Positions 1 through 40,015 of a stretch of 40,015 nt of DNA are shown here, piece after piece (the first letter of the stretch is position 1; each line of letters begins with the position of its first letter). Below the pieces are notes generated by a model. It was not told the origin of the DNA. It did not search any database and saw only the letters and a list, made by a program, of their open reading frames with translations. Both the position numbers and the translations under genes were made by a program. Location of the stretch: positions 1 through 40,015 of the forward strand of contig QNES01000015.1 of the NCBI GenBank assembly GCA_003645255.1, in the 5' to 3' direction. The DNA comes from Gammaproteobacteria bacterium (GTDB lineage: Bacteria > Pseudomonadota > Gammaproteobacteria > Beggiatoales > Beggiatoaceae).

Positions 1-120
1 ATTCAAGTTTGATATTCTACAGTCAAGCAAATAGTTAGGAGAGAAGCTGTATGAGGTGAAAGTCTCACGTACAGTTTTGAAGACAAGTCGGCTATGGCGA
101 CATGGTCGGCTTAGTTTAAC
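1..120 (+). mobile_element. Group II intron, 3' end (domains V and VI)
   Basis: The folding is visible directly. Domain V occupies 44-77, is 34 nt long and carries the catalytic AGC triad at 45-47. Its arms 44-51 and 70-77 pair, a two-base CG bulge sits at 68-69, and a GAAA tetraloop at 58-61 caps the inner stem 52-57/62-67. Domain VI follows: 85-92 pairs with 105-112 (two G-U wobbles), A113 is bulged, and 82-84 pairs with 114-116. The bulged A113 is the expected branch point 7 nt before an AC 3' end at 120. Only the tail of the intron is inside the window; the intron-encoded reverse transcriptase, if any, would lie to the left. Confidence 0.8.
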
Positions 121-160
121 TTAGCAGGTCGACTCGTTTATACATTGTCTTACCTGCTAA
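121..160. repeat. 9-bp inverted repeat abutting the intron 3' end
   Basis: TTAGCAGGT (121-129) and ACCTGCTAA (152-160) are perfect inverted arms around a 22-nt loop. They begin directly at the inferred 3' exon junction. Some bacterial group II introns (class C) insert beside hairpins such as terminators, so this may be part of the target site. No clear U-tract follows. Confidence 0.5.
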
Positions 161-663
161 CTAGCTCTTGCACCTGACCTTAAAAGAATAATTGGGGTCA
201 GAGTAAAATTAATTTGATACAATAGACTTGTCCGTCAATAAAATTTTAGCTAATAAAAACAAATAGTTAGAACCGTAAAACCCTTATTTTCGGACAACTC
301 TAATGTTCTCAAAAGTTGATCCTATTTTTATTCCCCTACATTTTGTAAATGACTGATTTTCAAATCAAAAAAATGAGGTGGAACCAAAACGGGATCACAT
401 TCAGTAATTCTGTCTGTGACATTTTCACTACACCAGGTCTGCCCCTACAAACCGTTTGGAACGTGCTTGAAATAATTTTTCTATATGTTAAATCAAACCT
501 GACAGGTTTTCAAAACCTGTCTGGTTTAGTTTTCGAGGTTATTTCAGGCACATTCCTTAATAGATTCTTGTAGGGGCGAACATAAGTGTTCGCCTGATTG
601 TGAAACTTCAAAGCCTGTTTATAGGTAAAGATATTTATCTGAAAAACTATAGGTAGTACAGCA
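161..663. other. Gene-free mosaic of dispersed repeats
   Basis: No convincing gene is present. The stretch contains a REP-like phrase GGGGTCAGAGTAAAATTAA near 198-216, resembling sequences associated with REP-associated tyrosine transposases. It also holds a palindrome at 495-526, a phrase shared with 19187-19216 (near 538-560), a GTAGGGGCGAACA hairpin at 569-594, and a segment near 598-650 that recurs inverted near 32165-32200 and 19211-19236. The 74-codon open frame at 349-573 is built from these repeats and is not a credible gene. Confidence 0.6.
495..526. repeat. Palindrome of the GACAGG family, copy 1
   Basis: The arms TGACAGGTTTT and AAAACCTGTC meet around a single C, with flanking AAACC and GGTTT extending the stem. 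Related palindromes occur at 3933-3965 and 17529-17561. It could form a long RNA hairpin on either strand. Confidence 0.7.
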
Positions 664-890
664 AAAAATGTTAGGACAAATTAAAAACTTTTTTATTTTG
701 TTAATTCTTAAGTGGAAAGCGAATTGTTGAACGACTTGAATTTCACTACACACCCAAGCATGGCAATTGGCTAAATATGGCTGAAATTGAGCCAGTGTTT
801 TGCCAGCTATTCCCGCTCAAATTTTTGTAAAGTTATTAAAAAATATAATTTTTTTAATTAAAAACTTTTTGTACTGGACATTTTTAATTG
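661..890 (+). mobile_element. IS630-type element remnant
   Basis: This AT-rich segment encloses the transposase remnant at 705-830. Its left edge (about 663-678, AAAAATGTTAGGACA) imperfectly matches the reverse complement of its right edge (about 871-887), consistent with degraded terminal inverted repeats. Boundaries are approximate. Most of the transposase gene is missing, so it cannot move autonomously. Confidence 0.45.
705..830 (+). pseudogene. IS630 family transposase C-terminal fragment
   Basis: The frame beginning near 705 reads ...GKRIVERLEFHYTPKHG followed by NWLNMAEIE, then stops at 828-830. The HYTPKHGxWLNMAEIE block is a hallmark of the DDE transposase of IS630-family elements, just before the last catalytic acidic residue. 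Only about 41 codons survive. Upstream the frame is closed by a stop at 702-704, and downstream the sequence diverges after AEIE. No start codon or ribosome binding site exists, so this is a relic. Confidence 0.75.
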
Positions 891-892
891 TC

Positions 893-1060
893 TTCATAAT
901 TTTAGAATTTTAGAATTTTTCAGAATGGGTTTGTTGATGTTATTGATGTTTTATTCTGAATAATTCTAAAATTCTGTTAATTCTGAGATTGAGGCTAAAA
1001 TGTTTTTGCAAAAAACTTTAGCCTCGTTCAGACAATTAAGTTATTGAAATCAACAACTTA
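893..1060. repeat. AATTCTGA-rich palindromic repeat with strong hairpin
   Basis: AATTCTAAAATTCTG-like phrases are repeated on both strands between 900 and 990. A perfect 9-bp hairpin (GAGGCTAAA at 991-999, TTTAGCCTC at 1017-1025) follows, then TTCAGAC. The AATTCTGA ... TTCAGAC frame resembles the right arm of the element at 19942-20048, with the hairpin inserted in it. No gene is seen. Confidence 0.5.
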
Positions 1061-1126
1061 AATAAAAATGTTCTATACAAAGTTCCTCAAATTAAAATTT
1101 ACGCAAGAACTCAGTATAAATGAAAA

Positions 1127-1164
1127 AACCCCCACTGGTTAACGCGAGTCAACCAATGGGGGTT
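1127..1164 (-). terminator. Rho-independent terminator of the idr operon
   Basis: AACCCCCACTGGTT (1127-1140) pairs with AACCAATGGGGGTT (1151-1164). Read on the minus strand, the GC-rich stem is followed by a run of T (complement of 1123-1128). It lies 35 bases downstream of the idrA stop codon, where the operon should end. Confidence 0.85.
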
Positions 1165-1198
1165 CTTATCAACCACCAACCAAAAAAGCGGAAAAAAA

Positions 1199-3895
1199 CT
1201 AGGTGATATTTCTAGGCGCAAACGACATACTGCGGAATTCATTCTTATACTTGGATTCACCGAGCTTATTGATTTTCACGACACCCAGTTTATAGTTGTA
1301 GTTGCCACTGATATTATCCACTACTCTTGGCATGATGGCATTGGAGGGCTGGCGCATGTCAATAAACATGGTGTATAGCACTCCTTTCTTGATATGGGGG
1401 GCTAACACTGCCACAGCTGTCACCGCCGCTTTAGACAACTCAATATGACCGCGTTCCATCAGTGAGGCGAACTGGAAATGATCGTTGTGTACCCCAAGAA
1501 TGGTGTCCTTATGAGCTGCGACTCGATCTGAGTGTAACATGACATAGTCACCTGACTCAATGCCCCGTGCCTTGGCATCATCCGGATGAATTTCCACAAA
1601 ATTTTCAGGCCAACGTTGCGTGATATAAGGACGACGTTGTTGATCGTCAAAGCCGGATTGCCAGACTTCATTGATACGACCGTTGGTCATCCACAGTTCT
1701 TCACCTTGTGGTTTCAACCAAGCCCAGTAATCAGAAAACAGGCTCCAAGGATGTTTCTGAAGGTTGACTTTACCCGTTTGGGTATTGAAATGGCTCATCT
1801 TCTTGTTGACCATATTAGCTCCGCCAGGTCCGTCAGCACCATAACGTTCTGCGGACATTTCGGGTGTCATAAAAATATCATGCAAGCGCTTAGTGCCGGT
1901 TAATTCCCCTTGGTCATTAATAAAGGTGGGGCCTTGGATACCATCTGCACCTAATAAACGCAGTTGTTCATGCAAAGTACGCCCATGACGATGAGCATAG
2001 ACTTTGATCATGTGATAAGCTTTACGTCCGCCACGACTGAAGCGCGAAGATTCTTCGGCGACATCGTTGGAGTTGTTCCAATCAAAGCCATCAAAGCCCA
2101 TCCGTTTTGCTAATTGGGCAATAATCCACCAATCAGGCTTGGCATCACCTGGGGCATCATAGAATTTTTGATAGAGACGCAGACGGCGTTCACCATTCGC
2201 ACGCATAAAATCTTCTTCGCCCCAAGTAGCAGCTGGGAAGATAATATCAGCAAACTGACCCCCAATCGGATTGCGGAGATAAATGTCCTGATCAATGACG
2301 ACCATTCCGCCGGAGTCAGCACGCGCCTTGAGCGTATCAATGATTTCCTGCTTATCATAAGTACGCACTTGATGGGGATTATTAACGACCAATTCTTGAA
2401 ATGCCTTTTGCAGCCCTTGAGAACCACACATGGCTTGAATCCAAGTCGTACCGACGACATGCGCCATACGAGTATGACCAGAAACCAGCCAACGGTCAGT
2501 ATCCAAGGCGCGACGACGACGACCTGGTACCTTTTCAGGTGATTTATTACGTGGCAAACCACCACCACGCTGTCCACCACGTTGATGTCCGCCAAAGCGT
2601 CCGACGACTTGACCAGGGCGACCACCTGCACCGCATATAGTGGCTAAAGAAGAAATGGCATTGGTGTTGCCTGTGTTATTAGACCAATAGAAGCCCTTTT
2701 CAATACCAAAGGAAGACTTAGGACGACTGCCATCCTCTTTAGGTTTGGCTATCCATTCTGCAGCCGTCTTGATTTTTTCTGGATCAACGCCGGTTATTTC
2801 AGCTGCTTTTTCCAATTCATATTCTGGTTGGGAAAGTAACCATTCTTTATAGTCTTCAAAGCCCTTGGTTTGGAATTTGCCCCAAGTGGTTCGCCATTGC
2901 CATGGCGTGTTACGAGTTCCTTGCCCAAAGCCAGAGTCAGACTCCCACTTATTGTTAACCCACTTTTTAAGCCATTCTTGATCTTCCCAACCGTTCTCCA
3001 AGACGATACGAGCAATCGCACCTAATAATACCGTATCCGTACCAGGATAAAGGTCTAAGTGTAAACCACCCATTTTCTTAGCATAGGCAACCCCCGTCGT
3101 TTCGCGTGGATTAAGCATAATCACCTTCATGCCATGCTGGATACCTGGCATGATATGCTGAGTAAAGAGGATAGTCTTGGTTTCATAAGGATCCGTACCA
3201 CAACACATTAGCACATCGGCATTGCCCCAATCATCATAGGAAGGGCCAAAGTTATCAAAACCCGCATCCCTAAATCCAGGCGTGGAGGTAACATCAGAGG
3301 GGGTGTCATGGAAAGTGAAACTCGCTGTGTTGATATGGCGCAATGCGAACTTGGTAATGGCATAAGTATTCTCAATGTACTGGTAAGAATACGTTTTCAT
3401 CGAGTAAGCATTTGCACCGTGTTTAGCAATCACATGCTTGGCCACTTCAGCAGCAATGTCAAGCGCAAAATCCCAGGGCACCGGTTGCAAAATGCCATAA
3501 ATCCGTAACATCGGTGTGGTTAAACGATCACGAGTCGGTGTTTTGGGATTGTAGCATTTTTGTGCAATCAAACCGCCGCGCATACTAGAATCACCGTTAG
3601 TGTTAACCGTTTTCGCATCCTTATTCGGGGTAATGACGACATTATGGGGAACCATGTTGTGCATGACAACATTATGCTGTGCCGGCGCAACCCAGTCTTG
3701 TAGAGCATTGCTGGGAAAATCGATCCCATAAGCATTTTCCGAGGCTTTCGGACCACCGTCACCGGAACCGAGTGGCCAACGATAGACTTTATAAGCACAA
3801 GCCACGATACAATAATCGCAGCAAGTGGTTAGCACGTCAGCATGTTTGGGTGGCAGTGGCACCCGATCTTCAGGTAAATAGTAATTCGTAGACAT
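1199..3895 (-). CDS. idrA: Iodate reductase catalytic subunit IdrA-like (AioA family molybdopterin oxidoreductase)
   Basis: This is a large DMSO-reductase-superfamily subunit binding bis-MGD molybdenum and a [3Fe-4S] cluster. Counted from a TTG-initiated 907-residue frame, the cluster motif is C35-x2-C38-x3-C42 (CDYCIVAC), the AioA-type spacing, followed by the SMRGG segment. I choose the ATG at 3895 (898 residues) because AGGA precedes it. The length exceeds typical AioA (about 830). The block GFGQGTRNTPWQWRTTWG and the di-haem peroxidase neighbours match my recollection of IdrA from iodate-respiring Pseudomonas and Denitromonas rather than arsenite oxidase. There is no signal peptide, so export is presumably by co-translocation with the Tat-signal-bearing Rieske partner encoded just upstream. 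It is the last gene of the operon. AioA family membership is very secure; iodate as substrate is inferred from remembered similarity and gene context. Confidence 0.8.
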   Translation of the reverse strand: MSTNYYLPEDRVPLPPKHADVLTTCCDYCIVACAYKVYRWPLGSGDGGPKASENAYGIDFPSNALQDWVAPAQHNVVMHNMVPHNVVITPNKDAKTVNTNGDSSMRGGLIAQKCYNPKTPTRDRLTTPMLRIYGILQPVPWDFALDIAAEVAKHVIAKHGANAYSMKTYSYQYIENTYAITKFALRHINTASFTFHDTPSDVTSTPGFRDAGFDNFGPSYDDWGNADVLMCCGTDPYETKTILFTQHIMPGIQHGMKVIMLNPRETTGVAYAKKMGGLHLDLYPGTDTVLLGAIARIVLENGWEDQEWLKKWVNNKWESDSGFGQGTRNTPWQWRTTWGKFQTKGFEDYKEWLLSQPEYELEKAAEITGVDPEKIKTAAEWIAKPKEDGSRPKSSFGIEKGFYWSNNTGNTNAISSLATICGAGGRPGQVVGRFGGHQRGGQRGGGLPRNKSPEKVPGRRRRALDTDRWLVSGHTRMAHVVGTTWIQAMCGSQGLQKAFQELVVNNPHQVRTYDKQEIIDTLKARADSGGMVVIDQDIYLRNPIGGQFADIIFPAATWGEEDFMRANGERRLRLYQKFYDAPGDAKPDWWIIAQLAKRMGFDGFDWNNSNDVAEESSRFSRGGRKAYHMIKVYAHRHGRTLHEQLRLLGADGIQGPTFINDQGELTGTKRLHDIFMTPEMSAERYGADGPGGANMVNKKMSHFNTQTGKVNLQKHPWSLFSDYWAWLKPQGEELWMTNGRINEVWQSGFDDQQRRPYITQRWPENFVEIHPDDAKARGIESGDYVMLHSDRVAAHKDTILGVHNDHFQFASLMERGHIELSKAAVTAVAVLAPHIKKGVLYTMFIDMRQPSNAIMPRVVDNISGNYNYKLGVVKINKLGESKYKNEFRSMSFAPRNIT

Positions 3896-3932
3896 CTTAT
3901 GTTTCCTAAGAGTTGGTGTCAAATTTTTCGAC

Positions 3933-3965
3933 AGACCTGACAGTTTTTTTAAACCTGTCAGGTCT
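3933..3965. repeat. GACCTGACAGG palindrome, copy 2, between idrB and idrA
   Basis: AGACCTGACAG and CTGTCAGGTCT form an 11-bp perfect inverted repeat around a T/A-rich loop. It occupies most of the gap between the idrB stop (3975) and the idrA start (3895). Transcripts of the operon must read through it, so the hairpin may affect mRNA processing or relative expression. Copies 1 and 3 are at 495-526 and 17529-17561. Confidence 0.8.
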
Positions 3966-3974
3966 AAACTTTCT

Positions 3975-4544
3975 TTAAGCCGTCATCAGATTCTCATTGC
4001 GACCATACAATAGGCCCATCATACCAACAGCATAGATATCATCACCCTCCAATTCTAGCAAAACTTGGGGTAAACTTTGGTAAGCTTGACCGGAAACGAT
4101 AATACCATGACGGCGCAAGTCATACACTGATAGATGGAAAGGACACTGACCGAGTGTACGTTGATCATCAGTCACTTTATAAGAGCCATGCAATGGTCCC
4201 CCTTGATGGGTACATAGATAGCTAAAAGCTATCACATCGCTTTGGGGACCTATCCCACCACCGGCTTTAACATTACCCATTTTAACCAACATACAGCCAG
4301 CATTTTTGCCATCATCGGGATAATTAAAATTAACCAGTTCATGGTCTTTCAATTCACTCAATTTAGCAATGAGTTTACGTGAATAGCCAACGACTCGGGC
4401 TGATTGAGCTTGTGCCGTACCTGGAAATAAAGTGATCGTACTGACAGCCGCCGCAGTGGCACCGCTGTAAAGCAAAAACTCTCTACGGTTTAACATGCAC
4501 TGACCATGCTCTAAAGCAGATTCGTCATGCGTTTTATTTGTCAT
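3975..4544 (-). CDS. idrB: Rieske [2Fe-2S] small subunit, IdrB/AioB-like, Tat-exported
   Basis: The 189-residue protein has a twin-arginine signal (R20-R21 in NRREFLLYSG, then a hydrophobic stretch and a cleavage-like AQA). Rieske ligands are C111-x-H113 (CTHQGG) and C134-x2-H137 (CPFH). The following GIIVSGQAYQSLPQ matches the GQATQNLPQ region of arsenite oxidase small subunits. It should carry electrons between a periplasmic cytochrome and the molybdenum subunit, and its Tat signal probably exports both. An AGGAG sits 10 bases before the ATG. The gene lies 17 bases after the preceding peroxidase gene and before idrA. Family assignment is firm; iodate specificity is inferred from the cluster. 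Confidence 0.82.
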   Translation of the reverse strand: MTNKTHDESALEHGQCMLNRREFLLYSGATAAAVSTITLFPGTAQAQSARVVGYSRKLIAKLSELKDHELVNFNYPDDGKNAGCMLVKMGNVKAGGGIGPQSDVIAFSYLCTHQGGPLHGSYKVTDDQRTLGQCPFHLSVYDLRRHGIIVSGQAYQSLPQVLLELEGDDIYAVGMMGLLYGRNENLMTA

Positions 4545-4561
4545 TCTTTTGAACTCCTAAT

Positions 4562-5746
4562 TTATTTTTTCAACGCCTGCAATTCGGCTTGAGTGAACAA
4601 TGGCGCGTATTTTGGCAACTTTGGTCTTTCCATGCTAATTTCATCACCTGAAAAAGCTTCTAAGAAGGCAAGGAGGTCTTCTTTCTCCTCATCAGTCAAA
4701 CCCAGCGGTTCGATGAGCAAACTTTTGTTGTCGGGCCAGTCTGTGGTACGACCTTCTTCATCAATTCCGCCTTGATCATAGAAATCCACTACTTCGGACA
4801 ATTCATAAAAGGCACCGTTGTGCATATAAGGAGGTGTGTATAGAGTATAACGCAGAGATGGGGTGCGGAATTTACCCTTGTCCCATTCATTCTTGGTACG
4901 GAAATACAAACCCGCATCCGCTTTAGCAGTGCGATACAGTTCTTCATTAGCTCCCTTCGCATAAAATTCAAAACGGAAGGTTATCTGCGCTAAACCATCT
5001 TCCTCCCAACGTGAAGAAGAAGGAACACCAATATTGTAATAGCTATCATCAGAAGCTAAAGCACCATTATGACAGCGAATACATCCAGCCTTACCGTTGA
5101 ACAATTCCATACCACGAACTTGTTCCTCGCTGAGGGCTTCTTCGTCGCCCTGTAAATATTTATCAAGTGGCGTGTCTCGTTGTACCAAAGTACGCTCAAA
5201 CGCAGCAATGGCCCGCCAAGCATCATCAATCAATGGCCATTCGCTACCGAAAACATCTCTAAAACGCTTACGGTATTCAGGAATTAAAGCGAGACGGGCT
5301 TCCATGATGTCGTTTTCACCATTGCCAGCAACTCCCCCTTTAGCCGCTGCGGGTGCTTGTTTTTCTAAAGAGAGTGCGGCACCTGCCCAAAAGAATTTAC
5401 CATAGTAGGCTGAGTTAATAATTGTCTGACTATTGCGCCAATGGACAGTACCAGGATATCCACGCGAAAAGTTATCACTCCAAGCCCAGCCCTGATCAGG
5501 CTCATGGCAGGTAGAACATGCAGTAGAGGTATCACCACCCACACGCGGATCAAAAAATAGTATTTTGCCTAATTCTACTTTGGCATCCGACTGTTTATTA
5601 TCAGGCGGTATAGGTGGCAGACCCAGAGGTGCCAGTGGTGGAAAAGCGACAGCTTCTTCGGCTGCAATGGCTTGTTGACTCAAGGAACCTGCCAAAACGG
5701 ATGTGATAACCGTTGCAAGCCCAGTGGTTAATAAATAACGATGCAT
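4562..5746 (-). CDS. Di-haem cytochrome c peroxidase/MauG family protein (IdrP-type)
   Basis: The 394-residue protein has an N-terminal signal peptide (to about residue 29) and two c-haem motifs, C77-STCH and C222-IRCH, in the arrangement of bacterial di-haem peroxidases. GKILFFDPRVGGD before the first haem and PYMHNGAFYELSEVVDFYDQGG near the end are typical of this family. In known iodate reductase clusters two such proteins (IdrP1, IdrP2) accompany IdrAB and are proposed to detoxify H2O2 or reactive iodine intermediates. I cannot decide from the sequence which of the two this is. A strong GAGGAGG precedes the ATG. The gene is packed 17 bases before idrB. Confidence 0.85.
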   Translation of the reverse strand: MHRYLLTTGLATVITSVLAGSLSQQAIAAEEAVAFPPLAPLGLPPIPPDNKQSDAKVELGKILFFDPRVGGDTSTACSTCHEPDQGWAWSDNFSRGYPGTVHWRNSQTIINSAYYGKFFWAGAALSLEKQAPAAAKGGVAGNGENDIMEARLALIPEYRKRFRDVFGSEWPLIDDAWRAIAAFERTLVQRDTPLDKYLQGDEEALSEEQVRGMELFNGKAGCIRCHNGALASDDSYYNIGVPSSSRWEEDGLAQITFRFEFYAKGANEELYRTAKADAGLYFRTKNEWDKGKFRTPSLRYTLYTPPYMHNGAFYELSEVVDFYDQGGIDEEGRTTDWPDNKSLLIEPLGLTDEEKEDLLAFLEAFSGDEISMERPKLPKYAPLFTQAELQALKK

Positions 5747-5765
5747 CTTTGTTCCTCCTCAAACA

Positions 5766-6878
5766 TTAATTACGGACATTGCGCCAATCGGCGATAGCTT
5801 CATATTCGTTTGGAAAGGCTTCTGTCCAAACATGTTCTGAGCTTGTCAGAGGTTCCCCAGAAAGAGCCCGTAAAAATTCAACCAGAACTTTTTGTTCCTC
5901 ATCACTCAGATTCAGTGGTTTAAGCAACGGATCCTTATGACTATCTTCACCGCCACCCTGGTTATAAAAAGCCACTACTTCTTCCAGAGTTTTCAACATA
6001 CCATTGTGCATATAAGGAGCTGTGTACTTCAACTCCCGCAGTGCCGGTGTCATAAACTTACCCATGTCGCTTCCATCGGCTTTATGGGTTTGTACATGAG
6101 CTCCTAGATCACGTTTCAGGTTCATATAATTTTCGTTGCCCATAAACATGTTATAAGCAATAAAAGCTTGGTGATTCAATGGTTTAAGGAAAATATCCAG
6201 ATTCTCTGGAACGCCCGTATTGTGAGCTTTACCATCCAAGAGCAAAGGACCATTATGACAGGCGATACAATTTGCCTTACCCTTAAACAATTCCAAACCA
6301 CGTTGAGCAGCATCGGACATCGTTCCCGCATCAAAAGGCGCACCTCTGGAAGTGAGCGTCTTCAGATATTCAGGAATCGCCTTACGCACTTTACCATTGG
6401 AAGGCTCCCCATAGCCAGCTTTTTCAAACATTTCCAGATAAACAGGGTCCTGTTTGACACGCTCCTGCATAATACGCATATCCATATTCATAATATAGTC
6501 TTCCGTGATCATCCCCCGGGTAACATCGTTGAGATTGGTACCGATGCGTCCGTCATGCATCCATACTTTTTTATGGGCTGAATTAATGACACTAGAAGCG
6601 TTGCGAAAGTGACCATTACCCGGATAACCTGGTGAAAGGGCTTCTTTAGAACTAAAGCCATTATCAGGTTGGTGACAAGTAGCACAAGAAATCGCGGCAT
6701 CCCCCGATAATCGAGCATCAAAAAATAACCGCTTACCCAGTTCTGCCTTGGCTTTGTCGATTTTAATTTCAGGCAAGGGTCCAATGTCTGGTGCGGTATA
6801 GCCTACATTGGCAGTCAATGCCATAGTAATGCCTATTGATAGCGTCATCAAACGACGCTGAACAGTGCGTTTATTCAT
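5766..6878 (-). CDS. Di-haem cytochrome c peroxidase/MauG family protein (IdrP-type), second copy
   Basis: Starting at the ATG at 6878, which follows AAGGAGTG, the protein has 370 residues, a signal peptide ending near AYT-like GYTAP (about residue 28) and two haem c motifs: C65-ATCH and C204-IACH. PYMHNGMLKTLEEVVAFYNQGGG matches the C-terminal family signature. A frame extends upstream to 6926, but those codons overlap the end of the small gene at 6911-7051 and lack a ribosome site. It is paralogous to the gene 19 bases downstream, with a distinct middle section. Together they fit the IdrP1/IdrP2 pair of iodate reductase loci. Confidence 0.85.
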   Translation of the reverse strand: MNKRTVQRRLMTLSIGITMALTANVGYTAPDIGPLPEIKIDKAKAELGKRLFFDARLSGDAAISCATCHQPDNGFSSKEALSPGYPGNGHFRNASSVINSAHKKVWMHDGRIGTNLNDVTRGMITEDYIMNMDMRIMQERVKQDPVYLEMFEKAGYGEPSNGKVRKAIPEYLKTLTSRGAPFDAGTMSDAAQRGLELFKGKANCIACHNGPLLLDGKAHNTGVPENLDIFLKPLNHQAFIAYNMFMGNENYMNLKRDLGAHVQTHKADGSDMGKFMTPALRELKYTAPYMHNGMLKTLEEVVAFYNQGGGEDSHKDPLLKPLNLSDEEQKVLVEFLRALSGEPLTSSEHVWTEAFPNEYEAIADWRNVRN

Positions 6879-6910
6879 ATAGCACTCCTTAAGTTTTGGG
6901 TGAATTGAAA

Positions 6911-7051
6911 TTAATGTAATAACCAATAACCAAATAAAAAAATAATAACCAATAAATTGACTAAGCCCCCAAGCATGACGAAAATGTCAAAGCCATTAAA
7001 ACGTCGCCACCATTGTTTTGATACTGTTTTATCTTTAGAAATTTCCATCAT
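6911..7051 (-). CDS. 46-residue single-helix membrane protein
   Basis: Reading the minus strand from 7051 gives a 46-residue protein starting MMEISKDKTV, with a basic aromatic patch KQWWRRFNGFDIF and one hydrophobic helix (about residues 24-45). This predicts a cytoplasmic N-terminus. The second ATG at 7048 is an alternative start; no strong ribosome site is visible. It lies 32 bases before the peroxidase gene, within the same transcription unit. Two other 46-residue single-helix proteins occur at 17196-17336 and 17352-17492 beside the bd-like subunit, so small membrane subunits seem to be a theme of this locus. Function unknown; an assembly or structural helper is a guess. Confidence 0.55.
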   Translation of the reverse strand: MMEISKDKTVSKQWWRRFNGFDIFVMLGGLVNLLVIIFLFGYWLLH

Positions 7052-7094
7052 TTTAGTTAATTAATGGTTAATTGTTAGGAATAGTCACATTTAT

Positions 7095-7235
7095 AAACCA
7101 AGTTCCTTGAAGAAACTGGATTTATCATCATTATACCCGTTTCTAAAACAGAAAGTTATTTCACAGTCACAAAATAGCTTGAACATTTAGAAAGCCAGTT
7201 TCTTGAAGAAACCTGGTTAATCATCATTATAGTGA
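7095..7235. repeat. Two related hairpins upstream of the small membrane protein gene
   Basis: Two direct copies of a CCAGTTTCTTGAAGAAAC-like hairpin each end in ATCATCATTAT (about 7095-7134 and 7190-7230). The second pairs CCAGTTTC with GAAACCTGG. They separate the cupredoxin-like gene from 6911-7051, and on the minus strand the second copy lies just past the stop at 7254. It could be a weak terminator or mRNA-processing hairpin. A diverged copy is near 19577-19612. Confidence 0.5.
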
Positions 7236-7253
7236 CCATTCCTTAACAATTGA

Positions 7254-8024
7254 CTACTTCTTCTTGTTCTTGTATACAAAGTTCACGCTTTCCGTTTGAC
7301 CCGCTTCAACGGTCAATATTTGTTTTTTCGGATCTTTCAAATAACCGTGCCAAGCCTTCACTTTATACTTACCCGCAGGAATATCCTCAATCTGATAAGT
7401 GCCGTCTTTAGCCACAACAGCATAATACGGGTTCTTAGCAACAAAAACAAAGCCGTGCATGAAGTCATGCTGATCGCACTCCACTTTCATGCTAACCCCT
7501 CTTTTGAGCTTGATTTCCTTAGTCACTTCGCTGTTTTGATTGGGCTGGCTGATATTAATCGTCGTTTTCTTAGCACGCCCAATCATTTCATAAGTATGGA
7601 TGTTATGCGCTACCGCATCAGAATTTGTCGCCGTGAGTTCACCTTTGTTAGCCATGATCGAAAAAAACGGCATAAATTCGCACCCTTTTTGATCAAGCGT
7701 GGTGTTCTTTTCGCTTTCAATCCATGCTTTGCCCTCTTTCACCTTAAGTAAATAAACCACGACATCGTTGAGTGCTGAACCATTCACTTTGACATACTGA
7801 ATGGTACGAGGACCCTTACCACATACAGCCTCGTCTTTAATGCTAGTGTACACTTTATCGTGTTTCTTGGCATCTGCTTCTGAACCCGCGAAGGTGACTT
7901 CACCTTTAATACTACCCCCATTGCTAACTGACACGACTTTATAACCAGCCGCATAACTTGATACCGGCAAACACAGAACCGATGCCATCAGCGAACTTAA
8001 AACGACAGATTGTGTTTTTTTCAT
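7254..8024 (-). CDS. Periplasmic cupredoxin-like protein with C-terminal carboxypeptidase-regulatory-like fold
   Basis: The 256-residue protein has a Sec signal peptide (cleavage near SYAAG, about residue 26). The region NSDAVAHNIHTYE, followed by VECDQHDFMHGFVFV, supplies His, Cys, His and Met in plastocyanin-like order, suggesting a type I-like copper site. The C-terminal third (DGTYQIEDIPAGKYKVKAWHGY) reads as a carboxypeptidase-regulatory beta-sandwich. Proteins of this architecture often appear beside periplasmic c-type cytochrome systems as methylamine-utilisation-like proteins. A GAGGAGT lies 7 bases before the ATG. It is upstream of the IdrP-like genes in the same orientation, so an electron-carrier role to the peroxidases or IdrB is plausible but inferred. 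Confidence 0.7.
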   Translation of the reverse strand: MKKTQSVVLSSLMASVLCLPVSSYAAGYKVVSVSNGGSIKGEVTFAGSEADAKKHDKVYTSIKDEAVCGKGPRTIQYVKVNGSALNDVVVYLLKVKEGKAWIESEKNTTLDQKGCEFMPFFSIMANKGELTATNSDAVAHNIHTYEMIGRAKKTTINISQPNQNSEVTKEIKLKRGVSMKVECDQHDFMHGFVFVAKNPYYAVVAKDGTYQIEDIPAGKYKVKAWHGYLKDPKKQILTVEAGQTESVNFVYKNKKK

Positions 8025-8104
8025 ATAGACTCCTCATTAAGGTTGTTGATAAAGTTGATGATAAAAAAACTATTCAGGGCTTGAGCAAGGAATTGCCCCA
8101 TAAA

Positions 8105-8133
8105 AAATCCGATTTTTTGGAAAAATCGGATTT
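8105..8133. repeat. ATCCGATTTTT palindrome
   Basis: AAATCCGATTTTT and AAAAATCGGATTT face each other around a short centre. This is one member of the AGAAAT...ATTTCT palindrome family found in gaps across the window (8155-8187, 14383-14415, 26302-26333, 38582-38614). Confidence 0.8.
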
Positions 8134-8154
8134 CTATTGCCAAAAGTAAGTATG

Positions 8155-8187
8155 AGAAATACTATTTTTGGCAAAAATAGTATTTCT
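8155..8187. repeat. AGAAATACTATTTTT palindrome
   Basis: A 33-base near-perfect palindrome: AGAAATACTATTTTT is complementary to AAAAATAGTATTTCT around GGC. It belongs to the same family as 8105-8133 and sits only 21 bases from it. Confidence 0.85.
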
Positions 8188-8199
8188 TTAGTGCTAGTA

Positions 8200-8250
8200 A
8201 GGTGGGTAGAGCGATAGCAATACTTCGTATTGCTACACTAACCCCACCAT
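8200..8250. repeat. Nested hairpin GGTGGG...CCCACC
   Basis: The outer arms GGTGGG and CCCACC enclose a perfect inner stem TAGCAATAC/GTATTGCTA. A T-tract follows on the plus strand. No plus-strand gene precedes it, so this is more likely a dispersed repeat than a dedicated terminator. It lies in the 365-base gap between 8024 and 8390. Confidence 0.6.
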
Positions 8251-8389
8251 TTTTTCTAAATTTGCGTTTCAGGATGCAAATGGGCTTCAGGCTATGAAAA
8301 TAATAGATTTTGAGTCGTCAGTAAAGGCAACCACATATTTTAAATAGCAAACAATGGGCGACAATTCAGAAACCATTCAGCCTATCCAC

Positions 8390-9310
8390 TTAAAAAAGTG
8401 TCAGATTATCTGTTTTAAGAATAGTTTTCATATTATTGCCATATTTTCGTTTCACTTCCTCTTGGAATTTTTCAATGGCTGAGGGATGATTCTTCAAGAA
8501 CCATTCAATATGATTTTTAAGATAATTCTCTCTCATTTCAAAATCATTTAAATCATTAGGTACTCTTTTCATGCGAGGATCAATACTATCAAATCCATTA
8601 AAAGGCTGGGCAAGACGTTCTTTGGTCATTCGGACATAGTCAGGGTTTAGCTCAAAACCAGTCGCATTTCGTTCTAACTGCTGGCAAACTCTAACCGTTG
8701 TTCCACTACCAGAAAAGGGATCAAATATTTGTTCGCCTTTATCACTTGATGCGAGTATCATTCTTTCAATGAGTCCTTCAGGTTTTTGAGTAGGGTGTTT
8801 TTGTCTATTTTCATTGCAATAATGTACATGAGAAAATTTCCAGACATCACCAGGGTTAGCACCACGCATATTATTACGTGAGCGATAAAACTTCTGCGGA
8901 ACTCTGATACTATCTAAATTAAATTTAAAATGATTTGATTTAGTGAACATTAATATATCATCATGGCGTGGTGATAATCCTTTAGTTTTACCTATACCTT
9001 GAGTATAATGCCAACAAATCCAGCTATTAAAAACTAATTTCAATTTAACCTCTAAAATATCATAAATATAAGAAATAAAACGTACACCCATGAAAACATA
9101 GATCGTGCCGGTGCTTTTTAAAATACGCTTTGCCTCACCTAACCAAGTTTTTGAGAATGAAATATAATCATCAAACTCCTTGAAATCATGATTGTTTCCA
9201 TAATTTTTCCCTAAATTGTAAGGGGGATCTGCAATAATAACATCAATGGATTCTGATGGAATTTCTTTTAAAAGCGTCATGGCATCGCCTTGAATAATTT
9301 TTTGTTCCAT
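8390..9310 (-). CDS. Site-specific DNA methyltransferase, beta class (N6-adenine or N4-cytosine)
   Basis: The 306-residue protein has catalytic motif IV DPPY at 28-31, ahead of the AdoMet-binding motif I DPFSGSGTT at 197-205, the order of beta-class amino-methyltransferases. PTQKPEGLIERMI between them is typical. The DPPY form is commoner in adenine methylases. GGGTGA precedes the ATG. A C-terminal extension of about 70 charged residues (from about 235) has no motif I recognise. No restriction gene adjoins it, so it is an orphan methyltransferase or the survivor of an R-M system. Together with the toxin-antitoxin genes upstream it separates two halves of the respiratory locus. Confidence 0.88.
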   Translation of the reverse strand: MEQKIIQGDAMTLLKEIPSESIDVIIADPPYNLGKNYGNNHDFKEFDDYISFSKTWLGEAKRILKSTGTIYVFMGVRFISYIYDILEVKLKLVFNSWICWHYTQGIGKTKGLSPRHDDILMFTKSNHFKFNLDSIRVPQKFYRSRNNMRGANPGDVWKFSHVHYCNENRQKHPTQKPEGLIERMILASSDKGEQIFDPFSGSGTTVRVCQQLERNATGFELNPDYVRMTKERLAQPFNGFDSIDPRMKRVPNDLNDFEMRENYLKNHIEWFLKNHPSAIEKFQEEVKRKYGNNMKTILKTDNLTLF

Positions 9311-9634
9311 TATTCACCCTTAATCCAATTATATTGATTAGCATATTTCAACCATCCAAAAAAACCGTAGAGTTAAAATGGGCAGACGTAGAATGGCAAG
9401 GTCAACAAACCCATTATAGCAAGTTGCAAATCCCCGCCTATTTTTAACTTTTTATCAAGAAATTTCATCAAGTTGCAAAAATATAGCAAAACCAATGTAA
9501 AATTATAATAAATTGTTGAATTTGTTCAACAACTGTGGCAAAATTAGCTGGCATATTTCAATACTCAATTTTCTCAACTTTCTCAATAAAGTTAGCGGGC
9601 GTAGAATGCTATCTTATGAAAATTTGATGTTTTT
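9311..9634. other. Gap between methyltransferase and toxin genes
   Basis: I see no gene here. A small perfect palindrome GTTGAATTTGTTCAAC lies near 9514-9530. The phrase AGTTGCAAA appears twice (near 9421 and 9472). The rest is AT-rich without recognisable signals. Confidence 0.4.
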
Positions 9635-9886
9635 TTATTTTAGCATTCTTTCATATTCATCATGCGTACCAATCCATACCCAAAAAAAATCATTATTCTC
9701 TTCAATAGCAAGTGCTCTATGGTTAATATCAACCCTTACAGACCAAAACTTTCCAACTTTTTTGAAATGTAAGGAAGGATGCTGATAATTTTCCTTTAAT
9801 ATACCAAAGTTTCTTGTAGCCAATTTTTGAGTAGAAATCGGCAACCTTTCATAGTACTCCCAAAACCGGGTGGTCGTTTTATGCAT
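9635..9886 (-). CDS. RelE/ParE-like toxin
   Basis: The 83-residue protein begins MHKTTTRFWEYYERLP and contains HPSLHFKKVGKFWSVRVDINHRALAIEENNDFFWVWIGTHDEYERML. The pattern of an R/D-rich strand (SVRVDINHRAL) followed by a hydrophobic FFWVWIGTHDEY segment is typical of RelE/ParE-fold type II toxins related to HigB/YoeB. The upstream gene's stop codon directly abuts this ATG (TAAATG on the minus strand), so the two are translationally linked. Likely an mRNA interferase or gyrase inhibitor; which one is not visible. Confidence 0.72.
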   Translation of the reverse strand: MHKTTTRFWEYYERLPISTQKLATRNFGILKENYQHPSLHFKKVGKFWSVRVDINHRALAIEENNDFFWVWIGTHDEYERMLK

Positions 9887-10252
9887 TTAAATATCCTTCA
9901 ATAAGCCCTGTTTTTTTTCAAAAAGTGCTTCCTCTATTAAAAAATCCAATTTTCCGGATTCAGCATCTTTTTCTATTTGCTTATCCCATTTATCCCATTC
10001 GGCTAAATCATGAATAACTTTTATGATTTCTTCAGAATGAGATGGTTTTAGTTCAAGAATGCCCTTTAATATGATAAGACTAAAATATTCTGGAAGTTGA
10101 AACCATGTTGGGTTGCTAAAGGTATTAGGAATATTATGCTTATTATCATTCCAACGTACAGCAATACGCATTTTTTCATCCCATTGTCCCCAAGCAATCG
10201 AAAAATTGCCGTCATCGTAGATAATGTTATGAACAGAAAAGTTAATTGACAT
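9887..10252 (-). CDS. Putative antitoxin partner
   Basis: This gene immediately precedes the RelE/ParE-like toxin. The ATG at 10252 follows GGAGAATAAA and gives 121 residues; an open frame extends to 10276 without a good ribosome site. The C-terminus EKDAESGKLDFLIEEALFEK resembles antitoxin tails that carry a degradation- and toxin-binding segment (SGKLDxLIEEA). The N-terminal half (MSINFSVHNIIYDDGNFSIAWGQWD, then MRIAVRWND) looks like a separate small domain. No DNA-binding fold is obvious. Pairing is inferred from gene order and the abutting stop and start. Confidence 0.6.
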   Translation of the reverse strand: MSINFSVHNIIYDDGNFSIAWGQWDEKMRIAVRWNDNKHNIPNTFSNPTWFQLPEYFSLIILKGILELKPSHSEEIIKVIHDLAEWDKWDKQIEKDAESGKLDFLIEEALFEKKQGLLKDI

Positions 10253-10304
10253 TTTATTCTCCAGTTTATCTAACATTTACTCAAATAAATCATTGATAAC
10301 GAAT

Positions 10305-10330
10305 GTAGGGTGGAAAATAAAACCCACCCA
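10305..10330. repeat. GGGTGG/CCCACC hairpin after the tri-haem gene
   Basis: GGGTGG (10308-10313) pairs with CCCACC (10323-10328) across an A/T loop. On the minus strand it lies just downstream of the stop at 10343, so it may act as a terminator, though no clean U-run follows. The same GTGGGTTTTATTTTCCACCC-type phrase is a common dispersed repeat. Confidence 0.5.
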
Positions 10331-10342
10331 CTGTTCATCATA

Positions 10343-12745
10343 TCAAACCACTTTACGCCGCTGACTCCTCACCAAAATTATTCCCAGCAAAAAGCTCAAC
10401 AAACCAATCCCCAACGGCATTCCATAAACCCTATTGTAGTCAATTTGGGGTGGGAGCAGTAACCAATACCAACTCGTCAAAGTATGTTTGGAGCCCATTT
10501 CACCATTACTGCCATCCCAATTAGCAAAGGAAATCGGGATAAATTGCCCTTCTGTGAATGAAACATCACCCGATTCACCGCCGCCTGATCGAGGTAATTT
10601 CATAAGTACGCGCCAGCGTCCATGTTCCCATGTACCAGTCGCCACTAGGCTATTATTGTCAGACCGAAGTTCGAGTGGATTATCAGGGCCTTTTGCGTGA
10701 AAAATCATAGACTTAGGTGCAGCTTCTGGTTCAATACTGCCCGCATTCCAATACCAAATCGTGGTGGGATTAGCACTGTCACCGTGGCGATAGAGTGGCT
10801 TTTTGACGATAGGCGTGGTTTCAAAAGAGCCTACTTTTGGAAGTTGAATGGCAAACGCATCCGAATGCATATCAATCTCTTCATCTTGAATGCCATCAGA
10901 AACAGGTTCACCCGGGCGGCTATCGGTCCTATCATTCATTTCTAGCAAAAAGGCAATATCGTTTTTATTATATAGCACTCGCGCCGTAATAGCATTAGAC
11001 AAAGGGGTAAATAGGCGATCTGCTTTAATGATATTGGGGACTAAATGTACTGTTGTTGCGGGAGCTTGTTCCCAGACAGCATCATCCACCGTTGTTGGCA
11101 AGGCACCGTCAAGATTTATCCCTTTTATCACCGTACTTTCACCTGGCGGTGTAACCTTTTCGCGCAGTGAATAGACATAATTGGCAATATGCCAACGATC
11201 TTCCAGACTGACCGGATCAGGATCATCACTGGTTGAACGGTGCGCGGGCATCGGGGTCCCAGGAATACCGATAGAAAGTCGGGTGTAAATGTTCTGGATC
11301 GTTTTTTCCTGACTCTTTTCATCGCTCCCAGATACATTACTCACGCGCCAAGTCCAAGGTTTCATTAAATCACGAGGCCAAATACGGTATTCCCAGTCAT
11401 CAGCAAGACGTTTACCAGAGGTAATATTGCCACGCCCAGTATGACCATGACATTGTTCACAGGTTTTCTCAAAGGCTATTTTGCCTTGAGCGATGGAATC
11501 TTCTGAATATGGAATATGGCCCTCAATAGGTTCATTCTCCGTAATCCGTACCAAGTCATCTTTGATATAACGACCTTCATCGTCAAAATCTTCATCTTCA
11601 TCAGCCTCTTCAGGTGCCCAAGTTGCCGAAATATCGAAATATTTGAGCACTGGGATGAGGCGATTAATTTGTTCATCTGTCAGCAAAGTTTTCCATGCAG
11701 GCATACTGGTACCCTGCAAACCATGCTTGATGGTATTGAATAAATCTTCATCTCGTATTGGTAATTCACCAGGGGAAGTTTTATATTTGAACATACCCAA
11801 GGTAAAATCGCGGGGTCTTGGATAAAGAAAATCTGCCGCTGAACCATCCCCTGCCCCTTCTTCACCATGACATACTGCGCAGCGGAACTGATAAATCTCC
11901 GCCCCCGTCATTTTGGCGCGTTGGGATTGAATGTCATTTTTCATGCCTGTCACGGCTTTGGACACTTTTGGATCCCATATACGTGGCACTTGTCCCACAT
12001 AATCATATAGAAAAGTGATAACCTGCCAAACCTCTTCTTCACTTAACATCTCGTGCCAAACGGGCATCGCAGAATTCCAAGGAGTGCCTTCTTTAGGCAA
12101 GCCCGGTCCACCTGTGGTAATGCGCCAAAATAGAAACGCTTCTTGTAATTGGGCGATAGTGCCTACATCTTGGAAATTGGCTGGTAGCGGATTAAAGCCC
12201 TCAGCAAAATGTCCACGACCATCCAATAAATCACCATGACAGTAGAAGCAATTTTGAAAATAAACTTGACTACCTGCTTGTACGGCTTCTTGATACATTT
12301 CGTTAGCTGCTTCAGTATCACTTTCGGCTAAAACTTGAGTACGAATTGGATTTTCAAGCGTGGTTAAATTATAAGATTGATTATAAACTCGCAAATTTGA
12401 AGGCGGTGCTGGGTGAACTTGCCGAAGTTCCACAGGCGATTCAAATGACGGTTTAATTATATTATAAGTCGTTAAAGCGAATAATGCGGGAATAAAAATC
12501 AAGAAAGCCCAGCGAATAGCCCATTTATTATCATCACGCAGCACCGCTTTAATCGGTGCTTTAAATTCGTTCCAACGCTGATCATCATAAGAATAGTATA
12601 ATAACACACCGATAACGGTGATGAGCATAAATTCAATGAGCAAGGATTGCGGCATCACAGGTGGAAATGCGTTATCAAAAATAAGATAGGCACAGATAAT
12701 GACTAAGACTGCTTGCCAAAATGCCGATATGCGAAAATTTTTCAT
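10343..12745 (-). CDS. Membrane-anchored tri-haem cytochrome c fused to ethylbenzene-dehydrogenase gamma-like haem b domain
   Basis: The 800-residue protein has two or three N-terminal helices (about 10-25, 37-52, 77-95). Three cytochrome c modules follow, with haem motifs C166-FYCH, C289-AVCH and C429-EQCH and candidate Met ligands (AMPVWHEM, SMPAWKTL, TPMPAHRS). An acidic linker lies near 380-390. The region from about 540 to 765 (DDAVWEQAPATTVHLVP..., MNDRTDS..., DAFAIQLP..., GTWEHGRWRVLMKLPR) resembles the EB_dh/DOMON-like haem b domain of the gamma subunits of ethylbenzene dehydrogenase, nitrite oxidoreductase and related enzymes. A final helix (about 776-795) ends RSQRRKVV. It probably relays electrons between a membrane quinol-linked module and periplasmic acceptors. 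It lies 26 bases downstream of an unrelated methyltransferase-nuclease gene that seems to have been inserted before it. Confidence 0.78.
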   Translation of the reverse strand: MKNFRISAFWQAVLVIICAYLIFDNAFPPVMPQSLLIEFMLITVIGVLLYYSYDDQRWNEFKAPIKAVLRDDNKWAIRWAFLIFIPALFALTTYNIIKPSFESPVELRQVHPAPPSNLRVYNQSYNLTTLENPIRTQVLAESDTEAANEMYQEAVQAGSQVYFQNCFYCHGDLLDGRGHFAEGFNPLPANFQDVGTIAQLQEAFLFWRITTGGPGLPKEGTPWNSAMPVWHEMLSEEEVWQVITFLYDYVGQVPRIWDPKVSKAVTGMKNDIQSQRAKMTGAEIYQFRCAVCHGEEGAGDGSAADFLYPRPRDFTLGMFKYKTSPGELPIRDEDLFNTIKHGLQGTSMPAWKTLLTDEQINRLIPVLKYFDISATWAPEEADEDEDFDDEGRYIKDDLVRITENEPIEGHIPYSEDSIAQGKIAFEKTCEQCHGHTGRGNITSGKRLADDWEYRIWPRDLMKPWTWRVSNVSGSDEKSQEKTIQNIYTRLSIGIPGTPMPAHRSTSDDPDPVSLEDRWHIANYVYSLREKVTPPGESTVIKGINLDGALPTTVDDAVWEQAPATTVHLVPNIIKADRLFTPLSNAITARVLYNKNDIAFLLEMNDRTDSRPGEPVSDGIQDEEIDMHSDAFAIQLPKVGSFETTPIVKKPLYRHGDSANPTTIWYWNAGSIEPEAAPKSMIFHAKGPDNPLELRSDNNSLVATGTWEHGRWRVLMKLPRSGGGESGDVSFTEGQFIPISFANWDGSNGEMGSKHTLTSWYWLLLPPQIDYNRVYGMPLGIGLLSFLLGIILVRSQRRKVV

Positions 12746-12771
12746 TTAAGTTTCCCTATGTTTTTTGTAAA

Positions 12772-14235
12772 TTAAAACAGTCCTTTTTGATCTGTTCTTT
12801 TTCCAAGTGTTTTAGCACGCTTAAATGTGATATTGTCCTTGGGCAACATCAATTGTTTACCCTTAAAAAATTCGGCTAAAGTCATCATTTGTAACTTAGG
12901 ATAAGTGAAACCGGCTATTTCAAAATATCCAACTTGAACCACCGTTTCTAACATCGGTTTAGTTGGTGTATTCCTGGTGAGCAATACCCCTAACTCACAT
13001 TTTTGTTTAGTCATGGCACCTAGCAAAGCGTCGATATCTTTTGACTGTACTTTGCCTCCTTTGACTTGAAAAGCCGCTTTAATGGGATCATCTGCTTTAG
13101 GTATAGCATACATACCAATACCATCAATGCCCTTATCCGCGCCTTTCTTTCCAAAAGTTGTCGCAAAAACATCAAACTCGGTTAGCCACCAATCCTCGAA
13201 AGCAAAGGGGTTATGTTCCCATAATTGAATGGCACTCGCCTCATCACTTGGTACACCTCGGATTTCAAACGGAGTAAGTTCTTTTTTATAGCTGTCTTTT
13301 AAACGATGCTTGATAACATTTATGGCTATCGAAGAAATATCAATTCCTATCCATTGTCGTTTTAAACTTTCAGCGGCATCAACGGTTGTGCCGCAACCAC
13401 AAAAGGCATCTAAAATAATGTCACCCTCGTTAGAATTAGCTTGAATAACACGTTCAAGTAAAGATTTAGGTTTTTGGGTAGGGTATCCCAAAGCTTCTTT
13501 TGATGAATTGTTTATTTTATCTAAGTTCCAAACATCATCAACTGGCTTACCGTAAGACATTGCTTCATCTAAAAACCGTTTTACCCTCTTACCACCACCT
13601 GCATCGGATAAAACATACTTTTTCCCATTTTCATCTTGGCGTACCTTTTGCCTTCTAAGTTTTATATATTCTTCTTCAGACTCCCAACCAATAGCAAAAG
13701 AGTTAAAATTTGGTTTAGTTTGTTTAGTATAGAATAAAATAATATCGTGTCTACTACTGAATGAACTTTTCAATTTAGCATTCCAGCCTGAATAATGCCA
13801 TATAATTTCATTCCTAAAATTCTTAACGCCAAATATCAAATCAAGAACCGTTTTCAAATAATGACTCGCCGTCGGATCACAATGCAGGTAAAAACTCCCT
13901 GTTGATTTTAATACCCGATGCAATTCCAAAATTCGCAGACTCATCATCACCAGGTAAGGAAATACATGCGGTGCGGCTTCCTGATAAACTCTCAGTAAGT
14001 TATAAAGCTTTTCATTGGGGACCGTATGAAGTTCAAGCAAAGAGTCGCCTATGTTCTTTAAGGACCAAGTATCTTCAAAAGCGACTCGCTGTGTTTGAAT
14101 CTCTTTGTCATCGAAGAAAACGTTATAATTGCGTTTAGAATTAAAGGGCGGATCAATGTAAATGAGATCTATCGATTCGTCTTTAACGTTGTCACGCAAA
14201 ACGTTTAGGCAATCGCCTAAGTATAGGTGATTCAT
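12772..14235 (-). CDS. DNA methyltransferase fused to Mrr-like PD-(D/E)xK nuclease domain
   Basis: The N-terminal 310 residues form a beta-class methyltransferase: motif IV DPPF at 28-31, PTQKPKSLLERVI near 252-264, and motif I DAFCGCGTT at 276-284. After about 335 a second domain begins (EHNPFAFEDWWLTEFDVF). It contains GADKGIDGIGMY with D371, and AAFQVKGGKV with Q390-x-K392, the D...QxK arrangement of Mrr-type PD-(D/E)xK endonucleases. A single chain may thus both modify and cleave DNA. Cleavage might alternatively depend on modification or be inactive; sequence alone cannot decide. It lies between two cytochrome genes of one respiratory operon, and repeats fill the gap upstream (14236-14443), suggesting insertion. 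Confidence 0.85.
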   Translation of the reverse strand: MNHLYLGDCLNVLRDNVKDESIDLIYIDPPFNSKRNYNVFFDDKEIQTQRVAFEDTWSLKNIGDSLLELHTVPNEKLYNLLRVYQEAAPHVFPYLVMMSLRILELHRVLKSTGSFYLHCDPTASHYLKTVLDLIFGVKNFRNEIIWHYSGWNAKLKSSFSSRHDIILFYTKQTKPNFNSFAIGWESEEEYIKLRRQKVRQDENGKKYVLSDAGGGKRVKRFLDEAMSYGKPVDDVWNLDKINNSSKEALGYPTQKPKSLLERVIQANSNEGDIILDAFCGCGTTVDAAESLKRQWIGIDISSIAINVIKHRLKDSYKKELTPFEIRGVPSDEASAIQLWEHNPFAFEDWWLTEFDVFATTFGKKGADKGIDGIGMYAIPKADDPIKAAFQVKGGKVQSKDIDALLGAMTKQKCELGVLLTRNTPTKPMLETVVQVGYFEIAGFTYPKLQMMTLAEFFKGKQLMLPKDNITFKRAKTLGKRTDQKGLF

Positions 14236-14288
14236 ATTTTTTAGATTATATAGGTATAGCGTTTCCCTTTTTAGTTAAATACATATCT

Positions 14289-14315
14289 TGTAGGGGCAAA
14301 CCTGTGTGTTTGCCC
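14289..14315. repeat. GTAGGGGCAAACCTGTGTGTTTGCCC repeat unit
   Basis: The arms GGGCAAAC and GTTTGCCC form a hairpin. Related units are at 569-594, 19317-19342, 19365-19390, 29312-29338, 29357-29383, 32233-32260, 32730-32759 and 32782-32810, in both orientations. Confidence 0.75.
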
Positions 14316-14382
14316 TTTTTTGTATTTCACCAAAACGAAAAACGCTATACGTAAAAGTGTTTTAACATTTTTAAGCCGTTTA

Positions 14383-14415
14383 AGAAATCCGATTTTTGAA
14401 AAAAATCGGATTTCT
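14383..14415. repeat. AGAAATCCGATTTTT palindrome
   Basis: AGAAATCCGATTTTT at 14383-14397 is matched by AAAAATCGGATTTCT at 14401-14415. It shares its ATCCGATTTTT core with the copy at 8105-8133. It sits just downstream of the di-haem cytochrome gene on the minus strand. Confidence 0.85.
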
Positions 14416-14443
14416 ACTTTCTAACTAAATTAACCATTAATCA

Positions 14444-15268
14444 TTAGTCATTAATTTGTTCCGCCAAGAATTGTACAATCATTTCCAATTCTTTCACTCT
14501 CATTTTATCGGCAAAATTGCCGGGCATCATAGGAGAGTAACCTTCAGTGATGACAGCATTAGGTTCAAGAATACTTTGTCGAATTTCGTCTGCGCTTAAA
14601 CGACTCCCAACCGTTCGCAAATCAGGTCCAACCGGTGATTCCGTTTCTAATATAGAATGACAAGCGGTGCAACCAAATTGTCCAATAGCTTCTTGTGCTG
14701 TTTCGGCGATGGGTGCAGGGGCAGTCGTTTGCTTTTCTTCGGTCGTTGTGGGAACTGCTTCTGCACTTGGCAAAGGCACCGTGACCGGATTACCATCCTT
14801 AGCCTGCATATAAGCAATCACGGCATTCATTTCAATTTCTGACAATTGAATAGGGGGCTTGTCAATAGCTGGCATGGGAGAAACGCTATCATTAGTCCCT
14901 TTTTTACCAAAACCTTTGACCACATAGAGGCTGGGTTGTCGCATGGATTCTTGCAAATAAGCTTCAGCCTCTTTCGAGTCACCTTGATAGCGGCTATCAG
15001 CCAGCCGATCATTAGCGGTTTCTACCATATTCATTTTTAAAATATCAGGGGCGCGTCCCATATCATTATGGCATAAGGTGCAAGTCCCTTTACCTTTAAA
15101 CAATTCTTCACCCAATGCCACAAAAGATTCTTCGGTGAAGGCACCCAAATCAAGCGTCTTTTCAACAGGTGCCTCACCTTCTATTTGCGGCAATAGGTTA
15201 GTCACTAAAGTAAATCCCAATGTCAGCGTTAAACTGAACCCTAATACTTTGATCAGTACCGGCATCAT
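14444..15268 (-). CDS. Membrane-anchored di-haem cytochrome c
   Basis: The 274-residue protein has an N-terminal hydrophobic segment (residues 5-26) that anchors it or acts as an uncleaved signal. It has two cytochrome c domains: C63-TLCH (FKGKGTCTLCH, with PMPAID as a likely distal Met) and C200-TACH (GQFGCTACH, with MMPGNF as a likely Met). A Pro/Thr/Glu-rich linker (about 160-192) joins them. Its ATG overlaps the stop of the bd-like gene by 4 bases (ATGA), indicating translational coupling and probable complex formation. It likely accepts electrons from the bd-like subunit and passes them to the tri-haem protein or periplasm. Confidence 0.85.
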   Translation of the reverse strand: MMPVLIKVLGFSLTLTLGFTLVTNLLPQIEGEAPVEKTLDLGAFTEESFVALGEELFKGKGTCTLCHNDMGRAPDILKMNMVETANDRLADSRYQGDSKEAEAYLQESMRQPSLYVVKGFGKKGTNDSVSPMPAIDKPPIQLSEIEMNAVIAYMQAKDGNPVTVPLPSAEAVPTTTEEKQTTAPAPIAETAQEAIGQFGCTACHSILETESPVGPDLRTVGSRLSADEIRQSILEPNAVITEGYSPMMPGNFADKMRVKELEMIVQFLAEQIND

Positions 15269-17181
15269 GTACCTCCTGTTTGTGGTGGTATCTGCTGAGT
15301 ATCAGATAACGAAGCCAGCCAGAAAATGAACAAAATAATCAATAAAAACAAGATAGTAACAATCGTAATCATATTACCGGCATAACCAATCGCCGGAATA
15401 TAATTGTCGGGCGAATTATCTTTCATCACTGTATAGACATGCCAATGAGTACGTACACTGGAACGCACATAGCCCATCAATGCCATGAGCCAAGTAAATG
15501 CAATCGGCAGCGCAAATAGGGCATATTGTGAACGGTCACTGACTTTACCCCATTGAGCAGGTAATCTCTTGGCATTTTTGAACATTAAGCTATCAATCAC
15601 GACTCCACTGATAATGACCACTAAGGTTGACACCACTTGCATTACGCTAGAGCCAACTTTATACACCGTATTCGTGAAATAACCATAGTACACCCCCGCA
15701 AAAATCACATTAACAATAGCTACCACATAAATGGCTACCATGAGTGCATTACCAGCCTTTGCCCAAGAAACGGTCGTCACTTTGTCAGCACGGCGATATA
15801 ATTGGAAGGACAAGAAGGTGAAAATCAGCATCAAGTTCACCGCAATATTTTTTGCAGGCATGATACCCAGGGGACCCAATAAATGATGATGACTGCCCCC
15901 TAAAGTCGCAACCTCAGAAGGGCTTAATATTAAAGTATGGGGTGTCACCCAAATGAGAAAGCCTACGACTAATACAAAGGCAATATATTTGATAAGCCAA
16001 GTATAACGCTTAGAACCTTCAGTGCGTGACATACCGGACCATAGATAATAATTAGCCGCTAATAAAATCGTGCCTATGAGTACCGCTTGCACTACGAATA
16101 GCCAAGCTAAAATACCCCCCATTGCGGTAATACCCATTTGTTGCGAGTATGCGTAAATTTCTGCCATGAGCCAATATCCAGCAAAGGGTAAGGGCAAAAA
16201 GGCTAAAATCGCAATAAAATTAGAGGTATAACCCATCCAGTCATAATGCGCTTTTTCCTGAGCCGTTTTGGCACTTAGGAATTTATAGGCTGCATAAGCA
16301 CCCACTATCGCGCCACCAAAGGCAACATTGGCAATAAAACGGTGTAAATTCAATGGATTCCATAAGGGACCTTTCATAACTTCCCAAATATTTCCAACCA
16401 CAGCACCCACTTCATTAACCCCAGACGGTGCCATCATAAAGGAAGCCCATGAGTTAGCCACGACTAATAAGGTTGTTCCAACGACGTTGAGCAATAAACC
16501 AATCGTCAGATGGGTCCATTTAGCGTTACCATAGCGCATGGCATTCCAGCCATAATAGTAAATATAGAGTAATGCGCTTTCTGCAAAGAATAGCCCTGCA
16601 TAGATTAAGGTTTGTGTATTAAATACACGCATCATGTAAGCCATAAACTGGGGATAGAGTAGGAATAGGGCGAAAGCCAAGGTTCCCCCAAATAAGGCTG
16701 TAATGGAATATGCACTTAAACTGATCTTCATAAATTCGTGCGCCATATCGTCATAACGCAAGTCACCCGTTTTAAATCCAATTAATTCTATAACAAGGAC
16801 AAACAGCGGGACTGCTAATACGAAGGCAGCAAAAAATAGGTGCAATTGAGCAATAATCCATACCACCGAGCGACTACTGAAACCCATATTGGGGTAGTCA
16901 CTGCGCTTAATTTGGGGTGCTGGGATAAGTTCTTTTTCTTGGTGTTCTTGGGAGGTTCCACTCATGCCCTGCATCGTTTCTTTAATCACCTGTTTAGGGT
17001 CCCCAACGAGCCGCACCTGACCTATGGGTTGAATACGTCCGGCAATAGATTCTGTATCCATTGTTTCTACTATCACATTGGATACCAGATTAAACGGTGA
17101 GCTAAAGTTGAATCCGACTATGAGTAATAGTAGAGTCCATATTCCTGCCCACTTTACGATTATTTGTTGTTTTTTATACAT
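15265..17181 (-). CDS. Cytochrome bd subunit I-like membrane protein
   Basis: The ATG at 17181 gives 638 residues; a TTG at 17187 is possible. One N-terminal helix is followed by a periplasmic stretch of about 80 residues (DTESIAGRIQPIGQVRLVG...), then about 13 further helices. CydA-like features include a helix-embedded His in WIIAQLHLFFAAF, a glutamate in FFAESALLYIYYY and a His in NLHRFIANVAFGGAIVGAY. The quinol-binding Q-loop is missing and the GRQPW motif is replaced around AYSQQMG, unlike true quinol oxidases. A SHHHLLG cluster lies in an extra helix pair. No CydB gene follows; instead a di-haem cytochrome c overlaps its end. This suggests an alternative bd-like complex, comparable to the bd-like proteins described in nitrite oxidisers, that exchanges electrons with cytochrome c. 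Substrate and direction are unknown. Confidence 0.75.
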   Translation of the reverse strand: MYKKQQIIVKWAGIWTLLLLIVGFNFSSPFNLVSNVIVETMDTESIAGRIQPIGQVRLVGDPKQVIKETMQGMSGTSQEHQEKELIPAPQIKRSDYPNMGFSSRSVVWIIAQLHLFFAAFVLAVPLFVLVIELIGFKTGDLRYDDMAHEFMKISLSAYSITALFGGTLAFALFLLYPQFMAYMMRVFNTQTLIYAGLFFAESALLYIYYYGWNAMRYGNAKWTHLTIGLLLNVVGTTLLVVANSWASFMMAPSGVNEVGAVVGNIWEVMKGPLWNPLNLHRFIANVAFGGAIVGAYAAYKFLSAKTAQEKAHYDWMGYTSNFIAILAFLPLPFAGYWLMAEIYAYSQQMGITAMGGILAWLFVVQAVLIGTILLAANYYLWSGMSRTEGSKRYTWLIKYIAFVLVVGFLIWVTPHTLILSPSEVATLGGSHHHLLGPLGIMPAKNIAVNLMLIFTFLSFQLYRRADKVTTVSWAKAGNALMVAIYVVAIVNVIFAGVYYGYFTNTVYKVGSSVMQVVSTLVVIISGVVIDSLMFKNAKRLPAQWGKVSDRSQYALFALPIAFTWLMALMGYVRSSVRTHWHVYTVMKDNSPDNYIPAIGYAGNMITIVTILFLLIILFIFWLASLSDTQQIPPQTGGT

Positions 17182-17195
17182 AATCAAGTTAAATT

Positions 17196-17336
17196 TTATT
17201 GGGCAGGAGTCATATCAAAATTAAGTGGCAAACCTTGGGCAACCATAATAAAGTGATCGATACCGTAAAATAGAAGCAAAGTCATAATAAATGCGCCTAT
17301 CCATACCAAGAGCGTATTTTCAAGAAGAGATTTCAT
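17196..17336 (-). CDS. 46-residue single-helix membrane protein beside bd-like subunit
   Basis: The frame starts at the ATG at 17336 and begins MKSLLENTLLVWIGAF. It has one helix (about residues 8-32) and a short periplasmic-looking tail ending NFDMTPAQ. It ends 14 bases before the start of the bd-like gene and 15 bases after the next small gene. Small single-helix subunits (CydX, CydH) are normal parts of bd oxidases, so this may be an accessory subunit, though I see no sequence motif linking it to those families. Confidence 0.6.
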   Translation of the reverse strand: MKSLLENTLLVWIGAFIMTLLLFYGIDHFIMVAQGLPLNFDMTPAQ

Positions 17337-17351
17337 AGAAATATTTTATGT

Positions 17352-17492
17352 TTAATGATGAACGGGTGAAATACCATGTGAATAAATCAGTAGCCACCAA
17401 AAAAAGACTAAGCTGGCGACTAATGTGATATAGAAAAGTTTAGCACCCCAGCTAGGTTTATTAGTTATTTGATTATCATTGTCGTTTTTCAT
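17352..17492 (-). CDS. 46-residue single-helix membrane protein, first gene of bd-like operon
   Basis: Starting at the ATG at 17492, the 46-residue protein begins MKNDNDNQITNKPSWGAKLF. It continues with one helix (about 19-38) and ends SHGISPVHH. The hydrophilic amide-rich N-terminus followed by a Trp-rich helix suggests a cytoplasmic N-terminus. It precedes the second small gene by 15 bases and the bd-like gene after that, so all three probably form one operon. Histidines near the C-terminus could bind metal, but that is speculation. Confidence 0.58.
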   Translation of the reverse strand: MKNDNDNQITNKPSWGAKLFYITLVASLVFFWWLLIYSHGISPVHH

Positions 17493-17528
17493 ATTAATGG
17501 GTCGTTATACTGCTAATGCTTGAGTTTT

Positions 17529-17561
17529 AGACCTGACAGGTTTTAGAAACCTGTCAGGTCT
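17529..17561. repeat. GACCTGACAGG palindrome, copy 3
   Basis: AGACCTGACAGG and CCTGTCAGGTCT form a perfect 12-bp inverted repeat around TTTTAGAAA. It lies 13 bases downstream of the porin stop on the minus strand and 37 bases before the first small gene, so it may separate or attenuate transcription between them. Confidence 0.85.
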
Positions 17562-17573
17562 GTGATATTGAGT

Positions 17574-18728
17574 TTAGAACTTATAGTTGAAATCCAAACG
17601 GAAACGGTTACCGTCTTCTTCAGTTGTAATCGCTTCTACCATGTATAAACGTGCTATAATATTGAGTTCCTTGTTCGCTTGATATTTAAAGCGCAACTCA
17701 TGACCTTCCATGTTGCTAAGACGTGACTCAACTGCTGAACCCCAACGTGCCCAGTCATCCTGTGCATAAGAGGCATTAACAGCGAGTGTTTCAATGTGTG
17801 CGTAGTAGTAACCGAGCTGCCAATCGCCGGCGGCTTTCGTTTCGCCCAAATGAATAGAAGCCACATAACCATCGACTTCATCACGGTTTTCAACTGTAAA
17901 CGGGTCAGGATCTGTCTCCGAATAATCTTCGTCGTTGTGCATCCAATCTACACCAAACTTCAGTGGCAAACTACCTGCCATAAATTTGGCTTGCAAACTA
18001 CCTATCCAGATATTGTAATCCCGAAGCCCATTATTATTCAAAAGAATTGAAGCATCCGCATCATCAGGATTGGCTTCAAAAGAAAGTAAACCGGCTGTTG
18101 CCGTAAAACTACCCCCTCCAAATTTGCTGTTAAAAATAAGTTGACCTAAACCTAAATTGCCGGAAAATTCTTTCATACCGACAGGCAGACTAAAATAACC
18201 CGCATTAACTGCCACTGAGGTGTTAGAACCGGCTTTGAAACCCGTACCTATACCAGCCACTGTGACATTCCCACTCCAAAACATTTCGTTCTGATTCCAG
18301 AATGGGAGATCATTTCTACCAAACCAAGCCCAAGCACCCTTGGCTTTAGCTTTGAAAAACCACTTATCAAAATTGAAATCCGCATCCCCAGTATCATTGT
18401 CATCAAAATCGACTATCGTCGTATTAGGTGATTGATGACTATCGTCAGAACCACTACGCACCTGTGCACCAAAACTAGCCCAATTATTGTGGTCATAGTT
18501 CAAACGAAGACGGGCGCGGATGCGGGCACGGGTCCGATCTTCACGTTCTGTGACACCATCACTTTTAACGGAATCCCAGTCACTTTCCATACGAAAACGA
18601 AAGTCTCCAGATATTTTGATATCAGCAAAAGCGGTGCTGGGTACGGTCATTGCCCCGGTACTTAAAATACTAGCCGCAAGTACCGACAATGAGGTTTGCC
18701 TTAATCTGTTTGCAAACATTTTATGCAT
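17574..18728 (-). CDS. Outer-membrane beta-barrel porin
   Basis: The 384-residue protein starts with a signal peptide (MHKMFANRLRQTSL..., cleavage near AFA-DIK at about 35). It then shows alternating hydrophobic and polar strands (IKISGDFRFRMESDW, TRARIRARLRLNYDH, WASFGAQVRSG...) and ends in FNYKF, the C-terminal Phe recognised by the BAM machinery. The pattern fits the putative-porin/alginate-type barrel families. It sits immediately upstream of the bd-like/cytochrome operon in the same orientation, so it may admit the oxyanion substrate or export product. Specificity cannot be read from sequence. Confidence 0.8.
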   Translation of the reverse strand: MHKMFANRLRQTSLSVLAASILSTGAMTVPSTAFADIKISGDFRFRMESDWDSVKSDGVTEREDRTRARIRARLRLNYDHNNWASFGAQVRSGSDDSHQSPNTTIVDFDDNDTGDADFNFDKWFFKAKAKGAWAWFGRNDLPFWNQNEMFWSGNVTVAGIGTGFKAGSNTSVAVNAGYFSLPVGMKEFSGNLGLGQLIFNSKFGGGSFTATAGLLSFEANPDDADASILLNNNGLRDYNIWIGSLQAKFMAGSLPLKFGVDWMHNDEDYSETDPDPFTVENRDEVDGYVASIHLGETKAAGDWQLGYYYAHIETLAVNASYAQDDWARWGSAVESRLSNMEGHELRFKYQANKELNIIARLYMVEAITTEEDGNRFRLDFNYKF

Positions 18729-19152
18729 TCTATATAACCTATTGATGATGGTTGATATGAATTTTCCATTACTGGAACGGTGAAAAAAGTATTTTGTAGG
18801 TGGGCAAAATGGTGGGCAAGAAAAGGACCACCGCTGCCCCCGTTATTGGAACTAACATAGTAGTTAGCGCAAAGCTGCAATCAAAAAGACTGTTTTTTTC
18901 AGTTTCATATAGTCTATTTCTAAGAAATCTACAGGTCAAAAAATAAATCGTCAATGACGATGAGTAATATACAAAAAACGTACCATGAAATTATTTATTA
19001 TTTTATTTATAAAATACAAAGAGTTATGTGATAAGCTACCTGGTTAAATCAAAAAAAGTGGTTAAAAATTAACCACCGTGATCAAAAATTAACCCGATTT
19101 TGAAAATCGAATATGTATTTTGAAATATAGATTTTCTGCATTTCATCGTATC

Positions 19153-19216
19153 GTAGGGGTAATCCCTTGTGGTTATCCTAAAAAGTTGTTGAAGTTATTT
19201 CAGGCACGTTCCTTTA
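19153..19216 (+). repeat. 60-bp dispersed repeat, forward copy
   Basis: The block begins TCGTAGGGGTAATCCC and ends TTATTTCAGGCACGTTCC. Its reverse complement occurs at about 32043-32105 with only a few substitutions. The right-hand part (GTTATTTCAGGCACATTCC) also occurs near 538-560. Confidence 0.8.
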
Positions 19217-19666
19217 GTTTTTCAGATAATTTATTTACCTGAAAAGGGCGGCGACACTGATTTTGCTTTTTCCTTATCTTCATCGTCAATCGCATCAATG
19301 CCATTAAGTTAAGTCAGGGCGAACACTTATGTTCGCCCCTACAATCACATAATACGTTGTTTTTTGTAGAGGCAGACCTGTGTGTCAGCCCGATACTTAA
19401 TGGCTTTGGTCAATCGCATGGGGGTATTTTTTAAAATACCATTCTAAATCAGATAGTTGCTTATTTGAGCAGGGATTATTGATGGTACATGGAAACTCGT
19501 CTTTGTTGAAACTGACGGTTGCTTGGTATTCGTTTTGATCGTTGTTATACTCGGTACGGGAATAAATTGAACTTTTTAGAAACCAAATTTTTCAAAAAAA
19601 CTGGGTTTTTGGCATCACTCGAATAGTGAAATTTTTATTCGTTCTAATTCAACCCGGAGATATGCT

Positions 19667-19849
19667 GTGAAATGGGGAAATAGTTCTAAAAAAGACGAAA
19701 AGGAAGAAGTTGGGAAAAAAGCCTATAAAATGGAAACCTCGAAAAGACTTATGTCCACCTACTTAATACTCGCAGCCCACGTTTTCATTGAAGCAAACCA
19801 AATTTTGGGTTCATCGGGTTTGGGCTTATATTCCGTTATCACTACCTAA
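19667..19849 (+). CDS. Doubtful small protein (GTG start)
   Basis: This is a 60-codon frame beginning with GTG, seven bases after GGAG. The product is lysine- and glutamate-rich at first (KKDEKEEVGKKAYKMETSK) and then moderately hydrophobic. I do not recognise it. The good ribosome-site spacing is the only positive evidence; the surrounding DNA is repeat-derived, so it may be chance. Confidence 0.25.
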   Translation: MKWGNSSKKDEKEEVGKKAYKMETSKRLMSTYLILAAHVFIEANQILGSSGLGLYSVITT

Positions 19850-19941
19850 ATCGTTTTTCCATTCTTGAAATAAAATTCCTTTTGGAATCAAGTTGTCATA
19901 AACCTGAAGCACTGCATAATGCTTTCCCTGAGTTGTGATAT

Positions 19942-20048
19942 GTCTGAATCAGAATTAACCTAATTTTACAATTCACAGAATAAAACCTAAAATCATTAAG
20001 AAGTATTTATTCTGAAAATTCTTAAATTTTGTCAATTCTGATTCAGAC
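19942..20048. repeat. 107-bp element with 15-bp perfect inverted ends
   Basis: GTCTGAATCAGAATT (19942-19956) is exactly complementary to AATTCTGATTCAGAC (20034-20048). The interior has further CAGAATAAA and TTTATTCTG complementarity, so the whole can fold as one long hairpin. AATTCTGA/TTCAGAC phrases recur near 960-1032. It may be a MITE-like or REP-like element; no convincing target duplication is seen. Confidence 0.65.
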
Positions 20049-20128
20049 AAGGGTGAAAATTAGGTTAAAATTTTTGTATCACTTCAAATTTAACACCCCA
20101 GTTACAAACCCCATCCCGCAAAAGCTCA

Positions 20129-23100
20129 CTAAGAAGGATCATTACAGGTATTGACATAAGTGATATCTAATCTACCATTACGGTTAACATCTTCACCAGC
20201 ATCTAATCTGCCATTACCATTCAAGTCTTCAGTATCCAACTCACCCACTCTAGGGTTTTTGTAGACTTCTATCCCATTTTCATCAATATGGCTGAGGATG
20301 GTACCGTCTTCACCCAGATCTAATATCCCATTGCCATTTTTATCTTCCGTGTCTAATATCCCATTGAAGAGAATCAGACCATCTTCATCCGGATCAAGTA
20401 TCCTATTACCATTAACATCCTCAGTCGTAGCGATATCAAAGCCGATACCATAAAAGCTAAGATGACCTGGAGGAGTTAACACGAAATCGTTATAGTCACT
20501 AGCAACACCTCGCAACCAAAATTCATTACGAACTGTGCCTTCGCTACCTGCTACCGTTGTGGTTGCTATTAAACGAACAGAAACCCAATTCGCATATTGT
20601 TGAGGATAAACAATATAAAAATCAGCAAACCCATTCGCATCGGTTTCCACCATTTTGACTGTACCACCAGAATCAAAGGTCGCCACATTACCCGGTTCAA
20701 GCTTCCCATTCATATTCAAATCTTCATCAGCATCTAATATGCCGTTGAAATGGTTACCCGGATTATCAGATAAAGCATCTTCATTTACGCAAATTGAGGT
20801 GGCAACTTGAGTCCACACCTCATTTTCTTTATCCCACAAATAATACCCTTTTTTAAATTTGAGTGGTAACACACTGAGAGTGACCTCTGTATCTTTTATA
20901 GCGACACCATTCGCATCATTAACTAAAACGGTATAAGGATGTTTATATCTCGTTGGACCATCTTTTTCAATTTCATTACCCGTACCTAGAGTGACAAATA
21001 AACTTTTTGCCGCGACTGTTAAGTGAGTGGAAGCGTTCACTATCGGTTTATCTGTTACCATTGCGGTAATTTTTACGCCATTAGCCGCACTGGGTGAAAT
21101 ACCCGCAGTATAAATCGTACTAGCCCGTCCAAAACTATCCGTTGTTGCAGACGACGGAAATAAGCGTCCGCCTGTCACATCTTGAAGCGTAAAATCAATC
21201 CGTTTACCCTTTACCAAATTATTCTCTGGATCACGAACCACAGCAACGATTTCACTTTGTTGCGCTTCGGAATCAGCAGTATTAACAGCAATGCTGACAG
21301 GATCGGCTTGCAAAGTTATTGAGTCTGCGTCAGTTGCTATAAAATCAATACTGATCTGAGCTTCAGGACCGCCTATCGCACTCGCTGTAATAATGGCAGG
21401 ACCAGAATTATTGGCACTCATTTCAAAACAAGCATTACCATCATCATCTGTTTTTAAGTCGTCTGAACTTCCTGATATGTCTATTTTACAATCAAAGAGA
21501 AGCTTCAAATCACCCCGTGTTGAAGAAATATAAATAAATTCATTGGGTTGTGGAGTTCCTTGTTTATCCCAATGTACAAAAAACTTCTGGGGTGTATTGA
21601 GCGTAATTTCCTTATGTCCAGTCGGTTCTGAATCTAAGGTAAAATTATCATCTGAGATATTCACCACGAGTTCACCAGAAAAGGCACCTTCCTTACTAAC
21701 CGTAATCGTATCTTGACCGGTGTTCGGACTATCGGCGGTCAATTTAATATTTGCCTGCCCGGTTGCATTAGTAACAGGTGAGGAATTGTCAATTGTATTT
21801 CCCTTTTCAGAAGTCACGCTTAGCATTTGTCCACCAATACCATCATTATCAGAATTATTCAAAAAAATGCTGATATTGACGGTATCTCCAAAAACAATAT
21901 TTTCGGGTCCTGTCACTGTAATAGTCGTGCCGATTACTTCAATGTCAACAATCGCTTCTTTTGTTTTCCCTGTTGTTGTTGGCACCGTCGCCGTAATTCT
22001 TATAGTACGATTGTCAGCATTACCAATAGTCGTTAAACGAGCATCAGCACGTCCAGAGACATCGGTTACCCCGGGTAACCCAGAACTGCCTTCTATCTGA
22101 ATGAGTTGAATTTCTCCACCTGCATGTTCACTAACACAGCCTTCCAAACAAGTAGAAGAAAAACTGATAACAGCACCTTCTACAAGATTATTATCCTTAT
22201 TTTTGACGACTGCAGTAAGCACCACGCCTTCGCTGGAACCTTCTGAACCCAATTGTGGAGGACTCGCTATCAAACGAATACTACTCACTTCTTTAACTTC
22301 AGCAGTCGGTGCGCCTTTGAAGATGACATCTATTGTATTACTATTTAAAACAGGTTCTCCACCCCTTGCTAAGACAGCGGCTGTCACTTTAAACGTCCCA
22401 GGTTGGGTGTTTTTAATCGTCGTTTCAAACACACCTGAAGTTTCAGCAGTGATACCTTGGAAACCATTAGTGCCAAAAATAGCAGAACCTGTTACATCAG
22501 GTAGTTCATCACCATGAGTGACTGAAAGTTTTACCGGTACATTGCCCAGTGGAAAACCATTATCATCCCGTGCTAACACCGTCAAGGTAATTTCTTGACC
22601 CGTTTCCTGATTATTATTAATAACACTTAAAGTCAAAGTTGCCGGTATCACTATAGAGACGGGTGTAAAGACGATAGGAGTAGCGTCTCCTATTATACCG
22701 CCCGCTACTGGGGTGACATTAACCACGAGTGTACTGGTTAAGCTATCAGTCAAGTCATTCGTGCTAACAACAGTGGTACGAAATTCACCTAACAGATTAG
22801 TTGTACCTGTTTCTTGAGCGATAGTGATCTCATCGGTATCCTTAATTAATTCAACGTCAACACCTGCTACCGGAACATTTCTCGCATCGCGTGGAATAAC
22901 GACCAAAGTAATAGTTGAAAGGCTATCTGCTGGCTGTGGCGCATTTTTAGCAATTAATTCAACCGTCGTGGGTGTAATACCTATTTCAGCGATAAAGTTC
23001 ACTAATACCGGGGAGGCAGCAATGCTGGTACCTTCTATCGAAATAGTGATTTGGGCTTCCCCCGCTTCTGTAGAAGTGACGGTGGTACTAAAAAAGCCAT

Positions 23101-26100
23101 CATCGTTGGTGATGTCCCGGGCAGGACTCGCTACTGCAATTTCTCCTGTCGCTATTTGCACTACAATAGGTACACCCGATACCGGTCGTCCACCACTATC
23201 TCTAGCAACAACATTGATTTGAATACTCGTTTCACCATCAGCCACTTGATTATTATTAACGATATTGACCGTTAAATCGGTGACATCGGTTCCAACTGTG
23301 ACATAAGTAATCGTTTTGGTTTCTCCAGGTAGTCCATTAACCACTGGTGTAATGTTAAAAGCGCCGGGGACACTACTGGTAATAGTAGTACGATACTCAC
23401 CCAGGGCATTAGTATTGCCACCGGCTATTTCAATATCAGGAGACTCATCAATAAATGTCACTTCCGCACCAACAATAGGATTGCCCTTAGAATCATGGAA
23501 GGTGACGATTAAAGTAATCGTTGATTTTTCATCTGCCGGTTGATGATCATTGCTCACTTGAAAATCAATCGTCCCTAATTCTGCCCGAAAAATGATCGTT
23601 TCTTGTTTGCCAACAATATCATTGATGACTGGCGTAACCTGAATGGTTTCAGCGACACTACTGGTTACAGTCGTCCGAAATTCACCGAGGGCATTAGTAT
23701 TTCCCCCTGCAATATCTATGTTAGTTGAATCATCAATAAACTTAACCTCTGCATTAGGAATCGGATTACCACTCGCATCACTGAATGTGACAACTAAAGT
23801 GATGACGGAATTACCATCTGCAGGCTGTTGGGCATTAATCACTTGAAAATCAATAGCACCACTATCCACGGCAACAAAATTAATGGGTTTAGTATCTCTG
23901 AGACTTGGATCTGACATACCTTCTACCACCGCTGTGATATTAAAGGTTTGCGCTGTATCACTGGTGACAGTGGTGCGAAATTCTCCTAATTCGTTAGTGA
24001 TATCTGCACTTTTAACAATTTGTGCGTTATCACTATCACTAATCAATATGACACTGACACCCGCCAAGGGCGTTTTACTATCATCACGGGGTATCACGAT
24101 CAAAGCGATTTTAGATTCACCATCTGCGGGCTGTGTCGTTGGGTTTATTTGTAATTCAAGGCTCGCTGGTGTGACATCCGCTGCACCAACTTGAATGGCT
24201 TTAAAGGTTATATTTAGCGAATTCGTCACAGAAGTCCCTTCGACGGCAATAGTTACGCCAATATCCTTTACAGCCTGGGTGGATACGATATTGGTTGTGA
24301 AAAATCCATTATCATCGGTTTCTTTTCTGGAAGGATCAGCCACCGCCGTGGTGCCAGCAGCCATTTGTACAATAATAGGTGCACCACCAACCGGTCTTCC
24401 ACTACTGTCTCTGGCAACCACATCAATTTTAATCGGATCCGTTCCATTAGCCGGTTGGTTATTATTGACAACACTGACATCTAAAGTATTCACATTCAGA
24501 GTTGTAGCGACAAAAGTCACTGAAGTTGAATCACTAACGAACCCTGTTGCACTGGAGGCCCTAACCGTTACCGTGATGTTTTCTTCTGCAATCGTACTCG
24601 TGATTTGAAAAATAGCCGTACCTCCATTCCCTGTTTCCACTGCCCCTTGATCGAAAATGACATTACGTGAACTGCTTGAAATGCTGACAGGAACACCGGA
24701 AAGGGGTGTATTATTGATATCGCGGACAATCGCGGTTAGCGTGATGCTATCGGTTCCGTTAGGAATTTGTTGAGCTGGAGAGGCGAGTAATGTGATGGAA
24801 TGAACCTGGATAACCTCTTCTTCATCTTCACTTTCTATCGGCACCGCAATAAATTTGACCGTAACAGAATCACTACTGATATTTCCAATCACAGCTTTTG
24901 CTGTAAATTCTTCTGCAAATTCATCCGTTAAACTGGCAGAAAAGCGTCCACTGTCATCGGTTACCAGATTATCTGCACTGATTGAGGCGGAACCGCCACT
25001 GACAATAATGCTGACTGTTTGATTAGGGAGGGGATTGTTCGCCTGATCTAGGACACGACCTCGTAGATAAATTTTATTTTCGCCATTAGCAGGTTGGTTA
25101 TTATTAAGGGGAGCATCCAATTCTATTTTGGCAACTACACTGGTGTCAGGTTCTTCACTGGGTTCACTGGTAAATATCACAGTCGTTTGAGCGGTTTCTT
25201 CAAATTCATTGCCACTGGTTGTAGTTGCAATGATGTTGACTTCTTCTTCAACGGCATTGGTAATATTCAATTCAAAATTTCCTATTTTACCAGTATTACC
25301 ACTGATAAATAATTCACTGGCTTCACTAGCATTAATAGATAATTGAGCGGTAGCGGAATCGCTGGAAATGCTGACCGGTATATAAGGAATCGGCGTACCT
25401 GCGGCATCACGGGCAATAACAATTAAAGTGGCTGTCGCGCTGCCATTGGCGAGTACATTATTATTTTTAGTAATTAAATCAAGTACTTCTGGAATCGTTA
25501 CAATGCTACTAGCACCAAAATCAAGTGTTAAGCTACCTGTGGCGGTTCCGCCTGCAATGGGAGTGACTTTAGTGCTTTGTGCAACGGTGTTGGTGATACC
25601 GGTGGTAAATTCACCATTTTCGTCAGTATGTCCACTGGTTTCCGTCGGAACTGCAAAGGAGTGGATGGGAAAAGATAAGTTGACAGGAATACCTGTGATA
25701 GGGATACCTGCCCAGTCACGCGCCAATACTTTGATTTCAGCCGGGGTTTTACCATCAGCCAGCACGGTTCCTTTGGTTGTCAACTCAGATGTTGCCGTTG
25801 CACCAAAGTATAAGGGTATATCAAATCCCTTTCTAACTGTACCGTTACCACTGATGTTAACAATGACATTACCACTCCCTGGATGGCTAACAGTGAAGCT
25901 GGCATCTCCGTTAGCGTTAGTGCCGGTGGGTACATTCTTTAATACTGCGACATCAGCTGGATGAATGGTAATACGAAGGGAAACATTCGGAGCTATTTCT
26001 CCTTCTCTATCGGCATCAGCTATGAAGGTAGTCAAGCTGATGGTAGAACTTCCACCACTCGGAATGATTTGTTGTGCGCCGAGTGAGACGGATATACTGG

Positions 26101-26254
26101 TAAAGGTATCTGTTTCAAATGGTGGATCGCCACCGACATTACCACCTGTATCTGTCAATAAACCACTCGGTTCGTCACTACCGCCACCACAGGCACTGAG
26201 CAAGGCGAGTATGAATATAAGTATCAGCCCTTGGCTGAAAAGACGTATCGACAT
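20129..26254 (-). CDS. Giant surface lipoprotein with about 17 Ig-like repeats and C-terminal calcium-binding repeats
   Basis: The 2041-residue protein has a lipobox LLSAC with Cys22 followed by GGGSDEPSG, so it is a lipoprotein. It is then built from about 17 consecutive repeats of roughly 90-110 residues. Most have the pattern xPADGxSxITLxVxxRDxxGxPxxGVxVxx, followed by TTNxxGEFRTTVTSxxA, the signature of bacterial Ig-like group 1 (invasin/intimin) domains. The central copies 8 and 9 (IDFQVxNxxQPAD) are the most alike, indicating recent duplication. The last 110 residues and one earlier site (about 1830) carry DxNxNGxLDxxED repeats like dockerin or EF-hand loops, probably binding Ca2+. Secretion beyond the outer membrane is not demonstrated; an adhesin or sheath component is likely. 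It stands alone with repeats on both flanks. Confidence 0.82.
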   Translation of the reverse strand: MSIRLFSQGLILIFILALLSACGGGSDEPSGLLTDTGGNVGGDPPFETDTFTSISVSLGAQQIIPSGGSSTISLTTFIADADREGEIAPNVSLRITIHPADVAVLKNVPTGTNANGDASFTVSHPGSGNVIVNISGNGTVRKGFDIPLYFGATATSELTTKGTVLADGKTPAEIKVLARDWAGIPITGIPVNLSFPIHSFAVPTETSGHTDENGEFTTGITNTVAQSTKVTPIAGGTATGSLTLDFGASSIVTIPEVLDLITKNNNVLANGSATATLIVIARDAAGTPIPYIPVSISSDSATAQLSINASEASELFISGNTGKIGNFELNITNAVEEEVNIIATTTSGNEFEETAQTTVIFTSEPSEEPDTSVVAKIELDAPLNNNQPANGENKIYLRGRVLDQANNPLPNQTVSIIVSGGSASISADNLVTDDSGRFSASLTDEFAEEFTAKAVIGNISSDSVTVKFIAVPIESEDEEEVIQVHSITLLASPAQQIPNGTDSITLTAIVRDINNTPLSGVPVSISSSSRNVIFDQGAVETGNGGTAIFQITSTIAEENITVTVRASSATGFVSDSTSVTFVATTLNVNTLDVSVVNNNQPANGTDPIKIDVVARDSSGRPVGGAPIIVQMAAGTTAVADPSRKETDDNGFFTTNIVSTQAVKDIGVTIAVEGTSVTNSLNITFKAIQVGAADVTPASLELQINPTTQPADGESKIALIVIPRDDSKTPLAGVSVILISDSDNAQIVKSADITNELGEFRTTVTSDTAQTFNITAVVEGMSDPSLRDTKPINFVAVDSGAIDFQVINAQQPADGNSVITLVVTFSDASGNPIPNAEVKFIDDSTNIDIAGGNTNALGEFRTTVTSSVAETIQVTPVINDIVGKQETIIFRAELGTIDFQVSNDHQPADEKSTITLIVTFHDSKGNPIVGAEVTFIDESPDIEIAGGNTNALGEYRTTITSSVPGAFNITPVVNGLPGETKTITYVTVGTDVTDLTVNIVNNNQVADGETSIQINVVARDSGGRPVSGVPIVVQIATGEIAVASPARDITNDDGFFSTTVTSTEAGEAQITISIEGTSIAASPVLVNFIAEIGITPTTVELIAKNAPQPADSLSTITLVVIPRDARNVPVAGVDVELIKDTDEITIAQETGTTNLLGEFRTTVVSTNDLTDSLTSTLVVNVTPVAGGIIGDATPIVFTPVSIVIPATLTLSVINNNQETGQEITLTVLARDDNGFPLGNVPVKLSVTHGDELPDVTGSAIFGTNGFQGITAETSGVFETTIKNTQPGTFKVTAAVLARGGEPVLNSNTIDVIFKGAPTAEVKEVSSIRLIASPPQLGSEGSSEGVVLTAVVKNKDNNLVEGAVISFSSTCLEGCVSEHAGGEIQLIQIEGSSGLPGVTDVSGRADARLTTIGNADNRTIRITATVPTTTGKTKEAIVDIEVIGTTITVTGPENIVFGDTVNISIFLNNSDNDGIGGQMLSVTSEKGNTIDNSSPVTNATGQANIKLTADSPNTGQDTITVSKEGAFSGELVVNISDDNFTLDSEPTGHKEITLNTPQKFFVHWDKQGTPQPNEFIYISSTRGDLKLLFDCKIDISGSSDDLKTDDDGNACFEMSANNSGPAIITASAIGGPEAQISIDFIATDADSITLQADPVSIAVNTADSEAQQSEIVAVVRDPENNLVKGKRIDFTLQDVTGGRLFPSSATTDSFGRASTIYTAGISPSAANGVKITAMVTDKPIVNASTHLTVAAKSLFVTLGTGNEIEKDGPTRYKHPYTVLVNDANGVAIKDTEVTLSVLPLKFKKGYYLWDKENEVWTQVATSICVNEDALSDNPGNHFNGILDADEDLNMNGKLEPGNVATFDSGGTVKMVETDANGFADFYIVYPQQYANWVSVRLIATTTVAGSEGTVRNEFWLRGVASDYNDFVLTPPGHLSFYGIGFDIATTEDVNGNRILDPDEDGLILFNGILDTEDKNGNGILDLGEDGTILSHIDENGIEVYKNPRVGELDTEDLNGNGRLDAGEDVNRNGRLDITYVNTCNDPS

Positions 26255-26301
26255 TATATTTTATCCTTTTTAAGGGTGAATGGTGAATGGTGAATTGTAC
26301 A

Positions 26302-26333
26302 AGAAATAATATTTTTTGAAAAATAGTATTTCT
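26302..26333. repeat. AGAAATAATATTTTT palindrome
   Basis: AGAAATAATATTTTTT faces AAAAATAGTATTTCT with one mismatch, a member of the AGAAAT...ATTTCT family. A second imperfect palindrome with outer arms TTGAAC/GTTCAA and inner arms AGAAATT/AATTTCT follows at about 26353-26398. Confidence 0.75.
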
Positions 26334-26432
26334 AACACGCTATTGGATTTTTTTGAACCATGAGAAATTTTAAAAATAGAATTTCTTTGGTGTTCAAACG
26401 CTTATTGCTAAATAGTGATAACTGATAATTGA

Positions 26433-28634
26433 CTAACTCGTTTCTTTTAAAATTTTGGGTGTAACAAAGATTAGAAGTTCGGATTTAGCATCCCTGCTTG
26501 AACGCCGTTTAAAAAGATGACCTATAAAGGGTAAATCAGCAAAAAAGGGTACTCTATCTAGCGTGTTATTAGTTGTTCTTTCATAAACCCCCCCTAATAC
26601 AATGGTTTCCCCATTATTAACCAAAACATTGGTTGTCACCTGACGTGTATCAATGCTGGGAATTGAATCAAAACGTCCCCCTTCCGAATCTTTTTTGACC
26701 GATAAGGTTAAGTTAACACGGTCATCTGGCGTAATTTGGGGCGTGACTTTTAATTCCAGTACCGCCGGTTTAAACTGCACTTGAGCTACGGCACCGACTC
26801 CTGCCGATTGAACATAAGGTATTTCTGTCCCTTGAGTAATTGATGCCTCCTGTTGATTCCCTGTGATAATGCGAGGGCTGGAAAGCACTTCACCATTTCC
26901 TTCGCTTTGCATAGCCGATAATTCTAATTGTAGCAAATAACTGCCAATTTTACCAATAGCTAATCCTATTGCAGCTGGACTGGTAACATTGGCAGGTAAA
27001 CTGACAATCAAATTTTCACCTTTACCCCCAGATGCCGTGTTTCCACTGCTAAATCCTGTCCCACCCGAATATTGGGTATCCCCACCCACTTTTCCACCAA
27101 AGACAACACCATTGCCTTGTCCCATATCTTCATTAGCACTATAGCCGAATTTAACGCCCAAGCCTCTACTAAAATTACTAGTTGCAATCACAATTTTTGC
27201 TTCAATTAATACTTGGCGCACTGGCGTGTCCAGTTCATTAATTAATTTGCGTATTTCGATAATTTTTGCGGCGGTATCTTGAATAATAATAGTATTGGTT
27301 CTTTTATCCATAGAGACAGAACCCCGTTTAGATATAAAAGAATGCTCACCCTGAGTTCTTAGCAAACTGACAATATCCCCCGCTTTGGCATAATTGATAG
27401 TAATAAAATCGGTGCGAAGTGGTTCAAGAGCCTTGATTTTTTTCTGTGATTCTAATTCATGTTGTTTACGGCTATTAATATTTTTTTTGAGATCGATCAT
27501 GACCACATTGCCTAGCTTTTGCATACCTAAGCCCCTTGCTTCAAGGATAATATCAAGTGCTTGGTCCCATGGCACATTTTTTAATCGCAATGTGACGGAA
27601 CCTTTGACTTCATCCCCTGCTACCATATTAAGATCAACACCTGGCAACCCAAATAACAAGGATAAGACGGAACGTATATCAATTTTTTGAAAATCAAAGG
27701 AAACCAGTTGGCCTTCATATTTACGTTCTTCAATCTTAAGCGTTTCTTGTTTTTCTTTGACTTTTTCTTTGATTTCAAGCACGTAGATGTTTTCAGTCTG
27801 ATAGGCGTGATGTTCATAATCACCTTGAACGGTCACTTTTATGTGAACATTAGCACCAACAGAAGAAGTATCTATGAAACTAATGGGCGTACTAAAATCC
27901 AACACATCTAAGCGCCGGTCCAGTTTTTTGGGCAGTTTGGTATTGGGAATATTTAAGACGATATCACGACCTTCAGAGCCCATATCTACCATAATAGAAC
28001 TGTCAGATAATGTGATAGCAATATGTCCTGCTCCTTCTTGGGTACGGCGAAAATCTATATTTTGTATGTGGGGACTTCGCGCAATGCTTGGGATCGTGAT
28101 TGATTGTTGTACCTGCATAGTCGGTATAAGTGAGACTGGCTGGGTTGGTACACTAGCAGTTATAGGGGGAGTATAAATTGAAGGAGGAGTTAATACTTGG
28201 GGTACCTTATGATCTATTGATACTAATGCTCGCTTGCCAACAATATTGATCTTGAAGGGTACCATACGCACCAATTTGAGAACAACACGGGTACGATCAT
28301 GCGTTTCCACAGTTTGCACCCCTTGTACCACGCCAATACCGATGGCTTGATATTTTTTTCGCAGTCCGATTTTTGTACCCATAAAATCTAATACAATACG
28401 GGCTGGTTGATCGGTCGAAAAGCTGTTATGGATGATTGCGGCGTTTGCAAAATCTAATTGAAGTTGAACGCGATTACCCGGCAGGGTAGAAAAACCGAGA
28501 TGTTCTAAATAATTGACACGACTTGCCGCTACACTATTGTCTAATAATAGGCTATAAATGAAGCCTAGTGTGAATAATTGAACAATAATTTTGAAAATGT
28601 GGAATGTTCTATTCCAATTTAATAATGGGATCAT
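26433..28634 (-). CDS. pilQ: Type IV pilus secretin PilQ
   Basis: The 733-residue protein forms the outer-membrane channel for type IV pili. After the signal region it has two AMIN domains (about 40-145 and 190-295) that bind peptidoglycan. An STN-like domain follows (about 310-385: VSFDFQKIDIRSVLSLLFGLPGVDLNMV), then a secretin N0/N1 region (FITINYAKAGDIVSLL) and the secretin barrel ending VPFFADLPFIGHLFKRRSS...ELLIFVTPKIL. It is the last gene of pilMNOPQ, the standard alignment operon, downstream of pilP by 63 bases containing TTAATGG repeats. Length and domain order are normal for gammaproteobacteria. Confidence 0.96.
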   Translation of the reverse strand: MIPLLNWNRTFHIFKIIVQLFTLGFIYSLLLDNSVAASRVNYLEHLGFSTLPGNRVQLQLDFANAAIIHNSFSTDQPARIVLDFMGTKIGLRKKYQAIGIGVVQGVQTVETHDRTRVVLKLVRMVPFKINIVGKRALVSIDHKVPQVLTPPSIYTPPITASVPTQPVSLIPTMQVQQSITIPSIARSPHIQNIDFRRTQEGAGHIAITLSDSSIMVDMGSEGRDIVLNIPNTKLPKKLDRRLDVLDFSTPISFIDTSSVGANVHIKVTVQGDYEHHAYQTENIYVLEIKEKVKEKQETLKIEERKYEGQLVSFDFQKIDIRSVLSLLFGLPGVDLNMVAGDEVKGSVTLRLKNVPWDQALDIILEARGLGMQKLGNVVMIDLKKNINSRKQHELESQKKIKALEPLRTDFITINYAKAGDIVSLLRTQGEHSFISKRGSVSMDKRTNTIIIQDTAAKIIEIRKLINELDTPVRQVLIEAKIVIATSNFSRGLGVKFGYSANEDMGQGNGVVFGGKVGGDTQYSGGTGFSSGNTASGGKGENLIVSLPANVTSPAAIGLAIGKIGSYLLQLELSAMQSEGNGEVLSSPRIITGNQQEASITQGTEIPYVQSAGVGAVAQVQFKPAVLELKVTPQITPDDRVNLTLSVKKDSEGGRFDSIPSIDTRQVTTNVLVNNGETIVLGGVYERTTNNTLDRVPFFADLPFIGHLFKRRSSRDAKSELLIFVTPKILKETS

Positions 28635-28697
28635 AATTTCACCATATTGTGAATGGTTAATAATGCTTAATGATTAATGGTTAATGGTTAAAAACCA

Positions 28698-29273
28698 TTA
28701 TTGACTTATCAAGTGAATCTTAGTAATCTTTTGCTTCCAACATCCTTCACCATCCGGTAGCTGTTCAAGGATTTCAATTTGTTCCTCTGATATATTAACA
28801 ATTTTTCCAAAATTGTCTCCTATATAATCGTGTTGTTTAAGGCGATAAATCGTTCCATCACTTTTTGAGACGACTAATGCCCATAAAGTGCCGCTCACTT
28901 TTAACGTTCCCACCATTTGTAATGCATCAAGGGGCATGTTTTCTAAACCAACTCGTACCCGATTAAAATTAGGGTTTCTAGGACAACCCTGTGAAGTTTT
29001 TTTGACAGCCTCTTTCAAAAGTGGACCCCTTGCTCTTCCCCCGGTACTCTTCAAAATAACAAATGGGTCACGCAAGTTTTGTACTTCATAATAATGGTTG
29101 AGAACATGTTTATACTCTGGAATAGGGTCTATCGGCGGATTGACTTCCGCTTTTATTTTCGCGACATATCTTTCTAAATCGCTTATATCCCGTTCATTAC
29201 AGGCTGAAAGTATAAGGGTTATTAGTATCAATGGGTATAAAAAACGAGTTTTGGATGTTGTATAGATTGTCAT
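28698..29273 (-). CDS. pilP: Type IV pilus lipoprotein PilP
   Basis: The 191-residue lipoprotein has lipobox LSAC (LILSACNERDI). It contains LRDPFVILKS, a typical PilP segment ahead of its beta domain, and ends with MVGTLKVSGTLWALVVSKSDGTIYRLKQHDYIGDNFGKI, the conserved HQ-type beta-sandwich that contacts PilQ. It links the PilM/N/O inner-membrane platform to the secretin. AAAAGGAAC precedes the ATG. Unlike the rest of the operon it is separated from pilO by a 263-bp repeat-filled gap. Confidence 0.93.
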   Translation of the reverse strand: MTIYTTSKTRFLYPLILITLILSACNERDISDLERYVAKIKAEVNPPIDPIPEYKHVLNHYYEVQNLRDPFVILKSTGGRARGPLLKEAVKKTSQGCPRNPNFNRVRVGLENMPLDALQMVGTLKVSGTLWALVVSKSDGTIYRLKQHDYIGDNFGKIVNISEEQIEILEQLPDGEGCWKQKITKIHLISQ

Positions 29274-29536
29274 AAAAATGTTCCTTTTATAATACCTTTA
29301 ATATCACATATTGTAGGGACAAACCTGTGTGTCTGTCCTGACTTTCTAAACCCTCAGAGCGAACACTTATGTTAGCCGCTACAAAAATTTAAAAATTTGA
29401 CTGTGCGGAGTATACTCAACATTTTCACAAATTTGATTGCAGTGAAGTATAAGGCGGATGATATCTGCATAAAGTAAGCACAACATCAACTTTCGAAGTT
29501 TCCGTTTTTCTTCAAAAAACAGAAACCTCGAAATGA
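29274..29536. repeat. Repeat cluster inside the pil operon (pilO-pilP gap)
   Basis: Two GTAGGG-type units (29312-29338 and, inverted, 29357-29383) and a GAAGTTTCCGTTTTT...AAAAAACAGAAACCTC hairpin (about 29497-29533) fill the gap. pilO and pilP are normally adjacent or overlapping. The hairpin lies just past the pilO stop on the minus strand and could terminate or process the transcript. Confidence 0.65.
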
Positions 29537-30169
29537 TTATTTTTTAGCATTCTGCTCATCAGGTTTATCTTCAATATAACTGTAAATTCGTGCTGTCATA
29601 TTCAATGTTAAAGCATATTTAGAAGATTGTTTACTAGCAGTTTTAGAAAATTTAATAGCAATATTATGTTGTGTGACGATGCGATTCATAGCTGCAACTC
29701 CACTGATAAATTTGCCAAAAGCATGATAGTTCCCTCTAGCCATTAATTTAATCGGCAACATAGTATAGACATCTTTTTCTTTTTTCTGCTGATTGTAAAG
29801 TGGTTGAAATAAATCTTCTTTTAAACCATTTGCGAGTACAGTTTGAGAAATACCTCGAATTAACTTATCTACTTGGGACTTGTTTGGTAATTTACGTAGC
29901 AATTCTTTAAGAATAGATTCAATTTGCACCATTTGTTCTTCCAGCTTAGGTAAAGTAGCGGCTTGCTTTTGTTTATTCTTAAATTTCTTTTTTAAGTCTT
30001 TTTCTTCCCCTTGAATTTTGGTTAAATCAACTATTTGATTTTGAGTATCAAACCAATAACCGGCAAAGAGTGCTGCTATGCACAATACAATAATTATCAA
30101 GGCTTTAACAGGAATAGGCCAATTGCCAAAATTTTGCGGTTCTAAGTTATTAAAATCTTCCATTTTCAT
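29537..30169 (-). CDS. pilO: Type IV pilus inner-membrane protein PilO
   Basis: The 210-residue protein has one helix (about 23-42, PVKALIIIVLCIAALFAGYWF), a coiled-coil stretch (KGEEKDLKKKFKNKQKQAATLPKLEEQM region) and a C-terminal ferredoxin-like domain (LPIKLMARGNYHAFGKFISGVAAMNRIVTQHNI). This is the usual PilO layout. It dimerises with PilN. Its ATG overlaps the pilN stop by 4 bases, so the two are translationally coupled. Confidence 0.94.
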   Translation of the reverse strand: MKMEDFNNLEPQNFGNWPIPVKALIIIVLCIAALFAGYWFDTQNQIVDLTKIQGEEKDLKKKFKNKQKQAATLPKLEEQMVQIESILKELLRKLPNKSQVDKLIRGISQTVLANGLKEDLFQPLYNQQKKEKDVYTMLPIKLMARGNYHAFGKFISGVAAMNRIVTQHNIAIKFSKTASKQSSKYALTLNMTARIYSYIEDKPDEQNAKK

Positions 30170-30729
30170 GGCTTCGATTCCTTTTTAGGTGTGGTTTGTG
30201 TGACTTCTAATTTAAAATTTTTCAGACTATGTTTTTTTTCTTTAGTGTTAGTTTTAATATAAATAATCTTTGAATTAGTCAGCCACTGAGACTCTTCAAA
30301 TTTTGTCATCAGCGAAGAAACACGCGCTTGTGATTGGGCAATACCTTCAAAGGTAATTTTATTACCTTTTTGTACCAAGCTAGTAAAATAGACCCCATCC
30401 GGTACTTGTTTAACAAATCCTTCAAACACATGCACTATTTGAGGGCGGCTTTCTTCAAGCTCTTGGATAACACTCATGCGTTCTATCAGGCTTTGTTTTT
30501 TCTGCCCCAACTTTTTAATGGTTTCGATTTGATCATCCGCTTTTTTAATCTCACTATTTAAATAGTCATTGCGGTGTTGCTGATAGTTGATTTCACCAAC
30601 CATGTAAAGATGCACTGCCAGTACGATTAAGCCGCTGAAAAGCATGGATATGCCTGTAATCACGCCAAACCGAATTTCACGTTCTTTTTTAAGGTTTTCG
30701 CGCCAGGGTAATAAATTAATTTGTGGCAT
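30166..30729 (-). CDS. pilN: Type IV pilus assembly protein PilN
   Basis: The 187-residue protein starts MPQINLLPWRENLKKERE, the conserved cytoplasmic peptide that docks into PilM. One helix (about 22-43), a coiled coil (about 50-85) and a periplasmic ferredoxin-like domain follow. It lies 157 bases downstream of pilM and overlaps pilO by 4 bases. Length and motif are canonical. Confidence 0.95.
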   Translation of the reverse strand: MPQINLLPWRENLKKEREIRFGVITGISMLFSGLIVLAVHLYMVGEINYQQHRNDYLNSEIKKADDQIETIKKLGQKKQSLIERMSVIQELEESRPQIVHVFEGFVKQVPDGVYFTSLVQKGNKITFEGIAQSQARVSSLMTKFEESQWLTNSKIIYIKTNTKEKKHSLKNFKLEVTQTTPKKESKP

Positions 30730-30886
30730 AATTTAGTTATTAATTTTTGTACTTAGGGCAATTCTTTATGATTGCCATCTTAAAAAATAAAAAGTTGTTT
30801 TGATTTCTGAGTTGTCACAAATTTCAAGTGCGTTCAGTATAAGTTATTGATTTTATTAGTTAATATTAATAATGGATAATTGGTAG

Positions 30887-31981
30887 TTAATATTTATCAA
30901 AGGTTCGTAGTGCTAATCCACAAGCAATCATCAAAGCAGGTGCCTCATTCATTAATGTTTTTTTACTGACTCGTGATGCGACAGACATGTGTGCAAAAGG
31001 ATTCACAATAGTAACATGTCCACCCACTTTATTGTTAATGGGTTCAATAATATTAGGTATAGATGCACAGCCACCGGCAATTAAAATATGTGATAGTTTG
31101 CCATAACTAGATGATGAATCGTAATATTTTATCATCAAGCTAATTTTTTTGGCTACTTCATCTTTAAAGGGTTCAAGAATATCAGTTTCATAGTTTTCTG
31201 GTAGATTCTCCCCGGTACGTTGGGCAAGATCAGCCTGTTCATAATCAAGTTCATAGTGACTTCTAATTTGATCTGTTAATTGTTTGCCCCCAAACATTTC
31301 TTCATGAGTGAAAATAATTTCCTGCTTACCTGATACATCCACTCCTAATACATTCAGTGTTGTCATGGTTGCACCTACTTCTATTAGGGCAATAATTTCA
31401 TTTTCATTAATTTCTGGATCGTTTTGTGCGAGCATAATCAACGCATTTTCCAAAGCATATTTTTCTATATCTACAATTTTTGCTTTCAACCCACTTAGTT
31501 CAAGGACGGTAGTACGAGTGTCTAAGATTTCACTGCGACAGGCAACCAGCGAGATATCAACACGATCAGGCTCCTTATCGTTAGGACCAATGACTTGAAA
31601 ATCTAGATAAATATCATCAATGTCTTGACCCAAATAGCTAACAGGTTCCTGTTCAATTTGCTCCTTCATGTCTTCATCAGACATGCCTCCATCCATAGTG
31701 ATTGTTTTGGTGATGACAGCAGGTCCCGCTACTGCAATCGCAGCATGTTGGGCCCGTGGTTTAGCTCGTTTGACAACACGCTGAATAACAACACCGACTT
31801 CTTCTACTTTTTCATTTTCAATGTTTTTGTCTTCTTGTATAGACTTTTCTGGCAAATTCTCTATGGCATAACTTTCAACTTTATATCCTTTGCCCACTTG
31901 ACTGAGTTCAAGCAATTTGACTGCGGTTGAACTGATGTCTATACCGACTACAGGATCGGGTTTTAAACTCCATATACTCAT
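30887..31981 (-). CDS. pilM: Type IV pilus actin-like ATPase PilM
   Basis: The 364-residue cytoplasmic protein has an actin-like ATPase fold. DPVVGIDISSTAVKLLEL is the phosphate-1 motif, the middle section AALIEVGATMTTLNVL is phosphate-2-like, and HILIAGGCASIPNI is the adenosine motif. It binds the PilN N-terminus to anchor the alignment complex. It is the first gene of pilMNOPQ, divergent from ponA with 1155 bp of repeat-rich DNA between them, far more than the compact spacing usual for this pair. Confidence 0.95.
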   Translation of the reverse strand: MSIWSLKPDPVVGIDISSTAVKLLELSQVGKGYKVESYAIENLPEKSIQEDKNIENEKVEEVGVVIQRVVKRAKPRAQHAAIAVAGPAVITKTITMDGGMSDEDMKEQIEQEPVSYLGQDIDDIYLDFQVIGPNDKEPDRVDISLVACRSEILDTRTTVLELSGLKAKIVDIEKYALENALIMLAQNDPEINENEIIALIEVGATMTTLNVLGVDVSGKQEIIFTHEEMFGGKQLTDQIRSHYELDYEQADLAQRTGENLPENYETDILEPFKDEVAKKISLMIKYYDSSSSYGKLSHILIAGGCASIPNIIEPINNKVGGHVTIVNPFAHMSVASRVSKKTLMNEAPALMIACGLALRTFDKY

Positions 31982-32042
31982 GATTTTATTAATTGATACA
32001 ATTATTAATTAATTATATTCGGCACAAAATAAATATTAGGAA

Positions 32043-32105
32043 CGTGCCTGAAATAACTTCGACAATTTTAGGGTAACCACAAGGGATTACCCCTACGAAT
32101 TGTCA
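32043..32105 (-). repeat. 60-bp dispersed repeat, inverted copy
   Basis: The segment runs from GGAACGTGCCTGAAATAAC to GGATTACCCCTACGAATTG. Its reverse complement matches 19153-19216 with few changes. Confidence 0.8.
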
Positions 32106-32949
32106 CGTTATTTTTCGTGCCAAACCGACGAAAGGGAATGCCTGCTATAACGCGATGTTCATAAAATTTAACTTATAAACAGGCTACGAAGTTTCATAAA
32201 GGGCAGAGATGCTGCCCATAAGTAAAATTATTATGTAGGGGGATTCCTTTATGCTTGCCCTGGTATTTTATTTTTAATGCGAGTTGCTAGAAAATTGAAC
32301 AAGTTCATACAATATATTAAACACTATTTATAAAATATAGTCAATAAAAAATATTCCTATTTTTATTTTTTTTGATAAACTAAATTTTAATATAACGTCA
32401 TTTTAATATAACATCTCTTGACTTTTATTTTAACAAGGATTACTCTATTTTTAGGTCGCTTCAAAAAAAATGATATATCACTTCAACAAAAGGAGGCAAC
32501 CCTAAACTTATGTGTGCCCTATTGGTATATTATTGTTAGCTTTCAGCTTTTAAACTTTATTCTTCGCTATTGCAAGATCAATTTATTTCAGAGCTGAGTA
32601 GTTATAACTTCATTTCGAGGTAACTCAAAAACATGATCTCCCACGCGCAGAGTACTGACTGGTATATGATTTTTTGCGATTTGCCTGAGATATTATAGTT
32701 GTTCAGATAAGTCATTTCACAATCAATAAGGGCGAACACGTCAGTTTAGCCCCTAACATCTCAATACTTCATTTATTTTATTGTAGGGGCTGATTTGCGT
32801 GTTTGCCCTTGTGAAATTTTTAGAGATGTTCAGAAAAATAATTCATACGCGTAAGGGCAACCATTCAGTCTTGCCTTTTGTGAAATTATTTTTATGAAAA
32901 ACTATATATCTTAAATATTCATTTTCAATTTTAAATATTAATCTTATTT

Positions 32950-33095
32950 CTCACGTTTCGGGGTTCACTTTATTTTTATAACTATTTGATTTACAAACTA
33001 TTATATCTTATTTTATGCAAAATTTAGCCAAAATTTTATATGATTATCTTTAATAATCAATAGATTACTGAAAATATTGAACCCCGAAACGTGAG
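32950..33095. mobile_element. 146-bp MITE-like element with 18-bp perfect terminal inverted repeats
   Basis: CTCACGTTTCGGGGTTCA (32950-32967) is exactly complementary to TGAACCCCGAAACGTGAG (33078-33095). Between them are 110 bp of AT-rich, non-coding DNA. TTATTT is present immediately outside both ends (32944-32949 and 33096-33101), consistent with a 6-bp target-site duplication, though the AT-rich setting makes chance possible. No transposase is encoded. It ends 41 bases before the ponA start, so it could carry or displace that promoter. Confidence 0.7.
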
Positions 33096-33136
33096 TTATT
33101 TATATTGCCTTATTCCCAATTTCAAATTTCTAGATT

Positions 33137-35749
33137 ATGAGTGTTAGATTCATTTTTTACAAAACTCTACAAGTTACCTTACTGATGGGCTTGCTGTTAA
33201 TCTTGTTAGGAGCGAGTGTTGGAGCAATTATTCAATGGTATTTTATCCCGCAATTGCCTTCCACTGAAAGTCTTAGAGATATCCGCTTGCAAGTGCCACT
33301 CCATATTTATACCAAGGATAACGTTTTTATGGCAGAATATGGTAAGCAGCGTCGTATCCCCTTATTAGCTAATAAGATACCACCACTTTTAATTAAAGCA
33401 GTGTTAGCGGCAGAAGATGATAGATTTTATGAGCATCAGGGTGTCGATATGAAAGGTTTATTGCGAGCGACTTTCAGCCTATTAAAAACGGGCGAAAAAC
33501 GGCAAGGAGGGAGTACCATCACCATGCAAATGGCGCGTAACTTTTTTCTTTCCCATGATAGAACATTTACCCGTAAATTTAAAGAAATTTTGATGGCTCT
33601 GAAGATTGAGGATGAGTTATCGAAAGAAGATATCCTGAGTTTGTATCTGAATAAAATTTACTTTGGTCATCGCGCCTATGGCGTGGGTGCAGCCGCACTA
33701 ATTTATTATGGTAAAGATATTGATAAGTTAAGTTTAGATCAATGGGCTATGTTAGCAGGTATTCCCAAAGCCCCTTCAGTTAATAATCCGTTAACGAACC
33801 CACAACGTGCGTTAGAACGTAGAAATTATGTGCTTAGACGTATGTTGGCCCTTAATTATATTAGTCAGGATGATTACGATACCAGCATCAAGGCTCCTAA
33901 TAGCGCAAAGCCTTATAAACTGGTTGCAAATTTAGATGTTTTATATGTGGCTGAAATGGTACGCTCCTTTTTGGTAAAGAAATTTGGTGATGAAGCCATG
34001 ACCAGAGGTTATAGGGTCTTTACAACCATTGATAGTCGCTTGCAAAACGGGGCAAACTCAGTGGTACGCAGAACTTTATTCAATCGTGATAGGCGATATG
34101 GTTTTAGGGGGGTTGTTGCTCATGTTTCGATACCTAAAAATAAAGATGCTGAAGAGGTAAATAAGTGGGCTGATAATATTTTAAAAAATTACCAGGAAAT
34201 GGATCGTTTAGTGCCTAGCCTGGTGTTATCAGTTAGGCGTAGAAGTTTTGATGCTTATAATATAAAAGCGGGGAAATTTAAAGTCAAGTGGCATGATATT
34301 TCCTGGGCACGTAAACCGCGAGGGCGTTATCCAAAAAGTGCAAAAAATGTGGTTAAACGTGGGGATATTATTATGGCGCGCCCTTCAGTCATTCAGCAAA
34401 AAAGTTATAAAAAAGGAGTAACAAAAGACACAAGGGATGATTTATATCAGGCTATTTCTCAAAAAGATTTCAAAAAGGTACGCTGGCGCTTATCTCAACC
34501 CCCTGAAATTGAAGCTGCATTGGTTGCCCTTGATCCTAAAAATGGAGCCATTACAGCACTAGTAGGCGGTTTTGATTTTTATAAAAGTAAGTTTAATCGG
34601 GCTACACAAGCAAAAAGGCAACCAGGTTCTTCCTTTAAACCGTTTATTTTTTCAGCGGCACTGGCAAGGGGTTATTCACCTTCGAGTTCCATTAATGATG
34701 CACCGTTTAGGGCTGGTAGGTGGCGGCCTCGTAATTATAGTCATAAGTATTATGGTTGGACAACCCTAAGGACCGCATTAACCTATTCATTTAATGTTTC
34801 ATCGGTGCGCTTATTGGATAAAATTGGTATAGCTTATGCGATTAATCATTTGACTAAGTTTGGTTTTAAAAAGAAGGACTTTCCAAGAAATCTAACGATT
34901 TCTTTGGGTTCAGCAGAGGTGACACCGCTGGCATTGACAGCGGGGTTTGCTGTTTTTGCTAATGGTGGATTTCAGGTAAAACCTTACTTTATAGATCGCA
35001 TTGAAGATGTGAATGGTAAAATTGTTTATTCGGCCAATCCATTAAAAATTTGTCGAAAATGTCCAAAAGAAGTTTTGGCTCAAGATAAACAGTTAGAATC
35101 TGAGATTCTGGTACCTCATAACAGTTGTACACAAACACCCCGTTATGCGCCAAGAGCGATTAGTGCTAACAATGCTTATAACATGACATCTATGCTTAGG
35201 GATGTGGTTCGTAGGGGAACGGCGCGTAAGGCTCGTAAACTTGGGCGACGTGATATTGCCGGTAAAACGGGTACGACAAGTAACCAATTTGATGTTTGGT
35301 TTGCTGGCTATTCGCCTGATATAGTGACAACAGTTTGGATGGGGTTTGATAATCCTCGTTCTTTGGGTCGTCGCGCCACAGGTGGTAATACCGCTTTGCC
35401 TATATGGATGAATTTTATGAGGGTAGCGTTATCCGGTAAATCAGTGAAATCATTGGCGAAGTATTACGATACAGATAAAGAAAGTCGTTCGAGTTCTTCT
35501 TCTAAACGAAAGGTTTCAAAGAAACGTCGGAAAAAGTCATCAAGATCATCAAGATCATCAAGATCATCAAGATCATCAAGATCATCAAGATCATCAAGAT
35601 CATCAAGATCATCAAGATCATCAAGATCATCAAAATCATCAAAATCATCAAGATCATCAAAGTCGTCAAAGAAACGGGTTATAAAACAAAAGAAGCGTAC
35701 TCCACAAAAGAAGCCTAGAAGAGTGGTTCCAGAAGAACAGTTATTTTAA
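33137..35749 (+). CDS. mrcA: Penicillin-binding protein 1A (bifunctional glycosyltransferase/transpeptidase)
   Basis: The 870-residue protein polymerises and cross-links peptidoglycan. One N-terminal helix (about 11-34) precedes a family 51 glycosyltransferase with catalytic AAEDDRFYEHQGVD (Glu93) and QGGSTITMQMARN. The transpeptidase has SSFK (nucleophile near 498), SFN (near 551) and KTGTT (near 710). The long insert between the domains is typical of PBP1A. Divergence from pilMNOPQ is the classic gammaproteobacterial ponA arrangement. The C-terminus is odd: after about residue 785 comes a highly basic tail with 15 SSR/SSK triplets (about 801-845), then KKRVIKQKKRTPQKKPRR, encoded by a 9-bp tandem repeat and predicted to lie in the periplasm. 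Confidence 0.95.
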   Translation: MSVRFIFYKTLQVTLLMGLLLILLGASVGAIIQWYFIPQLPSTESLRDIRLQVPLHIYTKDNVFMAEYGKQRRIPLLANKIPPLLIKAVLAAEDDRFYEHQGVDMKGLLRATFSLLKTGEKRQGGSTITMQMARNFFLSHDRTFTRKFKEILMALKIEDELSKEDILSLYLNKIYFGHRAYGVGAAALIYYGKDIDKLSLDQWAMLAGIPKAPSVNNPLTNPQRALERRNYVLRRMLALNYISQDDYDTSIKAPNSAKPYKLVANLDVLYVAEMVRSFLVKKFGDEAMTRGYRVFTTIDSRLQNGANSVVRRTLFNRDRRYGFRGVVAHVSIPKNKDAEEVNKWADNILKNYQEMDRLVPSLVLSVRRRSFDAYNIKAGKFKVKWHDISWARKPRGRYPKSAKNVVKRGDIIMARPSVIQQKSYKKGVTKDTRDDLYQAISQKDFKKVRWRLSQPPEIEAALVALDPKNGAITALVGGFDFYKSKFNRATQAKRQPGSSFKPFIFSAALARGYSPSSSINDAPFRAGRWRPRNYSHKYYGWTTLRTALTYSFNVSSVRLLDKIGIAYAINHLTKFGFKKKDFPRNLTISLGSAEVTPLALTAGFAVFANGGFQVKPYFIDRIEDVNGKIVYSANPLKICRKCPKEVLAQDKQLESEILVPHNSCTQTPRYAPRAISANNAYNMTSMLRDVVRRGTARKARKLGRRDIAGKTGTTSNQFDVWFAGYSPDIVTTVWMGFDNPRSLGRRATGGNTALPIWMNFMRVALSGKSVKSLAKYYDTDKESRSSSSSKRKVSKKRRKKSSRSSRSSRSSRSSRSSRSSRSSRSSRSSRSSKSSKSSRSSKSSKKRVIKQKKRTPQKKPRRVVPEEQLF
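35537..35671 (+). repeat. 9-bp tandem repeat in the 3' end of mrcA
   Basis: Ten perfect copies of TCATCAAGA (35537-35626) are followed by five variants (TCATCAAAA twice, TCATCAAGA, TCATCAAAG, TCGTCAAAG). Each unit encodes Ser-Ser-Arg or Ser-Ser-Lys. The unit length is a multiple of three, so copy-number change preserves the frame. Confidence 0.95.
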
Positions 35750-35775
35750 TTGTGAAACGCAGTGACGAAGTCATA

Positions 35776-35802
35776 GATAACTGATAACTGATAACTGATA
35801 AC
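35776..35802 (+). repeat. 7-bp GATAACT tandem repeat abutting the plsY start
   Basis: Three full GATAACT units and a final GATAAC end directly at the plsY ATG (35803). No Shine-Dalgarno sequence is visible. Fragments of the same phrase occur at 26416-26430 and 37300-37320, each in gene gaps. Confidence 0.85.
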
Positions 35803-36387
35803 ATGTTTATTAATAGTTTATTAATACTCGGAGCCTATTTATTAGGCTCCCTTTCCGGAGCAATAATAATTTGCAAGGTGCTGGGATTGCCCGATCCCCG
35901 CACACAGGGTTCAGGTAATCCTGGGGCAACCAATATACTACGTCAAAACGGTAAAAAACAGGCTATCATCACCCTATTGGTGGATGTATTTAAAGGTGTG
36001 ATAGCGGTATTAGTCGCAAAATTGATTATTTCTGATGAAGCCATTTTAGCAAGTGTTGGTGTCGCCGTGTTTTTAGGACATTTATATCCTATTTTCTTTC
36101 ATTTTCGTGGGGGCAAAGGGGTCGCTACTGCATTTGGTGTCTTAATGATGTTAGCATGGCCTGTTAGTTTAGCGGCTTTAGCAACCTGGTTTGTCATGGC
36201 TGCCTTGTTTCGTTATTCATCATTAGCTGCTATTTCTTCTGCTATGCTTACACCGGTGTATATGTTTTTGTTTACGGGCGTGTGGGAGTATATTATGATG
36301 AGTTTTATAATTAGTAGCTTGCTTATTTGGCGGCATCGTTCTAATATTCAAAATTTACTAGCAGGTCAAGAAAGAAAAATCCGTTAA
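35803..36387 (+). CDS. plsY: Glycerol-3-phosphate acyltransferase PlsY
   Basis: The 194-residue integral membrane enzyme transfers an acyl group from acyl-phosphate to glycerol 3-phosphate, the first step of phospholipid synthesis. The conserved signatures are present: LGSLSGAI near the N-terminus, RTQGSGNPGATNILR (about 33-47), and HFRGGKGVATAFG (about 101-113). Five to six helices and the length are normal. It lies 53 bases after mrcA, and its translation start adjoins the GATAACT repeat without a ribosome site. Confidence 0.96.
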   Translation: MFINSLLILGAYLLGSLSGAIIICKVLGLPDPRTQGSGNPGATNILRQNGKKQAIITLLVDVFKGVIAVLVAKLIISDEAILASVGVAVFLGHLYPIFFHFRGGKGVATAFGVLMMLAWPVSLAALATWFVMAALFRYSSLAAISSAMLTPVYMFLFTGVWEYIMMSFIISSLLIWRHRSNIQNLLAGQERKIR

Positions 36388-36441
36388 GGGGGAATTGGGA
36401 AACTTACAGAAGTAATGGGGAATTAGGATGGGGAATTGGCA

Positions 36442-37284
36442 ATGAATAACTATTTTTTAATAACCAGTCATTGTTTATTTATGACAATCATTTTACTTGT
36501 TGTACCTGGCTGTTCTAGCAATATACCACGAAGTTGGACACCGACTCAGCAAAATGACAAAGTCGTATGGGCTGACGACGGCTCAGAAGTCGCCACGGTG
36601 GTACTTAGTTTTGAGGAAAAACGAAGTGGTGTGTTTAGTCGTACAACGGATAAACGCCATTTTAAACATCAAATTGTCGTGCAAAATATTGATGGAGCAC
36701 CACGTACCATTACCGATTGGCGCAATTATCAAAATGGTCAGATATTTTATATGAAACAAGCTGGCTATTTTGTAGTGGAATCACTACTTCCAAATGGAGC
36801 AAAGCGCTTTGATAAAATTGCTTTAAATGGTCATGAAATTTTAATTATCGAAACGCCTGATAGTGAACACAAGCCCTGTCAAAATGTGGCCACTTCAAAA
36901 ACACCGCCCGTTGATTCCCGCGTGATTCCTTCACCGGATGGTCAACAATTGGCGTATATTTATAGCCCTGAATGTGGTAAAGTCACCGTGGAATTTTTAC
37001 ATGCCAATAATTTAAATCTTTTTGATAATCAAACCATAGAGATTGATGAGCCGATGAATGCGAAATGGCATCCAGAGGGTTATGTGATTTTAGTCAGTAA
37101 GAATTATAAAAAAGCCTGGAAATTCACACCACTGACACCGCCAGCCTCTATTACTCCCCTGCTGTGCTTTTCAGCCATGACAACGAGTAGTGATGTATCA
37201 TCAGAAGGGCAGAAGGTATATTTTGACGGGGATAAATTAGCTACTAAAGAGGTAGGCAGCCAACAAGCTTTTGGTTGTCAATAA
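36442..37284 (+). CDS. Putative lipoprotein of unknown function
   Basis: The ATG at 36442 gives 280 residues; a TTG two codons upstream is possible, but GGGGA 9 bases before this ATG supports it. The N-terminus ends in VVPGC, a lipobox-like site, then SSNIPRSWTP. The body has repeated strands with Asp/Gly turns, such as VWADDGSEVATVVLSFEEK, RVIPSPDGQQLAYIYSPECGK and NAKWHPEGYVILVSKNYKKAW, reminiscent of a small beta-propeller (WD40/TolB-like). I do not recognise a named family. It lies between plsY and yebC. Confidence 0.7.
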   Translation: MNNYFLITSHCLFMTIILLVVPGCSSNIPRSWTPTQQNDKVVWADDGSEVATVVLSFEEKRSGVFSRTTDKRHFKHQIVVQNIDGAPRTITDWRNYQNGQIFYMKQAGYFVVESLLPNGAKRFDKIALNGHEILIIETPDSEHKPCQNVATSKTPPVDSRVIPSPDGQQLAYIYSPECGKVTVEFLHANNLNLFDNQTIEIDEPMNAKWHPEGYVILVSKNYKKAWKFTPLTPPASITPLLCFSAMTTSSDVSSEGQKVYFDGDKLATKEVGSQQAFGCQ

Positions 37285-37329
37285 CCACTGAGTCATTTAT
37301 AACTGATAACAGATAAAATATAACAGATT

Positions 37330-38076
37330 ATGGCTGGACATAGTAAATGGGCAAATATTCAGCACCGTAAAGGTGCTCAGGATGCCAAACGAGGCAAATT
37401 ATTTACTAAATTAATTCGTGAAATTACCATCGCAGCCCGTCTAGGTGGGAGCGATGCAGCGGCGAATCCACGTCTTCGCGCTGCCATTGATAAAGCTTTG
37501 GCTGGCAATATGACTAAGGATACGATAGAACGTGCTATCAAACGTGGTGCAGGGGAACAAGAAGGAGAACACTACGAAGAAATCCGTTATGAGGGCTATG
37601 CCCCAGGTGGAATAGCAGTCATGGTTGATTGTATGACTGATAATCGCAAGCGTACCGTTGCTGAGGTACGTCATGCGTTTAGCAGATGTGGTGGTAATTT
37701 AGGGACTGATGGTTCGGTAGCTTATTTATTTGAAAGGCTTGGACTGCTCAGTTTTCCGCCTGGCAGTGATGAAGATCAAATTATGGAAGTCGCTTTAGAA
37801 GCCGGTGCCCAGGATGTCATACTCAATGATGATACTTCCATTGATGTGTTAAGCGCACCGGATGATTTTTACTCCGTTTCTGATGCAATGGAAAAAGCTA
37901 AATGGGTACCAACCCAGGCAGAAATCACCATGCAAGCTTCAACTCATATTACTTTAGATTTAGATAATGCTCAAAAAATGCTGCGCTTATTGGATATGCT
38001 AGAAGATTTAGATGATATTCAACAAGTTTATTCTAATGCGGATATCAGTGAAGAAATTATGGCAAAGTTAGCGTGA
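37330..38076 (+). CDS. yebC: YebC/PmpR family protein
   Basis: The 248-residue protein begins [28 protein letters not shown], the invariant N-terminus of the YebC/TACO1 family. It continues with [16 protein letters not shown] and [29 protein letters not shown], all canonical. Members act as ribosome-associated translation factors that help at proline stretches and have been described as transcription regulators. It precedes ruvC by 7 bases, a common gammaproteobacterial order. Confidence 0.97.
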
Positions 38077-38083
38077 CTATATT

Positions 38084-38548
38084 GTGATAGAACGTATTTT
38101 AGGTATTGATCCCGGTTCTCGACTGACCGGGTTTGGCATCATTGAAATTCATCGACGAAAGGCTATCTATGTAGGTAGTGGGTGCATACGTATGCAGTCG
38201 AAGACTCTTCCCGCACGTTTGCATGAAATCTATACAGGTATGAGTCAAATCATTGAACAATACCAACCAACAGTATCTGCTATTGAACAAGTCTTTATGT
38301 ATCGTAATGCTGCTTCTGCCCTTAAATTAGGGCAAGCGCGAGGTGCGGCTATCGTTGCCTGTGTACAGCAGGGCTTACCGGTACATGAATATGCACCTAC
38401 TCAAATTAAACAAGCAGTGGTGGGTAAAGGTCATGCCGATAAGGTACAAGTACAACACATGGTCAAAGTCCTATTATCTCTTTCTAATACGCCGCAAGCG
38501 GATGCCGCAGATGCTTTAGCAGTTGCCCTTTGTTATGCTCATCATTAG
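38084..38548 (+). CDS. ruvC: Holliday junction resolvase RuvC
   Basis: Starting at GTG 38084, the 154-residue product begins with the RuvC signature [16 protein letters not shown] (catalytic Asp8 region). It includes [25 protein letters not shown] (second acidic site), and ends with [15 protein letters not shown] (final Asp pair). It is slightly shorter than the usual 160-175 residues, only at the C-terminal tail. No ruvA or ruvB follows, unlike the usual yebC-ruvC-ruvA-ruvB order. Confidence 0.96.
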
Positions 38549-38581
38549 CCTCGAATCCTGAACGACAAATAATGCGAATAA

Positions 38582-38614
38582 AGAAATACCATTTTTTCAA
38601 AAAATGGTATTTCT
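38582..38614. repeat. AGAAATACCATTTTTT palindrome
   Basis: AGAAATACCATTTTTT is exactly complementary to AAAAAATGGTATTTCT around a single C, a member of the AGAAAT...ATTTCT family. It lies between convergent ruvC and the small gene at 38618 and could terminate transcription from either side. Confidence 0.85.
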
Positions 38615-38617
38615 AAA

Positions 38618-38890
38618 CTATCTTTTTCTGTGCTGTCTCTTATTAGCCGCTTGGATTAATTTTGGCAACACCTGATCAAGATGGGCATTAATTTCTTTGA
38701 CAGCTTCCTTTGTGGCATGCTTTAACACAGCTTCCAATTTGAATTGAACTATTCTTTCGATTTGTTGTTCAAGTGCTCTAATTTGAATATCGCTCAATAC
38801 GGATGGAAGTTCATCCACTTCCGGCATATCTTTTCCAGGGACAACAATATCTTTTAATATCGGAAGTTCAATTTTTTTCGTGGTTTTCAT
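38618..38890 (-). CDS. Small conserved helical protein downstream of holC
   Basis: The 90-residue protein begins MKTTKKIELPILKDIVVPGK. It has an acidic proline-containing N-terminus and then a long amphipathic helix (IQIRALEQQIERIVQF...HLDQVLPKLIQAANKRQ) ending RQHRKR. It probably forms a coiled coil. It lies 20 bases after holC in the same orientation. I do not recognise a functional family; association with polymerase or peptidase genes near holC is only positional. Confidence 0.65.
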   Translation of the reverse strand: MKTTKKIELPILKDIVVPGKDMPEVDELPSVLSDIQIRALEQQIERIVQFKLEAVLKHATKEAVKEINAHLDQVLPKLIQAANKRQHRKR

Positions 38891-38910
38891 AATATGCCTA
38901 CTTCCATTCC

Positions 38911-39339
38911 TTAACGGTTAATGTTATGAACTTTTAACATGAAACCTTTTTCTTTGTATAAACGATAACGGGTACGCCCGGCTTGACGCGCTGGCTCGGT
39001 ATCATCAACAATTTCAGCCATTCGCTCAAATGCTTCAAAAAACGGTGGCACGTTTTCAGTTAGATTAATTAGGACATCCATTCCTTCACAAATTGCTTCA
39101 GTGTAACCTATCTGTATCGGTGCAGATGATGATTCGTCAGGGTAAATATCGTGTGGCAAAAAACTTTCCTTATTAAAGATCCATAACATCCTATCAAGTC
39201 GCTGAGCTGAATCCCTGGTATCAGTATGAATATAAATACGATAGCCCTGATGCCAAGCTTTATTCGTTAATTGACAAGTGAAACGCTCCTTTTCTTGCCG
39301 ATAATGGGTGTGTAATAGATAAAAATCGACTTGACGCAT
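38911..39339 (-). CDS. holC: DNA polymerase III chi subunit HolC
   Basis: The 142-residue protein begins RQVDFYLL and contains LTNKAWHQGYRIYIHTDTRDSAQRLDRMLWIFNKESFLPHDIY. The sections PIQIGY and DVLINLTENVPPFFEAFERMAEIVD follow, the core of the chi fold. It joins the clamp-loader psi subunit and binds SSB at the fork. It lies next to a decayed aminopeptidase N gene in divergent orientation. Confidence 0.94.
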   Translation of the reverse strand: MRQVDFYLLHTHYRQEKERFTCQLTNKAWHQGYRIYIHTDTRDSAQRLDRMLWIFNKESFLPHDIYPDESSSAPIQIGYTEAICEGMDVLINLTENVPPFFEAFERMAEIVDDTEPARQAGRTRYRLYKEKGFMLKVHNINR

Positions 39340-39404
39340 AAGCTGCCCTTCATTTATTTTTCAATTCGTTATACTATTTTTTCAATTATTATACGTTTTT
39401 TCTT

Positions 39405-39477
39405 ATAAGAAAATGGCATTTTTCAATAAGTTATGCGACTTCGCGCATAGTTTTTTACAAAAAAGGGTATTTCTGCA
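39405..39477. repeat. Interrupted AGAAAT-family palindrome
   Basis: AGAAAATGGCATTTTT (about 39408-39423) and AAAAAAGGGTATTTCT (about 39459-39475) are diverged arms separated by about 35 bases. The interior has its own TATGCG/CGCATA hairpin, so this copy appears to have been split by an insertion. Confidence 0.5.
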
Positions 39478-39503
39478 CTACCATTAATGGAGACTTAATC
39501 AAT

Positions 39504-40015
39504 ATGGCGTCAATGCCGGTCAAAAAATTTCGCAAAGATTACCAACCAGCCGATTATTGGATAAATTCCGCCACATTGCATTTTGAAGATGAAGAAGTAT
39601 TTGGGTTGGCATAAGATTTAGATGTTTATAAGGTTGTGGCGGTCAAGGATTTTAATAGCGGTGAAAATAAAGGTTTAAACGTTTTCAATTCAAAATATGT
39701 CTTGGCTAAATCAGAAACGGCAACCGATGGCGATTTTCAAAATATCGAAAGGGTTATCGCTCACGAATATTTCCATAACTGGACCGGCAATCGCGTCACC
39801 TGTCGCGATTGGTTTCAATTGAGTCTGAAAGAGGGCTTAACCGTATTTCGTGATCAAGAATTTTCAGCTGATATGGGATCGCGGGCAGTTATTCGTATTA
39901 ATAATGTCAAAAATTTGCGTACCCGCCAATTTTCAGAAGATGCCGGACCTATCGCTCACCCGGTACGTCCAGATGCCTATATAGAAATGAATAATTTCTA
40001 TACGACGACGGTGTA
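39504..40015 (+). pseudogene. pepN: Decayed aminopeptidase N (pepN), cut by window edge
   Basis: The reading frame from the ATG at 39504 gives MASMPVKKFRKDYQPADYWI, the N-terminus of M1 aminopeptidase N. It then jumps from about residue 28 to the region before the catalytic domain (EDEEVFGLA), losing roughly 200 residues. A TAA at 39612-39614 replaces the Tyr codon in FGLEYDLD of E. coli PepN. Downstream the same frame continues [24 protein letters not shown], where the exopeptidase GAMEN motif has lost two residues. It then has intact zinc ligands HEYFH and ...LSLKE, and runs to the window end. The deletion is in frame but the stop is not bypassed, so this copy is almost certainly non-functional as read. 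Confidence 0.85.

Follow-up and report, generated by a model that had tools for sequence, protein, structure and literature searches.

The genome of a giant sulfur bacterium encodes the complete set of genes known for iodate reduction, and the sequences of these genes support the iodate reading. In the 40,015-nucleotide stretch of DNA that was analyzed as a whole (the window), the genes at 1199-6878 very probably code for an iodate reductase of the Idr type. Upstream on the same strand are genes for a bd-like membrane cytochrome, a diheme cytochrome c, a triheme/NxrC-like cytochrome, and a cupredoxin (Table 1). This linked electron-transfer module is the new part of the locus, lying outside 1199-6878 and absent from the first-pass annotation. 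As a functional unit, the cluster probably reaches past 6878, to about 17187 or 18728. Taken jointly, an Idr-type iodate reductase supplied by the upstream module is the reading we consider probable, though with less assurance than the Idr assignment.

The idr genes and their products

The first-pass annotation had claimed idrA, idrB, and two idrP genes. All four were located on the minus strand with their motifs, and both peroxidases carry PF03150 (CCP_MauG) and two CxxCH motifs apiece. Transcription runs from idrP2 through idrP1 and idrB to idrA (6878 to 1199), with coding regions about 15-80 bases apart, and then meets a strong terminator. The hairpin, previously placed at 1127-1164, has a minimum free energy of -34 kcal/mol (z = -6.97) equaled by none of 200 shuffles.

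Table 1. Features of the idr locus and the upstream module.
Feature	Position	Strand	Description
Intrinsic terminator after idrA	1124..1167	-	20-pair stem
idrA	1199..3895	-	Catalytic Mo-bisMGD subunit, 898 aa from ATG
idrB	3975..4544	-	Rieske [2Fe-2S] subunit, 189 aa, Tat signal
idrP1	4562..5746	-	Diheme CCP/MauG-family peroxidase, 394 aa
idrP2	5766..6878	-	Diheme CCP/MauG-family peroxidase, 370 aa from ATG; opens the idr core
Cupredoxin-like protein	7254..8024	-	Secreted, carboxypeptidase-regulatory-like C-terminus
Insertion between module genes	8390..10276	-	DNA adenine methyltransferase (8390-9310); small ORFs (9635-9886, 9887-10276)
Triheme membrane cytochrome c	10343..12745	-	Fused to EB_dh/NxrC-type heme-b domain (alt-NxrC-like), 800 aa
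Insertion between module cytochrome genes	12772..14235	-	DNA methyltransferase fused to Mrr-like endonuclease domain
Diheme cytochrome c of module	14444..15268	-	274 aa
bd-like membrane cytochrome	15265..17187	-	CydA superfamily, about 14 helices
Putative outer-membrane porin	17574..18728	-	

In IdrA, CDYCIVAC at residues 26-33 supplies C26, C29, and C33, and a Ser at about residue 104 completes CX2CX3CX70S, so that the [3Fe-4S] motif is kept; the same motif is published for the IdrA of Azoarcus DN11. IdrB has the twin-arginine leader RREFL and a Rieske motif of CxHx20CxxH, compared to CxHx18CxxH in DN11. The IdrA of R. azorensis is 99.4 kDa, with a mass within 1 kDa of both Idr branches. IdrA scored 424 bits with TIGR02693 (cut-off 359) and 112 bits with TIGR02694 (cut-off 96), both arsenite-oxidase superfamily models that do not separate Idr from Aio. 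Its NCBIfam matches included no ArrA/ArxA family model.

Phylogeny, active site, and host

IdrA fell in a 54-row Idr clade, inside the Thiomargarita/Thioploca/Parabeggiatoa group, with an SH-aLRT of 100 for the Idr/Aio split in a tree built without ArxA sequences and without the characterized IdrA of SCT, IR-12, DN11, and R. azorensis; the tie to these four is through published synteny and the gene neighborhood. Placement with AioA, which the first-pass annotation had set as the outcome to look for against Idr, was thus not what we found. All eight AioA-type sequences retain the AioA active-site glutamate, Glu203 in Alcaligenes faecalis numbering, whereas all 117 Idr sequences have another residue at the equivalent position. 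In our IdrA the residue is Ser204.

All 67 relatives whose loci had enough upstream DNA share the order P2-P1-B-A. Synteny of idrABP1P2 is the published criterion separating Idr from Aio, and SCT, IR-12, and Ca. M. iodofontis are reported to have the P-P-B-A order. The earlier description of the order as P-P-B-A was therefore right for this locus, but it is no variant. We assign the locus to Idr because IdrA belongs to a single clade, the pocket glutamate is replaced, and the gene order is conserved.

The host belongs to the Beggiatoaceae and is nearest to Thiomargarita (93%), in line with the earlier view of a sulfur-bacterium-like genome: the nearest records are Thiomargarita sp. and Thiotrichaceae MAGs. 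The closest IdrA, from a Thiotrichaceae/Thiomargarita MAG, is 93% identical over 898 columns. In the literature searched, Beggiatoa, Thiomargarita, or Thioploca were nowhere tied to an iodate reductase. The viral_contigs search returned no IdrA relatives. In the other Idr branch (Azonexus, Thiothrix plasmids), a c-type cytochrome and MoaA adjoin idrA, as reported for Pseudomonas SCT.

Two alternatives bear on these assignments. An AioA-like pair that oxidizes arsenite or handles another oxyanion, with the peroxidases incidental, would agree with the best named family models, which are for arsenite oxidase, and with the arsenite-pocket residues His196, Arg433, and His437 still present in IdrA. 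Set against the separate Idr clade, the pocket glutamate missing from every Idr sequence, the two peroxidases in 67 of 67 testable relatives, and the lack of recognizable arsenic genes among the window ORFs, we consider it very unlikely. Even less probable is that the contig was binned wrongly and belongs to another organism. The assembly does consist of 313 contigs, but the same 40-kb contig carries pilus-assembly, PBP1A, plsY-, yebC-, and ruvC-like genes, its PBP1A is closest to that of the same genus (71%) and next to other Beggiatoaceae, and two further assemblies of the genus encode an IdrA with 93% identity.

Genes of the upstream module

The best PDB fold matches of the bd-like cytochrome were CydA chains, and its heme-ligand-equivalent residues H116 and H282 are invariant. 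A likely ATG start is two codons inside the interval listed in Table 1. PF01654 covers only residues 105-359, ending at profile position 251 of 418, and no CydB-like gene was recognized among the window ORFs. The module does not match a canonical cytochrome bd quinol oxidase, which has a CydB partner and a quinol-binding loop. Profile matches of the 800-aa cytochrome include EbdC (2ivf_C) and nitrite oxidoreductase subunit C (7b04_C); its predicted model, with a mean pLDDT of 54.8, was set aside. The cupredoxin carries a CDQHDFMHG motif, with the copper site read by eye, and its gene immediately precedes idrP2 at this locus. The same placement occurs in two MAGs of the Thiomargarita group and three distant genomes with Idr (L029, L030, L175, L177, and L196). 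The porin is found beside idr only in Beggiatoaceae, at about 61% identity (L031, L033, and L040).

A plasmid search gave no match to the bd-like protein and only partial matches, at about 30% identity, to the 800-aa cytochrome. The insertion next to the cupredoxin gene was seen in none of the relatives whose neighborhoods were read. We also considered whether the two methyltransferases form an anti-phage defense beyond lone modification genes and rejected this, the matches listed being solely to methyltransferase models.

Linkage and co-occurrence of the module with Idr

We surveyed the 50 loci in genome_contigs with at least 5.5 kb of upstream sequence. In 15 of them the module lies upstream of P2 in the same gene order; Thiodiazotropha, T. 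nelsonii, and some Alphaproteobacteria are among these. It does not adjoin idr in the other 35, two of which keep part of it. Among 368 other Gammaproteobacteria genomes, 14 encode Idr and 13 the module, with 11 coding for both, across nine families (Fisher p = 7.7e-17). The 36 other Beggiatoaceae genomes include nine with Idr and nine with the module, seven having both (p = 1.4e-4). Several of these pairs are on different contigs, so the co-occurrence is more than adjacency. Three distant Idr genomes (G160, G262, and G360) have the module no more than about 15 kb from idr, with two genes encoding the long cytochrome.

The module is not obligatory, being missing beside idr in those 35 loci and from the Idr genomes G246, G346, G412, G618, and G721. 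Sedimenticola hydrogenitrophicus, a culturable organism, likewise has Idr with no module seen beside it. Conversely, G050 and G228 encode the module without Idr. The type II molybdoenzyme adjoining the module in G050 served as a control. As the module's main partner this enzyme was rejected, since it co-occurs with the module only in G050 among the 368 genomes of the class; no linkage of the module to NXR or a comparable type II enzyme was found, and it is Idr that tracks the module.

Possible route of electrons to iodate

Going by the enzyme chemistry described for Pseudomonas SCT, Denitromonas IR-12, and Azoarcus DN11, IdrAB would be a periplasmic iodate reductase acting with the two IdrP peroxidases. 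IdrB would take IdrA across the membrane by Tat export and pass electrons to the Mo site, where iodate would be reduced to hypoiodous acid or iodide, and IdrP1 and IdrP2 would clear peroxide or other oxidizing by-products. Published work on idr found no dedicated quinone oxidoreductase, and the IR-12 cluster is said to have none. The NXR-type gene set, which many marine bacteria carry next to iodate reductase, may be this missing electron supply. Electrons from the membrane would then reach IdrAB through the bd-like, diheme, and triheme/NxrC-like cytochromes, with the cupredoxin as shuttle. The complex would be an Idr-associated version of the NXR accessory cluster, probably moving electrons from quinol (or cytochrome c) to a high-potential acceptor. 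Counting against quinol, published NXR-type bd-like proteins have no canonical quinol loop (PMC3578206). Gene content, clade, active-site change, linkage, and co-occurrence form the sequence-level basis of this scheme. We infer both the single chain of module and Idr and the direction of electron flow, and we regard the chance that the module feeds Idr as a membrane conduit as about even.

Idr may be real and the module still independent of it, as a cytochrome c oxidase (an OR-N-like oxygen reductase) or an NXR-type complex that shares only a respiratory island and a microoxic niche. We think this rather unlikely. OR-N bd-like proteins are thought to pass cytochrome c electrons to oxygen, and Idr and module each occur without the other in the genomes noted above. 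However, their co-occurrence is far over background in nine families, unlinked cases included, and the related cluster is present in anaerobic anammox bacteria, so that oxygen reduction is not its general role. For nitrate the host genome encodes a canonical NarG, and its type II molybdoenzyme is spread across two contigs; both would favor an independent module, but the type II enzyme fails to track it. NarG fits as well with an Idr-type enzyme that serves to detoxify iodate or reactive iodine, or to balance redox, rather than to support growth by respiration. So does the low total dissolved iodine of seawater, which averages just 0.45 micromolar, and so do idr-bearing marine aerobes that reduce iodate chiefly under static conditions. 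Coupling to the respiratory chain is suggested instead by the retention of Idr in several large sulfur-bacterium genera and by the membrane electron module paired with it, making detoxification a similarly doubtful account.

The locus makes iodate a candidate electron acceptor for the Beggiatoaceae, mat-formers on the sulfidic seafloor, and points to a route by which microbes might release iodine at the oxic-sulfidic boundary. Sulfide also reduces iodate chemically. A specific candidate gene set is named for electron supply to IdrAB. For the bd-like/alt-NxrC complex of nitrite oxidizers, itself poorly understood, this is a second context, including culturable hosts open to genetics. We suggest tentatively, as a possibility somewhat short of even, that high-potential periplasmic molybdoenzymes generally dock and exchange electrons at the membrane through this complex, which would take electrons from NXR in nitrite oxidizers and give quinol electrons to IdrAB in Idr bacteria. 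If so, giant sulfur bacteria and lucinid-clam symbionts would respire iodate with energy conservation, using a dedicated complex.

Comparison with known systems

The locus has the same four genes in the same order as the idrABP1P2 clusters of Pseudomonas sp. SCT, Denitromonas sp. IR-12, and Azoarcus sp. DN11, with Roseovarius azorensis also reported, and shares with them the IdrA cysteine-serine motif, the Tat leader of IdrB, and the diheme peroxidases. It belongs to a marine branch and is about 50% identical to the Azonexus/Thiothrix branch, which has SCT-like neighbors, and unlike the IR-12 cluster it has an NXR-type module upstream. AioAB is of the same superfamily and likewise has a [3Fe-4S] cluster and a Rieske partner, but identity is only about 30%, and the enzyme here lacks the active-site glutamate, has added peroxidases, and forms a separate clade. 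The bd-like protein shares the N-terminal half and heme-ligand histidines of CydA, whereas its PF01654 match is partial, no CydB partner gene was seen here, and it has extra C-terminal helices.

The closest likeness of the module, judged from the published description and the match to the NxrC profile, is to the NXR accessory cluster published for Nitrospira, Nitrospina, and Kuenenia, which comprises a bd-like oxidase, alt-NxrC, and c-type cytochromes; features of the NXR-type bd-like protein were taken from PMC3578206. Both have the same kinds of genes, a bd-like protein of about 14 helices with conserved heme-b ligand histidines, c hemes and an NxrC-type heme-b domain in one protein, a diheme cytochrome c, and a cupredoxin. 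They differ in that the partner here is Idr rather than NXR, and in that two genes are fused to encode the 800-aa protein.

The idr cluster and its identity

The assembly is 4.4 Mb and 96.7% complete, the window is one entire contig of 40,015 bases, and its named relatives place it in the Beggiatoaceae. The first-pass annotation had described an iodate reductase type (Idr) cluster of four genes. All were recovered, with idrP2, idrP1, idrB, and idrA head to tail and followed by a 20-pair terminator, and the large subunit has the claimed length. The proteins carry the motifs reported in the literature for Idr. The gene order was also correctly read but is the normal one for Idr loci, with both peroxidase genes ahead of idrB and idrA in 67 out of 67 relatives able to show the order.

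General family models call the window IdrA an arsenite oxidase because Idr and arsenite oxidase (Aio) share one superfamily. Placement with Idr rather than AioA had been named beforehand as a check. In a tree of 62 sequences, which leaves out the experimentally studied IdrA sequences, the window IdrA falls in the Idr clade with full support and groups with Thiomargarita, Thioploca, Parabeggiatoa, and Halobeggiatoa sequences. Where AioA has its active-site glutamate, the window protein has a serine, and each of the 117 Idr sequences has alanine, aspartate, or serine. The cluster-binding residues and the histidine-arginine-histidine set are retained. The clade, the lost glutamate, and the peroxidase-first order support interpretation as Idr at the sequence level. 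Taken alone, the cluster is a further example of already known Idr clusters.

IdrA is encoded in nine of 36 other Beggiatoaceae genomes and in 14 of 368 other sampled Gammaproteobacteria (one extra match, in G146, is AioA-like), and also in Alphaproteobacteria and SAR324. The tree has a marine branch, to which the window sequence belongs, and another that includes plasmid-borne copies from Azonexus and Thiothrix, whose neighbors are a c-type cytochrome and MoaA as reported for Pseudomonas SCT. Two distant relatives without the peroxidases, L193 and L198 (about 53-56% identity), have a longer large subunit (949-973 aa); L198 is carried by Candidatus Thiomargarita nelsonii alongside a canonical idr copy. 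These pairs possibly represent the "unknown clade" between Aio and Idr. Decayed idrA fragments like those in L199 are also found on further contigs of Ca. T. nelsonii and of G033.

Features of the window and of compared loci
Feature	Location	Position	Remark
idrA	window	1199-3895	minus; 898 residues
idrB	window	3975-4544	minus
idrP1	window	4562-5746	minus
idrP2	window	5766-6878	minus
Upstream module	window	7254-17187	minus, every gene
Module interruptions	window	8390-10276 and 12772-14235	two small ORFs; two genes for DNA methyltransferases
Group II intron domain V region	window	41-120	contig start, about 1.1 kb downstream of idrA
Secreted repeat-rich protein	window	20129-26254	2,041 residues; adjoins pilQ gene cluster; no NCBIfam match
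Penicillin-binding protein 1A-like gene	window	33137-35749	long repetitive serine/arginine-rich C-terminus (SSRSSRSSR)
Module without Idr	L173 (G050:C18)	1531-15537	beside type II DMSO-reductase-family enzyme and cupredoxin
Type II enzyme relative	window's genome (G000)	C114:13138-14733 and C131:21-1949	split over two contig ends
idrAB-like pair	L198 (G018:C219)	8774-12139	no adjoining peroxidase genes
idrAB-like pair	L193 (G379)	8553-12035	no adjoining peroxidase genes
Tandem 3,295-bp units	L199 (G018:C484)	376-6961	two, 99.97% alike; each with IS4-type transposase and decayed 3' idrA fragment (75% nucleotide identity)
Universal-stress/PCP_red and radical-SAM/PCP_red proteins	L178 (G262)	8561-12041	right after module, one Idr genome

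A cytochrome module upstream of idrP2

Three of the module's genes are for cytochromes: a bd-like membrane protein, a dihaem cytochrome c, and a trihaem cytochrome of 800 residues that carries an EB_dh domain at its C-terminus. The fourth encodes a cupredoxin-like protein. Of 50 relatives whose sequence extends far enough, 15 have the three cytochrome genes upstream of idrP2 in the order seen in the window. The long cytochrome, encoded by two separate genes in three distant Idr genomes, has profile matches to ethylbenzene dehydrogenase gamma and to subunit C of a nitrite oxidoreductase (NXR). The bd-like protein matches CydA only over its N-terminal half, with histidine ligands at equivalent positions. 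It has about 14 predicted helices; as the model has a mean pLDDT of 67.5, it was used for topology only. One of the interrupting methyltransferases carries an Mrr-like nuclease domain as a fusion; no such interruptions were seen in relatives whose neighborhoods were read. HEAT-repeat proteins are encoded close to the module or idr in other loci (L177, L180).

Among the 368 class genomes, window genome excluded, 14 encode Idr, 13 the module, and 11 both (p = 7.7e-17). Of the 36 Beggiatoaceae, nine encode Idr, nine the module, and seven both (p = 1.4e-4). Both tests ignore shared ancestry, so the spread of the class co-occurrence over nine families, frequently on separate contigs, is the better argument. 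The type II molybdoenzyme from beside the G050 module (alpha, beta, delta, and haem subunits) served as a negative control: it overlaps the module in G050 alone among class genomes, and in four of the nine Beggiatoaceae module genomes versus seven for Idr. The relative in the window's genome is about 40% identical to the G050 enzyme. Exceptions occur in both directions, so Idr can do without the module, which may aid or extend it in certain lineages.

Possible role of the module

Electrons from quinol or cytochrome c would enter the bd-like/cytochrome complex, and either the cupredoxin or a soluble cytochrome would carry them on to IdrB and the IdrA Mo site, with the IdrP peroxidases removing by-products. 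The last steps would follow published Idr work, while linkage, co-occurrence, and the NXR parallel suggest the first. In the main rival to electron supply, the module would be a separate oxidase that shares the island with idr; the module without Idr in G050 is consistent with it, and the co-occurrence with Idr, separate contigs included, speaks against it. The idr cluster of Denitromonas IR-12 is reported to lack a quinone oxidoreductase (PMC8692401). No paper combining iodate reductase and nitrite oxidoreductase was among the best matches listed in a literature search. The Idr cluster plus module is a variant worth testing. Papers on nitrite oxidizers report a bd-like protein with 14 helices, an alternative NxrC with c haems, more c cytochromes, and cupredoxins, a set conserved from Nitrospira to anammox bacteria for which a role as NXR membrane anchor or quinone link was suggested (PMC3578206; PMC6606698). 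The window module shares this combination of gene kinds.
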